A DNA stretch of 61,204 nt, taken from contig CAJCJH010000008.1 in the NCBI GenBank assembly GCA_903970615.1, positions 1 to 61,204 of the forward strand, read 5' to 3'. Position numbers and translations under genes: made by a program. The notes below the pieces were generated by a model. It was not told the origin of the DNA. It did not search any database and saw nothing but the letters and a program-made list of their open reading frames with translations. Shown in pieces: positions 1-61,204 of the stretch (positions are counted from its first letter, which is position 1; the number at the start of each line of letters is the position of its first letter). This stretch comes from Rhodospirillales bacterium (GTDB lineage Bacteria; Pseudomonadota; Gammaproteobacteria; Nevskiales; Nevskiaceae).

Positions 1-275
1 TCTGCGATCTGCATGCTATCCAGCAGGAAACCGAAGTCCGGCTGATGCACGCCGAGCATGTCCTGCACCGGCTTGCTGGTGACGCCGATCTTCTTGCCGA
101 CGATGCGTTCGCCATCGGCTTCGCGGCGCGCCAGGAAGCGCTGCGAGATGCGGTAAGCGTCGTCGATATCGAGTGCGGGCACGCGCTGCGTCAGCGGGTC
201 GACCACGCGGCGCGCCCGCAGCGCGGCAAACAGCTCGTCGCCGAGACGTTCAAGCAGCGCGGTATCAAGCGCCAC
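1..275 (-). CDS. 2-keto-4-pentenoate hydratase, C-terminal part cut by window edge
   Basis: Reading the minus strand from a GTG at 275 gives an N-terminus starting ALDTALLERLGDEL, followed by GERIVGKKIGVTSK and VQDMLGVHQPDFGFLLD. These are hallmark segments of the MhpD/DmpE/BphH hydratases, which add water to 2-hydroxypenta-2,4-dienoates in the lower meta-cleavage pathway to give 4-hydroxy-2-oxo acids for the aldolase. Only about 91 residues are inside the window; the family is about 260 long, so the rest lies to the left. I chose GTG 275 because the protein then starts like DmpE. An in-frame ATG at 332 would add 19 residues with no family-like sequence. The gene lies just downstream of the C-C hydrolase on the same strand, the usual pathway partner. 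Confidence 0.85.
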   Translation of the reverse strand, partial: MALDTALLERLGDELFAALRARRVVDPLTQRVPALDIDDAYRISQRFLARREADGERIVGKKIGVTSKPVQDMLGVHQPDFGFLLDSMQIA

Positions 276-358
276 GTCAACGCGCCCGGTGCAGCAGTCT
301 GTGTTCGCAAGCGGCGCGCTCGATCGCGGCATTCACGCCCAAGGCGGTGATCCCGGCC

Positions 359-1207
359 TCAACCATTGCGCAGGAAATCGATCACCATGCGATTGAACAG
401 CGCGCAGTGTTCGATCATCACCCAGTGGCCGCAATTCGGCACCAGCACCATGCGGCCGTTTTTGAGGCCTTTGGCGAGCCGCAGAATGCCGCTGTCCGGC
501 ATCATGTTTTCGTTCAGGCCCCAGAGTGTGAGCGCCGGACATTCGATTTCCGGCAGACGCGAAGCCAGGTTCGGCACCTTCATCGTCTTGATGACCTGCG
601 GATTCTGCAGCTTCATCAGCTCGAAGCGTTCATGCACCAGCTGGTCGGTGACGACGGCTGGATTCACCACGAACGCCTCGATGAAAAATTCCTTCATCGC
701 CGCTTCAGTCGGCGTTTTGCCGGGGCCGAACAGCGCGAACATCGCCGCCATGCCGGGCATCGCCAGATAGTCGGGCAGGTCGTTGAGTCCGCCCGGCGCC
801 ATCAGGATCAGGCGTTCGACCGTCGATGGATGCGCCAGCGCCAGCCCTAATGCGATGGCGCCGCCGAGCGAATTACCGATCAAGGTGTAACGCTGTACGC
901 CGATGGCGTCGAGCGTCTGCTTCACGCATTCAATGAAGAAGTCGAGTGGGTAGTCGACATCGTCCGGCTTGTCGGAGTAGCCATAGCCGATCAGGTCGGG
1001 AACGATGCAGCGATAGCCGGCGTCCACCAGCGCCGGAAGATTGCCCTTGAAATTGCTGTAGCCGCAGGCGCCGCTGCCCGAACCGTGCAGCAACACCACC
1101 ACCTCGCCCGCGCCCTGATCCAGATAGTGAATGCGGCGACCGTTCTGGAGCGAGACGTAGCGGCCTTCGGGTACAGGCTTTTGCGTGGGTGCGGATGATT
1201 CGGGCAT
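359..1207 (-). CDS. alpha/beta hydrolase, meta-cleavage C-C bond hydrolase type
   Basis: This 282-residue alpha/beta-hydrolase has the oxyanion segment HGSGSGACGYSNF, the nucleophile elbow GNSLGG, an acid-bearing segment LWGLNENMMPD and the catalytic-histidine segment NCGHWVMIEH. The arrangement matches the MhpC/BphD/HsaD hydrolases that split vinylogous 1,5-diketones formed by ring cleavage. The usual HGxGPG motif is HGSGSG here, a Pro to Ser change next to the oxyanion hole. I prefer the ATG at 1207 because the 24 extra residues from an upstream ATG (1279) are low-complexity and unlike the family. The hydratase gene follows 83 bp downstream, so the pair probably works in a meta-cleavage route for an aromatic or steroid ring. 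The exact substrate is not readable. Confidence 0.8.
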   Translation of the reverse strand: MPESSAPTQKPVPEGRYVSLQNGRRIHYLDQGAGEVVVLLHGSGSGACGYSNFKGNLPALVDAGYRCIVPDLIGYGYSDKPDDVDYPLDFFIECVKQTLDAIGVQRYTLIGNSLGGAIALGLALAHPSTVERLILMAPGGLNDLPDYLAMPGMAAMFALFGPGKTPTEAAMKEFFIEAFVVNPAVVTDQLVHERFELMKLQNPQVIKTMKVPNLASRLPEIECPALTLWGLNENMMPDSGILRLAKGLKNGRMVLVPNCGHWVMIEHCALFNRMVIDFLRNG

Positions 1208-1369
1208 GAGCGGCGCTCGGTACGTGGCGGATGCCGCTGCCGCAAGCGGGCGGCGGACTTGCGGCATCCTCGTGTGCAACGTGGCGCAATGCTTCGTCCT
1301 TTTGGACTAAGGAGCCGTGGCGCTGATCACCTAGCATCGAACGCAATCAATCTTGTTCGGGAGTCGTGC

Positions 1370-2128
1370 TTGCAGTCTCCGATTGTTCTGGTCACCGGCG
1401 GTGCCAAGGGCGTGGGTCGTGGCATCAGCCAATGTTTTCTTGCGGCCGGTGCAACCGTTATCGTCTGCGGACGCGAGCCTCCGCAGAGCTTGCCGCAGGT
1501 TGCCGATCGTATCGCAGACTTCATTGCGATCGATCTGCGTGATGCCGATGCACGCGCGGCGATGATCGAAACCGTGGTTGCGCGGTATGGCCGGATCAAC
1601 GTGCTCATCAACAACGCCGGCGGCGCACCGTTCGCGTTGGCGGATGCGGCGTCGCCGCGGCTGCACGACAAGATCATCCAGCTCAATCTGCTGGCGCCGC
1701 TGCACCTGGCGCAGCTCGCCAACGTGAAGATGCAGACGCAGGGCGAAGGCGTGATCGTGTTCATCGCCAGCGTCAGCGGTTTGCGTCCGTCGCCCGGAAC
1801 CGCGGCGTATGGTGCGGCCAAGGCGGGCGTGTTGAGTCTGGTGCAATCGCTGGCGGTGGAATGGGCGCCGAAAGTACGGGTTGTCGCAGTGACGCCGGGC
1901 CCGGTGCGCACGGAACAATCCGCACTGCATTACGGCGATGATGCCGGCGTCGCCGCCGTGGCCGCGACGATTCCGGCGCAGCGGCTCGCCGAGCCGGAAG
2001 ACATCGGCAATGCCTGCGTCTGGCTGGCTTCGTCAGCCGCAGCGTATGTCAGCGGCAGCAATCTGGTGCTGCATGGCGGCGGTGAACGCCCGGCATTTCT
2101 GGCCGCAGCCAGCGTGAATCGCAGTTAA
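1370..2128 (+). CDS. SDR family NAD(P)-dependent oxidoreductase
   Basis: A 252-residue classical short-chain dehydrogenase. Visible are the cofactor loop TGGAKGVG (residues 9-16), NNAG (81-84), the catalytic Ser region ASVSG (133-137) and the YxxxK motif at Tyr147/Lys151, ending in a typical substrate loop and the HGGGERP tail. The start is TTG 1370, six bases after a good ribosome site GGGAG (1359-1363); an upstream ATG would add 37 residues with no SDR character. It is divergent from the C-C hydrolase and followed by another SDR on the same strand. It probably interconverts an alcohol and a ketone in the same catabolic route; the substrate is unknown. Confidence 0.85.
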   Translation: MQSPIVLVTGGAKGVGRGISQCFLAAGATVIVCGREPPQSLPQVADRIADFIAIDLRDADARAAMIETVVARYGRINVLINNAGGAPFALADAASPRLHDKIIQLNLLAPLHLAQLANVKMQTQGEGVIVFIASVSGLRPSPGTAAYGAAKAGVLSLVQSLAVEWAPKVRVVAVTPGPVRTEQSALHYGDDAGVAAVAATIPAQRLAEPEDIGNACVWLASSAAAYVSGSNLVLHGGGERPAFLAAASVNRS

Positions 2129-2254
2129 GCAATTTCGCCCGAGTGCACTGTCGGGCTCGATTCGCGCCTGTCCGGCGCACCATCCTAATGGGTGAGGCCG
2201 TTATCGAACTCGCTGCGGAAAATGCGAAAAAACTCGAACCAGCCGGTGTGCTCA

Positions 2255-3022
2255 ATGAATGCAAATCCGTTTCCCAAAGGCGCAGCCCTCGTGTTCGGCG
2301 GCAGCGGCGGTATCGGCAGCTGCGTGGTGCGCAGCCTTGCGGAGGCGGGCAGCGAAGTCGCCATCGTCTATCGGCGCAAACGGGAAGTGGCTGAAAAGCT
2401 CGCCGAGGATTTGAGGGCGGCGGGTTGCAAAGCCAGCGCGCATGCTGCCGATGTCACCGACCCGGCAAGTGTTGCCGCAGCCACCGACGCAGCATTCGCC
2501 GCGCATGCTGCGATTCATACGGTGGTGTTCGCTGCGGGACCGGTGGTGGAGCAGGTGTTTCTCGCCGATGCGACGCCGGCCTTATGGCGGCAATCGGTGG
2601 AGATCGAAATGCTGGGATTCTTCAACGTCGTGCAGGCGAGTTTGAAGAAGTTGCGCGCGCAAGGCGGCGGTTCTTATGTGCATCTCGGTTCGGCTGGCCA
2701 TTTGTGGTGGCCGAGCAAGGATGGATTGTCGGTGGTGCCGAAGGCCGCCAATGAAGCGCTGGTCAAAGGGATCGCCAAGGAAGAGGGCGTGCATAACATT
2801 CGCGCTAATTCGGTGCTGGTCGGCGTGATCAATGCGGGTATGTTTCTCGAACTGACCCAGCGCGGCGTCTTCGACCAGAAGTGGATCGACGAAACCCAGA
2901 AATTGCTTGCGCTGAAACGCTGGGGCAAGCCCGAGGAAATCGGTCACGCGGTGACTTTCCTTGCAACCAATACGTATGTCACCGGTCAGCAAATCAACGT
3001 CTCCGGCGGTTTTGGGGTTTGA
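2255..3022 (+). CDS. SDR-like protein lacking the catalytic tyrosine
   Basis: This 255-residue protein has the Rossmann loop GGSGGIG (15-21), an SDR-like C-terminus (GKPEEIGHAVTFLAT, then TGQQINVSGGFGV) and SDR length. The active site is odd. After the Ser of HLGSAG (Ser146), the position that should be Tyr in YxxxK is Ser159, with Lys163 kept (SVVPK). The central NNAG motif is also altered, to FAAG. It may therefore be a divergent reductase using another proton donor, or a non-catalytic binding partner of the upstream SDR, which ends 126 bp before it. The ATG at 2255 is the most family-like start, although its ribosome site is poor; an ATG at 2222 is an alternative. Confidence 0.75.
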   Translation: MNANPFPKGAALVFGGSGGIGSCVVRSLAEAGSEVAIVYRRKREVAEKLAEDLRAAGCKASAHAADVTDPASVAAATDAAFAAHAAIHTVVFAAGPVVEQVFLADATPALWRQSVEIEMLGFFNVVQASLKKLRAQGGGSYVHLGSAGHLWWPSKDGLSVVPKAANEALVKGIAKEEGVHNIRANSVLVGVINAGMFLELTQRGVFDQKWIDETQKLLALKRWGKPEEIGHAVTFLATNTYVTGQQINVSGGFGV

Positions 3023-3062
3023 GTCAGCAAGCGACGATCGGGGTTTTGAAGTTCTTCTCGAT

Positions 3063-3091
3063 GGTGCGGCCGGCTTGGCTCCGCACCTTTT
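3063..3091 (+). terminator. putative intrinsic terminator after the SDR pair
   Basis: GGTGCGG (3063-3069) pairs with CCGCACC (3081-3087) around an 11-base loop and is followed directly by TTTT. It lies about 40 bases past the stop of the second SDR gene. The U-tract is short, so efficiency is uncertain. Confidence 0.55.
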
Positions 3092-3307
3092 GAGAGGATG
3101 CTCCCACTGCTGTGTCCGGGGGTTGAAGCTCGTTTCCACGTGACTTCAGAGTTTCGCCCGCTACGGCCTTTAAGGTTTAGTTTTTATTAAGCTTGTACGG
3201 ACAAAATGTCACTTGTTGCAGTGCATCAATTCCAAGAAGATAGTCGTTATAAAGCCAGCTTGATTCGAGTTGGCCTCGGTTTGGCAAAGCTTCTTGAGGA
3301 ATTTGCG

Positions 3308-3493
3308 ATGGAAATTTCTGCACTCCCGTTCGTTTTGGCGATTTGTGGCGCCCTGGGCCTGTCTGCCTTGGCGCTGTTTGGATTCATCGTTTCCGATCTT
3401 TTAAGCCAGCGGCCGCGCCGGTCGTCGCAGACGTCGGCGCGCGCAATTCAGACGAATCCCTCGTCTTCGGATCAACATCCAATCGCTGCCTGA
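3308..3493 (+). CDS. small single-span membrane protein
   Basis: A 61-residue open frame starting at ATG 3308, with a purine-rich ribosome site (TTGAGGAA) a few bases upstream. Residues about 5-27 (LPFVLAICGALGLSALALFG) form one strongly hydrophobic segment. A basic, Ser/Gln-rich tail with SQRPRRSSQ follows, suggesting an inner-membrane anchor with its C-terminus in the cytoplasm. I do not recognise a family. The frame is open upstream to 3206, but the longer form has a weak start. It precedes the P450 gene by 300 bp, and a second small membrane protein follows the P450. A role as a membrane partner of the P450 is conjecture. Confidence 0.45.
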   Translation: MEISALPFVLAICGALGLSALALFGFIVSDLLSQRPRRSSQTSARAIQTNPSSSDQHPIAA

Positions 3494-3740
3494 TCAGTAC
3501 CGGCGTTCCTGTTTCTCAGCCATATAAGCCGATATCACGAGCCGCGATAGGCGACTCGATTCCGATCAACGTCATCGTGGGCATTCTGCAAAGGCTGTAA
3601 ATATCTCGCGCTGATCCGCGAAAGAGGGGCTCGTCAACGCAGCTAATATTGGCCGCGGAATCTTCAGTGTTCCCGCCGTCCCCAAGACTGCATCTAGTCC
3701 AATTGGGGGAACCGGCCAAGTCGCAATCACTGTTTAATCC

Positions 3741-3757
3741 TGCTCGGTAGCCGAGCA
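3741..3757. repeat. inverted repeat upstream of the P450 gene (operator candidate)
   Basis: TGCTCGG and CCGAGCA are perfect inverted 7-mers separated by TAG, 37 bases before the P450 start codon. It could be an operator or a small hairpin in the leader. The rest of the 300-base gap (3494-3793) shows no convincing gene. Confidence 0.45.
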
Positions 3758-3793
3758 ACTCTCGGCAATGCAGATGCCTTGAGCGGATTAGCC

Positions 3794-5173
3794 ATGAGTA
3801 CGATCACAGATTCCGTCGCGCCGCAAACGCCCCCGACTCGTACGCCAAAAGTGCCGGGCTTGCCGCTGATCGGCAATGTGCTCGGCATGGCGAAAGACCC
3901 GGCGCAGTTTTTTGTCGACTGCTACCGAAAATACGGGCCGGTATTCCGCGTCAACATTCTCGGCAACAACTACACCACCATCGCCGGTGTCGAGGCGGCC
4001 AACTTCATGGGCACGCGCGAAGGCCGCGAATGCCTGCGCTCGAAAGAGTTCTGGGAAGGCCTGGTGGCCGAATACGGTGCAACCCGTTCGCTCACCGGCG
4101 AAGACGGCGAGAGCCACAAGTCACTGCGCGATGTAATGAAGCGCGGCTATTCCAAGGAATCGATCAAGGGCCGCTATAACGAACTGGTTGAACTGACCGA
4201 TCGCGCGTTCGTACGCGACTGGCCGGTTGGCAAAATGGTGCCGGTGGTCGAGGCCATGCAGTACATGGTGGTCGACCAGCTCGGAACGATTCTTACTGGC
4301 GTAGCACCGCTCGAATATGTGAAGGATATCCGCGTCACCATCCTGCATATCCTCAACGTGCTGGTGACTCGTCAGCGCCCGAAATTCCTGTTGAAATTTC
4401 CCAGGTACAAGAAGGCCAAGGCGCGAGTGCAGGAACTCGGCGCGAAGATGATCGCCGACTATTACCGTACTGCGGGCCAGAAGAAAGACGAAGACAAAAA
4501 TCTGATCGACGACGTCATGGAAGCGCATCAGAATCATCCGGAGATCATGCCGGCGAGTGATCTTATTCTGACCTTGACGGGCCCTTATGTCGCCGGGCTC
4601 GATACCGTTGCCAATACCACCGCGGCCATCGTCTACGCCGTACTCAAGCATCCGGAAGTGCTGGCGCGCATCCATCAGGAAGTGGATGTCCTGTTCGCCA
4701 GCGGCACGATTGAAGAAGACGAGCTGTTCAAGAAGATTCCATCGCTGCAGGGCGCCATCATGGAGACCATGCGGCTGTATCCGATCGCCGTTGCACAGAT
4801 GCGCACTGCGACCCGGGATTTCATGTTCCAGGGCCATCTGATCCCGAAAGATGAATTGCTTTATGTCGGCACCAGCGTGCCGCACTTCATGGAAGAGTAT
4901 TACCCCGAGCCAACCCGGTTCGACATCGATCGTTTCCAGAAACCGCGCGCCGAACATCTGCAGCCCGGTGCGTACTCGCCGTATGGTCGAGGGCCACACA
5001 CCTGTCTCGGCAAAAGCCTCGCCGAGGTGCAGATCGCGCTATCGATGGCGCGCCTGTTCTACAAGCTGGATCTCGCGCTGGAGCCTGCCGATTACACTTT
5101 GAAAACCAAGACGGCTCCAACTCCAGGGCCTGCGATGGATTTCAAAGTGAGGGTGCGCGGCTATCGTCACTGA
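3794..5173 (+). CDS. cytochrome P450
   Basis: A 459-residue heme monooxygenase. The I-helix oxygen-binding motif AGLDT starts near residue 267, the ExxR motif is ETMR at 324-327 followed by LYP, and the heme loop YGRGPHTCLG carries the thiolate Cys404. Tyr replaces the usual Phe at the start of the heme signature. There is no N-terminal membrane helix; the start is proline-rich (PKVPGLPLIGNVLG), as in soluble bacterial forms of eukaryote-like (class E) P450s. ATG 3794 was chosen because GAGCGG sits upstream and the extra five residues from a TTG add nothing. No ferredoxin or ferredoxin reductase is encoded in the window, so the electron donor is elsewhere. Its placement next to SDRs and the RND/DUF1329 set suggests hydroxylation of a hydrophobic growth substrate. 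Confidence 0.9.
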   Translation: MSTITDSVAPQTPPTRTPKVPGLPLIGNVLGMAKDPAQFFVDCYRKYGPVFRVNILGNNYTTIAGVEAANFMGTREGRECLRSKEFWEGLVAEYGATRSLTGEDGESHKSLRDVMKRGYSKESIKGRYNELVELTDRAFVRDWPVGKMVPVVEAMQYMVVDQLGTILTGVAPLEYVKDIRVTILHILNVLVTRQRPKFLLKFPRYKKAKARVQELGAKMIADYYRTAGQKKDEDKNLIDDVMEAHQNHPEIMPASDLILTLTGPYVAGLDTVANTTAAIVYAVLKHPEVLARIHQEVDVLFASGTIEEDELFKKIPSLQGAIMETMRLYPIAVAQMRTATRDFMFQGHLIPKDELLYVGTSVPHFMEEYYPEPTRFDIDRFQKPRAEHLQPGAYSPYGRGPHTCLGKSLAEVQIALSMARLFYKLDLALEPADYTLKTKTAPTPGPAMDFKVRVRGYRH

Positions 5174-5286
5174 CAGGGAAGTTCAGGTGATCGGTCAAGC
5201 TTGGATAAGAACGAATTCATATCGTCTGATGACTGCGAATCTTGAGAAATCATCCGACAGATCGTTGTTCAGTAGGGGAGAAAAGC

Positions 5287-5520
5287 ATGCTCAAAATCAT
5301 CAGTGGATTTCGGTCTAGAACTCTTCCCGATCGGCTGTCGGGTCAATGGATAAGAAAAGAACCCAAATCAATGCCGGATGTCATCGCCCTGTTTGCAGCA
5401 GTGCTGGCAGTTGCATTTTTTCTGGTCTGCGCAGCGCTGCAGCACGGAATCAGTCCAATGACTGGCGACGACAATCTTCCGCCATTGTCAAAGTTTAATT
5501 CACCATACTTTGGCAGATAG
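5287..5520 (+). CDS. small single-span membrane protein downstream of the P450
   Basis: A 77-residue protein starting at ATG 5287, eight bases or so after a strong ribosome site (GGGGAGAA). The first 28 residues are basic; then comes one hydrophobic span (VIALFAAVLAVAFFLVCAAL, about residues 31-50) and a short polar tail ending in KFNSPYFGR. I do not recognise a family. Translation could also begin at the internal ATG just before the membrane span (5371). It follows the P450 by 113 bp on the same strand and is convergent with the large regulator gene. Together with the 61-residue protein before the P450 it brackets that enzyme. Confidence 0.5.
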   Translation: MLKIISGFRSRTLPDRLSGQWIRKEPKSMPDVIALFAAVLAVAFFLVCAALQHGISPMTGDDNLPPLSKFNSPYFGR

Positions 5521-5643
5521 TGGACATTTGCGAACGATGATTTGAGAAAAGCCAAAGTCATCACGATGCGGCTTGCTGAATTTCCTCTGATACGGCGTGC
5601 CGCTCATTTCAGCTCGGAACTTTTTGCCGAGCCGCAGCTTTAA

Positions 5644-8388
5644 TCAAATGATCCCCATTTGCCGAGCTGCATTTATCGCCTGTACGCGGCTTGAAACCGC
5701 GAGCTTGGAATAGATGTTTTTCAAGTGGAACTTGATCGTGTTCTCGGATAAAAAAATCTGACGCGCCATCGCCTTGTTTGAAACTCCATTGCTCAGATAA
5801 GTGAGAATTTTCTTTTCCTTTTCGGTCAAGGATTCCAGCGGGTGCAAATCGCCTTGAGCCTGAGGATGATCGAGATCGATGCCTGCTGCCGAAATCAATT
5901 CTTCGAGGAAATGCAGCGAGAGCACTGACGTTTCACTCATCGGCGGATGCGCCCGGCGGTTGATGACTTCTTCGCGCAGTAGATCGGCTATGCCATCGCC
6001 TTCTTCCAGAAACGGCCGAATGAAACCGCCGGTCTGCGCCAGTTCCAGTGCATCACGCAGACTACGGCGGGCATTGCCAGCTGCGCTGTTGTGCAAATAC
6101 GCGAGCGCGCGCAGCACCAGCAGCTTGATCTGTCGATGGACGCGACGCTGACGCTGCGCGGTAGCCAGCGCCTGATCCAGCCGCATAAGCGCTTCATCGA
6201 AATCGCCACGATGGATGCGGAGACGGATTTCGCCAATGACATTCCCTTCGGATTCCTCGGAAAAAAGAATCCAGTTCTCAGGAGTATCCGTTGCGCTATC
6301 TTCCTGCAAGCGCGATGCAATCGATTGGGCGCGATTCGTTTCCCCGCGTATCAGCGAACGCCGTACACGCTCCCAGTTGATGATGCGGATCAACCTCGGC
6401 CACTTGTTGCTATAGCCGATATTTTCAGCTTCGTCCAACAGTTCCAGGGTTTTTTCCGGACGATGACGGGCGTCGTGAATGCGCGCCATCGAAAGGTATG
6501 CGACGGCGAGAAAATCCAGCATCACCGAATCCGAAATGACATCGTGATACTGCGCGAACATGGATTCCGCTTCGTCGAGTGCATTGGCCTGATAAAGCGC
6601 CCAGATGTAGCACGCGACCATCGACGCCGAGGCAAAGGATTTATCGAAATAGGTTTTCTGCTCGGCCATGCTCGCGCGAAAACGTTCGAGCGCCTCGCGC
6701 AGTAAACCCTGGATCAACAGATTGGTGCCGATCACCGCAACCGAATAGCCGCCGCTGAATGTCGCATTCATGCGATCGCTATAGGCGCGTCCCAGCGCAA
6801 GGCATTCCCTCGCATTTTCGAACTGAGCGGTTGCCATCTGCATGTAGCCAATCAGGTTCGCAGCCGCGCCCAGCTGAAAGGCATCGAAACCCTCGGGGTC
6901 CTGATCCTGTAGATGCACCGTTGAAATGATTGCGAAGGCTTGCCGAAGATCGTCGCTCATCATCGCCGCCATGGCTCGGACGATATCCGTTTTCACAGTT
7001 GAACGGGGGATTGCCAGCGATGGACGTTTGAGCAAATCCAGAACTGGTTTGAGCTTCTTTTGGCGACGAAGGAATATCAGGGCGTACGCCGTTTTGATCA
7101 GCAGCAGCGGATGCTGGCTGAGTCGATCAAGAGGAATGTGATCGAACCAGCGTTCTACTGTCATCAGATAACCGTCTGCGATGAGCCGCGAAGCCCAGGT
7201 GTCCAGAACTTCCGCAGCGAATGGGTAATCGTGGACTTCTATCGCGTGATAGATCGCTTCCTCGTGGAAGCCGTTTTGCCGATACCAGTTGGCTGCGCAG
7301 CGATGTGCCGCTTCGCTCGATTCCTCGGACAGCTCACGAAACTGTTCGGACAAGAAAGCCGAAAACAAACCGTGATATTTGAACCATTGACGGCCTGAAT
7401 CAAGACTACGCAAAAATAGCCCGGAGCGCTCCAGGAACAGCAGCATTTCCTGCGAGTTATGCCATCCGGTAATGGCGTCACACAGCGGCGCACAGAGGCG
7501 CGTCAGCAGTGAAGTGCGCAGCAGGAAATCCTGAGTGCGCGGGGGTTGCAGCAGCAGAACATTGTCGGCCAGATATTCGGCCAGTTCACGCGAACGGTAA
7601 CTGCTCAGATCGCCGAGCGATTTTCGTACCGTGGGGCTGCCCAGAGACAGCTTGAACAACTGCAAGGCCGCGGGCCAACCTTCAGTCTGCTTGTGAATGG
7701 CGTCGAGTTCTTCGCTGGTGATCCATAAGTCGCTGGCGCCGGAAAAAAACTGCTCCACTTCAGCGCGGCTAAAACGCAACTCGTCGGCACCTAGCAACAA
7801 GGCTTGCCGATTGACAATCAATCGGGCCAGCCCGACTTCCGGCGTGACGCGAGAGCCGATAAAAATCCTGACATTGGGCGGAATGCGATCGAGCAGTTCC
7901 CTGAAGAACGACAGGATCGACTTATTCTTCAGGGTCTGGAATTCGTCGAGGAACAAAGCTACCGGCCGATCAAACTGCAAGAGCCGATTGATGAACCCAT
8001 CCGAGCGCCGACGCCGTACCCGACTGGCGTTCTGATCCAGCAGTATTGCGTCATCGGCGTCATCAATATTCTCGTCGCCGGCGAGCGAAGCCAGCAGTGC
8101 GTGTAGATGCATTGAAAAGCGGCGCAGATCATTGTCTGCCTCGTCGAAAGTCAGCCAGCCGCTCGCCGCACCCAGCGCCTCGCAGCCGGTTTTGGCCTGC
8201 TGCAAAAGCGTGGATTTACCATGCCCGGCCGGTGCCTGAAAAATGATGATGTGGGGTGCATCGCTGGCCAGCGCGCGATCGAGCACTGCATCACGGCGGA
8301 TAGCGCCGAGATAATCGGGCTGCGCAAACAGTTTATACGTGCCGACTTCGTTACTCGACGAAGCCCTTATGGATTTCATGCCGCTCAT
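5644..8388 (-). CDS. LuxR/MalT-family large ATP-binding transcriptional regulator (LAL)
   Basis: A 914-residue STAND-type regulator. The N-terminal NTPase has Walker A APAGHGKST (about residues 52-60) and a Walker B-like VALFLDEF near 145. A long helical, TPR-like middle region follows, and the last 65 residues are a LuxR helix-turn-helix (LTEKEKKILTYLSNG, then NTIKFHLKNIYSKL). Such proteins bind an inducer through the repeat region, oligomerise with ATP and activate transcription, as MalT does. I chose ATG 8388 because GGAGGA lies nine bases upstream; longer starts would put that ribosome site inside the coding region. It is convergent with the P450 and divergent from the RND permease across a 502-bp gap, so it is the best candidate for the regulator of this block. 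Confidence 0.88.
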   Translation of the reverse strand: MSGMKSIRASSSNEVGTYKLFAQPDYLGAIRRDAVLDRALASDAPHIIIFQAPAGHGKSTLLQQAKTGCEALGAASGWLTFDEADNDLRRFSMHLHALLASLAGDENIDDADDAILLDQNASRVRRRRSDGFINRLLQFDRPVALFLDEFQTLKNKSILSFFRELLDRIPPNVRIFIGSRVTPEVGLARLIVNRQALLLGADELRFSRAEVEQFFSGASDLWITSEELDAIHKQTEGWPAALQLFKLSLGSPTVRKSLGDLSSYRSRELAEYLADNVLLLQPPRTQDFLLRTSLLTRLCAPLCDAITGWHNSQEMLLFLERSGLFLRSLDSGRQWFKYHGLFSAFLSEQFRELSEESSEAAHRCAANWYRQNGFHEEAIYHAIEVHDYPFAAEVLDTWASRLIADGYLMTVERWFDHIPLDRLSQHPLLLIKTAYALIFLRRQKKLKPVLDLLKRPSLAIPRSTVKTDIVRAMAAMMSDDLRQAFAIISTVHLQDQDPEGFDAFQLGAAANLIGYMQMATAQFENARECLALGRAYSDRMNATFSGGYSVAVIGTNLLIQGLLREALERFRASMAEQKTYFDKSFASASMVACYIWALYQANALDEAESMFAQYHDVISDSVMLDFLAVAYLSMARIHDARHRPEKTLELLDEAENIGYSNKWPRLIRIINWERVRRSLIRGETNRAQSIASRLQEDSATDTPENWILFSEESEGNVIGEIRLRIHRGDFDEALMRLDQALATAQRQRRVHRQIKLLVLRALAYLHNSAAGNARRSLRDALELAQTGGFIRPFLEEGDGIADLLREEVINRRAHPPMSETSVLSLHFLEELISAAGIDLDHPQAQGDLHPLESLTEKEKKILTYLSNGVSNKAMARQIFLSENTIKFHLKNIYSKLAVSSRVQAINAARQMGII

Positions 8389-8890
8389 AGCATTTGCTCC
8401 TCCAGCCACTGCAACAACCCGTCGACCGCGAGCTTTTTAGATTCAAGATTTGACGCATTATGAGCGATAGTTTTATGCCGCGTTTTCATCGAAGTCGAAT
8501 GATGGAGGCTGAGTCAAAACTACCCGTTAGTGTAGTGTGAAGCCGGGTGCCGACCGCTCTAATGCAAACAGCTTCAAATGCAAGACTCGGTGAATCTTCC
8601 AAGCGAAGAAATGCTGCACCGCACATTGCAGCGTGTTAAAGCGTTCAAAAATAAATTAGAGAGAGGAGTAAGCAAACGTGCGATCACAGGCAACTGTGGC
8701 AGATCACTTCAGTGTCCACCGTCAGAAAAAATGTTCTGCGGCGATTTTTTTGCGCCTGAAGAATTCGCCGTCTGGAAAATCACCAGTTACGACCTCTATT
8801 CAAATCCAGTACCGATACCGATAGATATCACGCAGGAAGCCATGAACGCTTTGTGCTGGCTTCACTACATAAGTTTCCGGGAATTATTTG
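8389..8890. other. 502-bp divergent intergenic region between the LAL regulator and the RND permease
   Basis: This gap should hold the promoters of both the regulator and the RND/DUF1329 block. It is visibly more AT-rich than the flanking genes. I saw no strong -35/-10 pair or perfect long palindrome. An open frame covering 8578-8901 has no ribosome site and unconvincing composition. A shorter frame with a strong ribosome site is listed separately. Confidence 0.6.
8678..8824 (+). CDS. possible 48-residue small ORF or leader peptide
   Basis: A GTG at 8678 follows a very good ribosome site (AGAGAGGAG, 8660-8668) at nine-base spacing and opens a 48-codon frame ending in TAG (8822-8824). The product would be basic and polar, ending in IQIQYRYR, with no recognisable domain. 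It lies 66 bp before the RND permease gene. It could be a leader peptide, a small protein, or chance; the only support is the ribosome site and the position. Confidence 0.2.
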   Translation: MRSQATVADHFSVHRQKKCSAAIFLRLKNSPSGKSPVTTSIQIQYRYR

Positions 8891-11335
8891 ATGCGATTTA
8901 GAATTGCGAAGTGGGTCATGCAGCACCGGGGTCTATCTACCGGATTCTTCGTGATCGTCACCTTATTTTTCGTGGCCGGGCTTCGCAACGTCGAACTCAA
9001 GACAATCTTTTCCGATCTTCTGCCGAAGGACGATCCCTTCGTTCAGGTATTCAAGGATCACCCGAATTTTGGCAATCCCTTGACCGTCACCATTATGGTC
9101 AAGCGCAAGGGTGGCGACATCTACAATACCGAGACGCTCGCCAAAGTCTGGAAATTGACGCGCGATATCGACCTCGCTCCCGGTATCGATCACGATCAGA
9201 TTCTTTCGATTGCCACAGAAAAGGCCCGCTATGCCGAGGCCACTCCGTTTGGCGTCGACATGCGTCCGCTGATGGGTGATCACGTTCCATCGACACAGGA
9301 AGAAGTCGATGCATTCAAAAGTAACGTCGAGAAATCTCCGAACGCTCGAAACTTCCTGGTCTCGGCAGATGGCTCGGCGACGCTGATCAATGCGACGTTC
9401 ATCGAGCAGCGACTCGACTACGGAGTTGCTTTCAAATATGTACACGACCTGGTGATGAAAAATCAGGACGCGGATCATGAGGTCTATCTGGCCGGACAAC
9501 CCGCGTTGACCGGTTGGGTTTATCAGTATGAGTCGCAGATGTTCAAGATCTTCGCCATTACATTAGGCGCCTTGATTCTGGCGCTGGCGCTGTACATGCG
9601 CAACATCGTCGGAGTGGTCACGCCGATCGTGACCAGCCTGACCGCCGCGATATGGGGCTTCGGTTTTGTGGGCTGGCTGAAGTCGCCGATCGAACCCTTG
9701 CTGATGATTGTTCCGCTGCTACTGGTCGCCCGCTCATTCTCGCATTGCGTTCAATTCACCGAGCGTTATTACGAAATCTATTCGCATGTCGGCGACCGCG
9801 TGAAGGCTGCTGAGATTACGATGGGTGTGATGATGGCGCCGTCGGTGCTTGGCATCTTCACCGATATCGTCGGCATCTTTCTGATCGCCATCGCACCCAT
9901 TCCCGCGATGGAACGCTTCGCATTGTTCTGCGGCTTCTGGGCAATCTGGCTGATCCCGACAGGTGTGCTGTTGATCTCCCTGCTGCTGGCGGCATTGCCG
10001 GCACCCAGAAATGTCGATCGTCTGGTCGGTAAAGGCCCGCAGTCACTATTCATGCGTTCATTCAAGTCGGTGCTGGTAACGATCGCAAGCCTCACCTTCG
10101 GCAAGCGCGCGCGCGTTACCACGGTTGTGGTTGCCGCCGTTGCCATCTTCGCAACCTATACCGCACTGCAGATCAAGATCGGAAATCCTACAGAGGGCAG
10201 CAATCTGCTTTGGGACGACTCCGAGTTCAACAGCGCGGTACGGCAGATCAACCATAACTTCCCTGGCGTGAATACGCTTGAGATCGTGTTTGAAGCGAAG
10301 AATCAGCGCGATCCGAACCGTGTCGATCATCAGGCAGATACGGTTTTGACGATGCTCAAGGTGCAGGATCTGATCGAGCGCGCGCCGAATCCGCCGCGAG
10401 CGACGCTGTCTCTCGGCGACTATCTGATGGAAGGCAATCGCCTGTTTGCAGGTGGCGATCCACGCTGGATGCCCCTAGACCCGCGCAACGACGCCGTCAA
10501 TGCAGCAGCGTCTGCGGTATTGATGGGCAGCAGTCCAAAAGCATTTTCCAACATCATCGACTTCGAGCAGCAGAACGGCACGGTCTCGCTCTGGTACAAG
10601 GACAACAGGCAGGACACAGTCGATGCGGCGCTGCTTGAAGCGCGTAAAGCCGTCGATGCGGTAGGCCGCGATCATCCCTCGTTCCGTGTTCGCTTGGGTA
10701 CCGGAACCATCGCCTTGCAGCAGGCGATGAATAATGTCGTCGAGCGTTTCCATTGGGTCATTCTCGGCTGCCTGAATATCGTGATTCTGCTCGGGTGCAG
10801 TTTCGCGTATCGCTCCTTCGTCGCTGGCCTGATCTTGCTGATTCCGGTGAATCTGTCGACGCTTATTCTCGGCGCAGCGATGCATTTGATGGGCATTGGT
10901 CTCGACATCAATTCATTGATGGTGGCCTCGATCGGTGTCGGCGTCGGAATCGACTATGGAATTTATCTGTTAAGCCGGATTTGTGAGGAGTATCACATTC
11001 AGGATCAGGATTGGGGGCGGACGATTACTGCTTCGCTGACGACTACCGGCAAGGCAATCATGTTCACTGCATCGATCATGTTCATTGGCATCCTACCGTG
11101 GTACTTCTTGTCGAGTCTCAAATTCATGGCAGATATGGGCTTGCTGCTCGTGCTCATCATGCTGATCAATATGGTGTTGGCGCTGGTGGTGCTGCCGCTA
11201 CTGGTTTATCTGGTGAAGCCGCGGTTTGTCGCCCGCAAGGATTTACTGGTGGGTGAAGGTGTAGATCTTTCAATGTATATGAGCGCGGATGAATTAGTGC
11301 CATCCCAAGCGGTAATCGCAGGTGTTTATAAGTAA
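8891..11335 (+). CDS. MMPL/RND family transporter
   Basis: An 814-residue inner-membrane permease with two repeats: one N-terminal transmembrane helix (about 14-33), a large periplasmic loop, a five-helix bundle (about 220-380), a single helix near 415, a second loop, and a final bundle (about 620-790). The segment GVGVGIDYGIYLLSRI near residue 685 carries the acidic residue typical of the MMPL/SSD proton-relay helix. The family includes HpnN (hopanoid transport) and mycobacterial MmpL proteins (lipid export). There is no periplasmic adaptor protein or TolC next to it. Instead DUF1329, Ycf48-like and DUF1302 genes follow on the same strand, suggesting a lipid-trafficking rather than a tripartite drug-efflux role. 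Confidence 0.9.
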   Translation: MRFRIAKWVMQHRGLSTGFFVIVTLFFVAGLRNVELKTIFSDLLPKDDPFVQVFKDHPNFGNPLTVTIMVKRKGGDIYNTETLAKVWKLTRDIDLAPGIDHDQILSIATEKARYAEATPFGVDMRPLMGDHVPSTQEEVDAFKSNVEKSPNARNFLVSADGSATLINATFIEQRLDYGVAFKYVHDLVMKNQDADHEVYLAGQPALTGWVYQYESQMFKIFAITLGALILALALYMRNIVGVVTPIVTSLTAAIWGFGFVGWLKSPIEPLLMIVPLLLVARSFSHCVQFTERYYEIYSHVGDRVKAAEITMGVMMAPSVLGIFTDIVGIFLIAIAPIPAMERFALFCGFWAIWLIPTGVLLISLLLAALPAPRNVDRLVGKGPQSLFMRSFKSVLVTIASLTFGKRARVTTVVVAAVAIFATYTALQIKIGNPTEGSNLLWDDSEFNSAVRQINHNFPGVNTLEIVFEAKNQRDPNRVDHQADTVLTMLKVQDLIERAPNPPRATLSLGDYLMEGNRLFAGGDPRWMPLDPRNDAVNAAASAVLMGSSPKAFSNIIDFEQQNGTVSLWYKDNRQDTVDAALLEARKAVDAVGRDHPSFRVRLGTGTIALQQAMNNVVERFHWVILGCLNIVILLGCSFAYRSFVAGLILLIPVNLSTLILGAAMHLMGIGLDINSLMVASIGVGVGIDYGIYLLSRICEEYHIQDQDWGRTITASLTTTGKAIMFTASIMFIGILPWYFLSSLKFMADMGLLLVLIMLINMVLALVVLPLLVYLVKPRFVARKDLLVGEGVDLSMYMSADELVPSQAVIAGVYK

Positions 11336-11497
11336 ATGGATAAATCAGTTCGATCAGTAATGTAATCAGGCTTTCGCAACTAATCGGTGATTTTGAACGT
11401 AGCTAAGAAGGTGCTTGCAAAAAGTACCGCAGGCGCTCTGGAGGCGGCTCCGCCTTCTTATATAGATGTTAATCCGGTGTGATTCAGGAGATGAACG

Positions 11498-12889
11498 ATG
11501 CATATCAAAAAGTTTGATTTCAATTACGGCCGTCGTGCCCTGCTCGAAAAAACGCTAAAAGGTGCAGCCGGCGCAGGCGTTCTCGCACCGTTATGGCCGC
11601 TTATTGCAAACGGTGCAGACACCACAAAAGCTTATCCTGACGAATTGACGTCGATCGAGATGTATACGAAAGGCAAGGTCAAGGTCGGTGATGTGCTTAC
11701 TTCGGCTAATGTGGATGCCGTCAAGGATCTACTCGATCCCATCGCATACCATCAGGTAAAAGAGATGGGCCGCAAGATCACCATCATTGCGCCGACAAAA
11801 GATGCGAGCAAACTTTTTCAGGCACCGTATCTGGAGGCGACCTTACGCAACAAAGGCAAAGCCAAGTTCGATGCAGACGGTAACATCGTTAATTCTGCGG
11901 ACGGTAAACCGTGGATCGGCGGCAATCCTTTTCCGGATGCAAAGACTGGCAATGAGGCCATCTCCAATCTCACACTGAGCTGGGGAAGGCATGATTTCTC
12001 GATCTATGCCATCCGTGATTGGGATATCGCACCTACCGGAGAAACTGCTTATCAATACGATTTCGTCTGGGCTGAATTGAATGCCACCGCGCGTACCGGG
12101 AAAGATGGTCCTTACTTGCCAGGCAAGAATGATATCCTTCGATATCAGTCGGTCTGGTTCACTTCACCGCAGGACACTGCCGGCACATCATTCCTCAACA
12201 CCTGGTACTACGATCAGCGCAAATTTCCCGATCTGATCGGTTATCTGCCAGCGTTCCGGCGCGTTCGCACCTTCCCCGCCAATCAGCGTTTTGAACCGCT
12301 GGTATCCGGTGTAACGATCTTCTTGTCGGATGCCTGGGCGGCGGGTGATCCAATGCTCACATGGGGTGATTACAAAATTGTCGAACGCAAACCGCATCTT
12401 GGCTCGATTTCTCAGAACTGGTACGGCGGCCGCAATGCCAACTGGGAAAAGCCGGTACATGGCGGCCCGAAAGGGCAGACGTTTTTCGATAGCAGTGTAG
12501 AACTGATTCCGGAGGTGCTGGTGCTCGAAGCTGAGCCGACCGGTTATCCGCGCGCGCCGGTCGGAAAGAAGCGTGTGTATATCGATGTCCGCAACAGCAT
12601 GTTCGTCGCTTACATCACTTTCGATCGCCGCGGAGAAATGTGGAAGTCATTCGAGCCAGCCTTTGGCCAATACATCGATGGCAACACTGTAATGAAAGAC
12701 AAGGCTGGCAACCCGATCTGGAGTTGGACGCATGTGATGACTCACGACATCCAATCCAATCGAATGAGCCGCATCGTCCAGGCCAAGGAAGTGACCGGCG
12801 GTTACAAGAGTGCTTACGACGATGGTGGTCAGGATGTCTACAGCAAATACCTGACTAACCAAGCCATTCAGAGGCTGGGTGTCGGCTGA
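11498..12889 (+). CDS. DUF1329 family protein with Tat-like leader (paralog 1)
   Basis: A 463-residue DUF1329 protein. The N-terminus YGRRALLEKTLKGAAGAG, followed by a hydrophobic stretch, looks like a twin-arginine signal. Family-typical segments are DGKPWIGGNPFPD (about 130-142), LTLSWGRHD, a YQSVWFTSP-like strand and W-rich C-terminal strands (PIWSWTHVMTHDIQ). DUF1329 is, to my knowledge, grouped with LolA/LolB-like folds, a shallow barrel that carries lipids through the periplasm. It follows the RND permease by 162 bp, and its closest relative here is the gene at 16394. Export in a folded state through Tat would be compatible with binding a ligand or cofactor in the cytoplasm; that is inference. 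Confidence 0.85.
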   Translation: MHIKKFDFNYGRRALLEKTLKGAAGAGVLAPLWPLIANGADTTKAYPDELTSIEMYTKGKVKVGDVLTSANVDAVKDLLDPIAYHQVKEMGRKITIIAPTKDASKLFQAPYLEATLRNKGKAKFDADGNIVNSADGKPWIGGNPFPDAKTGNEAISNLTLSWGRHDFSIYAIRDWDIAPTGETAYQYDFVWAELNATARTGKDGPYLPGKNDILRYQSVWFTSPQDTAGTSFLNTWYYDQRKFPDLIGYLPAFRRVRTFPANQRFEPLVSGVTIFLSDAWAAGDPMLTWGDYKIVERKPHLGSISQNWYGGRNANWEKPVHGGPKGQTFFDSSVELIPEVLVLEAEPTGYPRAPVGKKRVYIDVRNSMFVAYITFDRRGEMWKSFEPAFGQYIDGNTVMKDKAGNPIWSWTHVMTHDIQSNRMSRIVQAKEVTGGYKSAYDDGGQDVYSKYLTNQAIQRLGVG

Positions 12890-12897
12890 TGCGAACC

Positions 12898-12927
12898 GTC
12901 TGACCGGCTTTGTCTGGCCGGTCAGAC
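12898..12927. repeat. perfect 11-bp stem-loop between DUF1329 and Ycf48-like genes
   Basis: GTCTGACCGGC (12898-12908) and GCCGGTCAGAC (12917-12927) are perfect inverted arms around an 8-base loop, starting nine bases after the DUF1329 stop. There is no T-run after it, so it is more likely a transcript-stabilising or attenuating hairpin than a strong terminator. Confidence 0.7.
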
Positions 12928-12968
12928 TTCACTAGTTCCGCGCGTTCCACCGCAGGATATTGATCAAA

Positions 12969-13937
12969 ATGAAAGCAGGAGTTGTAAATGGTCTGTTGGT
13001 TGCCGGCGCGGTAATCGCGCTGAGTTCGGTGGCTTCAGCCACCGTACAGGGTGATAGTCTCGACATCATTACTTCAGGTACTGCGCATCAAGCGCTGTTT
13101 GCGATCGCTTTCGATCAGCAAAAAGGTTTTGCGGTGGGTGCAGGTGGTGAAATTCTGGAAACCAGTAATTCTGGAAAAAACTGGAAGGCGGCTGATGATG
13201 TTCCAACACCGCTCGCGCTATTGGGAGTGTCGACCAGTCGAGGTCGTGCAATAGCGGTTGGTCAGTCGGGCACTGTATTGCTGAAAGAAGGTAATGGTGC
13301 ATGGAAAAAAGTTGACTCCGGTTCGCAAGGACGTCTGTTCTCGGTGAGTCTTAATTCAAAAGGACGTGCGGTTGCAGTTGGTGAATTCGGCACGGTGATT
13401 AAGTCCGAAGATAACGGTGAAACCTGGACAACCCTCACACCAGATTGGAAAGGTGTGGCCGATGAAGGTGTGCAGCCGCATGTTTACGCGGCGAGTGTCG
13501 ACGAAGACGGTTCGATTACGATCGTCGGTGAGTTCGGCATGATCCAGCACTCGACAGACGATGGCGCCAGCTGGAAGCTGGTGCACAAGGGCGATGCCTC
13601 ACTGTTTGCAATCGATATGCGTGTCAATGGAGTTGGCTATGCGGTAGGACAGGCAAGTTCGGTTTTGAGGACAAGCGATCACGGCGCCACCTGGACAGAA
13701 GTCAATCCTCACGGCGGTGAAGCTGTGTTGCTAGGCGTGCGGTCATTGGCGAGCGGCAAAGTTTATGTCACCGGCATGCGCGACATGCTACTCAGCGACG
13801 ACGACGGAAAAACCTGGCGTCATGGTATCGGTGGCGATTCCGCAACCACTTGGTATCAAGGAGTGAGCATGCCCGGTGGCAGCGATGTTGTGTTGGCTGT
13901 GGGACATTCCGGAAAGATTATCCGCATCGGTGGATAA
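12969..13937 (+). CDS. secreted Ycf48-like Asp-box beta-propeller protein
   Basis: A 322-residue protein with a Sec signal peptide (hydrophobic stretch ending SSVASA, cleavage near residue 25). It has at least five Asp-box-like turns of the form D/S-x-G-x-x-W: SNSGKNW, DNGETW, DDGASW, DHGATW and DDGKTW. These recur every 40-60 residues with AVG strands between them, as in BNR/Ycf48 propellers. Ycf48 itself is a photosystem II assembly factor; its bacterial relatives are often found beside RND permeases. ATG 12969 is preferred over an upstream TTG. It sits between DUF1329 and DUF1302 genes in one orientation and is probably a periplasmic scaffold or assembly factor of the same envelope complex. 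Confidence 0.85.
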   Translation: MKAGVVNGLLVAGAVIALSSVASATVQGDSLDIITSGTAHQALFAIAFDQQKGFAVGAGGEILETSNSGKNWKAADDVPTPLALLGVSTSRGRAIAVGQSGTVLLKEGNGAWKKVDSGSQGRLFSVSLNSKGRAVAVGEFGTVIKSEDNGETWTTLTPDWKGVADEGVQPHVYAASVDEDGSITIVGEFGMIQHSTDDGASWKLVHKGDASLFAIDMRVNGVGYAVGQASSVLRTSDHGATWTEVNPHGGEAVLLGVRSLASGKVYVTGMRDMLLSDDDGKTWRHGIGGDSATTWYQGVSMPGGSDVVLAVGHSGKIIRIGG

Positions 13938-14017
13938 GGAGTTACCCGACGACGACGGGATAGAACTTCTTGCTGGCGCTAAAAATTAAAAGTATCAATT
14001 ACAAGGAGGGGAGAAAC

Positions 14018-16219
14018 ATGGAAAAAAACACGGCTCGCGTTCGTGTGTATTCAAGCTTTGGAATTCTGGTTCTGCTGGTCGGGACTGCCGTTTATGCTCA
14101 GGATGAAGGTGCGTCGTCATCGACTCCTGAATCGACGGTCGAAACGTCTGCCGATTCGACGCCGACGACCACATCTGCAAACGCCGATAGTGATAGCACC
14201 AGTTCTGGCCGGGGTTTTTTTAGAGGCTTGATGCCGGAGTTCGACTTCACATTTAGCGGCTTCATTCGTCCCGAAACGGCGTTGTCGACCCGCAACGCAG
14301 ACGATCCCGACAACGAGCGTGGCAATGTTTATGATGGTGTTGCGATCACGCGCCATCCCGGTGACCCTTTAACCGGCTATGGCAGCGCCTTACCGGCTTT
14401 GAATGCACTTCCAGCGCCAGTTCTGAATACGATCCTTGCTGCATCTCCGGGCGTCAACGGCCAGATTCCGCTTACGAATACCGTCACCCGGCCGATTGCG
14501 CCCTCTAATAATGTCTTCAACTATCACATCCTGCGTGCGGAGTTGGAGCTGGGAATGAAGTTCACTTCGGATCTGAGCCTGACGGCGCGCTTGCGTGCGA
14601 TTGGCGATCCCGGTGACTACAGCGATTTCAATGCCGGCAGTGTCGCAGGTCTGCAAGGCGGCATTCAAGGTGGTCTGCCGGAGATTTATGGCGGTGCTCC
14701 CAATCTGTTCCAATATCATGTCCAAGGCGACAAGCACCCGAATCCGCTTGAAATCGCCGGCCCTAATTACATGGTGTATTTCCCGGCGCTGTTCCTGGAC
14801 TACAACCACGGGCCGCTCGACGTTCGTCTGGGAAATCAGCAGATCGCTTGGGGCCAGGCTATTTTCTTCCGCGTATTGGATGTTCCCGATGGCCTCGATC
14901 TGAGACGTCATTCGATTCTCGATTACGCTTCGGAGGAGTTTTCAGACAAGCGCGTGCCAGCGCCAGCGTTGCGTGTGAATTATCAGATCAACGACGACAT
15001 CATCGCAGACGGTTACGTACAGAAATTCCAGCCTACGGTTCTCGGTAATCCCAACACTACTTACAACCTCGTTCCGGATCAGTTCACCATCCAGGACATG
15101 TATCACACGGATGGTGACGACAAATGGAACAAGCTGAGCTATGGTCTGCGCTTGCGCGGTACCTTCGGGCAGTTCGGTGCTCAGCTGATCGCGGTTCGCC
15201 GCTACAATCCGGACGGCGTGTTCCGCTGGACGGCGACGAATGTCAACAAGAATCTGCCCTCGGTAAATTCGGATGGCAGTGTCAATGAACTGGGTGCAGC
15301 GGAAAATGGGCTCAACAATGGAGTAACACCGAATCCGCTCGATCCAACGGGTGAGATCGGCACCACTGGCCAGCTGTTGGCACAAAGCGCATTTGAAGCC
15401 TCGCCCGGCGGTGTGTATTCCGCCGATGAATGGTTCCATTATGCGGCGCGTGTCCGGCTCGATGGAATCCGCGGTCTCAATAAAGGCATTACCGATTTTC
15501 CATCGACTGGTCCTCTTCTGGCGATGCCCGCGGCCAATTTCGCGGCGGCACATAACGAGCTGGATACTTTCTTCACGGCGGCCGGCGGCAGCCTGCGTGG
15601 CCATGTCGCGCGTGAATATTTCCAGGAGACCAATCTGGGCGGCGGAGTCAGCTACATCACGGAAGGCGAACCCGGATCAATCCTTGATCAGTTGATCATC
15701 AATCTGGAAGCGACTTACACACCAGGCCGGGTATTCACGTCGCCAGATCTCGGCAAGGATTTTCTGAAGCAGGATAACCTGGTGGCCGCGCTGGTCATGG
15801 AAAAATATCAGCGCTTCTCGCAGAGTTTTCCAGCGACTTACATGGTGCTGCAATACATGCACCGCACCAAGGACGATTTACTCGGCCGCTCCTTGCAGGG
15901 CTACGGCGGCAGGGATACCTACAGCGATGATGCGACTACTGCAACGCCGGGTCTCAAGGGCGGTTCCAACTATGTCGTCTTCGCATTCCAGCAACCGTTC
16001 CCGAACCTGGTGTGGCGCGCCGACTTTGCAATGCTGTTCGATCCGCAAGGCGGCATTCTGATGCAGCCCGCAGTTCGCTGGAAGCCGAATGGCAGTTATA
16101 CCGTCGAGGCGTTCTACAACTATCTGAATGGCAGGCTTTATGGAAACCCGAATAATAATGTCATTTCGACATTTGACTATGCCAACGAAGTGACAGTTCG
16201 CTTCAGCTATCAGTTCTGA
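14018..16219 (+). CDS. DUF1302 family outer-membrane beta-barrel protein
   Basis: A 733-residue exported protein. The signal peptide ends VYAQ near residue 30. A long Ser/Thr/Asp-rich linker (about 33-65) follows, then a DUF1302 barrel with FSGFIRPETALS, LRLGNQQIAWGQ-like and YGLRLRGTFGQFG strands. The last residues VTVRFSYQF end in Phe, the usual outer-membrane insertion signal. ATG 14018 is fixed by the strong ribosome site AAGGAGGGGAG just upstream. DUF1302 proteins usually accompany DUF1329 proteins; here the barrel is sandwiched by two of them, suggesting passage of a hydrophobic compound across or into the outer membrane. Function in the family is not established. Confidence 0.88.
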   Translation: MEKNTARVRVYSSFGILVLLVGTAVYAQDEGASSSTPESTVETSADSTPTTTSANADSDSTSSGRGFFRGLMPEFDFTFSGFIRPETALSTRNADDPDNERGNVYDGVAITRHPGDPLTGYGSALPALNALPAPVLNTILAASPGVNGQIPLTNTVTRPIAPSNNVFNYHILRAELELGMKFTSDLSLTARLRAIGDPGDYSDFNAGSVAGLQGGIQGGLPEIYGGAPNLFQYHVQGDKHPNPLEIAGPNYMVYFPALFLDYNHGPLDVRLGNQQIAWGQAIFFRVLDVPDGLDLRRHSILDYASEEFSDKRVPAPALRVNYQINDDIIADGYVQKFQPTVLGNPNTTYNLVPDQFTIQDMYHTDGDDKWNKLSYGLRLRGTFGQFGAQLIAVRRYNPDGVFRWTATNVNKNLPSVNSDGSVNELGAAENGLNNGVTPNPLDPTGEIGTTGQLLAQSAFEASPGGVYSADEWFHYAARVRLDGIRGLNKGITDFPSTGPLLAMPAANFAAAHNELDTFFTAAGGSLRGHVAREYFQETNLGGGVSYITEGEPGSILDQLIINLEATYTPGRVFTSPDLGKDFLKQDNLVAALVMEKYQRFSQSFPATYMVLQYMHRTKDDLLGRSLQGYGGRDTYSDDATTATPGLKGGSNYVVFAFQQPFPNLVWRADFAMLFDPQGGILMQPAVRWKPNGSYTVEAFYNYLNGRLYGNPNNNVISTFDYANEVTVRFSYQF

Positions 16220-16324
16220 GCGGGAATCCTCAAGTGCTCGATCACAAGGGGCTTCAGGGGATCGTCCAAGTGTATTTCCGAAAGCTCCTCTGTGAGAGTT
16301 GGTTTCTCCTGAACGCGATCAACG

Positions 16325-16345
16325 ATTGGCGCGCTTATCGCCAAT
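16325..16345. repeat. inverted repeat before the second DUF1329 gene
   Basis: ATTGGCG (16325-16331) and CGCCAAT (16339-16345) form a 7-bp stem with a 7-base loop, 48 bases before the start codon. It may be an operator or a leader hairpin; there is no T-run, so it is not an obvious terminator. Confidence 0.4.
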
Positions 16346-16393
16346 AATGACAATAGCGCTATCGTCGAAGGATATGAGACCGTCCCTGCTCTG

Positions 16394-17776
16394 ATGCACT
16401 TGCTCCGTTACGACCGAGGTTTCAGCCGCCGTCACTTCCTGAAAAAGCTGGCGACCGGCGTAACGGGAGCTGGCGTTTTAATGCCGCTATGGGACGCCAT
16501 CGCCGCGAACGGAGAAATCAGCAAAGCCTATCCGGAAGAACTACTATCCATCGAGGCCTATACGCGCGGCCGGATCAAGCCTGGCGACGAGATCACGGCA
16601 GCCAATGTCGATCTCGTCAAGGACTTGCTGGAGCCGATCAAGTATCTGCAAATATCAAAAATGGGACGACGGCTGCGAGTCGCTAAAACCACGCTCGATG
16701 TGATGCGCCTGAGTCCGTGGGAATATCTGCAAGCCACAGTGCGCAATCGCGGGCTGGCGAAGTTTGACACGCGTGGCAATGTCGTTAACGCCAAAGACGG
16801 TAAGCCCTGGATTGGCGGAAATCCATTTCCCGATAGCCAATCTGCGATCGAATTATTCGCCGGGCTGACGCTGAGCTGGGGTCGTCATGATGCTTCGTTC
16901 TATGCGATCAAGGAAGTCGATCTGTCACCGGAAGGCGAAGCGCTTTTCAGCTATGACCTGGGGTGGGCCGAGCTTTCACCGATTGCGCGAATCAGCATGG
17001 ACCCAAAACCCTACTGGCCTGGGCATGAAGACAAACTACGTTATCAATCGATATTTTTCACCGCGCCGGATAGTGTTAAGGGGACTTCGTTTCTGAATGT
17101 CTGGGACTACGATCAAAGCACGTTTCCCGAGTTGTATGGCTATCTGCCAGCGTTCAAACGCATTCGCCAATTCCCTACCGACCAACGCTTCGAGCCCTTG
17201 ATTCCCGGCTCATCACTCTATTTATCCGATGCCTGGGCAGCAGGCGATCCGCTCTACACCTGGGGCAACTATCGGATCGTCGGCCGCGGTCCGACGCTCG
17301 GTGCGGTAAATGGAGATTGGCACTCGCAGGATTCCAACTGGGAGCGTCCGGTGCATGGCGGCGCGCATGGCGAAACATTTTTCGACACCACCGTAGAACT
17401 AGTGCCCGAAGCAATCGTCGTCGAAGCGGAGCCGATCAGATTCCCACGCGCGCCTATCAGCAAGAAACACGTGTGGTTCGATGCACGGACCTCCTTGCCG
17501 ATTGCGATGGTCTCTTATGATCGTCGCGGGGAAGTCTACCGTTCATTCGACGGCGCGTTTGCGCTGTATGAAGATGGCAGCAAAACCGTATGGGATGGCA
17601 AGCATCCTTACTGGTCGTGGACGCATGTTCACTCCTTCGACATACAGACCAATCGAATGACACGCCTGCAACAAGTCCGCACGATCGGCAACGGCCACAC
17701 CAGTCATGCCAACGATCCAGCGATCTACGACCGCTATCTTACGAGTAGCGCATTGATGAGACTTGGGAATGGCTGA
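16394..17776 (+). CDS. DUF1329 family protein with Tat leader (paralog 2)
   Basis: A 460-residue DUF1329 protein with a canonical twin-arginine motif (FSRRHFLKK) and hydrophobic core (TGVTGAGVLMPLW). By eye about half the residues match the first DUF1329 protein, including the identical block DGKPWIGGNPFPD, LTLSWGRHD, FLSDAWAAGDP-like and W-rich C-terminal strands, so the two are paralogs from a local duplication. Only the leader of this copy fully fits the Tat consensus. It closes the RND-DUF1329-Ycf48-DUF1302 block, 174 bp after the barrel gene. Two carriers with one permease and one barrel could mean two ligands, or a hetero-pair passing one ligand along the periplasm. Confidence 0.85.
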   Translation: MHLLRYDRGFSRRHFLKKLATGVTGAGVLMPLWDAIAANGEISKAYPEELLSIEAYTRGRIKPGDEITAANVDLVKDLLEPIKYLQISKMGRRLRVAKTTLDVMRLSPWEYLQATVRNRGLAKFDTRGNVVNAKDGKPWIGGNPFPDSQSAIELFAGLTLSWGRHDASFYAIKEVDLSPEGEALFSYDLGWAELSPIARISMDPKPYWPGHEDKLRYQSIFFTAPDSVKGTSFLNVWDYDQSTFPELYGYLPAFKRIRQFPTDQRFEPLIPGSSLYLSDAWAAGDPLYTWGNYRIVGRGPTLGAVNGDWHSQDSNWERPVHGGAHGETFFDTTVELVPEAIVVEAEPIRFPRAPISKKHVWFDARTSLPIAMVSYDRRGEVYRSFDGAFALYEDGSKTVWDGKHPYWSWTHVHSFDIQTNRMTRLQQVRTIGNGHTSHANDPAIYDRYLTSSALMRLGNG

Positions 17777-17947
17777 GACGATAGCGCAGTTCACTTGGCC
17801 TGTTTCGCGAAGGCTAATGATCACATTGGACTCCGACGAGAGTTGTTGACACAACGTCGAAACAATTGGTCGGGCGTCTGACGCACCCAATGTGACGATC
17901 AGGCTAGACCACAATAGTTGAGTTTCTGGTGAAGTTGTGTCGGCGAA

Positions 17948-17963
17948 CTACCCGGCCGGGTAG
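17948..17963. promoter_or_regulatory. perfect 16-bp palindrome (operator candidate)
   Basis: CTACCCGGCCGGGTAG is self-complementary over all 16 bases with no loop, so it suits a dimeric repressor site better than a hairpin. It lies about 405 bp before the first carboxylase gene, which is far for direct control unless the transcript starts early. No TetR or GntR gene is present in the window. Confidence 0.4.
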
Positions 17964-17987
17964 CGATGCCAGATTGCTAAAACCTTA

Positions 17988-18012
17988 GACTCTGATCGTT
18001 AAATGCAGAGTC
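17988..18012. repeat. inverted repeat in intergenic region
   Basis: GACTCTG (17988-17994) and CAGAGTC (18006-18012) are perfect inverted 7-mers around 11 bases. It may be an operator or a weak hairpin at the end of the upstream transcript. Confidence 0.3.
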
Positions 18013-18082
18013 AACGACTGTTGAGCAGCATCAAAAAATTTTCTCGTTCAAGTTGTCCAGTTCTGATGTGAAAGCTTGAGCG

Positions 18083-18127
18083 AAAAAAAATGCCGGCCGG
18101 CTTCTCTCATCAAGAAGTGATCCGGCA
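18083..18127 (-). terminator. orphan intrinsic terminator on the minus strand
   Basis: Read on the minus strand, TGCCGG (18127-18122) pairs with CCGGCA (18096-18091), an inner stem CTTCT/AGAAG closes a 7-base loop, and eight T residues follow (18090-18083). This is the layout of an intrinsic terminator, but no coding gene on the minus strand leads into it. Confidence 0.5.
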
Positions 18128-18368
18128 CATAACAAACATGAGGAGCAGGATGGCAGCCTTGAAGACTAATGGTCTGTGCTTGCGCACGGCCGCAATTCAT
18201 TACTTTCAATCAAGGACGATTAGCCCGATTGGTCACGTGCGCATCGTCGGCCGTACTTTGTTATAGCGGCTGATATCGGCCTGTAAGCCTGGCGCCTACG
18301 CAAGAACTCAAGCGATCAGTGCTTATTTATTTCCGGAACATTATTAGATCTGAACGAGAACATTCCGC

Positions 18369-20291
18369 ATGGGTAAACTGATCAACATCGATAACGGCGG
18401 CACGCTCACCGACATCTGCGTGATCGACGGTGAAAACGTCTATCGCACGAAAACGGTAACGACGCCTTATGACTTGTCGAGATGTTTCTTCGATGGCCTG
18501 AAGAAAGTATCGAAGACGATTTATGGTGATGAAGATCTGATGTCGCTGCTGCGCAGCACCGACCACATCCGCTATTCGACCACGCAAGGCACCAATGCGT
18601 TGGTCGAACGCAAGGGGCCGCGGCTGGGCTTGATCGTCGGCGGCGGCCTTAGCTTTGAAGCCCTGCAAAATAGCAGCAACGAAAAGGAATTGTTCGCCGC
18701 GCTGATCGGCGAACGTGTGCAGTCGCTCGATCCCGCGCTCGACGAATCGGTACTCGAAACCGCCGCGATGCGCGCGGTCAACATGCTCGCCTCGGCTGGT
18801 GCGAACCGCGTGGTGATCGCATTCGGCGGCGCCGAACGCAGCGCCGCCGAGCAGCGCGTCAAACGCATCCTGCTGCGTAAATTTCCGCCGCACCTGCTGG
18901 GCGCGCTGCCGATCCTGTTCTCGCACGAACTGGTCGAAGACGAGAACGACACGCGGCGCACCTGGACCGCACTGTTCAACGCGTTTCTGCATCCGGCGAT
19001 GGAGCGCTTTCTGTACAACGCCGAGCACAAGCTGCGCGAGAACAAGACCCGCAATCCGCTACTGATCTTCCGCAACGATGGCTTGTCTGCGCGCGTCGCT
19101 AAAACCAGCGCCGGCAAGACCTATAGCTCCGGCCCGCGCGGCGGCGCTGAAGGTGCTAAAGCGCTTGCGCAGCATTACGGCTTCAAGCGTCTGCTATCGA
19201 TGGATGTCGGCGGCACCACCACCGATATCGGCTTGGTCGAAGACGGCGTCGTACGTGCGCATGCACGCGGCAAGATCGAAAACATCGACGTCTCGTTCCC
19301 GCTGTGCGATGTCGTCAGCGTCGGCGTCGGCGGCAGTTCTGTCATCAAGCTTGACGGCAAGGCCATCAAGGTCGGGCCGGAAAGCGTCGGCGGCGCGCCG
19401 GGGCCCGCGTGCTTCGGTCTCGGCGGCAAAGAGGCCACGATCACCGACGCGTTTCTGCTGCAGGGTCTGCTCGATCCGGCTTCGTATTTCGGCGGCGAAT
19501 TGAAGATCGATATCGACCGCGCGCGCGCCGCAATTGGCGAGCAGATCGCCAAGCCGCTGGGAATCTCCGAAGACGTCGCCGCAGTGGCGATGGAAGATGC
19601 CTGGATTGCAAAAGTCGCGGACAGCTTGAAGAAGTTCTGCACGATCGATCGGGATACGACGCTCGCCGCGTTCGGCGGCGCCGGTCCGTTCGTCGTCTGC
19701 AAGGTGGCGGACGCTGCCGGCATTTCGCAGGTCATCATTCCGGGGCTGGCCGCGGTGTTTTCCGCATTCGGTATCGGCTTTTCGGACATCGGCCACCAGT
19801 ACGATGAGCCGTTGCAGGCCTTGAACGACGAAGCACTTAAGGCAGCGCAGAAAACGCTGCTGCTGCGCGCCGAACGCGGCATGTTCGCCGAAGGTTTCGC
19901 GCTGGCCGATTGCGCGACGGAGAAGTCGCTTTCAATCAGCGATGGTGATCAGGAAAGCCGCGTCGTGCTGGCCAACGGAAAATTGCCGGGCGGTCTTTCC
20001 AGCCAGTATCGTCACACGGTTTCGCTGAATGTGGTGAAGGCAATTGCACATCCACAGATGGTCGGAAAATTCGGCGGAAAAATCCAAGCCGCGGTGAGCA
20101 AAGGCACGCGCAATATTGCGGTGGACGGCAAGCGTGTTGAGGTGCCGCTGTACCGCGCCGAAGAACAGCAGGCCGGTGCAACTGCGGCCGGCCCGGCCGT
20201 GCTGGAAGAAGCCTTCTTCACCTGCAGGATCGAAGCCGGCTGGCGCTTTGAATTCAATGTCGCCGGCGACATTCTGCTGACGCGCAGTTGA
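18369..20291 (+). CDS. HyuA-like subunit of an ATP-dependent ketone carboxylase (Apc1-like)
   Basis: A 640-residue hydantoinase A/oxoprolinase-family protein with two actin-like phosphate loops, NIDNGGTLTD near the N-terminus and SMDVGGTTTDIG near residue 277. GTNALVERKGPRLGLI and VGGAPGPACFG are also typical of the family. The family includes the ATP-using subunits of acetone and acetophenone carboxylases, which phosphorylate the enol of the ketone and bicarbonate. It is shorter than AcxA (about 717) and close to Apc1 of acetophenone carboxylase in size. It is the first gene of a 12-gene run, ahead of the small subunit and a second HyuA-like gene. Two HyuA-like subunits plus one HyuB-like subunit separate this system from the three-subunit acetone carboxylase. 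Confidence 0.85.
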   Translation: MGKLINIDNGGTLTDICVIDGENVYRTKTVTTPYDLSRCFFDGLKKVSKTIYGDEDLMSLLRSTDHIRYSTTQGTNALVERKGPRLGLIVGGGLSFEALQNSSNEKELFAALIGERVQSLDPALDESVLETAAMRAVNMLASAGANRVVIAFGGAERSAAEQRVKRILLRKFPPHLLGALPILFSHELVEDENDTRRTWTALFNAFLHPAMERFLYNAEHKLRENKTRNPLLIFRNDGLSARVAKTSAGKTYSSGPRGGAEGAKALAQHYGFKRLLSMDVGGTTTDIGLVEDGVVRAHARGKIENIDVSFPLCDVVSVGVGGSSVIKLDGKAIKVGPESVGGAPGPACFGLGGKEATITDAFLLQGLLDPASYFGGELKIDIDRARAAIGEQIAKPLGISEDVAAVAMEDAWIAKVADSLKKFCTIDRDTTLAAFGGAGPFVVCKVADAAGISQVIIPGLAAVFSAFGIGFSDIGHQYDEPLQALNDEALKAAQKTLLLRAERGMFAEGFALADCATEKSLSISDGDQESRVVLANGKLPGGLSSQYRHTVSLNVVKAIAHPQMVGKFGGKIQAAVSKGTRNIAVDGKRVEVPLYRAEEQQAGATAAGPAVLEEAFFTCRIEAGWRFEFNVAGDILLTRS

Positions 20292-20358
20292 GGCTTTGCA
20301 GACTCGCGCCGATCCAATACCACCCAATCACTATCGCTGAATTGCGGAGCAAGACACC

Positions 20359-20799
20359 ATGAAAGTTCTCGTCACCGAATATTTGCGCATCAATCTCGAT
20401 ACCGAGAAATGGGAATGCCGACGTTGCGATCACGTACTGAATTCCGCGCGTGAAAACTATAAGCGCAGCTTGCGTGTTTACGATCGTGATCCGCGTGAAA
20501 TCCACAAACCCCTGCTCGATACCAAGCTGTATTCACGGACCTATTCGCCGGATCCGACCTGGTGTCGCATCCTCGAATACTACTGCCCGCAGTGCGCCAC
20601 GATGTTCGAAGCTGAATACCTGCCGCCCGGCCATCCGCCGGTTTACGACATCGAGTTCGATATCGATGCTCTGAAACTGCAATGGAAGGATCGCACCCAA
20701 GTCAAGGAGCCGGTGATTGGTCCGGACCTGGCGCTGGAAAAAGTGAAGATGGGTCGCGCGATTCACGCCAGCCATCAGCACGGCCACAGCCATACTTAG
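20359..20799 (+). CDS. carboxylase small subunit (acetone carboxylase gamma-like, Apc2-like)
   Basis: A 146-residue protein resembling AcxC/Apc2. It has two Cys pairs, CRRC near residue 21 and CPQC near residue 76, which can form a zinc ribbon, and the typical segments YCPQCATMFEAE and PPVYDIEFD. The C-terminus ends in a histidine cluster (HASHQHGHSHT), which may bind metal. In acetone and acetophenone carboxylases this subunit binds between the large subunits. The start at ATG 20359 follows the first subunit gene by 67 bp, and the next subunit gene begins 11 bp after its stop, so these genes are surely co-translated. Confidence 0.85.
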   Translation: MKVLVTEYLRINLDTEKWECRRCDHVLNSARENYKRSLRVYDRDPREIHKPLLDTKLYSRTYSPDPTWCRILEYYCPQCATMFEAEYLPPGHPPVYDIEFDIDALKLQWKDRTQVKEPVIGPDLALEKVKMGRAIHASHQHGHSHT

Positions 20800-20810
20800 G
20801 GCGAACGACG

Positions 20811-22946
20811 ATGAAACGGGTATCAGTCGATATTGGCGGCACTTTTACGGATTGCTTCGTCGCTTGGGGCGATCGCAACATCCAGGGCAAGGCGCTGACC
20901 ACGCATCACAATCTGGCGCTCGGCTTCAATGAGGCGCTGGCGAACGCCTGCAAGGAGCTGGACGTCGAAGTGCCGGCGCTGCTTTCGCAGGTCGACTCGG
21001 TGCGTTATGCAACCACGCTCGGTACCAATGCGTTGATCGAGCGTAAAGGTCCGCGCATCGGTGCGCTGGTGACCACCGGATTCAAGAGCACGATTCCGCT
21101 ATCGCGTGCGCGCGGCTACGGCGAAGGTTTATCCGAAGAGCGGCAGATGGATATTCCGAATGCGCAGCGGCCGGAAGCGCTGGTGCCGATCCCGATGATC
21201 CGCGAAGTGCGCGAGCGCGTCGATTATCTCGGCGATATTTTCTGGGAACTCGACGAGGATGATGTGCGGCTGCGCATCCGCGAACTGGTCGACGCCGGCG
21301 CCGAAGCGCTGGTGGTCGCGTTCACCAATAGCGTGGTCAATCCCAGGCACGAATTGCGCGTGCGCGAAATTTTCCTGGAGGAATATCCGGCGCATCTGCT
21401 CGGCGCGATTCCGTTGCTGCTGTCGCATCAGGTTGCCGGCCGCAAAGGCGAATACGCGCGTTCGATGTCCACCATCATGGATGCTTTCCTGCACGCGACG
21501 ATGTATCACGGCCTTGGCACGCTCGAATTGAATCTGCGTGCGCAGGGTTACGACAAGCCGATGCTGGTGAACCACAACTCCGGCGGCATGGCGCAGCTGA
21601 ACTCCACGGATGCGCTGCAAACCGTGCATTCCGGACCGGTCTCCGGTATCGCTGCGAGCGAGCATCTGATGCTGCAAACCGGGCTCGGCAATGTCGTCGC
21701 CACCGACATGGGCGGCACTTCGTTCGATATCGGCATCGTCGATCAGGGCGGTGTGAAGCATTACGATTTCAATCCGGTGATCGACCGCTGGCTGGTATCG
21801 GTGCCGATGGTGCATCTGGTCACGCTCGGCGCCGGTGGCGGCTCGATCTGCAGTTACGAGCGCATGTTCAAGACGGTGAAGATCGGCCCGCAATCGGCCG
21901 GTTCTGATCCCGGCCCGGCCTGCTATGACCGCGGCGGCCTGAAGCCGACCGTCACCGATGCCGATCTGCTGCTCGGCTATCTCGATCCGGCGAATTATGC
22001 GAACGGCCACATCAAGCTGAATCCGCGCCGCGCGAAGCAGGCGTTTGAAAACGAACTCTGCGACGAACTCGATCTCGACGCGGTGGAAGTCGCCAAGCTG
22101 ATCAAGAAAACTGTTGACGCTAATATGGCCAACGGCATTTCCACCGAGCTGCGCACGCGCGGCTACGAGCCGAAGCATTTCACCACGCTGGCCTATGGCG
22201 GCAACGGCCCGCTGCACGCCTGCGGTATCGCCGATGCGCTCGGCATCGACCGTATTCTCGCACCGCCGTTTTCGTCGGTGTTCTCGGCCGTCGGCGCCGG
22301 CAACATGAACCAGATGCATATCCACGAGATCAGCACCTGGACTACTTTGTTCGATGCCAATCTGAAGCGTTTCTACGCGGATTACGACGGCTTCAACAAC
22401 AATGTTGAAGAACTCGAACGGCGCGGCCGCGAGGATCTGCTGCGGCAGGGCTTCGATCCGAAGCAGATCGAATACCGGCTTGAACTCGATATGCGTTACG
22501 GCAACCAGCGCGTGCAGACCGCCGTCGTCAGCGAGATGACGCGGCTCACCAGCCAGCGCGACGTGCTGCGGCTGATCGACCAGTTCTCCAAGCGCTACGG
22601 CGAACGCTTTGGCGAAGGCAGTCAGTCGCCCGAAACCGGCATTCGCATCAACACGCTGCGCGTGTGCTCGTACGTCGTGCAGTCGACCGCAGAGTTTTCC
22701 GGCATTCAGGACGATGGCCGCATCGGCCAGACGGTTGCGCCGATCGGCACACGCCAGTGTCATTTCCCCGGTCACGATGGCGCGGTTGAAACGCGTTTGT
22801 ACGATATCGCAGCGCTGGCGGTGGGCACCCGCATCGATGGTCCGGCGCTGGTGACGACGCCCGCAACAACGTATCTGGTCGAACCGGGCTGGCGTTACTA
22901 CGCCGCGAGCCAAGGCGCGGTGTGGTTCACGCGCGGCGGCCATTGA
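20811..22946 (+). CDS. second HyuA-like ATP-binding subunit of the ketone carboxylase (Apc3-like)
   Basis: A 711-residue hydantoinase A-family protein. The N-terminal loop is SVDIGGTFTDCF (about 4-15) and the second is ATDMGGTSFDIG near residue 300. GTNALIERKGPRIGALVT, NHNSGGMAQL and GAGGGSICSYE are also seen. The length matches AcxA/Apc3. I chose ATG 20811 because the glycine-rich phosphate loop then begins right after it, as in the family; the open frame upstream overlaps the small subunit in another reading frame. Unlike the 640-residue paralog, both phosphate loops keep the canonical D-x-G-G-T with a hydrophobic x, so this may be the main ATP-hydrolysing subunit (inference). Confidence 0.88.
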   Translation: MKRVSVDIGGTFTDCFVAWGDRNIQGKALTTHHNLALGFNEALANACKELDVEVPALLSQVDSVRYATTLGTNALIERKGPRIGALVTTGFKSTIPLSRARGYGEGLSEERQMDIPNAQRPEALVPIPMIREVRERVDYLGDIFWELDEDDVRLRIRELVDAGAEALVVAFTNSVVNPRHELRVREIFLEEYPAHLLGAIPLLLSHQVAGRKGEYARSMSTIMDAFLHATMYHGLGTLELNLRAQGYDKPMLVNHNSGGMAQLNSTDALQTVHSGPVSGIAASEHLMLQTGLGNVVATDMGGTSFDIGIVDQGGVKHYDFNPVIDRWLVSVPMVHLVTLGAGGGSICSYERMFKTVKIGPQSAGSDPGPACYDRGGLKPTVTDADLLLGYLDPANYANGHIKLNPRRAKQAFENELCDELDLDAVEVAKLIKKTVDANMANGISTELRTRGYEPKHFTTLAYGGNGPLHACGIADALGIDRILAPPFSSVFSAVGAGNMNQMHIHEISTWTTLFDANLKRFYADYDGFNNNVEELERRGREDLLRQGFDPKQIEYRLELDMRYGNQRVQTAVVSEMTRLTSQRDVLRLIDQFSKRYGERFGEGSQSPETGIRINTLRVCSYVVQSTAEFSGIQDDGRIGQTVAPIGTRQCHFPGHDGAVETRLYDIAALAVGTRIDGPALVTTPATTYLVEPGWRYYAASQGAVWFTRGGH

Positions 22947-22992
22947 GCGAACGCATCGCGTTCGAACCGACAGCAACAACGAGGATTCAAGC

Positions 22993-25272
22993 ATGAACGA
23001 CGCGCAGCTTTCGAAAGACGACAAGGCGCTGCTGGATAAATTTCTGGCAGACAACCGGCTGTTCCTCGGACCCGATCCGGAGATCATGCGCAATCACGGC
23101 GTGCAGCCGCGCTCCGCACTTGAGGAGCGAGCGCTGGCGACGAAGCTCGATCCGCACCAGATCAATCATGTGCGCGGACTGATCCACGCCGCACTCTCCG
23201 AATCCTTCACGATGGTCAACCAGATGGGCGCAGCACCTGGCGCCAAGTGGGGCGATCTGGTCACCGCCATCTTCACGGCGCAGGGCGACCTCGCAATGAT
23301 CGCCCCGCACGGCATCATCACCTTCGCCGCCTGCTGTTTTTATCCGATCCGCTTCATCATCAAGAACTGGGTTGACGATCCCACTGTCGGCGTGAAAGAG
23401 GGCGACGGCTTCATTCACAACGACGCGCGTTACGGCGGTGTGCACAACACCGACCAGTCGATGATGATGCCGCTGTACTACAAGGGCCAACTGGTCTGCT
23501 GGCTGTCCTCGACCATCCACGAAGGCGAAAACGGCGCCTGCGAGCCCGGCGGTCTGCCGGCGGCGGCCGAGAGCAAGTACGACGAAGGCATCAAGATGTC
23601 GCCCTTCAAGGTCGTCGAGAACTACCAGCTCAAGCGCGATCTTGTCACCTTCCTGCAGAACTCGGTGCGCGATCCGAAGCTGCAGCTCGAAGACATGAAA
23701 GTGAAGCTGCATGCGGTCATGCGGCTCGGTGAGCGCATCACGGCGATCCTCGATCAGTTCGGCGAGGAATTGCTCACCGGTACGCTGCGCATGCATCTCG
23801 AGGACACCGAGGCTGAAGTACGCCGCCGAATTCGGGAGATGCCGGACGGTACCACGCGCGTCTTGCAGTTCATGGATTCGACGCTGCGCGAGAACGCACT
23901 GCAAAAAATCTCCTGCGCGATCACGGTCAAGGGTGATCGCATGATCTGCGATTTCCGCGGCAGCTCGCCGCAGTTCATGAATCGCAGCGTCAACACCAAC
24001 GTGGCCTCGTTCAAGGCCGCGCTCTGTACCGGCCTGCTGCAGAACATCTGGCCCGATCTGCCGCACACGATGGCGGTACTGTCACCGATCGAGATTCTCA
24101 CCGATCGCAACAGCGTTATCGATGCCGAAGGCGAGATGCCGCAGGCCATGAGCCTGATGCCGATGTTCAAGGCCTGCGTGGCCTGGAACGTGCCGATGAG
24201 CAAGTTCAACTACAGCCTGCCGCATCGCTATACCGCGATCCTCGCGCCGCAGTACGACCAGGCCGCGACCTTCATTTACGGCGGCCTTAACCAGCACGGC
24301 GACGTCACCGGCAACTTCTGCGGCGACATCAACGGCATGGGGCAGGGCGCGCGCAGTCATGCCGACGGCGAGCATTCGGTATCGCCCGTGTTCGGCTTCA
24401 TGGCGGATTCCGGCGAGCACGAAATCAACGAGGAAGACACCCCGATCATCCGGCTCGGCGCGCAACGCATCGCCAAGGATCGCATCGGCTTCGGCAAGTA
24501 TCGCGGCGGCATGGGTTACGAGCAGATTGCCACCGCGCGCGGCTCCGGTATGTGGGGCTTCATGACCGGCTGCGAAGGCTCGAAGTTTTCGTCCGCGCAA
24601 GGTCTGTTCGGCGGTTATTCGTGTCCTTCGTACCAACTCTGCAAGATCAAGGGCGTCAACATCTTCGACGAGCTGAAGAAGAACCCGCGCATTGTCGATG
24701 TGTTCGACATCGTGCAACTGATGAACGAACAACCCTTGCCGGGCAAATACACCAGCCAGGATATGGGCATGACCTTCGAGCTGTGCACCGAAGGCGAGGT
24801 CTACATGATCTGCCAGGGTGCCGGCGGCGGTTATGGAGATGTGCTCGAACGCGATCCGGAACTGGTGATGAAGGATTTGCGCGAGGATTTGATGTCGCAC
24901 GAGAACGCCGTTGATATCTACAAGGTGGTCTACGATAAAGAGCAATTGGTGGTGGATGTGGAGGCCACCGCCGAACTGCGCTCAGCCGAGCGGCGCGCGC
25001 GCCTGGCACGCTCGAAACCTTATGACGAGTTCGTCGCCGAATGGGTTACGCCCGAACCGCCGAAACACCTGACTTATTTCGGCAGCTGGAACGACAACCG
25101 CGAGATCTGGGCGCAGAACCCCGCAATCAACATGACGGTAAAGATGGACGCCGACAAGTTGCAGGGTTTCTACATGCCGAATCCGAAAGATCTTCGCATT
25201 GCGGAACTCGAAGGCGAAGTCGGTGCGCTGAAGTCCAAACTCGAAGCCTGTGTGTCAGCGACGAAGAAATAG
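22993..25272 (+). CDS. HyuB-like catalytic subunit of the ketone carboxylase (Apc4/AcxB-like)
   Basis: A 759-residue hydantoinase B-family protein. NDARYGGVHNTDQSMMMP (about 140-157), STIHEGENGACEPGG (about 173-187), CDFRGSSPQ and GAGGGYGDVLERDPE are the family signatures. The His and Asp residues in HNTD and STIHE fall where acetone carboxylase alpha places its metal ligands. This subunit is expected to join phosphorylated ketone enol and carboxyphosphate-derived CO2. It has a lysine/alanine-rich C-terminal helix (about 735-759, AELEGEVGALKSKLEA), which looks like a short coiled coil. It follows the HyuA-like gene by 46 bp. Confidence 0.9.
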   Translation: MNDAQLSKDDKALLDKFLADNRLFLGPDPEIMRNHGVQPRSALEERALATKLDPHQINHVRGLIHAALSESFTMVNQMGAAPGAKWGDLVTAIFTAQGDLAMIAPHGIITFAACCFYPIRFIIKNWVDDPTVGVKEGDGFIHNDARYGGVHNTDQSMMMPLYYKGQLVCWLSSTIHEGENGACEPGGLPAAAESKYDEGIKMSPFKVVENYQLKRDLVTFLQNSVRDPKLQLEDMKVKLHAVMRLGERITAILDQFGEELLTGTLRMHLEDTEAEVRRRIREMPDGTTRVLQFMDSTLRENALQKISCAITVKGDRMICDFRGSSPQFMNRSVNTNVASFKAALCTGLLQNIWPDLPHTMAVLSPIEILTDRNSVIDAEGEMPQAMSLMPMFKACVAWNVPMSKFNYSLPHRYTAILAPQYDQAATFIYGGLNQHGDVTGNFCGDINGMGQGARSHADGEHSVSPVFGFMADSGEHEINEEDTPIIRLGAQRIAKDRIGFGKYRGGMGYEQIATARGSGMWGFMTGCEGSKFSSAQGLFGGYSCPSYQLCKIKGVNIFDELKKNPRIVDVFDIVQLMNEQPLPGKYTSQDMGMTFELCTEGEVYMICQGAGGGYGDVLERDPELVMKDLREDLMSHENAVDIYKVVYDKEQLVVDVEATAELRSAERRARLARSKPYDEFVAEWVTPEPPKHLTYFGSWNDNREIWAQNPAINMTVKMDADKLQGFYMPNPKDLRIAELEGEVGALKSKLEACVSATKK

Positions 25273-25369
25273 CTTGGTCACGCGCAAAGACATCGAATCG
25301 CGCGAGCACCTCGTCTGCGATTGAGGCCGTGATCCGCAGACGCGAAAAATAAGAGAGCGAGGAGACGAG

Positions 25370-26185
25370 ATGTACGATTACAGCAAGGCGTTCCGTATTG
25401 ACGGCAAGGTCGCCTTGATCAGTGGCGCTGCGCGCGGCATTGGTGCGGAGATCGCTAGCGCGCTGGCGCAGGCCGGCGCCAGCGTGCTGGTCACCGATGT
25501 GGTCGAAGGCCTGGCGAAGGAACAGGTCGCACGCTTGCGCAAGGCCGGTGGCAAGGCTGAGTTCATCCGGCACGATGTCACCATCGAAGCCGACTGGGCG
25601 GCGGCGGTCGCCGCGGCGGTGCAGCTTTTCGGTGGCCTCGACATCGTCGTCAACAATGCCGGTATCGAAACCGCGGCGCTGATCTCGCAATGCGAGGTCG
25701 AGGATTTCCGCCGCGTGCTCGACGTCAACGTCACCGGCGTGTTCCTCGGCGTGAAGCATGCAATCCGCACGATGGCGCCCGGCGGCGCCGCCGGCAAGGG
25801 CGGCTCGATCGTCAATATGTCGTCGGTTGCCGGCATCATCGGCACCACCGCGCACGTCGCCTATCACACCTCGAAAGGCGGTGTGCGTCTGCTGACCAAG
25901 GCAGCCGCGATCGAATGCGCGCAGCTCGGTACCGGTATCCGCGTCAATTCGATCCATCCAGGCATTGTCGGCACCGACATGGGCGACAACTTCATCAAGC
26001 ATTTTGTCGACCTCGGTCTGGCGCCGGATCTCGACAGCGCCACCGCGGCGATCAAGGGCCTGCATCCGATGGGTTTCGGCAAGACCGACGATGTCGCCTC
26101 GGCAGTGCTGTATCTGGCCTCGAACGCTTCGAAGTGGGTCAACGGTTCGGAGCTGGTGATCGACGGCGGCCTCACCGCAGCCTGA
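25370..26185 (+). CDS. SDR family oxidoreductase
   Basis: A 271-residue classical SDR with the cofactor loop SGAARGIG (18-25), NNAG (95-98), Ser151/152, Tyr165 and Lys169 (YHTSK). The Asp at the end of the second strand (VTDVV) suggests NAD(H) preference. ATG 25370 has a GAGCGAGGAGACGAG ribosome region upstream. In the ethylbenzene pathway of Aromatoleum an SDR makes acetophenone from the alcohol just before the carboxylase. This gene is placed directly after the HyuB-like subunit, so an alcohol dehydrogenase producing the ketone substrate is the natural guess. Confidence 0.88.
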   Translation: MYDYSKAFRIDGKVALISGAARGIGAEIASALAQAGASVLVTDVVEGLAKEQVARLRKAGGKAEFIRHDVTIEADWAAAVAAAVQLFGGLDIVVNNAGIETAALISQCEVEDFRRVLDVNVTGVFLGVKHAIRTMAPGGAAGKGGSIVNMSSVAGIIGTTAHVAYHTSKGGVRLLTKAAAIECAQLGTGIRVNSIHPGIVGTDMGDNFIKHFVDLGLAPDLDSATAAIKGLHPMGFGKTDDVASAVLYLASNASKWVNGSELVIDGGLTAA

Positions 26186-26208
26186 AGACCTCATCCAGAC
26201 CTCCTCCA

Positions 26209-27045
26209 ATGGCCGCCTTCCTCGATCGCATGACCGGCAGCAAGCTGCTGTGGCTCGACTACAGCGCTTACGCGGGCACGCTGCTGGCCGGCGGCAGGAT
26301 TCCCTGGCTGGATGTCGCTGCTTGCATCGGCTGGCAGCGTAAGGCGCAAGGACTGCTGAAATCCGATGTGGTGCCGGTGCCGGTGGCGCTGCTGATCGCC
26401 GACTGGCTGGCCACACATTCTGAACTTGCACGCGCAATGGGTGAAAAGAAACGGGTTCTGTTCCCGCTCAAAACGCTGCTCGCCGACAGTCTGCTGCGCG
26501 GCCATCTGCTCGATCTGTTGCAGGGTCTGCGCAGCAGCTTCGGTAAAACGCTACTGGCGCTCGTGCTGCCTGCGCCGCGCCGCTGGATCGCCATCGCTTG
26601 TGAGCAGGCCGGCGCGAGTGCTGATAACGGCGACATCGGTGGCGACGAGATCGACAGTGCTTCGGTGTATGTCGCAGATTTCCTCCGCGCATTCGGCCAA
26701 AGCGGCATTGATTCGCTTTTACTGGAGGAGGCCGCAGACGTTTCCTTGACGTCCTCCGGACTCGAGTTGTACCAGCCGATGATCAATGTCGCCGCACATT
26801 ACCGTTGGGATTTCGGCATTCATCTCAAGGCCGGTGCGAATGGCCTGGATACAAGTGCAGGACTCGGATTCGTGATCGCACCGTCGGTCGTCGAAACCGT
26901 CGCAACGGGAATTGAAATCCCGACGGCATTCTGGGCCGATGCGCCCGTGCCGGATTGCCCCGCAAACGGATTCCGCTTCGCCGAAGTGCCTGCCGACGCC
27001 AGCCCGGAAAAAGTGCTGGAACGGCTCGGCGTGTTGCGCGGTTGA
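26209..27045 (+). CDS. uncharacterised protein in the Apc5 position of the carboxylase operon
   Basis: A 278-residue protein (about 30 kDa) with no domain I can name. The middle is Leu-rich (LLADSLLRGHLLDLLQGLRSS), and the C-terminal half has a YRWDFGIHL segment and a final EKVLERLGVLRG helix. Acetophenone carboxylase has a fifth, loosely bound subunit of similar mass (Apc5) with no relatives of known function, encoded after the HyuB-like gene. This protein is in about that position, separated only by an SDR gene. The assignment rests on position and size, not on sequence recognition. ATG 26209 starts 23 bp after the SDR stop; its ribosome site is weak. Confidence 0.6.
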   Translation: MAAFLDRMTGSKLLWLDYSAYAGTLLAGGRIPWLDVAACIGWQRKAQGLLKSDVVPVPVALLIADWLATHSELARAMGEKKRVLFPLKTLLADSLLRGHLLDLLQGLRSSFGKTLLALVLPAPRRWIAIACEQAGASADNGDIGGDEIDSASVYVADFLRAFGQSGIDSLLLEEAADVSLTSSGLELYQPMINVAAHYRWDFGIHLKAGANGLDTSAGLGFVIAPSVVETVATGIEIPTAFWADAPVPDCPANGFRFAEVPADASPEKVLERLGVLRG

Positions 27046-27067
27046 AGCGAACAGAACCAAGCGCGCC

Positions 27068-27532
27068 ATGGACAAGCTGCCATTCAAATCGGACTACGTC
27101 GGCACCTATATCGCCAGCCTGACTCCGCCCGAAATCATCGGGCCGTTACCGGAAGGAATCCGGATCAATTTCTATGTCACCGGCGGTGAGATGTTCGGCG
27201 AAAAACTGCGCGGCAGCTTGCGCGCCGTCGGCGGTGACTGGCTGACGCTGCGCAGCGACGGCGTGGCCACGCTCGACGTGCGCGTCACCATCGAGACGCA
27301 CGATGGCGCCTTGATCTATGTGCATTACAACGGCGTCGGCGATCTCGGCCCCGCCGGCTACGCGGACTTCCTCGCCGGCAAGTTGCCAAAGACCATGGGC
27401 CTGCGGACCACGCCGCGCATGCACACCGCGCATGCGGCTTATACCTGGGTCAATCGCGTACAGTTTTTCAGCATCGGCGAAGTGGATTTCGAAAATTCCT
27501 CGGTGCGTTACGACGTCTACGCGCTGGGTTGA
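27068..27532 (+). CDS. DUF3237 family protein
   Basis: A 154-residue protein recognisable as DUF3237: LRAVGGDWLTLRSDGVATLDVRVTI and GALIYVHYNGVGD are the core barrel strands, and RMHTAHAAYTWVNRVQFFSIGE ends the fold. DUF3237 proteins are small beta-barrels often found in aromatic and hydrocarbon catabolic clusters, without a settled function. It starts at ATG 27068, 22 bp after the Apc5-position gene, and is followed 42 bp later by the CoA ligase gene, so it is inside the operon. It may bind or isomerise a pathway intermediate. Confidence 0.82.
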   Translation: MDKLPFKSDYVGTYIASLTPPEIIGPLPEGIRINFYVTGGEMFGEKLRGSLRAVGGDWLTLRSDGVATLDVRVTIETHDGALIYVHYNGVGDLGPAGYADFLAGKLPKTMGLRTTPRMHTAHAAYTWVNRVQFFSIGEVDFENSSVRYDVYALG

Positions 27533-27574
27533 TTGCTTGCAAACCGCCGAGCGTTTGAGCAGGAGAATGGATGC

Positions 27575-29599
27575 ATGATCGCCGAAGGTGAGTTGCTCTG
27601 GGCGCCGCGCAAGGAGTTTGCGCAAGGCTCCAACGTCAGCGTCTACATGAAATGGCTGCGCGAACATCGCGCGCTGAATTTCGCCAGTTATCAGGAGTTG
27701 TGGCGCTGGTCGGTCACCGACATCGAGGCGTTCTGGGGTTCGATCTGGGATTATTTCAAACTCCATTCGAAGACTCCTTATCGGCAAGTGCTCGATCGTC
27801 GCGTGATGCCCGGCGCGAAGTGGTTCGACGGCGCCACGCTCAATTTCGCCGAGCACATGCTGCGCTACGAAGCCGAGGCCGCACCCGGCAAAATCGTGTT
27901 CCATCACCTCACCGAAGTGCGGCCGCTGTCGACCATGAGCTGGCAGGAACTCGGCCGGCAGGTACGCATTCTTGCGACGCAATTACGCGCGATCGGCGTG
28001 GTGCCGGGCGATCGCGTGGTCTCGTACATGCCGAATGTGCCGGAGACGGCCATCGCGTTTCTGGCAACCGCCTCGATCGGCGCGGTGTGGTCCTCAGCGG
28101 CCCCCGAGTTCGGTATCAAGACCGTGGTCGAACGCTTCTCACAGATTCAACCGAAAATCCTGTTCGCCGGCGATGGCTATCGATTCGGCGGCAAGGATTT
28201 CGATCGAGAAGCCGAAGTGCGCAGCATCGCGCAAGCGCTGCCTTCGCTTGAGCGCGTGATCTGGCTGCCGCATCTGCATTCGGAAAATCCGCTGCCGAAA
28301 CTCGACCGTGCGGTGCTGTGGTCGGAAGTGATGTCGCACGCCGATGTTCCGCGCGAAGAGTTTCGTTATGAATATGTCGAACAGGATCATCCGCTGTGGG
28401 TACTGTTCTCGTCCGGCACGACCGGTCTGCCGAAGGCGATCGTACACGGGCATACCGGCGCGCTGCTTGAGCAGATCAAGCTGATGAACTTCCATATCAA
28501 CCTGGGGCCGGATTCGGTGATGTTCTTCTACAGCACCACCGGCTGGATGATGTGGAACATTCTGCTCGCAGCACTCCTCACCGGAAGTGGAGTCGTCCTC
28601 TACGACGGCAGCCCGGTGCATCCCGGCATGGACTTTTTATGGAAGCTTGCGGCAGATACGAAAACGACCTCGTTCGGCGCCTCGCCGACGTTCGTGCAGA
28701 TGATGGAAAAGGCCAACCTCAAACCGGGCGAACAGTTCGATCTGTCGCATCTCGAATCGGTGGTCGTCGCCGGCGCGCCGTCGACGCCGGAAACCTTTGA
28801 GTGGTTCTATCGCTGCGTCAAGCAGGATTTATGGGTGACTTCGCAATCCGGCGGCACCGAGGTGTGCAGCGGTCTGGTCGGCGCAGTGCCGACCCAGCCG
28901 GTGTATGCCGGTGAGATCCAATGCCGCATGCTCGGCATGGATGTGCATAGCTGGAGCGATGACGGTAAGGAAGTGATCGACGAAGTCGGCGAACTGGTCG
29001 TGACCCAGCCATTCCCGTCGATGCCGATCTTTTTCTGGAACGATACCCACGGCAAGCGTTATCACGACTCCTATTTCGATACCTTCCCCGGCGTGTGGCG
29101 TCACGGCGACTTCATCAAGATCAACCGGCGCGGCGGCGCTTATATCTACGGGCGCTCGGATTCCACGCTGAACCGCCACGGCGTACGCATCGGCACCGCC
29201 GAAATCTATCGCGCCGTGGAGCAGGTGGCGGAAGTCGCGGACAGTCTCATCGTCTGTTGCGAGACGCCCGGCGGTGGATTTTTCATGCCGCTATTCGTGC
29301 GGCTCAAGCCAGGCTTCAAACTGGACGATTCGCTCACCCGAAAAATCGCACAGAAGCTGCGCGAGGACTGCAGCCCGCGCCATGTGCCGGATCGCGTCTA
29401 CGAAATCGCCGAGGTGCCGTACACGCTCACCGGCAAGAAAATGGAAGTGCCGGTGCGCAAGCTGCTGATGGGCTGGGATCTGGCAAAAGCTGCGAGCCGC
29501 GATGCGATGACCAATCCGCAGGCGATCGATTATTTCGTCAAATTCGCGGCGGAGTCGGCGGACTATCCGCGCGTCGCGCCGAAAACCGCCGATGTATGA
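27575..29599 (+). CDS. acetoacetyl-CoA synthetase-like beta-keto acid CoA ligase
   Basis: A 674-residue ANL-superfamily ligase of acetoacetyl-CoA synthetase type. The P-loop-like motif is [16 protein letters not shown] (about 276-291), then [20 protein letters not shown] and a C-terminal lysine in [11 protein letters not shown]. The N-terminal cap [17 protein letters not shown] is typical of AACS. ATG 27575 follows AGGAGA by nine bases. In the acetophenone pathway the ligase Bal, encoded next to apc1-5, activates the carboxylated product benzoylacetate. This gene is in the equivalent place and most likely activates the beta-keto acid made by the carboxylase. No thiolase gene is in the window to complete the cleavage. 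Confidence 0.88.
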
Positions 29600-29616
29600 A
29601 ACAGGAGTCGTCGCTG

Positions 29617-30561
29617 ATGGCCACGCTCGATCCAAATGCTGCACAGGTGCTCGCCGCGATGGCCTTGTCGGGCTATCCGCCGCTCGATGAAATGTCGCCT
29701 GCCGATGCGCGCGCCGCCTCGGCATTGGGATTCGCTTCGATGCGCGGACCGAAGCGGGAAGTTGCGGTGGTGCGCGAGGTGAATGCGGAAGGGCGGCATT
29801 CGCCGATCCCGCTGCGGCTTTATCGGCCGCTCGGCAGCAATGCGGACAGCGCCTTGCCCGCCGTGGTTTTCTATCACGGCGGAGGCTGGGTGATCGGCGA
29901 TCTCGACATCTACGATCACGTCTGCCGCATCCTGTGCGAAGCGTCCGGTTGCGTCGTCGTGTCGGTAGATTACCGGCTCGCGCCCGAGCACAAGTTTCCA
30001 GCGGCCGTGGAAGATGCGTTCGATGCGCTGCAATGGATCTCGAAGCATGCCGGCACGCTCGGCATCGATCCCGAGCGTCTAGGCGTTGCCGGCGATTCCG
30101 CAGGCGGCAATCTCGCCGCCGTGACCAGTTTGATCGCGCGCGACGCCGGCGGTCCGGCGCTGAAGCATCAATTGCTCCTTTACCCGGCGACGCACGTGAG
30201 CGGCACCACCACGAGTTACCACGAAAATGCCGAGGGCTACTTCCTCACCGCGTCGTTGATGAGATGGTTTGGAGAACACTATTTTAACGACGCTAACGAT
30301 CGCTCCGACTGGCGCGCTTCGCCGCTGCTGGCATCCTCACACCGTGACTTGCCGCCGGCCACCGTCATGGTCTGCGGATTCGATCCACTGCGCGACGAAG
30401 GTATCGCCTATGAGGAGGCATTGAAGCAGGCTGGCGTGGCCACCGAACTGATCCGCGTCGACGATCAGATTCATGGTTTTCTGATGATGGATGGGGCAAT
30501 TCCGTCCGCAGTGAAATACCTCCAACGATGCGGCGCTGCGGTGAAGCAGGCGCTGGCCTGA
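29617..30561 (+). CDS. alpha/beta hydrolase, hormone-sensitive lipase family
   Basis: A 314-residue carboxylesterase of the HSL (type IV) family, with the oxyanion motif HGGGW (about 89-93), the nucleophile motif GDSAGG (about 158-163), an acid near GFDPLRDEG and His near QIHGF. ATG 29617 is preferred because AGGAG lies ten bases upstream; an ATG at 29596 overlapping the ligase stop is possible. In a CoA pathway it might hydrolyse an ester or lactone side group of the substrate. The substrate is unknown. Confidence 0.87.
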
Positions 30562-30583
30562 AATCGATGAGGAGCGAACGATC

Positions 30584-31345
30584 ATGAATCGCGTAAAGGG
30601 AAAAGTCTGCGTAATCACCGGCGGTGCGCGCGGGCTCGGCCTGGCCGCGGCCGAAGCGCTGCTGGCGGAAGGTGCGAAAGTGTTGATCACCGATCTGGAC
30701 GTCGCCACCGGTGAAGCAGAAGCGAAACGTCTCGGCAACAACGCGCGTTTTCGTCAGCAGGATTCGACCCAGCCTGAGCAATGGAACGATGTACTCGATG
30801 GCGTCATTGCCGAGTGGGGCCGGCTCGATGTGCTGGTCAACAACGCCGGCATTGGCTCGTTTATCGATGTCGAAAAAGTCACGCTTGAAAGCTGGCAGCG
30901 CACGCTTGATGTCAATCTCAACGGCGTCTTTCTCGGCACGCAGGCAGCGATTGCGCGCATGAAAGCGCAGGGCGGGTCGATCATCAACATGGCCTCGATC
31001 GAAGGCCTGCTGGGCGACGGCATGCTGCCGGCGTACAACGCCAGCAAAGGCGGTGTACGCATCTTCACGCGGTCGGCCGCGATTCACTGCGCTCGCAGCG
31101 GCTACCCGATTCGCATCAATGCGGTGTGTCCGGGTTTCGTCGATACGCAACTCGTTGCGAGTGCCATCGGTGCCTTGTCGCCCGAGGTTGCGCAGACGCT
31201 GGCCGCGAAAACCATGGCGCGAATTCCGATGGGGCGTTTTGCAAAACCCGCAGAGATCGCAACGGCAGTGCTGTTTCTGGCATCGGACGAAGCGAGTTAC
31301 GTCACCGGTTCGGATCTGGTGGTCGATGGCGGCATGACTGCGTGA
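30584..31345 (+). CDS. SDR family oxidoreductase
   Basis: A 253-residue classical SDR with TGGARGLG (12-19), Asp at the end of strand 2 (ITDLD, NAD-type), NNAG (86-89), Ser138, Tyr151 and Lys155 (YNASK), and VTGSDLVVDGGMTA at the end. The start at ATG 30584 follows GAGGAGCGAACG. It is the second full SDR in the operon and keeps all catalytic residues. It may act on a different hydroxyl or on the same centre with opposite stereochemistry. Confidence 0.88.
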   Translation: MNRVKGKVCVITGGARGLGLAAAEALLAEGAKVLITDLDVATGEAEAKRLGNNARFRQQDSTQPEQWNDVLDGVIAEWGRLDVLVNNAGIGSFIDVEKVTLESWQRTLDVNLNGVFLGTQAAIARMKAQGGSIINMASIEGLLGDGMLPAYNASKGGVRIFTRSAAIHCARSGYPIRINAVCPGFVDTQLVASAIGALSPEVAQTLAAKTMARIPMGRFAKPAEIATAVLFLASDEASYVTGSDLVVDGGMTA

Positions 31346-31442
31346 GAACTTCAGACACTCTGTTCGTGAGAGATAAGCAGCGCAGTCGCTTCTTCAGCGT
31401 TTCGGTAAAGAGTCAATTCAAAACAAAGCCAAGGAGTCGTTC

Positions 31443-32579
31443 GTGAGCAAGAAACCTGTCGTGATTTATGGCGTCACCGGCTACACCGGCCGGCTGGTGG
31501 CCGAATACTTGCGCGAGTACAAAGTGCCTTTCATCGCTGCGGGCCGTGACGGCAAGCGCATCAAGGAAGTGCTCGACAAGGTGCCGGGCATCGAAAATGC
31601 CGAATACGAAATCGCCGAAGTCGAGCACACCACGGCCGCGCTGACGAAGCTGTTCAAAGGCACCAAAGTTGTGTGCAACATGGTCGGCCCGTTCATGAAG
31701 TACGGTCCGGAAGCGGTGGAAGCCTCGCTTGCGGCCGGCGCGCACTACACCGATACCAACGGCGAGCAGAACTGGATGATGCATGCCGAAAAGGAATGGG
31801 GTACTGCGTTCGCCGAGAAGAACCTGCTGTTAGCACCCGGCATTGCGCAGATGTACACCACCGGCGAAATCGCCGCGAACTTATGCCTCGAAACGCCGGG
31901 GCTCGACACGCTGGACATCCTCGTGCTGTGGCGCGGGTTCCCGACCTACGCATCGACGCAAACCATCTTCAGCATTCTCACCGCGGACTTCTTCTATCTC
32001 GAACAGAACAAGTATGTGCAATGGCCGGCCCAGGCCAAGGCGGAAGTAATGGTGCCCGGCCAGCACGAAACCGCGATGGCCTTGCCTTGGGGCGGCACCG
32101 CGCATCCGGTATGGTTCAAGAACGATCCGCGCGTGGCGACCTGCAAGGCCATGGGCGGTGTGTTCGATCGCACGGTGATGGAAGGCGTGGTGCAGATCGC
32201 CGCCGTGGTCGAAGAGAAGATCAAGCCGATGCCGAAAGCAGAAGCTGAAAAGGCGCTGTCCGACATGGCGGCGAGCCTGCAAGCCGGCATGCCGCCGCGC
32301 GAAAACGCGCGCATCAACACCTCGGTGGATTCGGTGCATGCCAGCGGCCCGCTCGGTCGCGCGCACTGCGTGATTCACGGCAACTGCAACTACAAGCAGA
32401 CCGGTCTGCAGCAGGCCTACGCGGCCTATCATCTGCTGCAGGCGCCGCCCAAGCGCTACGGTTTCGCGTCCGGCTGCCAGGCGTTCGGACATCGAGAACT
32501 GCTGGGCGTGATGCAGAGCTTCGGTCTGGTCAGCGAACCGAAGCTGACGGTCGATGCGCTGTCGGTGCGCCGCGGATAA
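31443..32579 (+). CDS. saccharopine dehydrogenase-like NAD(P)-binding protein
   Basis: A 378-residue protein with an N-terminal Rossmann fold (VIYGVTGYTGRLVAEYL, about 7-23) and the segments CNMVGPFMKYGPEAVEA and GAHYTDTNGE found in saccharopine dehydrogenase-like and trans-acting enoyl reductase-like proteins. The start is GTG 31443 after AAGGAGTCGTTC. It is not a lysine-pathway enzyme by context; relatives in lipid and polyketide clusters reduce unsaturated or keto acyl groups. Its place in the ketone operon suggests a reductase for an intermediate, but the direction is unknown. Confidence 0.8.
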   Translation: MSKKPVVIYGVTGYTGRLVAEYLREYKVPFIAAGRDGKRIKEVLDKVPGIENAEYEIAEVEHTTAALTKLFKGTKVVCNMVGPFMKYGPEAVEASLAAGAHYTDTNGEQNWMMHAEKEWGTAFAEKNLLLAPGIAQMYTTGEIAANLCLETPGLDTLDILVLWRGFPTYASTQTIFSILTADFFYLEQNKYVQWPAQAKAEVMVPGQHETAMALPWGGTAHPVWFKNDPRVATCKAMGGVFDRTVMEGVVQIAAVVEEKIKPMPKAEAEKALSDMAASLQAGMPPRENARINTSVDSVHASGPLGRAHCVIHGNCNYKQTGLQQAYAAYHLLQAPPKRYGFASGCQAFGHRELLGVMQSFGLVSEPKLTVDALSVRRG

Positions 32580-32636
32580 GGGTCGCAATCCCGGAACTGC
32601 GATAGCCTGTCGCCTTCATTCAAGACCGGTGTCGAA

Positions 32637-33698
32637 GTGTCCGAAGCCGCAAGCATCGAAGCCGTCGAAGCAGAAAGTATCAATCGCCGAATCCTGCTGA
32701 TCCGGCGTCCCGACGGTGCACCGTCGGCTTCCGATTTCGAGATGGAATCCGCGCCGATTCCCGAGCCGTCGGCGGGTCAATTGTTGCTGCGCACCTTGAT
32801 GCTTTCGCTCGATCCCTACATGCGCGGCCGCATGAACGAGACGGCCAATTACGCAACACCCGTCGCGCTCGGTGCGCTGATGCTCGGCGCCACGCTGTCG
32901 CGCGTGCTCAAGAGCCATCATCCGGATTATTGCGAAGGCGAACTCGTCGTCGCCAATTCCGGCTGGCAGGATTACGCGATTTCCGACGGCAACGATCTGA
33001 TGAAGCTGCCGTCCGGCATCGCGCATCCCAGCCATGCGTTAGGTGTGCTTGGCATGCCGGGTTTCGCAGCGTATGTCGGCCTGCTCGATATCGGCGCGCC
33101 GCAGCCGGGGCAGACGATCGTCGTCGCCGCCGCCACTGGTGCCGTTGGTTCGGTGGTCGGGCAGATCGGCAAGCTCAAGGGCTGCCGCGTCGTCGGTATC
33201 GCAGGCGGTGTCGAGAAATGCCTGTATGCGGTCGAGCAGCTCGGCTTCGACGGTTGCATCGATCATCATGCGGACGATTTCGATCAGAAGCTCGCCGCCG
33301 CGTGCCCGTACGGCATCGATATCTACTTCGAAAACGTCGGCGGCGCGGTGCTCGACGCCGTCGTGCCATTGTTGAATCTCGGCGCTCGCATTCCGCTGTG
33401 CGGACTCATCGCCTACGCCAACCACACGAGCGGCGCATTCAGCGGCCCGGACCATGCGCCCGCGCTGTTACGCGCCTTGCTGTTCAAGCGCGCGAGGATT
33501 CAGGGCTTCGTCATTTCCGATCACTACCAGCAGCGTCACGCCGCCTTCATCGAAGACATGAGCGCCTGGGTAGCGCAGGGCCGCGTGAAGGCGAAGGAAG
33601 ATGTGATCGAAGGCTTGCAGCACGCACCCGGCGCACTGATGGGCCTGCTGCGCGGCGACAATTTCGGCAAGCTGCTGATCAAGGTGGCAGAGTTCTGA
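32637..33698 (+). CDS. zinc-independent MDR family NADP-dependent oxidoreductase (CurA/PTGR-like)
   Basis: A 353-residue medium-chain reductase with MLSLDPYMRGRM and the cofactor loop AAATGAVGSVVGQIGKLKG (about 161-179), followed by the YFENVGG motif. There are no zinc-ligand cysteines, as in leukotriene B4 dehydrogenase/CurA enone reductases. GTG 32637 is the start; the first 18 residues are a Glu/Ala-rich extension. It is the last gene of the run starting at 18369 and would reduce an alpha,beta-unsaturated ketone to the saturated ketone, which fits a pathway that prepares a ketone for carboxylation. Confidence 0.87.
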   Translation: MSEAASIEAVEAESINRRILLIRRPDGAPSASDFEMESAPIPEPSAGQLLLRTLMLSLDPYMRGRMNETANYATPVALGALMLGATLSRVLKSHHPDYCEGELVVANSGWQDYAISDGNDLMKLPSGIAHPSHALGVLGMPGFAAYVGLLDIGAPQPGQTIVVAAATGAVGSVVGQIGKLKGCRVVGIAGGVEKCLYAVEQLGFDGCIDHHADDFDQKLAAACPYGIDIYFENVGGAVLDAVVPLLNLGARIPLCGLIAYANHTSGAFSGPDHAPALLRALLFKRARIQGFVISDHYQQRHAAFIEDMSAWVAQGRVKAKEDVIEGLQHAPGALMGLLRGDNFGKLLIKVAEF

Positions 33699-33996
33699 AG
33701 GTCAGGCGAAGCTCGCATTCGAGTTTTTGCTTATGTGATGAATCGGCGGGATCGCCAAACAATTGGATCGAGTGATCGCAGTCCGCCGTTACCGCTGGAC
33801 TCAGGGCGGCTGCCGCCGCCCGTGATGTTCACCTGCAACTCTCTTTTCGGATATCGCCTTCACATCACCGACCTGAGTTCCCGCGATAGCGCTCTGCGAT
33901 TGGACTTGCCGTTGCCTCGATGTATCCGAATCGGCTTTAAGGTTTAGAACATCGATGGGAAACAATATATTGTGTTGCTGATATGACTTCAGATAA
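33699..33996. other. intergenic region between the catabolic block and gmk
   Basis: No gene seen. A GC hairpin (GGGCGGC at 33804-33810 with GCCGCCC at 33815-33821) could end the long upstream transcript, though no T-run follows. Nearer gmk is an AT-rich 12-bp palindrome ACAATATATTGT (33962-33973) that may overlap the promoter. A yicC gene, common before gmk in relatives, is absent here. Confidence 0.6.
33804..33821 (+). terminator. GC stem-loop after the ketone operon, terminator-like
   Basis: A perfect 7-bp stem GGGCGGC/GCCGCCC with a TGCC loop, 106 bp after the last gene of the operon. The lack of a T-run makes intrinsic termination doubtful. Confidence 0.35.
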
Positions 33997-34010
33997 ATGA
34001 CTTCAGATAA
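33983..34010 (+). repeat. tandem duplication of the gmk start region
   Basis: The 14-base unit ATGACTTCAGATAA occurs twice in a row (33983-33996 and 33997-34010). The first copy reads ATG ACT TCA GAT AAA TGA, a five-codon frame whose stop overlaps the second ATG; the second copy opens gmk. Confidence 0.9.
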
Positions 34011-34659
34011 AAACTCATTGAGTGAAACGCCCGTCCCCGGAACGCTGTGGATCGTTTCCGCGCCGAGTGGCGGCGGCAAAACGAGCCTGACGCGCGCGTT
34101 GGTCAAGCAGATCGAAGCGGCGGGCTGGCCGGCGGAGATTTCGGTGTCTTACACCACGCGCGCGCAACGTCCCGGCGAGCGCGAAGGCGAGCATTATCAC
34201 TTCGTCGATACTGCGCATTTTGCGGGCATGGTCGAGCGCGGTGATTTTCTCGAACATGCTGAGGTGTTCGGTCGCTGTTACGGCACCGGCTTGAACCGGA
34301 CGGCACAACTGCTGGATGCCGGCGTCGATGTGATCCTCGATATCGACTGGCAAGGTGCGCGGCAGATTCGTGCGCGGCGTCCGGATTGCCAGAGCATTTT
34401 CATCCTGCCGCCGTCTGCTGCGGAACTGGAGCGGCGCTTGCGCGAGCGCGCGCAGGACAGCGAAGAAACCATCGCCCAGCGCATGCGCGAGGCGCGGTCC
34501 GAAATGTCGCATCACGCCGAGTATGATTTCCTGATCGTCAACGATCGCTTCGATCACGCGCTGAGCCAATTAGCCGCTATTTTCATCGCCCGCCGCTTGC
34601 GTTGCGCCGCACAACAGGCACGCCACGAAGCGCTGATTGGCAGCTTGCTGGAGACTTGA
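33997..34659 (+). CDS. gmk: guanylate kinase
   Basis: A 220-residue guanylate kinase, which phosphorylates GMP to GDP. The P-loop is [11 protein letters not shown] (about 21-31). The GMP-binding segment is [20 protein letters not shown] (about 50-69), followed by [11 protein letters not shown] and [11 protein letters not shown]. The first 14 residues before the core are extra relative to E. coli and come from the repeated start region. ATG 33997 lies in the second copy of a 14-base tandem repeat, and neither copy has a good ribosome site. It heads the conserved gmk-rpoZ-spoT group, linking nucleotide pools with (p)ppGpp metabolism. Confidence 0.96.
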
Positions 34660-34682
34660 TTCCGGCCTGCGATGGCATCCGC

Positions 34683-34711
34683 TGGATCGCAAGCGCCGTG
34701 ACCGCTATAAT
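34683..34711 (+). promoter_or_regulatory. putative sigma-70 promoter of rpoZ
   Basis: A perfect -10 box TATAAT (34706-34711) lies 35 bases before the rpoZ start, with a weak -35-like TGGATC (34683-34688) at 17-base spacing. It lies in the gap after gmk, so rpoZ can be transcribed apart from it. Confidence 0.5.
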
Positions 34712-34746
34712 CAGCAGCTGTCCTGCTGTCACTGTCGAGCAAAGCC

Positions 34747-35010
34747 ATGGCCCGTGTCACCGTTGAAGATTGTCTCGCCCGAATTCCCAACCAGTTCGAT
34801 CTCACGCTGGTCGCTGCCAAGCGCGCACGCCAGCTCGCACGCGGCGCCGAGGCGCGCCTGCCTTGGGGCACGCACAAATCGACCGTGCTGAGCCTGAAGG
34901 AAATTGCCGACGGCTATGTCGATCAAGGCGTGTTGACGGAAGCCGACCTGCCGGCAATCCAGCAGCCGAAGATGGAACTCGAAGCGCTGGATCCTTCGTT
35001 CGATCTTTAA
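34747..35010 (+). CDS. rpoZ: RNA polymerase omega subunit
   Basis: An 87-residue omega subunit, which stabilises the beta-prime subunit of RNA polymerase and is part of a (p)ppGpp site. MARVTVEDCLARIPNQFDL and the AAKRARQLARGAEA helix are characteristic, and the length fits the family. It is flanked by a clear -10 box upstream and an intrinsic terminator downstream, so it may be its own transcription unit between gmk and spoT. Confidence 0.97.
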   Translation: MARVTVEDCLARIPNQFDLTLVAAKRARQLARGAEARLPWGTHKSTVLSLKEIADGYVDQGVLTEADLPAIQQPKMELEALDPSFDL

Positions 35011-35058
35011 CTCAAGCTACCGGGATCGACGACCCGGACTTGAGCAGTAAACCAAACA

Positions 35059-35080
35059 GGAGCCTGCGGGCTCCTTTTTT
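35059..35080 (+). terminator. intrinsic terminator of rpoZ
   Basis: GGAGCC (35059-35064) pairs with GGCTCC (35069-35074) around TGCG, followed by six T residues. It is 49 bp past the rpoZ stop and separates it from spoT. Confidence 0.9.
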
Positions 35081-35336
35081 GTGGGCGCTACATTCAAGGC
35101 GGCACACAAACAGACGCAATCCCGGCTCGACGCTGCTGTGCTTGAAACCGACTTGGAAATATCGAGCAGGTCATAAATCTCGTTCGACGGCGCGACACGC
35201 AAGCACCGCGTGGCACGTCTGGAAATACGCCCGCCATTCGAGTCCGCAAAGCTTGATGCGAGTGTTCTCGCTCATCGCGTTTTGCGGTTCGTGAATCGAT
35301 GTCGAATGCCGCAGGGCGCCGGTCTATACTCAATTC
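35081..35336. other. gap between the rpoZ terminator and spoT
   Basis: No gene seen in these 256 bp. A TATACT box at the right end (listed separately) is the only clear signal. Confidence 0.5.
35325..35330 (+). promoter_or_regulatory. -10 box directly before spoT
   Basis: TATACT ends six bases before the spoT ATG (35337), so transcription from it would begin at or next to the start codon. A -35-like TCGAAT at 17-base spacing is weak. No ribosome site precedes the ATG. Confidence 0.4.
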
Positions 35337-37505
35337 ATGGATATCCCGGTCATCAGCCGCATCGGCACCGCGATCCGGACTCAGCGTGTGGCGCGGGAGT
35401 ACGGCATCGAAGCCTTGTCGCGCGTGCTGGCCGAGTATCTGCCGCAGGAGCAGATCGGCGAAGTGCATCGTGCCTACGATTTCGGTGCGCGCATGCACGC
35501 CGGCCAGAACCGCGATTCCGGCGAGCCTTACATTTATCATCCGCTGGCGGTCGCGCGCATCCTCGCTGAAATGCGGCTGGATGCGACCACGCTTTGCGCG
35601 GCGATCCTGCACGATGTGATCGAAGATACGCCGGTCGACAAAAAGGAGATCGCCAAACTTTTTGGCCGCGATGTCGCCGAGTTGGTCGATGGCGTCTCCA
35701 AATTCCATCGCGTCGAAGGCATGACGCGCGCCGAAGCGCAGGCCGAAAGCGTGCGCAAGCTGCTGCTGGCGATGGCGCAGGATCTGCGCGTGATCCTGGT
35801 CAAGCTAGCCGATCGCCTGCACAACATGCGCACGCTCGAAGGACTGGACTCCGCCAAGCGCCGTCGCGTGGCGCAGGAGACGCTGGAAATTTATGCGCCG
35901 ATCGCGCAGCGGCTCGGCATCAATACGCTGCGCACCGAGCTGGAAGATTTGAGCTTCCATAATCTGCATCCGAAGCGTTACGAGGTTTTCCAGAAAGCGG
36001 TCAACGAACGCCTCGGCGATACCAAGAGCCTGATCAAGGAAATCGAACACAAGCTGGAACGCGGGCTGCGCGAAGAAGGCATTGGTGCTGCGGTGATCGG
36101 CCGGCAAAAAAACCTGTACGGCGTCTACGAAAAAATGCAGCGCAAGCGCGTGCGTTTTCTGGATGTAATGGACCTGCTCGGCTTCCGCATCGTCGTCGCC
36201 AAGCTCGATGACTGCTATCGCTCGCTCGGCATCATTCACCATATTTTCCGGCCGATTTCGGAGCTGTTCAACGATTACATCGCCAACCCGAAAGTCAACG
36301 GCTATCAATCGCTGCACACCACTTGCGTCGGGCCGCAGGGCCGCAAGATCGAGGTGCAGATTCGCACGCGCGACATGCATCACATTGCCGAAAGCGGCGT
36401 CGCCGCGCACTGGCAATACAAGCTCGGCGGCAAGGGCGATTCGCAATCCGCGCCGCAGGTGCGCGCGCGCGAGTGGCTCGGCAATTTATTCGAAATGCAG
36501 GGTGGCGCCGGCGCGCTCGATTTCATTGATAACGTCAAGGTCGATCTATTCCCGGATGAGGTTTACGTGTTCACGCCGAAGGGCCACATCCGTCGTCTGC
36601 CGCGCGGTGCGACTGCAGTGGATTTTGCTTATTCGGTGCATTCGGAACTCGGCGATCATTGCGTCGCTGCGCGCATCGATCAGCAGTTGGAACCGCTCAA
36701 CACACCGCTGCGCAACGGCCAGACGATCGAGATCATCACTGCGCGTCACGCGCGGCCGAATGCGGCCTGGCTGAATTATGTGAAGACGGCGAAAGCGCGT
36801 TCGCACATCCGCAATTTCCTCAAGAACCAGCGCGAAGACGAAGCCATACGACTTGGCCGTCGTCTGCTCGAAATCGCGCTACGCGAACTGAAAGTGCCGC
36901 TGTCGGTGCTGAAGGAAGAAGCGGCCGAATCGGTACTCAAGGTATTTGGCCTGCACGATCTCGAAGATCTATTCATTTCGATCGGCACCGGCAGCCGTCT
37001 GGCGCCTTTGGTGGCGCGGCATTTCCTGCCGGACAATGGTCTCAGCGCAACCGTGGGCGACAGCCTGCCGCTGGCGGTGGAAGGCACCGAAGGTCTGGTG
37101 ATCGACTACGCAAAATGCTGCCATCCGATTCCGGGCGACGACATTTGTGGCTACGTGAGCATCGGCCGCGGCATCGTCGTGCATCGGCTCGAATGCCGTC
37201 ATGTGCAGACGCGAAAAGGCGGCCCGCAGGAGCGTATTCCGCTGATCTGGTCGGAAAAAGTGCAGGGCGATTTTCTCGCCGAAGTGCGGCTCAAGGCGGA
37301 GAATCGCCGCGGCTTGCTGGCCAATGTCGCCGGCGAAATCTCCAGCGCCAACGCCAGCATCGAAAACGTGCAGATGCCGGATCGCAATGGTTCCGAAGCG
37401 CTGGAGATGCGCTTCGTCATCACCGTGCGCGACCGCGTGCATCTGGCGCGCGTGCTGCGCCGGTTACGGCGGCTGGACGCGGTGCAGCGCGTCACTCGCG
37501 TCTAG
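35337..37505 (+). CDS. spoT: bifunctional (p)ppGpp synthetase/hydrolase
   Basis: A 722-residue RelA/SpoT homolog that makes and degrades (p)ppGpp. The HD hydrolase domain is intact ([15 protein letters not shown], then HDVIEDTP, then [13 protein letters not shown]). The synthetase domain has [23 protein letters not shown] and [17 protein letters not shown] domain ([24 protein letters not shown]) and a C-terminal ACT domain follow. With a full HD motif it is SpoT-like rather than RelA-like. The N-terminus is about 20 residues longer than E. coli SpoT. There is no ribosome site before the ATG, and a -10 box sits next to it, so the message may be leaderless. Confidence 0.96.
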
Positions 37506-37570
37506 CAAAGTATCCAAGCTCGCTGATCGGGAAAGCTTCAAAAAATTTCGCGGAATTCAAGGGAAATTCA

Positions 37571-37954
37571 ATGACTCGTCAAATCATCCATACCGATCAG
37601 GCGCCGGCCGCGATCGGCACGTATTCGCAGGCTGTGCGCGTCGGCAACACGGTTTATCTTTCCGGCCAGATTCCGCTCGACCCCAAAACCATGAAGCTGC
37701 ACGATGCGAATATCGAAGCCGAAATTCATCAGGTGTTCCGCAATCTGCGCGCGGTTGCCGAAGCCGCCGGCGGTTCGCTGAATCATCTGGTCAAGCTCAA
37801 TGTTTATCTCACCGATCTGGTGAATTTTCCCAAGGTCAACGAGATCATGGGCGAATATTTCGACAAGCCTTATCCCGCGCGTGCCGCGGTTGGCGTCGCC
37901 GCCCTGCCGCGCGGTTCGCATGTTGAGGCTGACGGTGTGCTGGTGCTTGAATAA
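37571..37954 (+). CDS. ridA: RidA family reactive enamine/imine deaminase
   Basis: A 127-residue RidA/YjgF protein, which hydrolyses reactive 2-aminoacrylate-type enamines released by PLP enzymes. [38 protein letters not shown] and the Arg in [16 protein letters not shown] (the carboxylate-binding arginine) are present. It follows spoT by 65 bp, as in many gammaproteobacteria, and its end overlaps the start region of recG. Confidence 0.95.
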
Positions 37955-40082
37955 GCTGTGTCCAGACGGCGGCTTGAACAAACCCAAAGCCAGAACGTCG
38001 CGCGCAACGCCGGGCAGCAAGCCTGCGTTGAAGCTTTACACTGAAGTCGCTTATCTCAAAGGTGCGGGTCCGGCGGTCGCGGCCAAGCTGCATCTGTTGG
38101 GTTTGCGGCGCGTGCAAGATCTGTTGTTCCATCTGCCGCTGCGCTATGAGGATAGACGCCAGCTGACGCCGCTGATCGAACTCAGGCCCGGCATGGAAGT
38201 GCTGGTGCGCGGGCGCGTCGTTGCCAGCGAAGTGCGGTTTGCGCCGCGGCGCAATCTGCGTGTGGCGATCGACGATGGCAAAGCCGGCCTGGTGCTGCGT
38301 TTTTTCTATTTCAACGAGGCGCAGCATCAGGCGTTTGCCAACGGCCGCTGGGTGCGCGCGTTCGGCACTGCGCGCGCGACCGCGCACGGCTACGAAATCG
38401 TCCATCCGGAATATCGCGTCGCCGACCGCGAAGACGATTTACCGGCTGAAGCCAAACTCACGCCGATCTATCCGCTAGTGGCCGGGCTCACGCAAAGCCG
38501 TCTGCGCGAATTGATCCGGCAGGCGCTTGAAACCGCGGCCGCGGATCTCGAATTCAACGAGCGCCTGCCGGGTTTGCCGCTGCCGGAAACGCTGACCGCG
38601 CTGCGCGTGCTGCATCAACCGGCGGGCAGCGATCTGCCGACGCTGCTCACTGGCCAGCATCCGGCGCAGCTGCGTCTGGTCAGCGAAGAACTGCTGGCAC
38701 ATCAACTCTGCATGCGTTTATTGCGTGGACAAACACAGGCGCGCGCCGGCATCGGCATCGAACATCTGCCATCGGCCGCCGGCAAGCTGCAGGAGCAATT
38801 GCCGTTTGCGATGACCGTCGCGCAGCGTCGCGCGATTGCCGAAATCGCCGAGGATTTTTCGTCCAGCAGCCCGATGCTGCGCTTGCTGCAAGGCGATGTC
38901 GGCTCCGGCAAAACCGTGGTTGCTGCGGCGGCGATGCTGGCCTGCGCGCAAGCCGGTTTGCAGGCGGTGATGATGGCGCCGACCGAACTGCTGGCCGAGC
39001 AGCACGCGCGCAATCTGCGGCAATGGCTGGCGCCGTTGAAAGTGGAAGTCGGCCTGCTCATCGGCCGTTTGAAGAAATCCGAAAAAGACGCCGCGCTCAA
39101 GGCTGCAGCGAGTGGCACAATTCCGCTGTGGGTCGGCACGCATGCGCTGTTTCAATCGGAAGTGCGCTTCGCAAAACTCGGCCTGGTGGTGGTGGATGAA
39201 CAGCATCGTTTTGGTGTCGGCCAGCGATTGTCCCTGCGTGATAAAGGGCTCGATGGCGCCACGCCGCACCAGCTCATCATGTCTGCCACGCCGATTCCGC
39301 GCACGCTCGCGCAGACGCTTTACGCGGATCTCGATGTCACCGTCATCGACGAACTTCCGCCCGGCCGCACGCCGGTGCAAACCGTGGCGATTTCCGGCGA
39401 ACGCCGCGACGAAGTGCTGGCGCGCATCTTCGAGGCCTGCCGCGCCGGGCGTCAGGCCTATTGGGTTTGCACGCTGATTGAGGAATCCGAAGCGCTCGAA
39501 GCGCAGACCGCTGAAGACACTTACCGCAAGCTGCGCGAAGAGTTGCCGGAACTGCGCGTCGGCCTGGTTCACGGTCGCTTGAAAAGCGTGGACAAGGAAG
39601 CGCAGATGCGCGCATTCCAGAATGGCGGCACGCAATTGCTGGTGGCGACCACGGTGATCGAAGTCGGCGTCGACGTGCCGAACGCGAGCATCATGATTAT
39701 CGACAACGCCGAACGTCTGGGCCTGTCGCAGCTGCATCAATTGCGCGGTCGCGTCGGTCGCGGCGCTACTGTGAGCCAGTGCGTGCTGTTGTATCAGCCG
39801 CCATTGTCCGAAGCCGGCCGCGCGCGGCTGGATGTGATGCGCAGCACCAACGATGGTTTCGAAATCGCACAACGCGATCTCGAACTGCGCGGTCCCGGTG
39901 AACTGCTCGGCCGTCGACAAACCGGCTTGATCGGTTTGAAGATTGCCGATCCTGTGCGGCACGCCGATCTCGTTCCGGAGTTGCAGAAACTGGCCGATCG
40001 CTGGCTCGCCAAATCGCCCGAGCTGGCGCAGCGACTGATCGCGCGCTGGGTGGGCGATGCACAGCGTTATGCCGATGTTTGA
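37920..40082 (+). CDS. recG: ATP-dependent DNA helicase RecG
   Basis: A 720-residue RecG helicase that remodels stalled replication forks and branched DNA. The N-terminal wedge domain (about 40-180) is followed by the motor with Walker [12 protein letters not shown], the DEQH box [22 protein letters not shown] (motif III) and QLRGRVGRG (motif VI), plus the RecG-specific C-terminal TRG region. The start is uncertain. ATG 37920 overlaps ridA by 35 bp; in-frame TTG codons at 37947 and 37974 are alternatives, and all have weak ribosome sites. The downstream ubiA frame starts right at the stop. Confidence 0.96.
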
Positions 40083-40111
40083 TACGCGACGAAACGCAGG
40101 CTGATCGAACC

Positions 40112-40975
40112 GTGAAATCACGTCTGCGCGACTACGCGCTGCTGATGCGGCTGGATAAACCGATCGGCATCGGGCTGTTGTTATGGCCGACACTTTGGGC
40201 GCTGTGGTTCGCTGCGCGCGGTGTGCCGCCGCTGCACTTGCTCGCGGTTTTCGTGATTGGCACGGTGCTGATGCGCAGTGCCGGTTGCGTCATCAACGAC
40301 TACGCCGACCGCAAGTTCGATCCGCATGTCGCGCGCACGCGCCAGCGTCCGATCGCGGCTGGCCGGGTCAAGCCGATTGAGGCACTCGTGCTGTTCGCGG
40401 TGCTGTGCGTGCTGGCCTTGTTGATCGCTCTACCGCTGAATGCCGAAGCCTTGTGGCTAAGCCTGCCAGCCGCTGCACTGGCCGTGAGTTATCCCTTTGC
40501 CAAGCGTTTTCACTCGCTGCCGCAGGCGCATCTCGGCCTCGCATTTTCCTGGGGAATCCCGATGGCCTTTGCCGCGGTGCGCGGTACGGTGCCATGGCGC
40601 GAAGCGAGTGTTTTGATGGCGGCGAACATCTGCTGGGTGATTGCCTACGACACGCTTTACGCGATGGTCGATCGTGCGGACGATGTTAAAATTGGCGTGA
40701 AATCGAGCGCGATTTTATTTGGCCGTTTCGATCTGAGGATCATCGGGCTGCTGCAGGCCGCCGCGATTTCCTTGCTGGCCTGCGCCGGTTTCTTCGCGCA
40801 ATGCGGCTGGATTTTTTTTTCATCGCTGGTGCTCGCGGCCGCGCTGGCGATACAGCAGCAATGGCAGGCGCGTAAGCGTGAACCGGCCGCCTGCTTCAAG
40901 GCTTTTCTCGACAACAATCGGTTTGGTCTGGTGGTTTTCGCGGGCATTGTTTTGGGATTCGCCCGGATTTTTTAG
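40112..40975 (+). CDS. ubiA: 4-hydroxybenzoate polyprenyltransferase
   Basis: A 287-residue integral membrane prenyltransferase that attaches the polyprenyl tail to 4-hydroxybenzoate in ubiquinone synthesis. LMRLDKPIGIGLLLWPTLWAL opens the protein. The first Asp-rich motif is NDYADRKFDPHVARTRQRP and the second is YDTLYAMVDRADD. There are about eight hydrophobic spans. GTG 40112 is preferred because the protein then begins like UbiA; a TTG at 40079 overlapping the recG stop would add 11 polar residues. Ubiquinone supply fits the nearby terminal oxidase genes. Confidence 0.94.
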   Translation: MKSRLRDYALLMRLDKPIGIGLLLWPTLWALWFAARGVPPLHLLAVFVIGTVLMRSAGCVINDYADRKFDPHVARTRQRPIAAGRVKPIEALVLFAVLCVLALLIALPLNAEALWLSLPAAALAVSYPFAKRFHSLPQAHLGLAFSWGIPMAFAAVRGTVPWREASVLMAANICWVIAYDTLYAMVDRADDVKIGVKSSAILFGRFDLRIIGLLQAAAISLLACAGFFAQCGWIFFSSLVLAAALAIQQQWQARKREPAACFKAFLDNNRFGLVVFAGIVLGFARIF

Positions 40976-41051
40976 TCGAGCTCGGCATCGTTTGATGGCG
41001 CCGAATGATCGCCGGTGAAATCGCACGAATGTCCGCGTGCGAAATGTCGTT

Positions 41052-41756
41052 TCAGGCCCGCGCGGTGATCCAGAGTTCGATACTTTCCGCACCGGCTTTG
41101 CGGCAGGCACGCGCGAGTTCCGTCAAGGTGCTGCCGGTCGTCATCACATCGTCGACCAGTGCGACATGCAAGCCTGCAACACGGCCATCGATTGCGAACG
41201 CGCCTTTCAGGTTGCGTCGCCGCTGCACCGCATTCAGCCCGATCTGATCGATCGTGCTGCGCGTACGCCGCGCCCAGTTCGGTTCGAGCGGCAGCTGCAA
41301 TCCGCGCGCAACGACTTTGGCAATTTCCTGCGCCTGATTGAAGCCGCGTTCGCGCAGGCGCGCACGATGCAGCGGCACCGGAATGACGATCTGCGGCAGC
41401 GGCTCGGCGCGCAAGCGGATACGCTCGATCATCGCCTCGCCGAGCCAGTCGGCCGTCAGGAAATTGGCGTTGTACTTCAGGCTTTGCACGGCCTGCGCGA
41501 CGGCGCCGCGATAACGGAATGGTGCAAACGCGCGATCAAACGGCGGCGGTTTTTCGATGCAGTCTGCGCAGATGCGCGATGGCGCAACGCTGAGCGATTG
41601 CGCGCAGCACAAGCAGGCCGGCTCGTTCCGGGGCAAGTCGGCCTGGCAGCCGCGGCAGATCAAATGTTCCGATGTGATCGCGCCGGCGCACAGCAGACAT
41701 TCCGGTGCGGCGACGATGCTGCGAAAGAATCGGCGGAAGCGGCTGTCAACCATCAT
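41052..41756 (-). CDS. comF: ComF family phosphoribosyltransferase-like competence protein
   Basis: A 234-residue ComF/GntX protein. The N-terminal zinc-ribbon cysteines are CLLC, CRGC and CLCC followed by CADC, then a PRTase domain with [15 protein letters not shown], the PRPP-binding motif, and a conserved [15 protein letters not shown] segment. ComF supports DNA uptake during transformation, probably as an ATP/PRPP-binding partner. I prefer ATG 41756 because the conserved region follows closely; ATG 41780 would add eight residues. It is divergent from bioB, and the first codons overlap one arm of an operator-like inverted repeat. Confidence 0.92.
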
Positions 41757-41776
41757 CGCGCCATCATGGTTGACAG
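41743..41776. promoter_or_regulatory. BirA-type biotin operator between comF and bioB
   Basis: CTGTCAACC (41743-41751) and GGTTGACAG (41768-41776) are perfect inverted 9-mers separated by 16 bases; the full arms extend to 13 bp. The E. coli bio operator is TTGTAAACC, 16 bases, GGTTTACAA, so each half here matches seven of nine positions with identical spacing. TTGACA in the right arm (41770-41775) can be the -35 of bioB, where repressor would block it. The left arm lies over the start codons of comF. Confidence 0.65.
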
Positions 41777-41829
41777 CCATCGGCGACGGCGGAACACTGG
41801 CGCTGACTCAGACCGAAGGAAAACATGAC

Positions 41830-42846
41830 ATGGCGGAAGGCACGCAGCCGGCATCGCGGCAAGGCACGGCGGTTCGGCAGGATTGGTCGCGCGAAGAAGT
41901 GCAGGCGCTGTTCGCGCTGCCGTTCAATGATCTGCTGTTTCGCGCACATTCGCTGCATCGCGCGCAATTTGATCCGAATGCCGTGCAGTTGTCGACGCTA
42001 CTGTCGATCAAGACCGGCGCCTGCCCGGAAGATTGCGCCTATTGCCCACAGAGTGCGCGTTTCGATACCGGCCTGAAAGCCGAACCGCTGTTGCCGCTGG
42101 CCGAAGTGAAGCGCGCGGCCGAAGAAGCCAAGGCCAATGGCGCGACGCGCTTCTGCATGGGCGCGGCCTGGCGCGCGCCGAAAGACCGCGATCTGGAAAA
42201 GGTTGCGGCGATGGTGCGTGAAGTGAAATCGCTCGGCCTGGAAACCTGCGTGACGCTCGGCATGTTGCAGCCGCATCAGGCGCACAATCTCGCCGAGGCC
42301 GGGCTCGACTACTACAACCATAATCTCGATACATCGCCCGAGTATTACGGCGAAATCATCAGCACGCGCACCTACGAGGATCGTCTCGACACACTCGAAA
42401 ACGTCCGCGCCGCAGGCGTGAAAGTCTGCTGCGGCGGCATTGTCGGCATGGGTGAATCGAATGTCGATCGCGCCGAATTCCTGCGCACATTGGCGAACCT
42501 GCCGCAGCAACCCGAAAGCGTGCCGATCAACGAACTGGTCGCGGTGCCGGGCACGCCGCTCGGCGATGCGGCGAAGCTCGATCCGTTCGAGTTCGTGCGC
42601 ACCATCGCGGTGGCGCGCATCCTGATGCCGCGATCCTACGTGCGGCTTTCCGCCGGCCGTACCGAAATGAACGACGAATTGCAGGCGCTGTGTTTCTTCG
42701 CCGGTGCCAATTCCATTTTCTATGGCGAACGCCTGCTGACCACCGGCAATCCACAGAACGAGCGCGATCGGAAGTTGTTCTCGCGCCTCGGCATTCATGC
42801 AGAAGCGCGTGTCACCAGCGAGCTTGAAGTCGCCTGCGGCGCTTGA
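41830..42846 (+). CDS. bioB: biotin synthase
   Basis: A 338-residue radical SAM enzyme that inserts sulfur into dethiobiotin. The Fe-S cluster motif is [10 protein letters not shown] (CxxxCxxC, about residues 63-70), followed by RFCMGAAWR, the [10 protein letters not shown] segment and [10 protein letters not shown], which includes cysteines of the second cluster. The C-terminus keeps [30 protein letters not shown] 41830 lies after GAAGGA. It leads bioB-bioF-bioD in one orientation, directly after the operator-like inverted repeat. Confidence 0.97.
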
Positions 42847-42871
42847 TTCGCAGGCGCGCTGACAGCCTGAA

Positions 42872-44107
42872 ATGAGCAGCACTTTCGACGATCGGCTCAA
42901 GGCTGAGCTGCTACGTTTGCGCTCCGCCAATCTGTATCGCACGCGAAGGATTGTCGAAGGCGCGCATGGCGTGATGCTCGATGTCGATGGACAGCCTTGC
43001 ATCAATTTTTGCAGCAACGATTACCTCGGTCTTGCGGCGGATCCGCGCGTTGCCGAAGCCGCACGGCGCGCGCTCGCACGCGGCGGCACCGGCAGTGGCG
43101 CATCGGCACTGGTTTCCGGCTACAACCTCGAGCATGCGCGGCTCGAACAGGAGTTGGCGGATTTTCTGGGGCGACCGCGCGCGCTGCTGTTTTCGAGCGG
43201 CTGGGCCGCAAATCTCGGCGTCTTGCGCGGACTGCTGAAGCGGCAGGATGTACTGATCGCGGACGAACTGAATCATGCTTCTCTGATCGATGGCGGGCGT
43301 TTGTCGGGTGCTGAATATCGCCGCGTGGCGCATGCGAACTTGTCTGCGTTTGCCGCCGACTTGCAGCAGGCGCAATCGCATCCGGGTGCGAAGTTCGTCG
43401 TCAGCGACGCGGTGTTCAGCATGGATGGCGACTGCGCGGATTTGCGCGCACTGGCCCAACTCAGCCGCAGCCACGACGCCACCTTGATGATCGATGACGC
43501 GCATGGATTCGGCGTGCTCGGGCCGGACGGCCGCGGCAGCGTTGCCGCTGCTGGACTAAACATCGACGACGTGCCGATTTACGTCGCCACGCTCGGCAAA
43601 TCGCTCGGAGCGGCCGGCGCTTTCGTGGCCGGCTCCGAAGCGCTGATTGAATATTTGATCCAGCGCGCGCGCAGTTGGGTTTTTTCGACCGCGCCGCCGC
43701 CGGCGATCGCCGCCGCTGCGCGTGCATCACTGAAAATCCTGCGTACGGAGCCCGAACTTCGTGCGCGGCTGTTCGCCAACATCGCGCAGTTGCGCGCAGG
43801 CGCAGCATCGCGCGGAATCGCGCTCGGTTGGCGCGAGCAATCAGCCAACACGCTCACGCCGATTCAGCCACTGATTCTCGGCGACGAAGCGCGCGCGCTG
43901 TCGCTGTCGCGGTTCCTGTTCGAACGCGGCTTGTGGGTCGCGGCGATTCGTCCGCCAACGGTTCCAGCCGGCACCGCGCGTTTGCGTATCACCTTGTCGG
44001 CTATGCACACCCGCGCGCAGATCGAAACGCTGCTGGATGCGATTGTCGAAGGTCTGGTCGCGCTGCATTCGCACACCGATGCTGCGATTCCGCAGGTTGT
44101 CGCATGA
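42872..44107 (+). CDS. bioF: 8-amino-7-oxononanoate synthase
   Basis: A 411-residue PLP enzyme of the alpha-oxoamine synthase family, which condenses pimeloyl-ACP/CoA and alanine in biotin synthesis. CSNDYLGLAADPRV, GTGSGASALVSGYN, VSDAVFSMDGDCADL, DDAHGFGVLGPDGRG and the PLP-lysine segment TLGKSLGAAGAFV are all present. It begins 25 bp after bioB and its stop overlaps the bioD start (ATGA), so the two are translationally coupled. Confidence 0.96.
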   Translation: MSSTFDDRLKAELLRLRSANLYRTRRIVEGAHGVMLDVDGQPCINFCSNDYLGLAADPRVAEAARRALARGGTGSGASALVSGYNLEHARLEQELADFLGRPRALLFSSGWAANLGVLRGLLKRQDVLIADELNHASLIDGGRLSGAEYRRVAHANLSAFAADLQQAQSHPGAKFVVSDAVFSMDGDCADLRALAQLSRSHDATLMIDDAHGFGVLGPDGRGSVAAAGLNIDDVPIYVATLGKSLGAAGAFVAGSEALIEYLIQRARSWVFSTAPPPAIAAAARASLKILRTEPELRARLFANIAQLRAGAASRGIALGWREQSANTLTPIQPLILGDEARALSLSRFLFERGLWVAAIRPPTVPAGTARLRITLSAMHTRAQIETLLDAIVEGLVALHSHTDAAIPQVVA

Positions 44108-44841
44108 ACGATGCCGACAAAACCATCTTCATCACCGGCACCGACACCGGCGTGGGCAAAACGCGCGTCGCTTGCGGACTGCTGGAAAATTTCAGGCTGC
44201 AGGGCCTGCGTGCCGCGGGTTTCAAACCGGTGGCTTCGGGTGCGATGACGCAGGCCGAAGGTTTGCGCAATGAAGATGGTTTGAATCTGCTCGCGGCCTC
44301 GTCGCCGGGCCTGACTTACGCAAGCGTCAATCCCTATTGCTTTGCGCCGCCGATTGCGCCGCATCTCGCGGCGCGTGCGGCGGCTCAGACGATCGATCTG
44401 GCGCGGCTCGATGTGGCTTGCGACATGTTGGCGCGAACACACGATCGCATCATCATCGAAGGCGCCGGCGGCTGGCTGGTGCCTTTGAACGACACGCATA
44501 CGTTCGCGGATTGGGTCGCCGCGCATCGCTGGCCGGTGCTGCTGGTGGTCGGCATCCGGCTCGGCTGCATCAATCATGCGCTGCTGTCGGCGGAAGCGAT
44601 CGCGCGCCGCACGCCGCTGCTGGGCTGGATCGCCAACCATTTGCCGCCGGCAGCCGAAGTGGCGGACCAAATCGTCGACACTCTGCGCACGCGATTAAAG
44701 GTTCCCCTGCTGGCATCGATTGCCGTGGATGCCGATCAGGTTAGCGCAACCCGGCAACTGGCCGATCACTTATCCGCGCAACTGGCGCATCAGTCGGCTG
44801 ATTCGATAGTCCATCAATCGACAATGCAATCGACAGCTTGA
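44104..44841 (+). CDS. bioD: dethiobiotin synthetase
   Basis: A 245-residue ATP-dependent carboxylase that closes the ureido ring of dethiobiotin. The P-loop is ITGTDTGVGKTRVA (about 10-23), followed by FKPVASGA, the VNPYCFAPPIAPHLAA substrate segment and IIEGAGGWLVPL. The ATG overlaps the bioF stop. The last 20 residues are a Gln/Ser-rich, low-complexity extension (HQSADSIVHQSTMQSTA) beyond the usual end. bioA, bioC and bioH are not in the window. Confidence 0.95.
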   Translation: MNDADKTIFITGTDTGVGKTRVACGLLENFRLQGLRAAGFKPVASGAMTQAEGLRNEDGLNLLAASSPGLTYASVNPYCFAPPIAPHLAARAAAQTIDLARLDVACDMLARTHDRIIIEGAGGWLVPLNDTHTFADWVAAHRWPVLLVVGIRLGCINHALLSAEAIARRTPLLGWIANHLPPAAEVADQIVDTLRTRLKVPLLASIAVDADQVSATRQLADHLSAQLAHQSADSIVHQSTMQSTA

Positions 44842-45056
44842 TTGAAGGGGCAATCGGCAGCGCAACCGGCCGGGCAAGTCGCTGCGCAAGCTGCGGCGAT
44901 CGACGCGGCCTGAAGTAAGTCTTCAAGTCGCTGCGAGCGCAGGCCCAGACAGCCACAGCGGTTTTGCTTTACGCCATCGACAGCGCGGCAGTAAAATGCG
45001 AATGTTCGGATGGCGCCGCGCGCTTGGTGCGAGCGGGCAGATGAGAAGCCGCTTCG

Positions 45057-45578
45057 ATGTCATCAACCCTGTGTACCCGCTTAGTCATCGGGCCGAATGC
45101 CTCGCTGAGCACGCTGCAGGCCTGTCTGTTCATGGGCTTGCTCGGCACGGTGTCTCTGGCCATCGGTGGATTTTTTGCAGTGCGGGGTTTCTGGCCGATC
45201 CTGCCGTTCGCGGGTCTGGAACTGGCTGCGGTAGCGGCGGCGCTGGTGCATGCTCTGCGCCGCAACGCTTACCGCGAAGTGGTGAGTTTCGAGGCGGCGA
45301 CGATCAGCATCGCAGTCGGCATGGCCGGTCGCGGCGCGGGTGCGAAAGTGGTGCTGGCGCGCAGCGGTACGCGTGTGCTGGTGGAGGCAGGGCCGTATCG
45401 GAATAGTCCGACACGCTTGCGCCTGAGTTGTGGCGGGCAAACGGTGGAACTGGGGCATTGCCTCACCGACGCCGAGCGCGAGCGGATCGCGGTGCGCATG
45501 CGCGAATTGATTCACCCCGGTTGGCGGGCCGCTCCGAAAAGGCAGACCGCTCCGGTTGAAAGCTGGTTGCAGATTTGA
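45057..45578 (+). CDS. DUF2244 domain membrane protein
   Basis: A 173-residue protein of the DUF2244 family. Two transmembrane helices near the N-terminus (about 21-43 and 47-67) are followed by a basic turn (LRRNAYREVVSFEA) and a cytoplasmic beta-rich domain ending RMRELIHPGW. DUF2244 genes commonly precede the caa3/aa3 oxidase operon in proteobacteria, and this one ends 62 bp before coxB. Its role is unknown but is presumed to lie in oxidase assembly. Confidence 0.85.
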   Translation: MSSTLCTRLVIGPNASLSTLQACLFMGLLGTVSLAIGGFFAVRGFWPILPFAGLELAAVAAALVHALRRNAYREVVSFEAATISIAVGMAGRGAGAKVVLARSGTRVLVEAGPYRNSPTRLRLSCGGQTVELGHCLTDAERERIAVRMRELIHPGWRAAPKRQTAPVESWLQI

Positions 45579-45640
45579 ACGACGCAGATTGAAAAACTAA
45601 CGTGAACTGCAAGATTTTCGGAACATTTTTGGAGAGAGTG

Positions 45641-46912
45641 ATGCCGAGTTCGAGTACCCAGTTGAGCGGCCTGCTGCGCCGCTTGGTCGTGGCCTGCACA
45701 GCGCCGCTCGTCAGCGCGAGCGCATTCGCGGCAGACACGATGGACAAGGCGTACTGGAATATGCCTCGCGGCGTAACGCAAGTCAGCCACGATGTTTACT
45801 CGCTGCACATGCTCGGTTTTTACTTCTGTGTGGTCATCGGCGTCGTCGTTTTCGGCGTGATGTTCTACTCGCTGTTCGCGTTCCGCCGCTCGAAGCATCC
45901 GGTGCCGGCGAATTTCCATGAAAGCACCGTCGTTGAAATCATCTGGACGATCATCCCCTTCGTCATTCTGATCGTGCTGGCGGTGCCGGCGGCGAAAACG
46001 CTCATCACGGAATACGACACCAGCAATTCCGATCTGACGGTGAAGATCACCGGCTATCAATGGAAGTGGCAATACGAATATGTCGATCAGGGCGTCAGCT
46101 TTTTCAGCACGCTGAAGGCCGATGCCAACGCAGCGCGCCAGCTGCATTCCGGCATCGACCCAAACACCGTGCCGAACTACCTGCACGATGTCGATAACTA
46201 TCTGGTGCTGCCGGTCGGCAAGAAAGTGCGCTTCCTGCTCACCGCCAACGACGTGATCCACGGCTGGTGGATGCCCGATCTGGCGATCAAGAAAGATGCG
46301 ATTCCCGGTTACGTCAACGAGATGTGGACCAGGATCGACGAACCCGGCGTTTATCGGGGCCAATGCACCGTGCTGTGCGGCCGCGATCACGGCTATATGC
46401 CGATCGTCGTCGAGGCAAAATCCGATGCTGATTTCGAAGCGTGGCTGACCTCGAAGAAGCCGGTACAGGTCGCATCCGCTGCGTCTGCCACGATGACTGA
46501 TGCCCCGGTCGCAGCAACTGCGCCTGCTGCTCCTGCGCCGGCCGCGCCCACGCCGCCGCCGGCGGTGTCCCAGGTGGCTGCGGCCACGTCGGTTGCTGGC
46601 GCAAAAAAGAGCAAGGACGATTTGATCAAGGCCGGCGCCACGGTTTACGGCGCCCGCTGTGTCGCCTGCCATCAAGCTACCGGTCAAGGTTTGCCGCCGA
46701 CATTTCCATCGCTGGTCGGCGATAAAATCGTCACTGGTCCGGCGGCTGGCCACATCTCGCAAATCCTCAAAGGCAAGAACGCGATGCCGCCGTTTGCACC
46801 GATGCTGAGCGATGACGAGATTGCGGCCGTCGCCACCTACGAACGCAATTCCTGGGGCAATAGCGCCGGCGAAGTGCAGGCCGATCAGGTCGCCGCATTG
46901 CGCGGTAAATAG
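45641..46912 (+). CDS. coxB: cytochrome c oxidase subunit II fused to cytochrome c (caa3-type)
   Basis: A 423-residue subunit II. A signal sequence (to about SAFAADT) is followed by two transmembrane helices and the CuA domain with ligands Cys242, Cys246, His250 and Met253 in CTVLCGRDHGYM. An Ala/Pro-rich linker of about 40 residues (about 285-325) joins a C-terminal cytochrome c domain with heme motif CVACH (340-344) and a distal Met in MPPFAPMLSD. It takes electrons from cytochrome c or directly through its fused heme and passes them to subunit I. ATG 45641 follows GGAGAGAG; an upstream GTG is less likely. Confidence 0.96.
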   Translation: MPSSSTQLSGLLRRLVVACTAPLVSASAFAADTMDKAYWNMPRGVTQVSHDVYSLHMLGFYFCVVIGVVVFGVMFYSLFAFRRSKHPVPANFHESTVVEIIWTIIPFVILIVLAVPAAKTLITEYDTSNSDLTVKITGYQWKWQYEYVDQGVSFFSTLKADANAARQLHSGIDPNTVPNYLHDVDNYLVLPVGKKVRFLLTANDVIHGWWMPDLAIKKDAIPGYVNEMWTRIDEPGVYRGQCTVLCGRDHGYMPIVVEAKSDADFEAWLTSKKPVQVASAASATMTDAPVAATAPAAPAPAAPTPPPAVSQVAAATSVAGAKKSKDDLIKAGATVYGARCVACHQATGQGLPPTFPSLVGDKIVTGPAAGHISQILKGKNAMPPFAPMLSDDEIAAVATYERNSWGNSAGEVQADQVAALRGK

Positions 46913-46987
46913 CCGTCCCTTCAATTCGCATCACACCCGTCATTCATACCGCTGCTCAAGGTTCAATTCCGGTTCGAGGATTCACTC

Positions 46988-48640
46988 ATGGCACACGAAC
47001 ACGCTCACGACGACGCCCACGGCCACGACGACCACGCGCATGGTCCGGACAAGGGCATCATGCGCTGGATCAAGACCACCAATCACAAGGACCTGGGAAC
47101 GCTGTACCTGTTCTTCTCGTTCACGATGTTCTTCATCGGCGGTTTGATGTCGCTGGTGATCCGCGCGGAACTGTTCCAGCCGGGCTTGCAATTCGTCGAT
47201 CCGGAACTGTTCAACCAGTTCACCACGATGCATGCGCTGGTGATGATTTTCGGCGGCGTCATGCCGGGCTTCGTTGGCCTCGCCAACTGGATGGTGCCGA
47301 TGATGATCGGCTGCTCGGATCTGGCGTTGCCGCGCGTCAACAACTGGGGTTTCTGGCTATTGCCGTTCGCCTTCACCATGCTGCTTTCCACGTTCTTCCT
47401 GCCCGGCGGCGCACCGGCTGGCGGCTGGACGATTTATCCGCCGCTCGTTTTGCAAACCGGCAACTCGTTTCCGATCCTGATCTTCGCCATCCACCTGATG
47501 GGCATTTCGTCGATCACTGGCGCGATCAACATCGTCGTCACCATCCTCAACATGCGCGCGCCCGGCATGACGCTGCTGAAAATGCCGCTGTTCGTGTGGA
47601 CCTGGCTGATTACGGCGTACCTGCTGATCGCAGTGATGCCGGTACTCGCGGGTGCAGTAACGATGCTGCTCACCGATAAATATTTCGGCACCAGCTTCTT
47701 CAACGCGGCCGGCGGCGGCGATCCGGTGATGTTCGAACACATCTTCTGGTTCTTCGGCCATCCCGAGGTTTACATCATGATCCTGCCGGCGTTCGGAATC
47801 ATCTCCTCGATCATCCCGACCTTCGCGCGTAAGCCGCTGTTTGGTTATGCGTCGATGGTGTACGCCGTCGCGTCGATCGCGTTCCTGAGCTTCATCGTCT
47901 GGGCGCATCACATGTTCACGGTCGGCATTCCGCTCGCCGGCGAACTGTTCTTCATGTTCTCGACCATGCTGATCGCGGTGCCGACCGGCGTGAAAGTGTT
48001 CAACTGGATCGCGACGATGTGGGGCGGCTCGATGACCTACGAAACGCCGATGCTGTTCGCCATCGCGTTCGTGTTCCTGTTCTCGATCGGCGGCTTTTCA
48101 GGCTTGAGCCTCGCGTTGGCACCGGTTGATTTCCAGTACCACAACACCTACTTCGTGGTCGCGCATTTCCACTACGTATTGGTGCCGGGCGCGGTGTTCT
48201 CGATCATCGCGGCGATCTATTACTGGATTCCGAAATGGACCGGCCGCATGTACAACGAAACCGCCGGCAAATGGCATTTCTGGCTGTCGTCGATCTTCAT
48301 CAACGTGACGTTCTTCCCGCAGCACTTCCTCGGACTGGCCGGGATGCCGCGCCGCATTCCGGATTACGCGGTGCAGTTCACCGATTTCAACATGGTGTCG
48401 ACCGTCGGTGCATTCGGTTTCTTCGTCAGCCAGTTCATCTTCATCTTCAACGTGCTGGCCTGCTGCTATGGCTGGTTCGGCCGCACGCGCAACGTGTCGA
48501 ATCAGGTCTGGGAAGGTGCGACCGGTCTGGAATGGTCAGTGCCCAGCCCGGCGCCGTATCACACGTTTGAAGATCAGCCGCTGGTCGGTGACGATGGCAT
48601 GCCGGTGCATGGCGATGCCGTGGCCGCTGCGGCGCATTGA
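46988..48640 (+). CDS. coxA: cytochrome c oxidase subunit I
   Basis: A 550-residue heme-copper oxidase subunit I with about 12 transmembrane helices. HPEVYIMILPAFGI holds the CuB His and cross-linked Tyr, HHMFTVG gives the CuB His pair, and HFHYVLVPG carries the heme a3/a ligands. The PEVY...Y pattern marks an A-type oxidase. The N-terminus is unusually His/Asp-rich (MAHEHAHDDAHGHDDHAHG) before the TTNHKDLGTLY core, a possible metal-binding tail. It follows coxB by 75 bp. Confidence 0.97.
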   Translation: MAHEHAHDDAHGHDDHAHGPDKGIMRWIKTTNHKDLGTLYLFFSFTMFFIGGLMSLVIRAELFQPGLQFVDPELFNQFTTMHALVMIFGGVMPGFVGLANWMVPMMIGCSDLALPRVNNWGFWLLPFAFTMLLSTFFLPGGAPAGGWTIYPPLVLQTGNSFPILIFAIHLMGISSITGAINIVVTILNMRAPGMTLLKMPLFVWTWLITAYLLIAVMPVLAGAVTMLLTDKYFGTSFFNAAGGGDPVMFEHIFWFFGHPEVYIMILPAFGIISSIIPTFARKPLFGYASMVYAVASIAFLSFIVWAHHMFTVGIPLAGELFFMFSTMLIAVPTGVKVFNWIATMWGGSMTYETPMLFAIAFVFLFSIGGFSGLSLALAPVDFQYHNTYFVVAHFHYVLVPGAVFSIIAAIYYWIPKWTGRMYNETAGKWHFWLSSIFINVTFFPQHFLGLAGMPRRIPDYAVQFTDFNMVSTVGAFGFFVSQFIFIFNVLACCYGWFGRTRNVSNQVWEGATGLEWSVPSPAPYHTFEDQPLVGDDGMPVHGDAVAAAAH

Positions 48641-48681
48641 TCGTCGTCGTCCGGAATTCAAGGTCGGATTTGAGCGGGCCA

Positions 48682-48831
48682 GTGAATGAGCCGCAGCCGA
48701 ATCAGTCGCGTCAAACGGCGGGCAAGCCGCCGTCAGCGCGGCGCAACCTGCGGACTGCGTTGCTGCTCGCACTCGCCGCGCTCGGTTTTTATGTCGCCTT
48801 CTTCTACGCGGTGAGCCACCGTGGCGGCTGA
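48682..48831 (+). CDS. small single-span cytochrome oxidase assembly protein
   Basis: A 49-residue protein starting at GTG 48682. A proline/serine-rich N-terminus is followed by RRNLRTALLLALAALGFYVAFFYAV, one transmembrane helix with basic residues just before it. Small proteins of this type (RTALxLA...F) are found between coxA and ctaG in many proteobacteria. Its 3' end overlaps the ctaG start by 11 bp. The start codon is uncertain; a TTG at 48670 is an alternative. Confidence 0.7.
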   Translation: MNEPQPNQSRQTAGKPPSARRNLRTALLLALAALGFYVAFFYAVSHRGG

Positions 48832-49408
48832 ACCCGAAAGCCCCGAACAGAACAGCGATCGTCGGACACGACGCTACACCACGGCCAAGTTGTTGCTGGT
48901 GGTCGCCGGCATGTTCGGTTTTGGATTTGCGCTGGTGCCGATGTACAACGCGCTGTGCCAGTTAACCAATCTCAACGGCAAGGATAAGGGCATGCTGGTG
49001 TCGTCCAACGTGCAGGAGCATGAAGACGACAGCCGTGAAGTCACCGTGCAGTTTTTGACGACTGTCAACGGTGGCCGAGTCTGGAGCTTTGCGGCGAATC
49101 AGGCACAGATCAAGGTGCATCCGGGCAAGCTGTATACGGTGATGTTCACCGCGAAAAATGAGGAAGATAATGCAGTCGTCGGCCAAGCTGTGCCGAGCGT
49201 GGTGCCGTGGAGCGCTGCCAGGCATCTGCACAAGACCGAGTGCTTCTGCTTCACGCAGCAACCGTTCGCGGCGAACGAGGAAAAGCAGATGCCGGTGCGC
49301 TTCATGCTGGACCCTGACCTGCCGCGCGATGTGAACATGGTCACGCTTTCGTATACATTTTTCGATGTCACCCAGCTGGCGCAAAGTGTCAGCAAACCCA
49401 AGTCCTGA
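48821..49408 (+). CDS. ctaG: cytochrome c oxidase assembly protein CtaG/Cox11
   Basis: A 195-residue copper chaperone that inserts CuB into subunit I. One N-terminal helix (LLLVVAGMFGFGFALVPMYNALCQL) anchors it, and the periplasmic domain carries the conserved Cys pair CFCF in ECFCFTQQPFAANE. It ends with TLSYTFFDVTQLA, a family hallmark. GTG 48821 overlaps the small upstream gene. It sits between coxA and coxC as is usual. Confidence 0.95.
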   Translation: MAAEPESPEQNSDRRTRRYTTAKLLLVVAGMFGFGFALVPMYNALCQLTNLNGKDKGMLVSSNVQEHEDDSREVTVQFLTTVNGGRVWSFAANQAQIKVHPGKLYTVMFTAKNEEDNAVVGQAVPSVVPWSAARHLHKTECFCFTQQPFAANEEKQMPVRFMLDPDLPRDVNMVTLSYTFFDVTQLAQSVSKPKS

Positions 49409-49447
49409 TTTTTAACCGTAAAACTTGAAGAATTCGAGGATCAAGCC

Positions 49448-50338
49448 ATGGCCAGCGACGCGCACGCCACACCCAATCTGAGCCGTTATTTCGTTCCGGC
49501 GCCGAGCGTCTGGCCATTCGGCCTGACGGTCGCCTTGATCCTCACGGTTTACGGCGTGTCCGGCTATCTCGAAGACCGCGCGATTCCGACCACGGCCTTG
49601 ATCACCGCTGGCGTTGCGCTGGCGCTGTTCATCATCTTCAGCTGGTTCCGCGGCGTTGCGCTGGAGAGCGAGCGCGGCCTCTACAACGACATGGTCAGCC
49701 GCACTTATCGCTGGGGCATGAGCTGGTTCATTTTTTCCGAAGTGATGTTCTTCGCCGCATTCTTCGGCGCCTTGTTTTACGCACGCACGCTGGCGATCGG
49801 CTGGCTCGGCGGCGAAGGCGAGAAGGGCATCATCACCAACTCAGTGCTGTGGCCGCATTTCGATCCATCCTGGCCCAGCAATGGTCCCGGCCATGTCGGC
49901 GGCACCTTTGAAACAGTTTCGCCGTGGAAGCTGCCGCTGGTAAACACGTGCCTGCTGTTGACCAGCAGCGTCACCATTACGATGGCGCACCACGCGCTCA
50001 AGGCCGCGCATCGTCGCGCCTGCGTTCTGTGGATGCTGGCAACCATCGCGCTGGGATCGACGTTCCTCTACTGCCAGGCCACCGAATACATGGAAGCCTA
50101 CAAGGAACTGAACCTCACGCTTGGCTCCGGCGTTTACGGTTCGACCTTCTTCATGCTCACCGGCTTTCACGGTCTGCACGTCACGCTCGGCACCATCATG
50201 ATGATCTCCATCACCGGTCGCTTGTTGTTTGGGCACTTCAAGCCGGAAAGCCATTTTGGATTTGAAGGCGTGGCCTGGTACTGGCACTTCGTCGATGTAG
50301 TCTGGGTCGGCTTGTTTATCTTCGTTTACATTCTTTGA
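49448..50338 (+). CDS. coxC: cytochrome c oxidase subunit III
   Basis: A 296-residue protein with seven predicted membrane spans. HPNLSRYFVPAPSVWPF-like N-terminus, GMSWFIFSEVMFFAAFFGALFYAR, YCQATEYMEAY and GFHGLHVTLGTIMM with FEGVAWYWHFVDVVWVGLF are characteristic of subunit III. It stabilises subunit I and may help proton uptake. ATG 49448 follows GAGGATCAAGCC. It is the last structural subunit of the oxidase block. Confidence 0.96.
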   Translation: MASDAHATPNLSRYFVPAPSVWPFGLTVALILTVYGVSGYLEDRAIPTTALITAGVALALFIIFSWFRGVALESERGLYNDMVSRTYRWGMSWFIFSEVMFFAAFFGALFYARTLAIGWLGGEGEKGIITNSVLWPHFDPSWPSNGPGHVGGTFETVSPWKLPLVNTCLLLTSSVTITMAHHALKAAHRRACVLWMLATIALGSTFLYCQATEYMEAYKELNLTLGSGVYGSTFFMLTGFHGLHVTLGTIMMISITGRLLFGHFKPESHFGFEGVAWYWHFVDVVWVGLFIFVYIL

Positions 50339-50483
50339 TCGACGATCGAGAGACGAAGCCTGTCGTCTAAGCACGCGGTGTCGCCATTCTCGGCGCTACC
50401 GCGGCGGCTTTTACAATACCTCCCAACTCAAGGCGGTACTTACTGTGCCTCGCTGCCGAGCCCGTCCGCCAAGCTTCGTTTCG

Positions 50484-50693
50484 CTATGGACTCAGCCCGT
50501 GCGGTTTGATCCAGCCCATGTGAAGCGACAGCAGCAGGAACAGCACCAGCGTGATCGACAGGCCGACGCGCACCGTCAGCGCCCATACTGTGCGACGGCT
50601 CGAACTCGAATCGCGCAGCAGGAATGCCAGCCCCGAGAACAGCGACACCACGATGGCCAGCAGTAGCGCGACGATGATGAGTTTCGGAATCAT
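50484..50693 (-). CDS. twin transmembrane protein (DUF2909 type)
   Basis: A 69-residue protein with two hydrophobic helices (KLIIVALLLAIVVSLFSGLAFLL and VGLSITLVLFLLLSLHMGWI) joined by a Ser/Arg-rich loop (RDSSSSRRTVWALTVR). This layout is typical of the DUF2909 twin-helix proteins encoded beside SURF1 in oxidase clusters. It is on the opposite strand from the oxidase genes, divergent from SURF1. Confidence 0.82.
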   Translation of the reverse strand: MIPKLIIVALLLAIVVSLFSGLAFLLRDSSSSRRTVWALTVRVGLSITLVLFLLLSLHMGWIKPHGLSP

Positions 50694-50779
50694 GGAGGCG
50701 AGATCGTATAGGGTGCTGCCATGTTAAAGACAGCGCTCGCACTAAGATACCGTCGCGTCGTGCAGGCTTGAGCACGGCA

Positions 50780-51514
50780 ATGGACTGGACGTTTCGCCCG
50801 CCACTTTGGTCGATATTCGGCACCGCCGCCGGCTGTGCCTTGCTGATGACGGCGGGCTTCTGGCAGATCTCGCGCGGCGAGCAAAAGCAGCAGTTGCTCG
50901 CGCAATACGATGCCGCCCAACACGCCGCGCCCTTGCGCTTGAATTCAGCCTCCGCAGCACTTGCCCGCGCGCAACCGCAGGCGGCGCAGGTTGCGGGTGA
51001 GTACGTCGCTGAGCATCAACTGTTGCTCGATGGACAAGTACTGAACGGCCGCGTTGGCTACGATGTCTGGACGCCGCTGAAACTTGCCGATGGCGCTCTG
51101 CTGATCGTCAATCGCGGCTGGATTCAGCAGACCGGCGCGCGCAGCGATCTGCCAACTATGCCTGCGCCTGCTGGCACTATTGAGTTGCGAGGATTGTGGC
51201 GCGTACTGCCGGAGCCGGCGATGAGGCTCGGTCACGGCGACTGCGAATCGACATCGAATGCCGCAATGAAAACATGGCCGCGTCTGGTCGAATATCCGAC
51301 CATCGAAGACTTGAACTGCATTTATGGCGGCCGTGTCGTCGCCGGTGAATTGCTGCTATCGCCCGATGCGCCCGGCGGTTTCGCGCGCGACTGGCGCGCA
51401 CTGCCGGCCGAGATGCCGCCGGGCCGTCACTACGGTTATGCCGCACAATGGTTCGCCTTTGCCGCGACGCTGTTCGGCTTTTTCATCAGGCTCAATTTCA
51501 AACGCAAATCATGA
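50780..51514 (+). CDS. SURF1 family cytochrome oxidase assembly protein
   Basis: A 244-residue SURF1 protein, which helps place heme a in subunit I. An N-terminal helix (SIFGTAAGCALLMTAGFWQISRG) and a C-terminal helix (HYGYAAQWFAFAATLFGFFIRLNFKRK) enclose the periplasmic domain with VGYDVWTPLKL and LIVNRGWI, both family marks. ATG 50780 was chosen; a TTG at 50768 is possible. Its stop overlaps the next ATG (ATGA). Confidence 0.93.
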   Translation: MDWTFRPPLWSIFGTAAGCALLMTAGFWQISRGEQKQQLLAQYDAAQHAAPLRLNSASAALARAQPQAAQVAGEYVAEHQLLLDGQVLNGRVGYDVWTPLKLADGALLIVNRGWIQQTGARSDLPTMPAPAGTIELRGLWRVLPEPAMRLGHGDCESTSNAAMKTWPRLVEYPTIEDLNCIYGGRVVAGELLLSPDAPGGFARDWRALPAEMPPGRHYGYAAQWFAFAATLFGFFIRLNFKRKS

Positions 51515-52107
51515 TCGCAAACGCGCCGCGCAATCGCCGCACTTTCCTGATTCTGGCCGCGCTGTTCCTGCTGCCTTTCGTCACCGCGTGGATTTATTTC
51601 CGCTTCCTGCCGCAATGGCATCCGGCTTCGTTCACCAACTATGGCCAACTGGTAACGCCGGCGCGGCCGCTGCCGGTGTTGTCGCTGATCGATGTTGCGG
51701 GCAACAAAGTTGCGGCTGATGCGCTGCAAAACAAATGGAGCCTGATCTACATCGGCTCGTCCGAATGCAATGACGACTGCCGCAAACGCCTGGTGATGTT
51801 CCGTCAGATTCGGCTGGCGTTGGGCAAGGATTTGCAGCGTGCGCAGCGCGTTTACATTGCGCCCGACATCGACTCCGCCCGGAAACTGCAAGGCGAATTG
51901 GCAAAAGATCACGCCGATCTGCGGGTCTTTGCCGATACGGGTTCGGTTGGTGCGCGTGCCAGCGATTTCTTCCAGTCACCTGATTCTACTGCTATCTACG
52001 CGGTCGACCCGCTCGGCAACTGGTTCATGATCTATGCCGGCGAGATCGACCCGAAGGGGCCGTATGGCGATCTGCACAAGCTGATGCAGCTTTCGACCAT
52101 CGGCTGA
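51511..52107 (+). CDS. membrane-anchored thioredoxin-like protein with CxxxC (SCO-like)
   Basis: A 198-residue protein with one N-terminal helix (TFLILAALFLLPFVTAWIYF) and a periplasmic thioredoxin-like domain. LIYIGSSECNDDCRKRLVMFRQIRLAL has a CxxxC pair like SCO1/SenC copper chaperones, and YAVDPLGNWFMIYAGEIDPKG matches the end of that fold. The gene overlaps SURF1 by four bases and is ahead of ctaA, so a copper-delivery or thiol-reduction role for the CuA site is likely. I did not see the conserved SCO histidine with confidence. Confidence 0.8.
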   Translation: MIANAPRNRRTFLILAALFLLPFVTAWIYFRFLPQWHPASFTNYGQLVTPARPLPVLSLIDVAGNKVAADALQNKWSLIYIGSSECNDDCRKRLVMFRQIRLALGKDLQRAQRVYIAPDIDSARKLQGELAKDHADLRVFADTGSVGARASDFFQSPDSTAIYAVDPLGNWFMIYAGEIDPKGPYGDLHKLMQLSTIG

Positions 52108-52377
52108 TGATCGTTGAAACAAACTTCAGCAACGCACGCTGAAACCCGACTCTGGGTCGCTGTGAAGCATTCGTAAAAAAGTTGATGATGGATGACGAAG
52201 CTTCCCCGCGCAGATCAGTCGCCGCAGGGTCTCGCATCAAGACAGCATCACAAAAAAATCATCAACCGAAACTGAAACGCGGCTTCGTTGGCGCATCTCC
52301 GGAGTTCAGGCGTCGCTACTCCGTACTCGTCAATCAGTCCAGGAATGAACGCGTAAGGACCAGGTTCAAGTTGCGTT
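52108..52377. other. intergenic region before the glycine-rich protein gene
   Basis: 270 bp without a convincing gene or a clear terminator hairpin. It is more AT-rich than the flanking genes. Confidence 0.4.
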
Positions 52378-52710
52378 CTACTGGTCGCTGATGCCGCTGC
52401 CGCCAGGCGCACCGCTGCCGGGGCCGCCATCGTTGCCGTGGTTTCCATTGTCGCCGTAGGAGCCGGGGCTAGTCTTTTTGTGGATGTTCGGTTTCGCAAC
52501 GGGTGTGGTCTTCATCTGGTTCGACGGTTTGCAATCCACCGTCAGGCCGCCATCCGAGGCGCAGGAAGTCAAGGCGCCGCCATTGGCTGTCGAAGGACCA
52601 GCCGACGTCGGGCCTGGCTGTTGCGCGAAGGCGGCCGAAGTCGACAGACCCGCTCCGGTGGCGCCGATCAGCAGCAGTTTGCGCAGCGTCATCAAATTTC
52701 TGGTTTTCAT
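52378..52710 (-). CDS. small secreted Gly/Asn-rich protein of unknown function
   Basis: A 110-residue protein with a Sec signal peptide (TLRKLLLIGATGAGLSTSAAFAQQP, cleavage near residue 31). The mature part has two cysteines (TSCASDGGLTVDCKPS) and a flexible C-terminus rich in Gly, Asn and Asp (SYGDNGNHGNDGGPGSGAPGGSG). I do not recognise a family. It is divergent from ctaA, 201 bp away. ATG 52710 was chosen because the signal peptide starts there; the open frame upstream is not signal-like. Confidence 0.6.
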   Translation of the reverse strand: MKTRNLMTLRKLLLIGATGAGLSTSAAFAQQPGPTSAGPSTANGGALTSCASDGGLTVDCKPSNQMKTTPVAKPNIHKKTSPGSYGDNGNHGNDGGPGSGAPGGSGISDQ

Positions 52711-52911
52711 TTGTCGCGTAACTCCGAATCGTGTGCGAATGCACGCAACTCCGAGTGTTAATGACCATTTAAGTTCATGCGCGGTTTTTTCGGAGCGAAG
52801 AAGGCGCCGCGTTTTATAACGGATTGCGGGCTTCGTTTCGCGCATCGGTCATCGCTGCTTCGCGGTAAAATAAACCATCGTTGCAAGGCGCTGCATCTTC
52901 GCAACTTCGTA

Positions 52912-54072
52912 ATGTCCGCCGCTGATTCCATGTTCTGGTTTTATCGTCTCAACCTGCTCACCGTGGTGCTGTGCTACGCGCTCGTCGTGCTCGGCGCCTT
53001 CGTGCGATTGTCCGACGCGGGCTTAGGCTGTCCGGATTGGCCGGGCTGTTACGGGCAGCTCGCGGTGCCGCAGGCTGCGCATGCAATTGATCAGGCGCAG
53101 GCCGCGTTTCCGCAGCGTCCGCTCGAAGCGCCGAAAGCCTGGAAGGAGATGATCCATCGCTATCTTGCAGGCATCGTCGGCGTGCTGATTGCAGCACTCG
53201 CGGTGTGGGCTTGGAGAAATCCAAGGTTGCCGCGTGCATTGGCCAGCGCAGTCGTCCTGGTGGTGATCGCGCAAATTGTGTTCGGCGCCTTGACGGTGAC
53301 GATGAAAGTGAATCCGCTGATCGTCACCACGCATCTGCTGCTGGGGCTGACCACGCTCTCGCTGCTGTGGTGGATGTGGCTCGGCAGCTTTGGCCGGTTG
53401 CGTGCGTTATCAGCATCCAAGCTCGATCGTCCACAAGCCACGTCGCGGCGCGAACCGCGTTCCGAGCGGCAGGTCTGGTTCGCGCTGCAAGCGCAGGATC
53501 GGCAGCCCGAAATCGAAGCCCGGAAATCGCCACTGGATTTGCGTCTACTGGCGATCATCGGCTTGTTGATGCTGACGATGCAGATTTTTCTCGGCGGCTG
53601 GACCAGCACCAATTACGCCGCGCTGGCCTGCCCGGATTTTCCGACCTGCCTCGGCCATTTCACCCCGGCGACGGCGTTGTCGCGCGCGTTCACGCTGTGG
53701 CACGGCAGCCGGTTGAATTACGAATACGGCATTCTCGATGTCGCCGCGCGCGCGACCGTGCATCTGGTGCATCGGTATGGCGCCTTGCTGGTCAGCCTGA
53801 TGCTCGGCGCGCTGGTACTGCGGCTGCTCGCGCAACGCGGATTACCGGTCTGGCGTCGGCTCGGCTTTGCGCTGCTCGCGGCCCTCATGCTGCAATTGCT
53901 GATCGGCATTGGCTTGATCGAGATGCATCTGCCGCTGTGGCTGGCGGATATGCACAACGCGGGTGCGGCGCTGTTGTTGCTGACGATGCTGGCGGTAAAT
54001 CATGTCGTCTGGCGGGATTCTTGGCGCCATGCGTTGATCAACGCGGCTCAGGTTAAAATCGACGCCCGATGA
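52912..54072 (+). CDS. ctaA: heme A synthase (COX15/CtaA family)
   Basis: A 386-residue membrane enzyme that converts heme O to heme A. There are eight likely helices, with conserved VRLSDAGLGCPDWPGCYG, the histidine in EMIHRYLAG, HLLLGLTTLSL, and the second-half equivalents GGWTSTNYAALACPDFPTC and VHLVHRYGALLV. A hydrophilic insert of about 45 residues (LRALSASKLDRPQATSRR onwards, around 160-205) lies between helices four and five and is longer than usual. ATG 52912 is the best start. The stop overlaps ctaB (ATGA). Confidence 0.93.
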   Translation: MSAADSMFWFYRLNLLTVVLCYALVVLGAFVRLSDAGLGCPDWPGCYGQLAVPQAAHAIDQAQAAFPQRPLEAPKAWKEMIHRYLAGIVGVLIAALAVWAWRNPRLPRALASAVVLVVIAQIVFGALTVTMKVNPLIVTTHLLLGLTTLSLLWWMWLGSFGRLRALSASKLDRPQATSRREPRSERQVWFALQAQDRQPEIEARKSPLDLRLLAIIGLLMLTMQIFLGGWTSTNYAALACPDFPTCLGHFTPATALSRAFTLWHGSRLNYEYGILDVAARATVHLVHRYGALLVSLMLGALVLRLLAQRGLPVWRRLGFALLAALMLQLLIGIGLIEMHLPLWLADMHNAGAALLLLTMLAVNHVVWRDSWRHALINAAQVKIDAR

Positions 54073-54989
54073 GTTTGCCCTTGAATACCTCGACCCACGC
54101 TGAGCTTGGCTTTATGCCGATCGGACTGCGGCGTCGTATCCACGAGTATTACGAGCTGTGCAAGCCGCGCGTGGTGATGCTGATCGTGTTCACCGCGATC
54201 GTCGGCATGTTCCTCGCGGTGCCGGGTTTGCCGCCGCTCGACAAGCTGGTGTTCGGCACGCTTGGCATTGCGCTGCAGGCCGCCGCTGCCGCCGCGGTGA
54301 ATCAGTTGATCGATCGCGGTATCGATGCGCGCATGGCACGCACCTGCGGCCGGCCGCTGGTGACCGGTGCGCTCTCGGTGAGCGAGTCGATCGTGTTTAC
54401 GCTGTGCATCGGCGCCGCCGGTTTCGCGGTGCTGTGGTTTTACGTCAACCCGCTGACCGCTTGGCTGACTCTGACTACGCTGATCGGTTACGCCGGCATT
54501 TATACGATGTACTTGAAGCGCGCGACGCCGCAGAACATCGTCATCGGCGGTGCCGCGGGTGCGGCGCCGCCGGTGCTCGGCTGGATCGCGGTGACCGGCA
54601 CGCTCGATCCGCACTCGCTGCTGCTGTTCCTGATTATCTTCACCTGGACGCCGCCGCATTTCTGGGCGCTGGCGATCGAGCGTCACAAGGAATACGCGCA
54701 GGCCGGCATCCCGATGCTGCCGGTCACGCACGGGCTGGAGTACACGCGCCTGCAAGTGCTGCTGTACACCGCGCTGCTATTGGCGGTGAGCACCCTGCCG
54801 TTCGTGTTCGGCATGAGCGGATTTTTATATCTGGTCGGCGCGCTGGCGCTGGGTGCGGTGTTTTTCTATTACGCCGTGCGTCTCAAATGGGTGCCGCGTC
54901 CCGGCTTGGCGATGCGCACCTTCGGCTTCTCGATCATTTATCTGATGGGCATTTTCATGCTGTTGTTCGTCGATCACTATCTGCGCTGA
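54069..54989 (+). CDS. ctaB: protoheme IX farnesyltransferase (heme O synthase)
   Basis: A 306-residue UbiA-superfamily prenyltransferase that adds a farnesyl group to heme b, the step before CtaA. YYELCKPRVVMLIVFTAIVGMF begins the first helices, NQLIDRGIDARMARTCGRPLVTG is the first Asp-rich motif, and IFTWTPPHFWALAIERHKEYAQAGIPMLPVTHG is the signature second motif. The ATG overlaps the ctaA stop by four bases, so the two heme-modifying enzymes are co-translated. Confidence 0.96.
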   Translation: MSLPLNTSTHAELGFMPIGLRRRIHEYYELCKPRVVMLIVFTAIVGMFLAVPGLPPLDKLVFGTLGIALQAAAAAAVNQLIDRGIDARMARTCGRPLVTGALSVSESIVFTLCIGAAGFAVLWFYVNPLTAWLTLTTLIGYAGIYTMYLKRATPQNIVIGGAAGAAPPVLGWIAVTGTLDPHSLLLFLIIFTWTPPHFWALAIERHKEYAQAGIPMLPVTHGLEYTRLQVLLYTALLLAVSTLPFVFGMSGFLYLVGALALGAVFFYYAVRLKWVPRPGLAMRTFGFSIIYLMGIFMLLFVDHYLR

Positions 54990-55012
54990 ATCCGCTGCGA
55001 TTGGGGAAATCG

Positions 55013-55582
55013 ATGAGCGAAGAATACGAAGTGCCGAACCCGCACGAGCAGCATGTCGAACACGAGGCCAGTCACGGCGTTGCCTTGAGCCAGCAGATTG
55101 CGATTTTCACCGCGATTCTGGCGACGCTCGGCGCGATCATCAGCTACCAGGGCGGCCACACGCAGAACGAGGCGCTTTATTACAAGAACGATGCGGTGCT
55201 GAATCGCGCATTGGCGGCGGATCAATGGTCGTTCTATCAGGCCAAGGTCATCAAGGAGCAGATCACCGAAGGCCAGCTGGACAACACCAGCGACTCTGCA
55301 CGCATTGCTGTGATGAAAGAACGCTTGCAGCGTTACGCCGATGAGAAGCAGACGATCAGGCAGAAGGCCGAATCCTTCGATCAGGCGGCGGAGAAATCCA
55401 ATACCCAGGCCGAGCATGCGCTGCATCCGCACGAGCGCCTGGCACTGGCAATGACACTGATTCAGATCGCCATCTCGGCCGCGTCGATCACCGCGCTCAC
55501 GCGGCGACGCTGGCTGTTTGGACTCGCCGCCGTGTCGGCTGCGGGCGGCATCGTCATCTGGGTTCTGGCTTTGCTGTTTTGA
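55013..55582 (+). CDS. DUF4337 domain protein
   Basis: A 189-residue protein of the DUF4337 family. A charged N-terminus is followed by a helix (IAIFTAILATLGAIISYQGG), a long amphipathic helical stretch (LAADQWSFYQAKVIKEQITE through QKAESFDQAAEKSN) and two C-terminal membrane helices (ALAMTLIQIAISAASITAL and WLFGLAAVSAAGGIVIWVLALLF). Function unknown. ATG 55013 has GGGGAAATC upstream. It follows ctaB by 23 bp and is convergent with rpoH. Confidence 0.85.
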   Translation: MSEEYEVPNPHEQHVEHEASHGVALSQQIAIFTAILATLGAIISYQGGHTQNEALYYKNDAVLNRALAADQWSFYQAKVIKEQITEGQLDNTSDSARIAVMKERLQRYADEKQTIRQKAESFDQAAEKSNTQAEHALHPHERLALAMTLIQIAISAASITALTRRRWLFGLAAVSAAGGIVIWVLALLF

Positions 55583-55630
55583 GTTTGCTTGATGAAGATC
55601 ATCTTGGTGAAAGTGAAAATCGTCGCAACA

Positions 55631-55657
55631 AAAAAGCCCGGCATTGCCGGGCTTTTT
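55631..55657. terminator. bidirectional intrinsic terminator between DUF4337 and rpoH
   Basis: GCCCGGC (55636-55642) and GCCGGGC (55646-55652) form a stem with an ATT loop. AAAAA lies before it and TTTTT after it, so it can end both the oxidase operon on the plus strand and the rpoH transcript on the minus strand. Confidence 0.92.
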
Positions 55658-55691
55658 ACTGTCAGTTGAATTTCAGTCGAACGATGCAAGC

Positions 55692-56576
55692 CTAAGCCGC
55701 AACCTCATCTTCCTGCTCGATCGCCTTGCGGATTTTCTTCATCGCCGCCGCTTCGATCTGTCGGATGCGTTCGGCCGATACACCGTACTCATCGCCCAGC
55801 TCCTGCAGGCCGCTCTTGCTGTTGTCGCCGCCGAGCCAGCGCCGCCGCAGGATGTCCTGCGAGCGCGCATCCAGCTGGTGCAGCGCGTCGTGCATGCGGG
55901 TTTCGCGCAAATCCTGCCATTCGTGCTGCTCGATCGCTGCAACTTCGTCGTGCGAGTCGGCCAGATAATCTTCCGGGCCATACGCCGAATCGTCACCTTC
56001 CGCAGGTGCGGCGTTGAACGAAACATCGTGGCCACCAAGCCGCGCTTCCATCTGCATCACTTCTTCGGGCTTGACTTTCAAATCGCGCGCCACGGCTTCG
56101 ACTTCGCTCTGGTTCATCCAGCCGAGATGCGTTTTCGATTTGCGCAGATTGAAGAACAGTTTGCGCTGCGCCTTGGTCGTGGCGATCTTGACGATGCGCC
56201 AGTTCTTCAAAATGAATTCGTGAATCTCGGCCTTGATCCAATGCACGGCGAACGAAATTAGTCGCACGCCGACTTCGGGATCGAAGCGCTTGACCGCTTT
56301 CATCAGGCCGATGTTGCCTTCCTGAATCAGATCCGCCAACTGCAAGCCATAACCTTGATAACCGCGCGCGATATGCACGACGAAGCGCAGATTGGACAGC
56401 ACCAGCTGGCGTGCCGCGCCGAGGTCGCCGTCGTCGTGCAGCCGCTTCGCCAGGTCGGTTTCTTCGGCTGGCGTCAGCAGCGGAATCCTGCCGACCGATT
56501 GCATGTAGGCATCGACACTGCCTGCGAGCGGCACTGGCATGCGGATGGAACGTAAAGCGAGCGTATTTGAAGTCAC
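55692..56576 (-). CDS. rpoH: heat-shock sigma factor sigma-32
   Basis: A 294-residue RpoH. Region 2 contains [63 protein letters not shown] and the RpoH box region with [21 protein letters not shown]. Region 4 ends with [21 protein letters not shown] chose GTG 56576, which follows GAGGTG by six bases and gives a family-like start (TSNTLALRS); an upstream ATG would add 10 odd residues. A perfect CIRCE element sits 23 bases upstream, suggesting HrcA repression on top of the usual control of sigma-32. The gene follows ftsX, the conserved order. Confidence 0.96.
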
Positions 56577-56599
56577 TGGAATCACCTCTGGCGAGCAGT

Positions 56600-56626
56600 T
56601 TAGCACTCGGCAAATTGGAGTGCTAA
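56600..56626. promoter_or_regulatory. CIRCE element (HrcA operator) upstream of rpoH
   Basis: TTAGCACTC (56600-56608), nine bases, then GAGTGCTAA (56618-56626). This is an exact match to the CIRCE consensus, the binding site of the HrcA repressor normally found before groES or dnaK/grpE-hrcA. It lies in the 139-bp gap between ftsX and rpoH, 23 bases from the rpoH start codon. Confidence 0.93.
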
Positions 56627-56715
56627 ATGGGCTGAAAGTTCGCCGAAACTCGGGTTTTGCGGATGGAAATCCGGTCGCCGGGCCTGACGTTTCGCGGCAT
56701 CATCAACACGATTTT

Positions 56716-57681
56716 TCAGGTCGGCTGGATCAAGTGCAAATGCCGCGACACCGCCCAATAGGCGCCGAGCCAGCCGAGCACCAGACCGGCGCCGAAAACG
56801 CCGCCGACGGCCTGCGGCGCCAAGCCATGCAGGGCTGGCGCGGCATCGTAAAGATCGGCCAGTTGATGCGCTGGCGACGCCAGCAGTAGCGCCACTCCAG
56901 CGACCATCGCGCAGGCCAGCACCGCGCCGATCAGCCCATAGCCGAGGCCGGTGTAAAGGAATGGCCGACGGATGAAGCTGTCCGGCGCGCCGATCAGTTT
57001 CATCACGCTGATTTCCTCGCGATGACTTTCGATATCGAGCCGGATCGTATTGCCGATGACGATGATGACCGCCAGCCCGAGCGCTGCCGCCACCACGGCG
57101 ACGGCCTGCTGCACCAGATCGAGAATGGCGTAAAGCCGTTGCAGCCATTTTTCGTCGAGCTGTGCTTGTTCCACTTCGGGCAGTTTCACCAGTTCCTTCA
57201 TCAGCGCATCGGTCTGCGCTTCCGGCGCATGATGGTCAGGCGTCACCACTATCGTCGCCGGCAAGGGGTTGTCCTTGAGCAGATCGAGCGCTTCGCCAAA
57301 GCCGGAATGTTCCTTGAATTCCTGCAGCGCCTGCTCGCGCGTAATCAGCCGCGAACTCGCCACGCCGGGACGCTTGCCGAGCACCCGGTTCAAATCCTGC
57401 GCCTGCTCGGGGGTTACGGAATCCTTCAGAAACAGCGAGGCGCGTAGCGAGCCTTGCAGGCTGTCGCCGACGATATCGAGATTGCGCAGCACGGTGTCGA
57501 GCCCGGCCGGCAGCGCCAGCGTCAGGCCGATGACGAACGCGGTCAGCAGCGTTGCGATCGGCTTCTGGACCAGCTGGGTGAAGCTGCCGCTGATCGCGCG
57601 ACTGTGATCCTGCAACACGCGCGACCACCACGATGGCGCCTTCGTTGCGCGCGCCGAAACCGTGTTTTTAGCTGCGCTCAA
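56716..57681 (-). CDS. ftsX: cell-division ABC transporter-like permease FtsX
   Basis: A 321-residue FtsX with four membrane helices: TLLTAFVIGLTLALPAGL, a pair around VVAAALGLAVIIVIGNTIRL and GLIGAVLACAMVAGVALLL, and a last helix GLVLGWLGAYWAV. The large periplasmic loop between helices one and two (about 65-210) is typical of the partner that regulates septal amidase activators. It overlaps ftsE by four bases (ATGA), so the two subunits are translationally coupled. Confidence 0.94.
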   Translation of the reverse strand: MSAAKNTVSARATKAPSWWSRVLQDHSRAISGSFTQLVQKPIATLLTAFVIGLTLALPAGLDTVLRNLDIVGDSLQGSLRASLFLKDSVTPEQAQDLNRVLGKRPGVASSRLITREQALQEFKEHSGFGEALDLLKDNPLPATIVVTPDHHAPEAQTDALMKELVKLPEVEQAQLDEKWLQRLYAILDLVQQAVAVVAAALGLAVIIVIGNTIRLDIESHREEISVMKLIGAPDSFIRRPFLYTGLGYGLIGAVLACAMVAGVALLLASPAHQLADLYDAAPALHGLAPQAVGGVFGAGLVLGWLGAYWAVSRHLHLIQPT

Positions 57682-58388
57682 ATCAGCTTCTCCGCGATCG
57701 CCGGTGCGGCCGCGTCGTCTGCGGATTGAATATCGATGCGGCCGTTTTCCAGATGCGCGATGCGATACGGCAGATGCCGGATCAAGCCGAGCGCATGCGT
57801 CGCCACCAGCACGCTCACGCCGATCTGGTTGAAACGCATGAACAGCTGCATGACTTCGCGCGCCATCTCCGGATCGAGGTTGCCGGTCGGCTCGTCGGCC
57901 AGCAGCAGCTTCGGTGTGGCGACCACCGCGCGGGCAATGCCGGCACGCTGCTGTTCGCCTCCGGAAAGCGTGATCGGGAAAGCCTTTTCCTTGTTCAGCA
58001 AGCCGACCGCGTCGAGCGCGCCGCGCACACGACGGCCGATGTCGGCGCCGCTGTGGCCGCGGATCACCAGCGGTAGCGCGACGTTGTCGAACACGGTGCG
58101 TTCAGCCAGCAGCGAGGGGTTCTGGAAAATGATGCCGATCTGCCGCCGGAACGCTGGAATCTCGGAGCGCCGAAGCTGGCTGATGTTTTGACTTAGCACT
58201 GCGATCTGGCCGGTCTGCGGGCGCGTCAACGAGCCGATCAGCCGCAGCAGGGTGCTCTTGCCGGAACCGGAAGCGCCGGTCAGGAACATCATTTCGCCCT
58301 CGCCGAGCCGGAAGCTGGCTTCGCGCAGAATCTGCGGACCCTTGTAGTAGCGCTGGGTGACGCGATGGAAAAAAACCACGTCCGCCAT
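57678..58388 (-). CDS. ftsE: cell-division ATP-binding protein FtsE
   Basis: A 236-residue ABC ATPase with Walker A TGASGSGKSTL (about 37-47), Q-loop IFQNPSLLAERTVFDNVALPL, signature LSGGEQQR, Walker B LLLADEPTGNLD and the H-loop ATHAL. With FtsX it couples ATP use to septal peptidoglycan splitting. ATG 58388 starts the FtsE core (ADVVFFHRVTQRYY); an upstream ATG would add 24 residues absent from the family. The last residues are an Ala/Asp-rich extension beyond the usual end. Confidence 0.95.
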   Translation of the reverse strand: MADVVFFHRVTQRYYKGPQILREASFRLGEGEMMFLTGASGSGKSTLLRLIGSLTRPQTGQIAVLSQNISQLRRSEIPAFRRQIGIIFQNPSLLAERTVFDNVALPLVIRGHSGADIGRRVRGALDAVGLLNKEKAFPITLSGGEQQRAGIARAVVATPKLLLADEPTGNLDPEMAREVMQLFMRFNQIGVSVLVATHALGLIRHLPYRIAHLENGRIDIQSADDAAAPAIAEKLI

Positions 58389-58484
58389 GTCAGGCGATCC
58401 TGCTGAAAACAGCTGCGAGCGGACGCTGAAACCGCGCACCGACATTTCGCGGAATGCCACAGCGCGAATGCGGGATTTGCGAAG

Positions 58485-59438
58485 TCATGCGTCGTCCCCA
58501 ACCAGCGCATCGACAAAGTTCACCGCATCGAATGGCGCCAGATCGTCGATGCCTTCGCCGAGGCCGATGAAACGCACCGGCAGCGCCAGCCGTCGCGCGA
58601 TCGCCAGCAGCACTCCGCCCTTGGCAGAGCCGTCGAGCTTGGTCAAGGTCACACCGGTGAGGCCGATCGCTTCATGGAATTGCAGCGCCTGATTCAGCGC
58701 ATTCTGGCCGGTGGTTGCATCCACCACCAGCATCACTTCATGCGGCGCGAACGGGTCCAGCTTCTGCACCACGCGCTTGATCTTGCGCAGTTCGTCCATC
58801 AGATGAATCTGCGTATGCAGACGGCCGGCGGTATCCGCGATCAGCACGTCGGCGCCGCGCGCTTTGGCGGCGCTGACCGCATCGTAAATCACCGAGGCCG
58901 AATCTGCGCCCGCGCCCTGCGAAATCAGCGGCACGCCGGCGCGCGTCGCCCAAGTTTCGAGCTGCTCGACCGCGGCCGCGCGAAAGGTATCGCCCGCAGC
59001 GATCATCACAGTCTTGCCATCGCGCTTGAGGCGCGTGGCGAGCTTGCCGATGGTGGTGGTTTTGCCGACGCCATTGACGCCGGCAACGAACATTACATAC
59101 GGCTTGATGTACGCGGGAAAATCCAGCGGCTTCGCCACCGGCAGCAGCAGATCGAGCAGCGCCTTGCGCAAGGCGGCGCGCAGCTGGACTTCGGTTTTGA
59201 TGCGGCCTGCGCGCAGGTCGTAGCCGAGCCGTTCGGTGAGCCAGTTGGTCGCATCGACCCCGGCATCCGCCAGCAGCAGCCGTTCTTCGAGTTGATCGAT
59301 CGCGTCTTCGCGCAGCTTGTCGGCGCTGAACAGACGGCCGAGATCGTAAGTCAGCCAGGAGTCGCCCTTATTGAGGCGCGCACGCAGCGATTTCACCAGC
59401 GAGCTTTCGCGGTTACCGACTGGCGTTTCCAGGCTCAT
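58485..59438 (-). CDS. ftsY: signal recognition particle receptor FtsY
   Basis: A 317-residue SRP GTPase that receives ribosome-SRP complexes at the inner membrane. The N-domain helices are followed by the G-domain motifs GVNGVGKTTTIGKLA, DTFRAAAVEQLETW, ADTAGRLHTQ, TKLDGSAKGG and GLGEGIDDLAPFD. The long acidic A-domain of E. coli FtsY is absent; the protein begins only about 25 residues before the N-domain. It is separated from hemL by eight bases and from ftsE by 96. Confidence 0.95.
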   Translation of the reverse strand: MSLETPVGNRESSLVKSLRARLNKGDSWLTYDLGRLFSADKLREDAIDQLEERLLLADAGVDATNWLTERLGYDLRAGRIKTEVQLRAALRKALLDLLLPVAKPLDFPAYIKPYVMFVAGVNGVGKTTTIGKLATRLKRDGKTVMIAAGDTFRAAAVEQLETWATRAGVPLISQGAGADSASVIYDAVSAAKARGADVLIADTAGRLHTQIHLMDELRKIKRVVQKLDPFAPHEVMLVVDATTGQNALNQALQFHEAIGLTGVTLTKLDGSAKGGVLLAIARRLALPVRFIGLGEGIDDLAPFDAVNFVDALVGDDA

Positions 59439-59446
59439 GCGGGGCT

Positions 59447-60766
59447 TCAGGCGCGCGCGACTTCGGCAAACGCGGCCTGCGCAGCCGCGAGTGTGGCCTC
59501 GATTTCGCGCGTGCCATGCGCAGCGGAAACAAAGCCGGCTTCGAACGCGGAAGGCGCCAGATAAACCCCGCGATCGAGCATCGCGTGAAAGAATTTATTG
59601 AAGGCGCCGACATTGCAGGCGGTGACCTGCGCATAGCTTTCGATCGCCGCACGCTCGGTGAAAAACAGGCCGAACATGCTGCCGACTTGTGCGGTGGTGA
59701 ACGGTACTCCAGCACTGGCTGCCGCGGCGCGCAGGCCTTCGAGTATTGCGCGCGTGCTGGCTTCCAGCTTGGAGTAAATCGAGCTGTCGGCGAGCGCCTT
59801 CAGAATCGCCAAGCCCGCCGCCATCGCCAGCGGATTGCCGGATAAAGTGCCTGCTTGATACACCGGCCCGACCGGTGCCAGTTTCTGCATCAGTTCGCGC
59901 TTGCCGCCGAACGCGCCGACCGGCAGGCCGCCGCCGATGATCTTGCCGAGCGTCACCAGATCGGCGGTAATGCCATACAAGCCCGACGCGCCGCGTGGAT
60001 GCACGCGAAAGCCGGTCATCACCTCGTCGAAAATCAGCACCGCGCCGGTTGCGTCGCAGATCGCGCGCAGACCTTCGAGAAAGCCCGGTGCGGGTGGAAT
60101 GCAGTTCATGTTGCCGGCAATCGGCTCGACGATCACCGCGCCGATCTTGCCGGCGTTGGCGGCGAATAATGCTTGCACCGATTCGAGATCGTTATAGGTT
60201 GCGGTCAGCGTGAGCTTGGCGAATTCGGCCGGCACGCCGGGCGAGGTCGGCACGCCGAACGTGAGCGCGCCCGAGCCGGCTTTCACCAGCAGCGCATCGC
60301 CGTGGCCGTGATAGCAGCCCTCGAATTTGAGAATCATGTCGCGGCTGGTCGCGCCGCGTGCCAGCCGCAGCGCCGACATCGTCGCCTCGGTGCCGCTGTT
60401 GCACAGCCGCACTTGCTCCAATCCCGGTACGCGCGCACAAAGCAGCTCGGCCATTTCGACTTCGGCTTCGGTCGGCGCGCCGTAGCTCACGCCGATCTGC
60501 GCCTGCGCAAGAATCGCCTCGCGCACCGCGGGATATTGATGCCCGAGAATCATCGGACCCCAGGAACCGACATAGTCGATGTACGCCTTGCCATCGGCAT
60601 CGTGCAGCCAGGCGCCATCGGCGCTGACGATGAAACGCGGCGTGCCACCGACGCTCCGAAACGCTCGCACCGGTGAATTGACACCACCCGGAATCGTCGC
60701 CTGCGCGCGCGCGAAGAGCTGCTCGGAGCGCGTCGCGGCGGATGCAACAGGATCGACACGATTCAT
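59447..60766 (-). CDS. hemL: glutamate-1-semialdehyde 2,1-aminomutase
   Basis: A 439-residue PLP enzyme that makes 5-aminolevulinate, the first tetrapyrrole precursor. [17 protein letters not shown], the [10 protein letters not shown] segment, [36 protein letters not shown] and the PLP lysine in [17 protein letters not shown] are all present. It is preceded on the same strand by thiE and followed by ftsY. Heme supply fits with the heme A/O genes nearby. Confidence 0.97.
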
Positions 60767-60811
60767 GGCTGGCTCTTCATGGTTGGCGTTCTGGTTGGGC
60801 GTTGTGGCGAT

Positions 60812-61204
60812 TCAATAACGAATATCGGGTGATTCGAACAGCTCGGCGTAAGCGCGCGCCGCCGCGGTGATCGCGCCGGGCCGCAGATCGCCGAAAACGC
60901 CTTCGACGGCCGCAACCAGATCAGCACCCGCGGCGATCAGCCCGACTGCCGTTGCCGGCGTGACGCCGCCGATCGCACAAATCGGTATTCGCAGATGATT
61001 GAAATGTGCGCGCGCTTGCACCAGTAATTCTAGCGCGGCCTGCGGCGCGTCGGGCTTGGTATTCGATGCAAAAAATCGGCCGAAGGCAATGTAGTTGGCG
61101 CCGTTCGCCACGGCGTCAATGCCGCGCTGCAAGCTCGGCCCGCAACTGGCGCCGATGAGGGCATCATGGCAGAGCCGCGCGCGCGCCAGCGCCAGCGGCG
61201 GGTC
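60812..61204 (-). CDS. thiE: thiamine phosphate synthase, N-terminal part cut by window edge
   Basis: The minus strand is open from the right window edge to a stop at 60812, about 130 residues. ARARLCHDALIGASC at the start, GANYIAFGRFFASNTKPDA and PICAIGGVTPATA near the middle are ThiE signatures for the phosphate-binding TIM-barrel loops. ThiE joins the pyrimidine and thiazole phosphates of thiamine. The missing N-terminus would be about 80 residues. The gene ends 45 bp before hemL on the same strand, a common pairing. Confidence 0.88.
   Translation of the reverse strand, partial: DPPLALARARLCHDALIGASCGPSLQRGIDAVANGANYIAFGRFFASNTKPDAPQAALELLVQARAHFNHLRIPICAIGGVTPATAVGLIAAGADLVAAVEGVFGDLRPGAITAAARAYAELFESPDIRY

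Follow-up and report, generated by a model that had tools for sequence, protein, structure and literature searches.

A putative five-subunit ketone carboxylase of the Apc type, with its own beta-keto-acid ligase, in a Nevskiaceae bacterium

The 61,204-nucleotide stretch of DNA analysed here (the window) carries, at positions 18369-29599, a gene cluster that very probably encodes a five-part ATP-dependent ketone carboxylase of the acetophenone carboxylase (Apc) type. The best reading, based on sequence comparison and on analogy with the Apc enzyme of Aromatoleum aromaticum EbN1, is a biotin-independent enzyme composed of alpha', gamma, alpha and beta subunits with a loosely attached epsilon subunit. 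We consider it likely that this enzyme represents a second deep Apc branch which carboxylates a non-acetophenone, probably hydrophobic ketone, beside transporter genes resembling AmeABCD. The available text of the structure paper gives one characterised enzyme for the Apc branch at the time (PMC5214803), and in the literature consulted we found neither a characterised member of the window's clade nor evidence of its activity.

The locus contains homologues of all five Apc subunits, all on the forward strand: alpha' (ApcA-like, HyuA fold, 640 aa, 18369-20291), gamma (ApcB-like zinc ribbon, 146 aa, 20359-20799), alpha (ApcC-like, HyuA fold, 711 aa, 20811-22946), beta (ApcD-like, HyuB fold, 759 aa, 22993-25272) and epsilon (ApcE homologue, URO-D-like predicted fold, 278 aa, 26209-27045), followed by a beta-keto-acid CoA ligase of the acetoacetyl-CoA synthetase (AACS) family (674 aa, 27575-29599). 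The six proteins named in an earlier sequence-only reading are all open frames with the positions and lengths it gave, and its proposal of an Apc-type architecture with a dedicated ligase is supported. Its apc1-2-3-4-(5)-bal order holds in that five Apc-subunit homologues precede a ligase, but the small subunit lies second rather than third, as in the published apc order (PMC5214803, available text), and it overlooked an SDR alcohol dehydrogenase gene between beta and epsilon (25370-26185; Pfam adh_short_C2) and, ahead of the ligase, a gene for a DUF3237 protein (27068-27532; Pfam E 1.6e-29). The order alpha' gamma alpha beta (epsilon), which the same source text treats as typical of the Apc family, is thus present, with one SDR gene between beta and epsilon. 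The same-strand run, in which neighbouring genes are 11-97 bp apart, reaches as far as 33698, the end of an enone-reductase-like gene.

Searched against the PDB, each core subunit matches best its counterpart chain in 5L9W, the solved Apc core (alpha', chain b, E 4.2e-91; gamma, chain C, E 2.3e-31; alpha, chain B, E 2.7e-151, with its start set at 20811 inside a 754-aa frame, which fits the 5L9W alignment; beta, chain A, E 7.8e-85), and for all four proteins these chains outrank those of acetone carboxylase (Acx), oxoprolinase and hydantoinase. ASKHA motifs are present in both alpha and alpha' (in the latter DNGGTLTD, DVGGTTTD and PGPACF), beta keeps its D/H/D/H metal site, and gamma keeps the four zinc Cys ligands and is without the Acx N-terminal extension, as expected of the Apc family. 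The interface motif R/KERiDsxG, described for that family as present in alpha and absent from alpha' (PMC5214803, text available), reads RERVDYLG in alpha (third and last positions unchanged, Y in place of s) and is missing from alpha'. Beta departs from the family description: with 759 aa, where EbN1 beta has 684 and the Acx frames have 774-785, it does not show the shortening by ~50 aa relative to Acx beta reported in the accessible part of PMC5214803. All four core proteins fall far short of the NCBIfam equivalog cut-offs for ApcA-D (349/1250, 134/250, 528/1500 and 312/1500 bits). The equivalog scores, the pocket residues, the length of beta and the family of the ligase each set the enzyme, judged by its sequence, apart from acetophenone carboxylase proper. 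At the alpha' positions proposed as the bicarbonate site in EbN1 (E248, D274, K281) the window reads S-D-D, suggesting that the division of labour may differ from that in EbN1.

The 278-aa protein, previously regarded as an orphan, is very probably an ApcE homologue and most likely serves as the epsilon subunit. A Foldseek search with its structure model (pLDDT 95.7) returned ApcE (9FOU) at ranks 1-3 (E 1.8e-8 to 5.6e-8), with uroporphyrinogen decarboxylases next. A profile built from window-type epsilon rows alone did not reach EbN1 ApcE; the sequence link, which complements the fold match, runs from the window's epsilon family through Nevskiaceae ApcE-type intermediates to EbN1 ApcE. Arg160 and Asn193 are kept from bacteria to archaea across the rows seen. 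A tblastn search of 72,556 plasmid records with epsilon (E <= 1e-5) gave eight matches, which are the eight best bacterial records for beta, and 13 of the 16 genomes lacking epsilon in the fetched locus carry one elsewhere. Some genomes hold one epsilon match but several cores.

With TIGR01217, the acetoacetate-CoA ligase equivalog, the ligase scores 788.8 bits (cut-off 520.9), and with the solved AACS 4WD1 it scores 701 bits (E 1.3e-209); no other AACS-type ligase was found in the genome, where the next match is 29% identical. Passing this equivalog cut-off would fit a small ketone, and these data lend some weight to the alternative of a five-subunit carboxylase for a short-chain ketone (acetone or butanone), in which the SDR would oxidise isopropanol or 2-butanol and the ligase would make acetoacetyl-CoA or 3-oxovaleryl-CoA. 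We regard this as unlikely, if far from negligible, since acetone carboxylases proper have three subunits (PMC5214803, in the text available) and branch apart. Moreover, the operon ligases form a group separate from four plasmid AACS genes (SH-aLRT 99), and 44 of 47 rows show the pattern SQSGGT[E/D] (it was not found in three, and the window is counted twice), whereas 4WD1 reads SVSGGTD. In Rhizobium, a 56% identical relative is clustered with genes of the PEP-utilising, biotin carboxylase and HAD phosphatase types, resembling those of the Hpe hydroxyphenyl-ketone pathway, which suggests that ligases of this type may not be specific to acetoacetate.

The predicted ketone pocket of alpha also argues for a different substrate from that of EbN1. 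At the seven positions named in the available text of PMC5214803, the window reads T-V-H-P-I-H-L, EbN1 L-F-N-P-I-Q-T and Acx L-I-V-P-M-A-M; window and EbN1 differ at five of the seven, consistently between clades. The pocket histidines, His273 and His335, replace Asn and Gln of EbN1; in the window's clade the first is kept in 81/81 rows and the second in 80/81, with a Tyr in a haloarchaeon. A diverged carboxylase of acetophenone or another aryl ketone, functionally the same as EbN1 Apc, would share its five subunits and their order, and an AACS-type ligase can accompany an Hpe-like aryl-ketone pathway; nevertheless, we find this reading improbable given the pocket, the different ligase type in place of the bal gene and the presence in Nevskiaceae of separate EbN1-type operons (genomes G011, G028 and G029, with both types in the latter two). 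A further point for a non-acetophenone substrate is that Rhodococcus RHA1, which carries a window-type operon on plasmid pRHL2, reportedly uses acpAB for growth on acetophenone (PMC9618137, available text).

Upstream, at 8891-17776 on the same strand, lie RND, DUF1329, YCF48-like, DUF1302 and DUF1329 genes, which form the setting rather than part of the enzyme. This setting had been taken as foreign to ethylbenzene degradation; it is less so, as EbN1 has homologues of RND, YCF48 and, weakly, DUF1302 immediately downstream of apc-bal, a point in favour of the aryl-ketone reading. AmeC (COG4447) presumably equals the YCF48-like type. As a set, the upstream gene types resemble the AmeABCD efflux system for apolar monoterpenes (PMC6394551, as far as its text is available), which speaks for a hydrophobic substrate. 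Where clade-1 loci extend at least 8.5 kb upstream (23 loci), homologues of DUF1302, of DUF1329 and of YCF48 each occur in nine; therefore, the hydrophobic setting is not universal.

The phylogeny that the sequence-only reading had called for places none of alpha, alpha' and beta inside the references for Acx, a three-subunit enzyme, or for two-subunit hydantoinases and oxoprolinases (Hyd), the latter being HyuA/HyuB pairs of Aromatoleum-group and Azoarcus genomes rather than characterised enzymes, with no characterised oxoprolinase row; this outcome does not refute the earlier reading. An ATP-dependent amide or lactam hydrolase (hydantoinase, oxoprolinase or caprolactamase type) is therefore highly improbable: alpha and beta do have the HyuA/HyuB fold, and there are genuine, if weaker, matches to caprolactamase models, but alpha, beta and alpha' fall outside the Hyd references, gamma, alpha' and epsilon are foreign to that class (PMC5214803, available text), and a beta-keto-acid CoA ligase would be pointless. 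Thirty-five alpha' rows, including EbN1 and the window, fall together on the same side of a branch (SH-aLRT 95; a Haloterrigena gene falls outside), indicating a common origin of the second kinase subunit. Window-type and EbN1-type beta also lie together against Acx and Hyd, with an SH-aLRT of 88, under the 95 mark.

The window-type branch was found in Pseudomonadota, on Rhodococcus plasmids and on a haloarchaeal plasmid. Of the clade-1 loci that extend at least 4 kb downstream (30 loci), 26 have a ligase of the AACS family (at least 45% identity) within 10.5 kb of the beta end, and 29 have epsilon there. Epsilon is less regular in four groups outside clade 1, adjoining the core in 1/7, 6/13, 7/7 and 6/9 loci, with AACS in 3/7, 4/13, 3/7 and 0/9. 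A CoA transferase pair adjoins the Neorhizobium operon, and AMP ligases and a thiolase accompany that of Halorientalis, suggesting activation of the acid product as the shared theme.

Beyond the ligase, the window's run comprises a possible accessory HSL-type esterase of the LipP1 family (29617-30561; NF058653, 391 bits, cut-off 350), a second SDR (30584-31345; 59% identical to the SDR inside the Cupriavidus operon), an accessory DUF5938 oxidoreductase with a saccharopine-reductase-like fold (31443-32579; Pfam E 3.1e-135; model pLDDT 85.8, best fold match carboxyspermidine dehydrogenase 8H4Z) and an accessory MDR enone reductase of the curcumin-reductase family (32637-33698; NF058644, 514 bits, cut-off 440). 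R-specific alcohol dehydrogenases are among the nine PDB matches of the first SDR at E <= 1e-45, making it a candidate for ketone formation from a secondary alcohol, while the best PDB matches of the DUF3237 protein are UPF0311 and uncharacterised proteins. Five FMO-like matches above the Pfam cut-off leave room for Baeyer-Villiger breakdown of ketones in this genome.

We propose that the SDR would oxidise a secondary alcohol to the ketone, which, by analogy with EbN1 Apc, alpha would trap with ATP as an enol phosphate while alpha' would use a second ATP to form carboxyphosphate. CO2 would then meet the enol on the alpha-beta-gamma core, aided by the URO-D-fold epsilon; the ligase would convert the beta-keto acid to its CoA thioester, and a thiolase encoded elsewhere (none lies within the operon) would cleave it. 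Such carboxylation would probably let the bacterium feed on the ketone. The new ketone substrate proposed earlier is plausible: in this aerobic Nevskia-like bacterium a hydrophobic ketone, though not acetophenone, is the probable substrate, and the evidence singles out none among terpenoid, steroid and alkyl ketones. More tentatively, we speculate that a second five-subunit branch acts on hydrophobic ketones in air, beside or instead of Baeyer-Villiger monooxygenases, through its own His273/His335 activation site, with epsilon as a carboxyl-transfer or CO2-channelling module shared in trans by several cores per cell. If such a branch is common in aerobes, CO2 addition would be a general way to open inert ketones, beyond ethylbenzene degraders. 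The clade suits clean tests, through its two-residue pocket signature, an epsilon with two kept residues and genomes with one epsilon match and several cores, and it is a source of many new catalyst candidates for biotechnology, to form C-C bonds using bicarbonate.

Compared with known systems, the window is most like ApcABCDE and Bal of EbN1 (5L9W, 9FOU) in its homologous, identically ordered core, ASKHA motifs, zinc cysteines, epsilon fold, ligase gene after the subunits and nearby RND/YCF48/DUF1302 genes. It differs in a core only 30-46% identical, a beta 75 residues longer, its pocket, the inserted SDR and DUF3237 genes and an AACS-family ligase, where EbN1 has a 464-aa frame of another AMP-ligase type. 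Acx shares HyuA/HyuB-like subunits and a homologous gamma, but is without alpha' or epsilon (PMC5214803, in its available text), and has another pocket and a separate clade. The Hpe/Acv hydroxyphenylethanone pathway (Rhodococcus GD02, SYK-6) is alike in outline, as a methyl ketone is phosphorylated, carboxylated, activated and cleaved, but uses a biotin-dependent carboxylase, described as non-homologous to the EbN1 ATP-dependent carboxylase, and phosphorylates the phenol rather than the enol (PMC9618137, PMC13101465, both from partial text). The Apc-like operons of Cupriavidus necator N-1 pBB1, Solimonas, Sinimarinibacterium and Burkholderia belong to the window's clade (~78-87% identity in beta) and have the same alpha'-gamma-alpha-beta-(SDR)-epsilon-AACS order, whereas DUF3237, DUF5938, esterase and Ame-like accessory genes vary among them.

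The window carries, on the forward strand, a run of genes that very probably encodes a five-subunit ATP-dependent ketone carboxylase of the acetophenone carboxylase (Apc) kind. Alpha' (18369-20291), gamma (20359-20799), alpha (20811-22946) and beta (22993-25272) are followed by SDR1 (25370-26185), epsilon (26209-27045; 278 aa), a DUF3237 gene (27068-27532), a ligase of the acetoacetyl-CoA synthetase (AACS) family (27575-29599), an esterase (29617-30561), SDR2 (30584-31345), a DUF5938 protein with a saccharopine-reductase-like fold (31443-32579) and an enone-reductase-like MDR (32637-33698). Intergenic gaps from alpha' through MDR are 11 to 97 bp, and 298 bp separate the end of MDR from the next gene, which we take to be gmk. 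The frames named in the sequence-only reading, including the four core subunits, were recovered at the same positions, but its gene list had omitted SDR1, between beta and epsilon, and DUF3237, between epsilon and the ligase.

When the core subunits were compared with PDB chains by phmmer, the top match of each of the four was the corresponding chain of 5L9W, the core of acetophenone carboxylase from Aromatoleum aromaticum EbN1. The E values for gamma, alpha and beta were 2.3e-31, 2.7e-151 and 7.8e-85, versus 2.1e-12, 1.3e-81 and 7.7e-38 for acetone carboxylase; alpha' matched at 4.2e-91, with the other HyuA-like Apc chain as runner-up (1.3e-68). Identity to EbN1 Apc is 34% for alpha', 46% for gamma, 38% for alpha and 31% for beta. 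The same four NCBIfam models that match acetophenone carboxylase match the window core, with scores well below their cut-offs (bits/cut-off: alpha' 349/1250, gamma 134/250, alpha 528/1500, beta 312/1500). The cysteines of gamma and the D65/H123/D126/H148 site of beta are conserved, and window alpha' has S/D/D where EbN1 has E248/D274/K281; these positions read NDD in L106, a Nevskiaceae EbN1-type locus whose alpha' is cut. Residues were tabulated from the best match per locus, and the alpha' column, which may show alpha in loci lacking alpha', was relied on for window and EbN1-type rows only. The window genome has one HyuB-type gene. Operons akin to the window's occur in Solimonas flava DSM 18980 (beta 86% identical) and Cupriavidus necator N-1 (78%).

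Phylogenies were quick searches run without bootstrap, in which the tree program flagged archaeal and hydantoinase-like (Hyd) rows as long branches. The beta tree (103 rows) comprises 4 Hyd, 6 EbN1-type Apc, 6 acetone carboxylase (Acx) and 87 window-clade rows, the window clade having an SH-aLRT of 100; the EbN1-type rows are two from the Aromatoleum group, three from Nevskiaceae and one from Haloterrigena. In a 45-row subset, window and EbN1 types are joined on one branch, apart from Acx and Hyd, with a support of 88, below the program's mark of 95. All 35 alpha' rows of the alpha + alpha' tree (78 rows), from EbN1 and window types alike, lie on one side of a branch (95), which gives the extra kinase subunit a single origin in the two branches; one Haloterrigena HyuA gene falls outside this group. 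A clade of EbN1-type and window-type alpha is compatible with the data, without positive support (p-AU 0.586). Locus L116 was taken as EbN1 because the score of its ApcD is above the equivalog cut-off and its four core subunits agree in length with the chains of 5L9W. L078 and L120 are a single locus, and L069 and L070 are identical in beta scores; Verrucomicrobiota, Bacteroidota and Ignavibacteriota were left out of the phyla counted, since their rows (MAGs or unclosed contigs) may be mis-binned.

The 278-aa protein, previously called an orphan, matched no Pfam or NCBIfam family and, judging from its modelled fold and profile matches, is most likely an epsilon subunit with a URO-D-like fold. 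Its AlphaFold2 model (40 aligned sequences; pLDDT 95.7, pTM 0.93) retrieved EbN1 ApcE (9FOU, released in December 2025) at ranks 1-3 of a Foldseek search of the PDB (E 1.8e-8 to 5.6e-8; TM-score 0.62-0.66 on the query), followed by uroporphyrinogen decarboxylases from 3.1e-6, MetH and a Methanosarcina methyltransferase. This fold match is independent of the sequence profiles, in which the link is a chain through the EbN1-type epsilons of Nevskiaceae (L104 and L106). As a single sequence, window epsilon left L104, L105, L106 and the Halorientalis epsilon L006 unmatched at E <= 10. A first-round profile of 65 rows, all of window type, matched L006 (4.6e-7), L104 (2.8e-5), L106 (7.2e-5) and L105 (0.002), with EbN1 ApcE absent from its matches, and a profile from the 40 rows aligned for epsilon matched L006 (1.6e-5) and L104 (0.002). 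The L104, L105 and L106 epsilons are 39-43% identical to EbN1 ApcE (L104 43% and L106 42% over ~290 residues), and a second-round profile of 70 rows, which includes L104, L106 and L006 and excludes EbN1 ApcE itself, reached EbN1 ApcE at E 1.7e-7; its values for the three included rows were disregarded as circular. Our confidence in the enzyme class derives from the core subunits and from the fold of epsilon, and the weaker sequence link leaves it unaffected. Arg160 and Asn193 are each conserved in 39/40 epsilon rows, and all six distant rows for which the alignment was read have Arg and Asn at these positions; three of the six (L006, L104, L106) belonged to the profile used for alignment.

Epsilon also keeps company with the core. 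Searched by tblastn against 72,556 plasmid records (E <= 1e-5), it matched eight, which are the eight top bacterial records for beta, itself matched in 848; in a ninth, a Halorientalis plasmid, a diverged fifth gene was matched by the first-round profile. Among 16 genomes whose fetched locus lacks epsilon, the gene was matched at another place in 13, with E values of 1e-82 or better in nine of them and of 1e-22 to 2e-36 in four; three of the 16 loci (L048, L080, L082) stop <2 kb from beta, and epsilon may adjoin there. By hand count, 13/58 family genomes carry at least two beta genes of window type (identity of 47% or above), and one epsilon may thus serve several cores. Solimonas aquatica DSM 25927, for instance, has two window-type cores (L024 and L054) and a single epsilon match (genome G077). 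An archaeal carboxylase-like operon on a Haloterrigena plasmid (L007, 2341-9932) has an acetone-carboxylase-type gamma and a URO-D gene between two HyuA genes. This gene is recognised by Pfam URO-D (3.1e-13) and matches EbN1 ApcE (5.9e-7, blastp) and the second-round epsilon profile (3.4e-4), and on these matches it appears intermediate between URO-D and ApcE.

The presumed ketone site of EbN1 alpha is lined by L81, F281, N282, P285, I333, Q344 and T345 (PMC5214803). At these positions window-type rows read T-[V/I/L/M]-H-P-I-[H/Y]-[L/M], with His at 282 in 81/81 and at 344 in 80/81 (Tyr in Halorientalis), and EbN1-type loci read LFNPIQT (5/5). In a repeat alignment of 43 alpha rows and two reference copies, the window type had His at 282 in 30/30 and at 344 in 29/30, acetone carboxylases had LIVPMAM (3/3; the Acx reference stretches are those of 5SVB), Hyd rows had TLLPIDI (two) and LINPFQV (a third), and Haloterrigena rows had TYNPVNV and MFNPIES. 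The His pair (window alpha His273 and His335) is kept though the activating enzymes differ among operons, from which we infer a role in chemistry more than in substrate selection.

These activating enzymes are diverse. The window ligase, encoded by the only AACS gene of its genome, belongs to the AACS family (TIGR01217, 788.8 bits, cut-off 520.9; 4WD1, E 1.3e-209), a different type from EbN1 Bal, whose relative in L117 combines an AMP-binding with an AMP-binding_C_2 domain; in EbN1 (L116) a 464-aa frame occupies the ligase place. A CoA transferase pair adjoins the carboxylase in Neorhizobium, and AMP ligases and a thiolase do so in Halorientalis. The operon ligases cluster with those of Phyllobacterium (L135) and Rhizobium (L136), away from four plasmid AACS genes (99), and SQSGGT[E/D] is present in 44/47 ligase rows (the window entered twice), the other three lacking the pattern. 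In Rhizobium leguminosarum a 56%-identical ligase lies downstream of PEP-utilising, biotin carboxylase and HAD phosphatase genes, a cluster resembling the Hpe pathway as described in PMC9618137 and PMC13101465; by analogy, AACS-type ligases may also accept aroyl acetates. On the Phyllobacterium plasmid (8373-17490), SDR, DUF5938 and an AACS 72% identical to the window's accompany lipid-transfer-protein and hydrolase genes, with no carboxylase annotated across the 26-kb stretch; this is perhaps a portable beta-keto-acid module. In the Solimonas loci L022 and L025, a second window-type beta (64-65% identity) ends ~2.5-3.5 kb ahead of alpha', and the interval carries a diverged AACS gene in the opposite orientation.

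Neighbouring genes were counted within 10.5 kb of the beta end, with clades set by hand from the 103-row beta tree. Clade 1 has 31 loci, of which 30 extend 4 kb or more beyond beta; among these 30, epsilon is present in 29, AACS (45% or more) in 26, DUF5938 in 18, SDR (45% or more) in 17, DUF3237 in 14 and a LuxR-type regulator in 12; DUF1302, DUF1329 and YCF48 homologues occur in 9 each of the 23 clade 1 loci whose upstream stretch is 8.5 kb or longer. Four other groups have epsilon close to the core in 1/7, 6/13, 7/7 and 6/9 loci and AACS in 3, 4, 3 and 0, respectively. In the clade 3 loci L095 (13109-14422) and L119 (12166-13821), CobW-type GTPase genes adjoin the operon, perhaps encoding a metal chaperone for the carboxylase. 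The window DUF5938 protein is 84-93% identical to 12 of 15 aligned relatives and 63-67% to the other three. DUF5938 was rejected as a carboxylase marker: in a hand count of 58 family genomes (excluding G022, with beta fragments only), matches at E < 1e-100 occurred in 18/20 with beta at 75% identity or more, strong matches also occurred in 12/37 outside that set, and the Phyllobacterium arrangement, with no carboxylase annotated in the stretch, likewise counters the idea.

The substrate is probably a hydrophobic ketone other than acetophenone. The RND, DUF1329, YCF48-like, DUF1302 and DUF1329 genes upstream of the operon (8891-17776) are of the types found in AmeABCD, a Castellaniella efflux system for apolar monoterpenes, as presented in PMC6394551. 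In EbN1 (L116, 1480-7150), homologues of YCF48 (59 bits) and RND (348 bits, 29% identity) come directly after apc-bal on the same strand, as does a frame that matches DUF1302 weakly and over a short length (45 bits). Here AmeC is assumed to be of the YCF48-like type. This setting points to a hydrophobic compound. When 466 ORFs without a window homologue from the loci of the relatives were clustered, five clusters recurred in at least four loci, namely a thiolase, an AMP ligase, a CobW GTPase and a GGDEF/EAL protein, as scanned, and a sigma-54 regulator, as annotated in L003; these five contained no catabolic marker of the substrate.

A MalT-type LuxR regulator (5644-8409, minus strand) has upstream of it a hydrolase of the meta-cleavage type (minus strand), a P450 distantly resembling CYP51, and two SDRs (359-5173). 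A steroid reading of these genes was rejected: the alpha/beta hydrolase (359-1279) scores about equally, and far below the cut-offs, as BphD (168/462 bits) and HsaD (166/400 bits), and the P450 is no more than a distant match to CYP51 and CYP120 chains and to terpene-oxygenase models. No tie between this hydrolase or P450 and the operon was found, and no substrate is drawn from them. The genome has five FMO-like matches, and the genes at 45.6-50.3 kb, presumably cytochrome c oxidase subunits, suggest aerobic respiration. From the hits that they have in common, the genome was placed in the same genus as the Nevskia MAGs L033, L036 and L040.

Among the papers listed by the literature searches, no characterised window-clade member was seen; a cluster annotated apc1-4 is reported for Rhodococcus ruber Chol-4 (PMC6498646). 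Acetophenone carboxylase proper was rejected, because the window differs from it in pocket, NCBIfam scores relative to cut-offs, beta length and ligase. By analogy, the window enzyme would work like Apc, and, as in EbN1, a ketone carboxylase is paired with apolar-compound transporter genes, a recurrent pairing. Overall, the operon very probably encodes a variant of the Apc-type ketone carboxylase.
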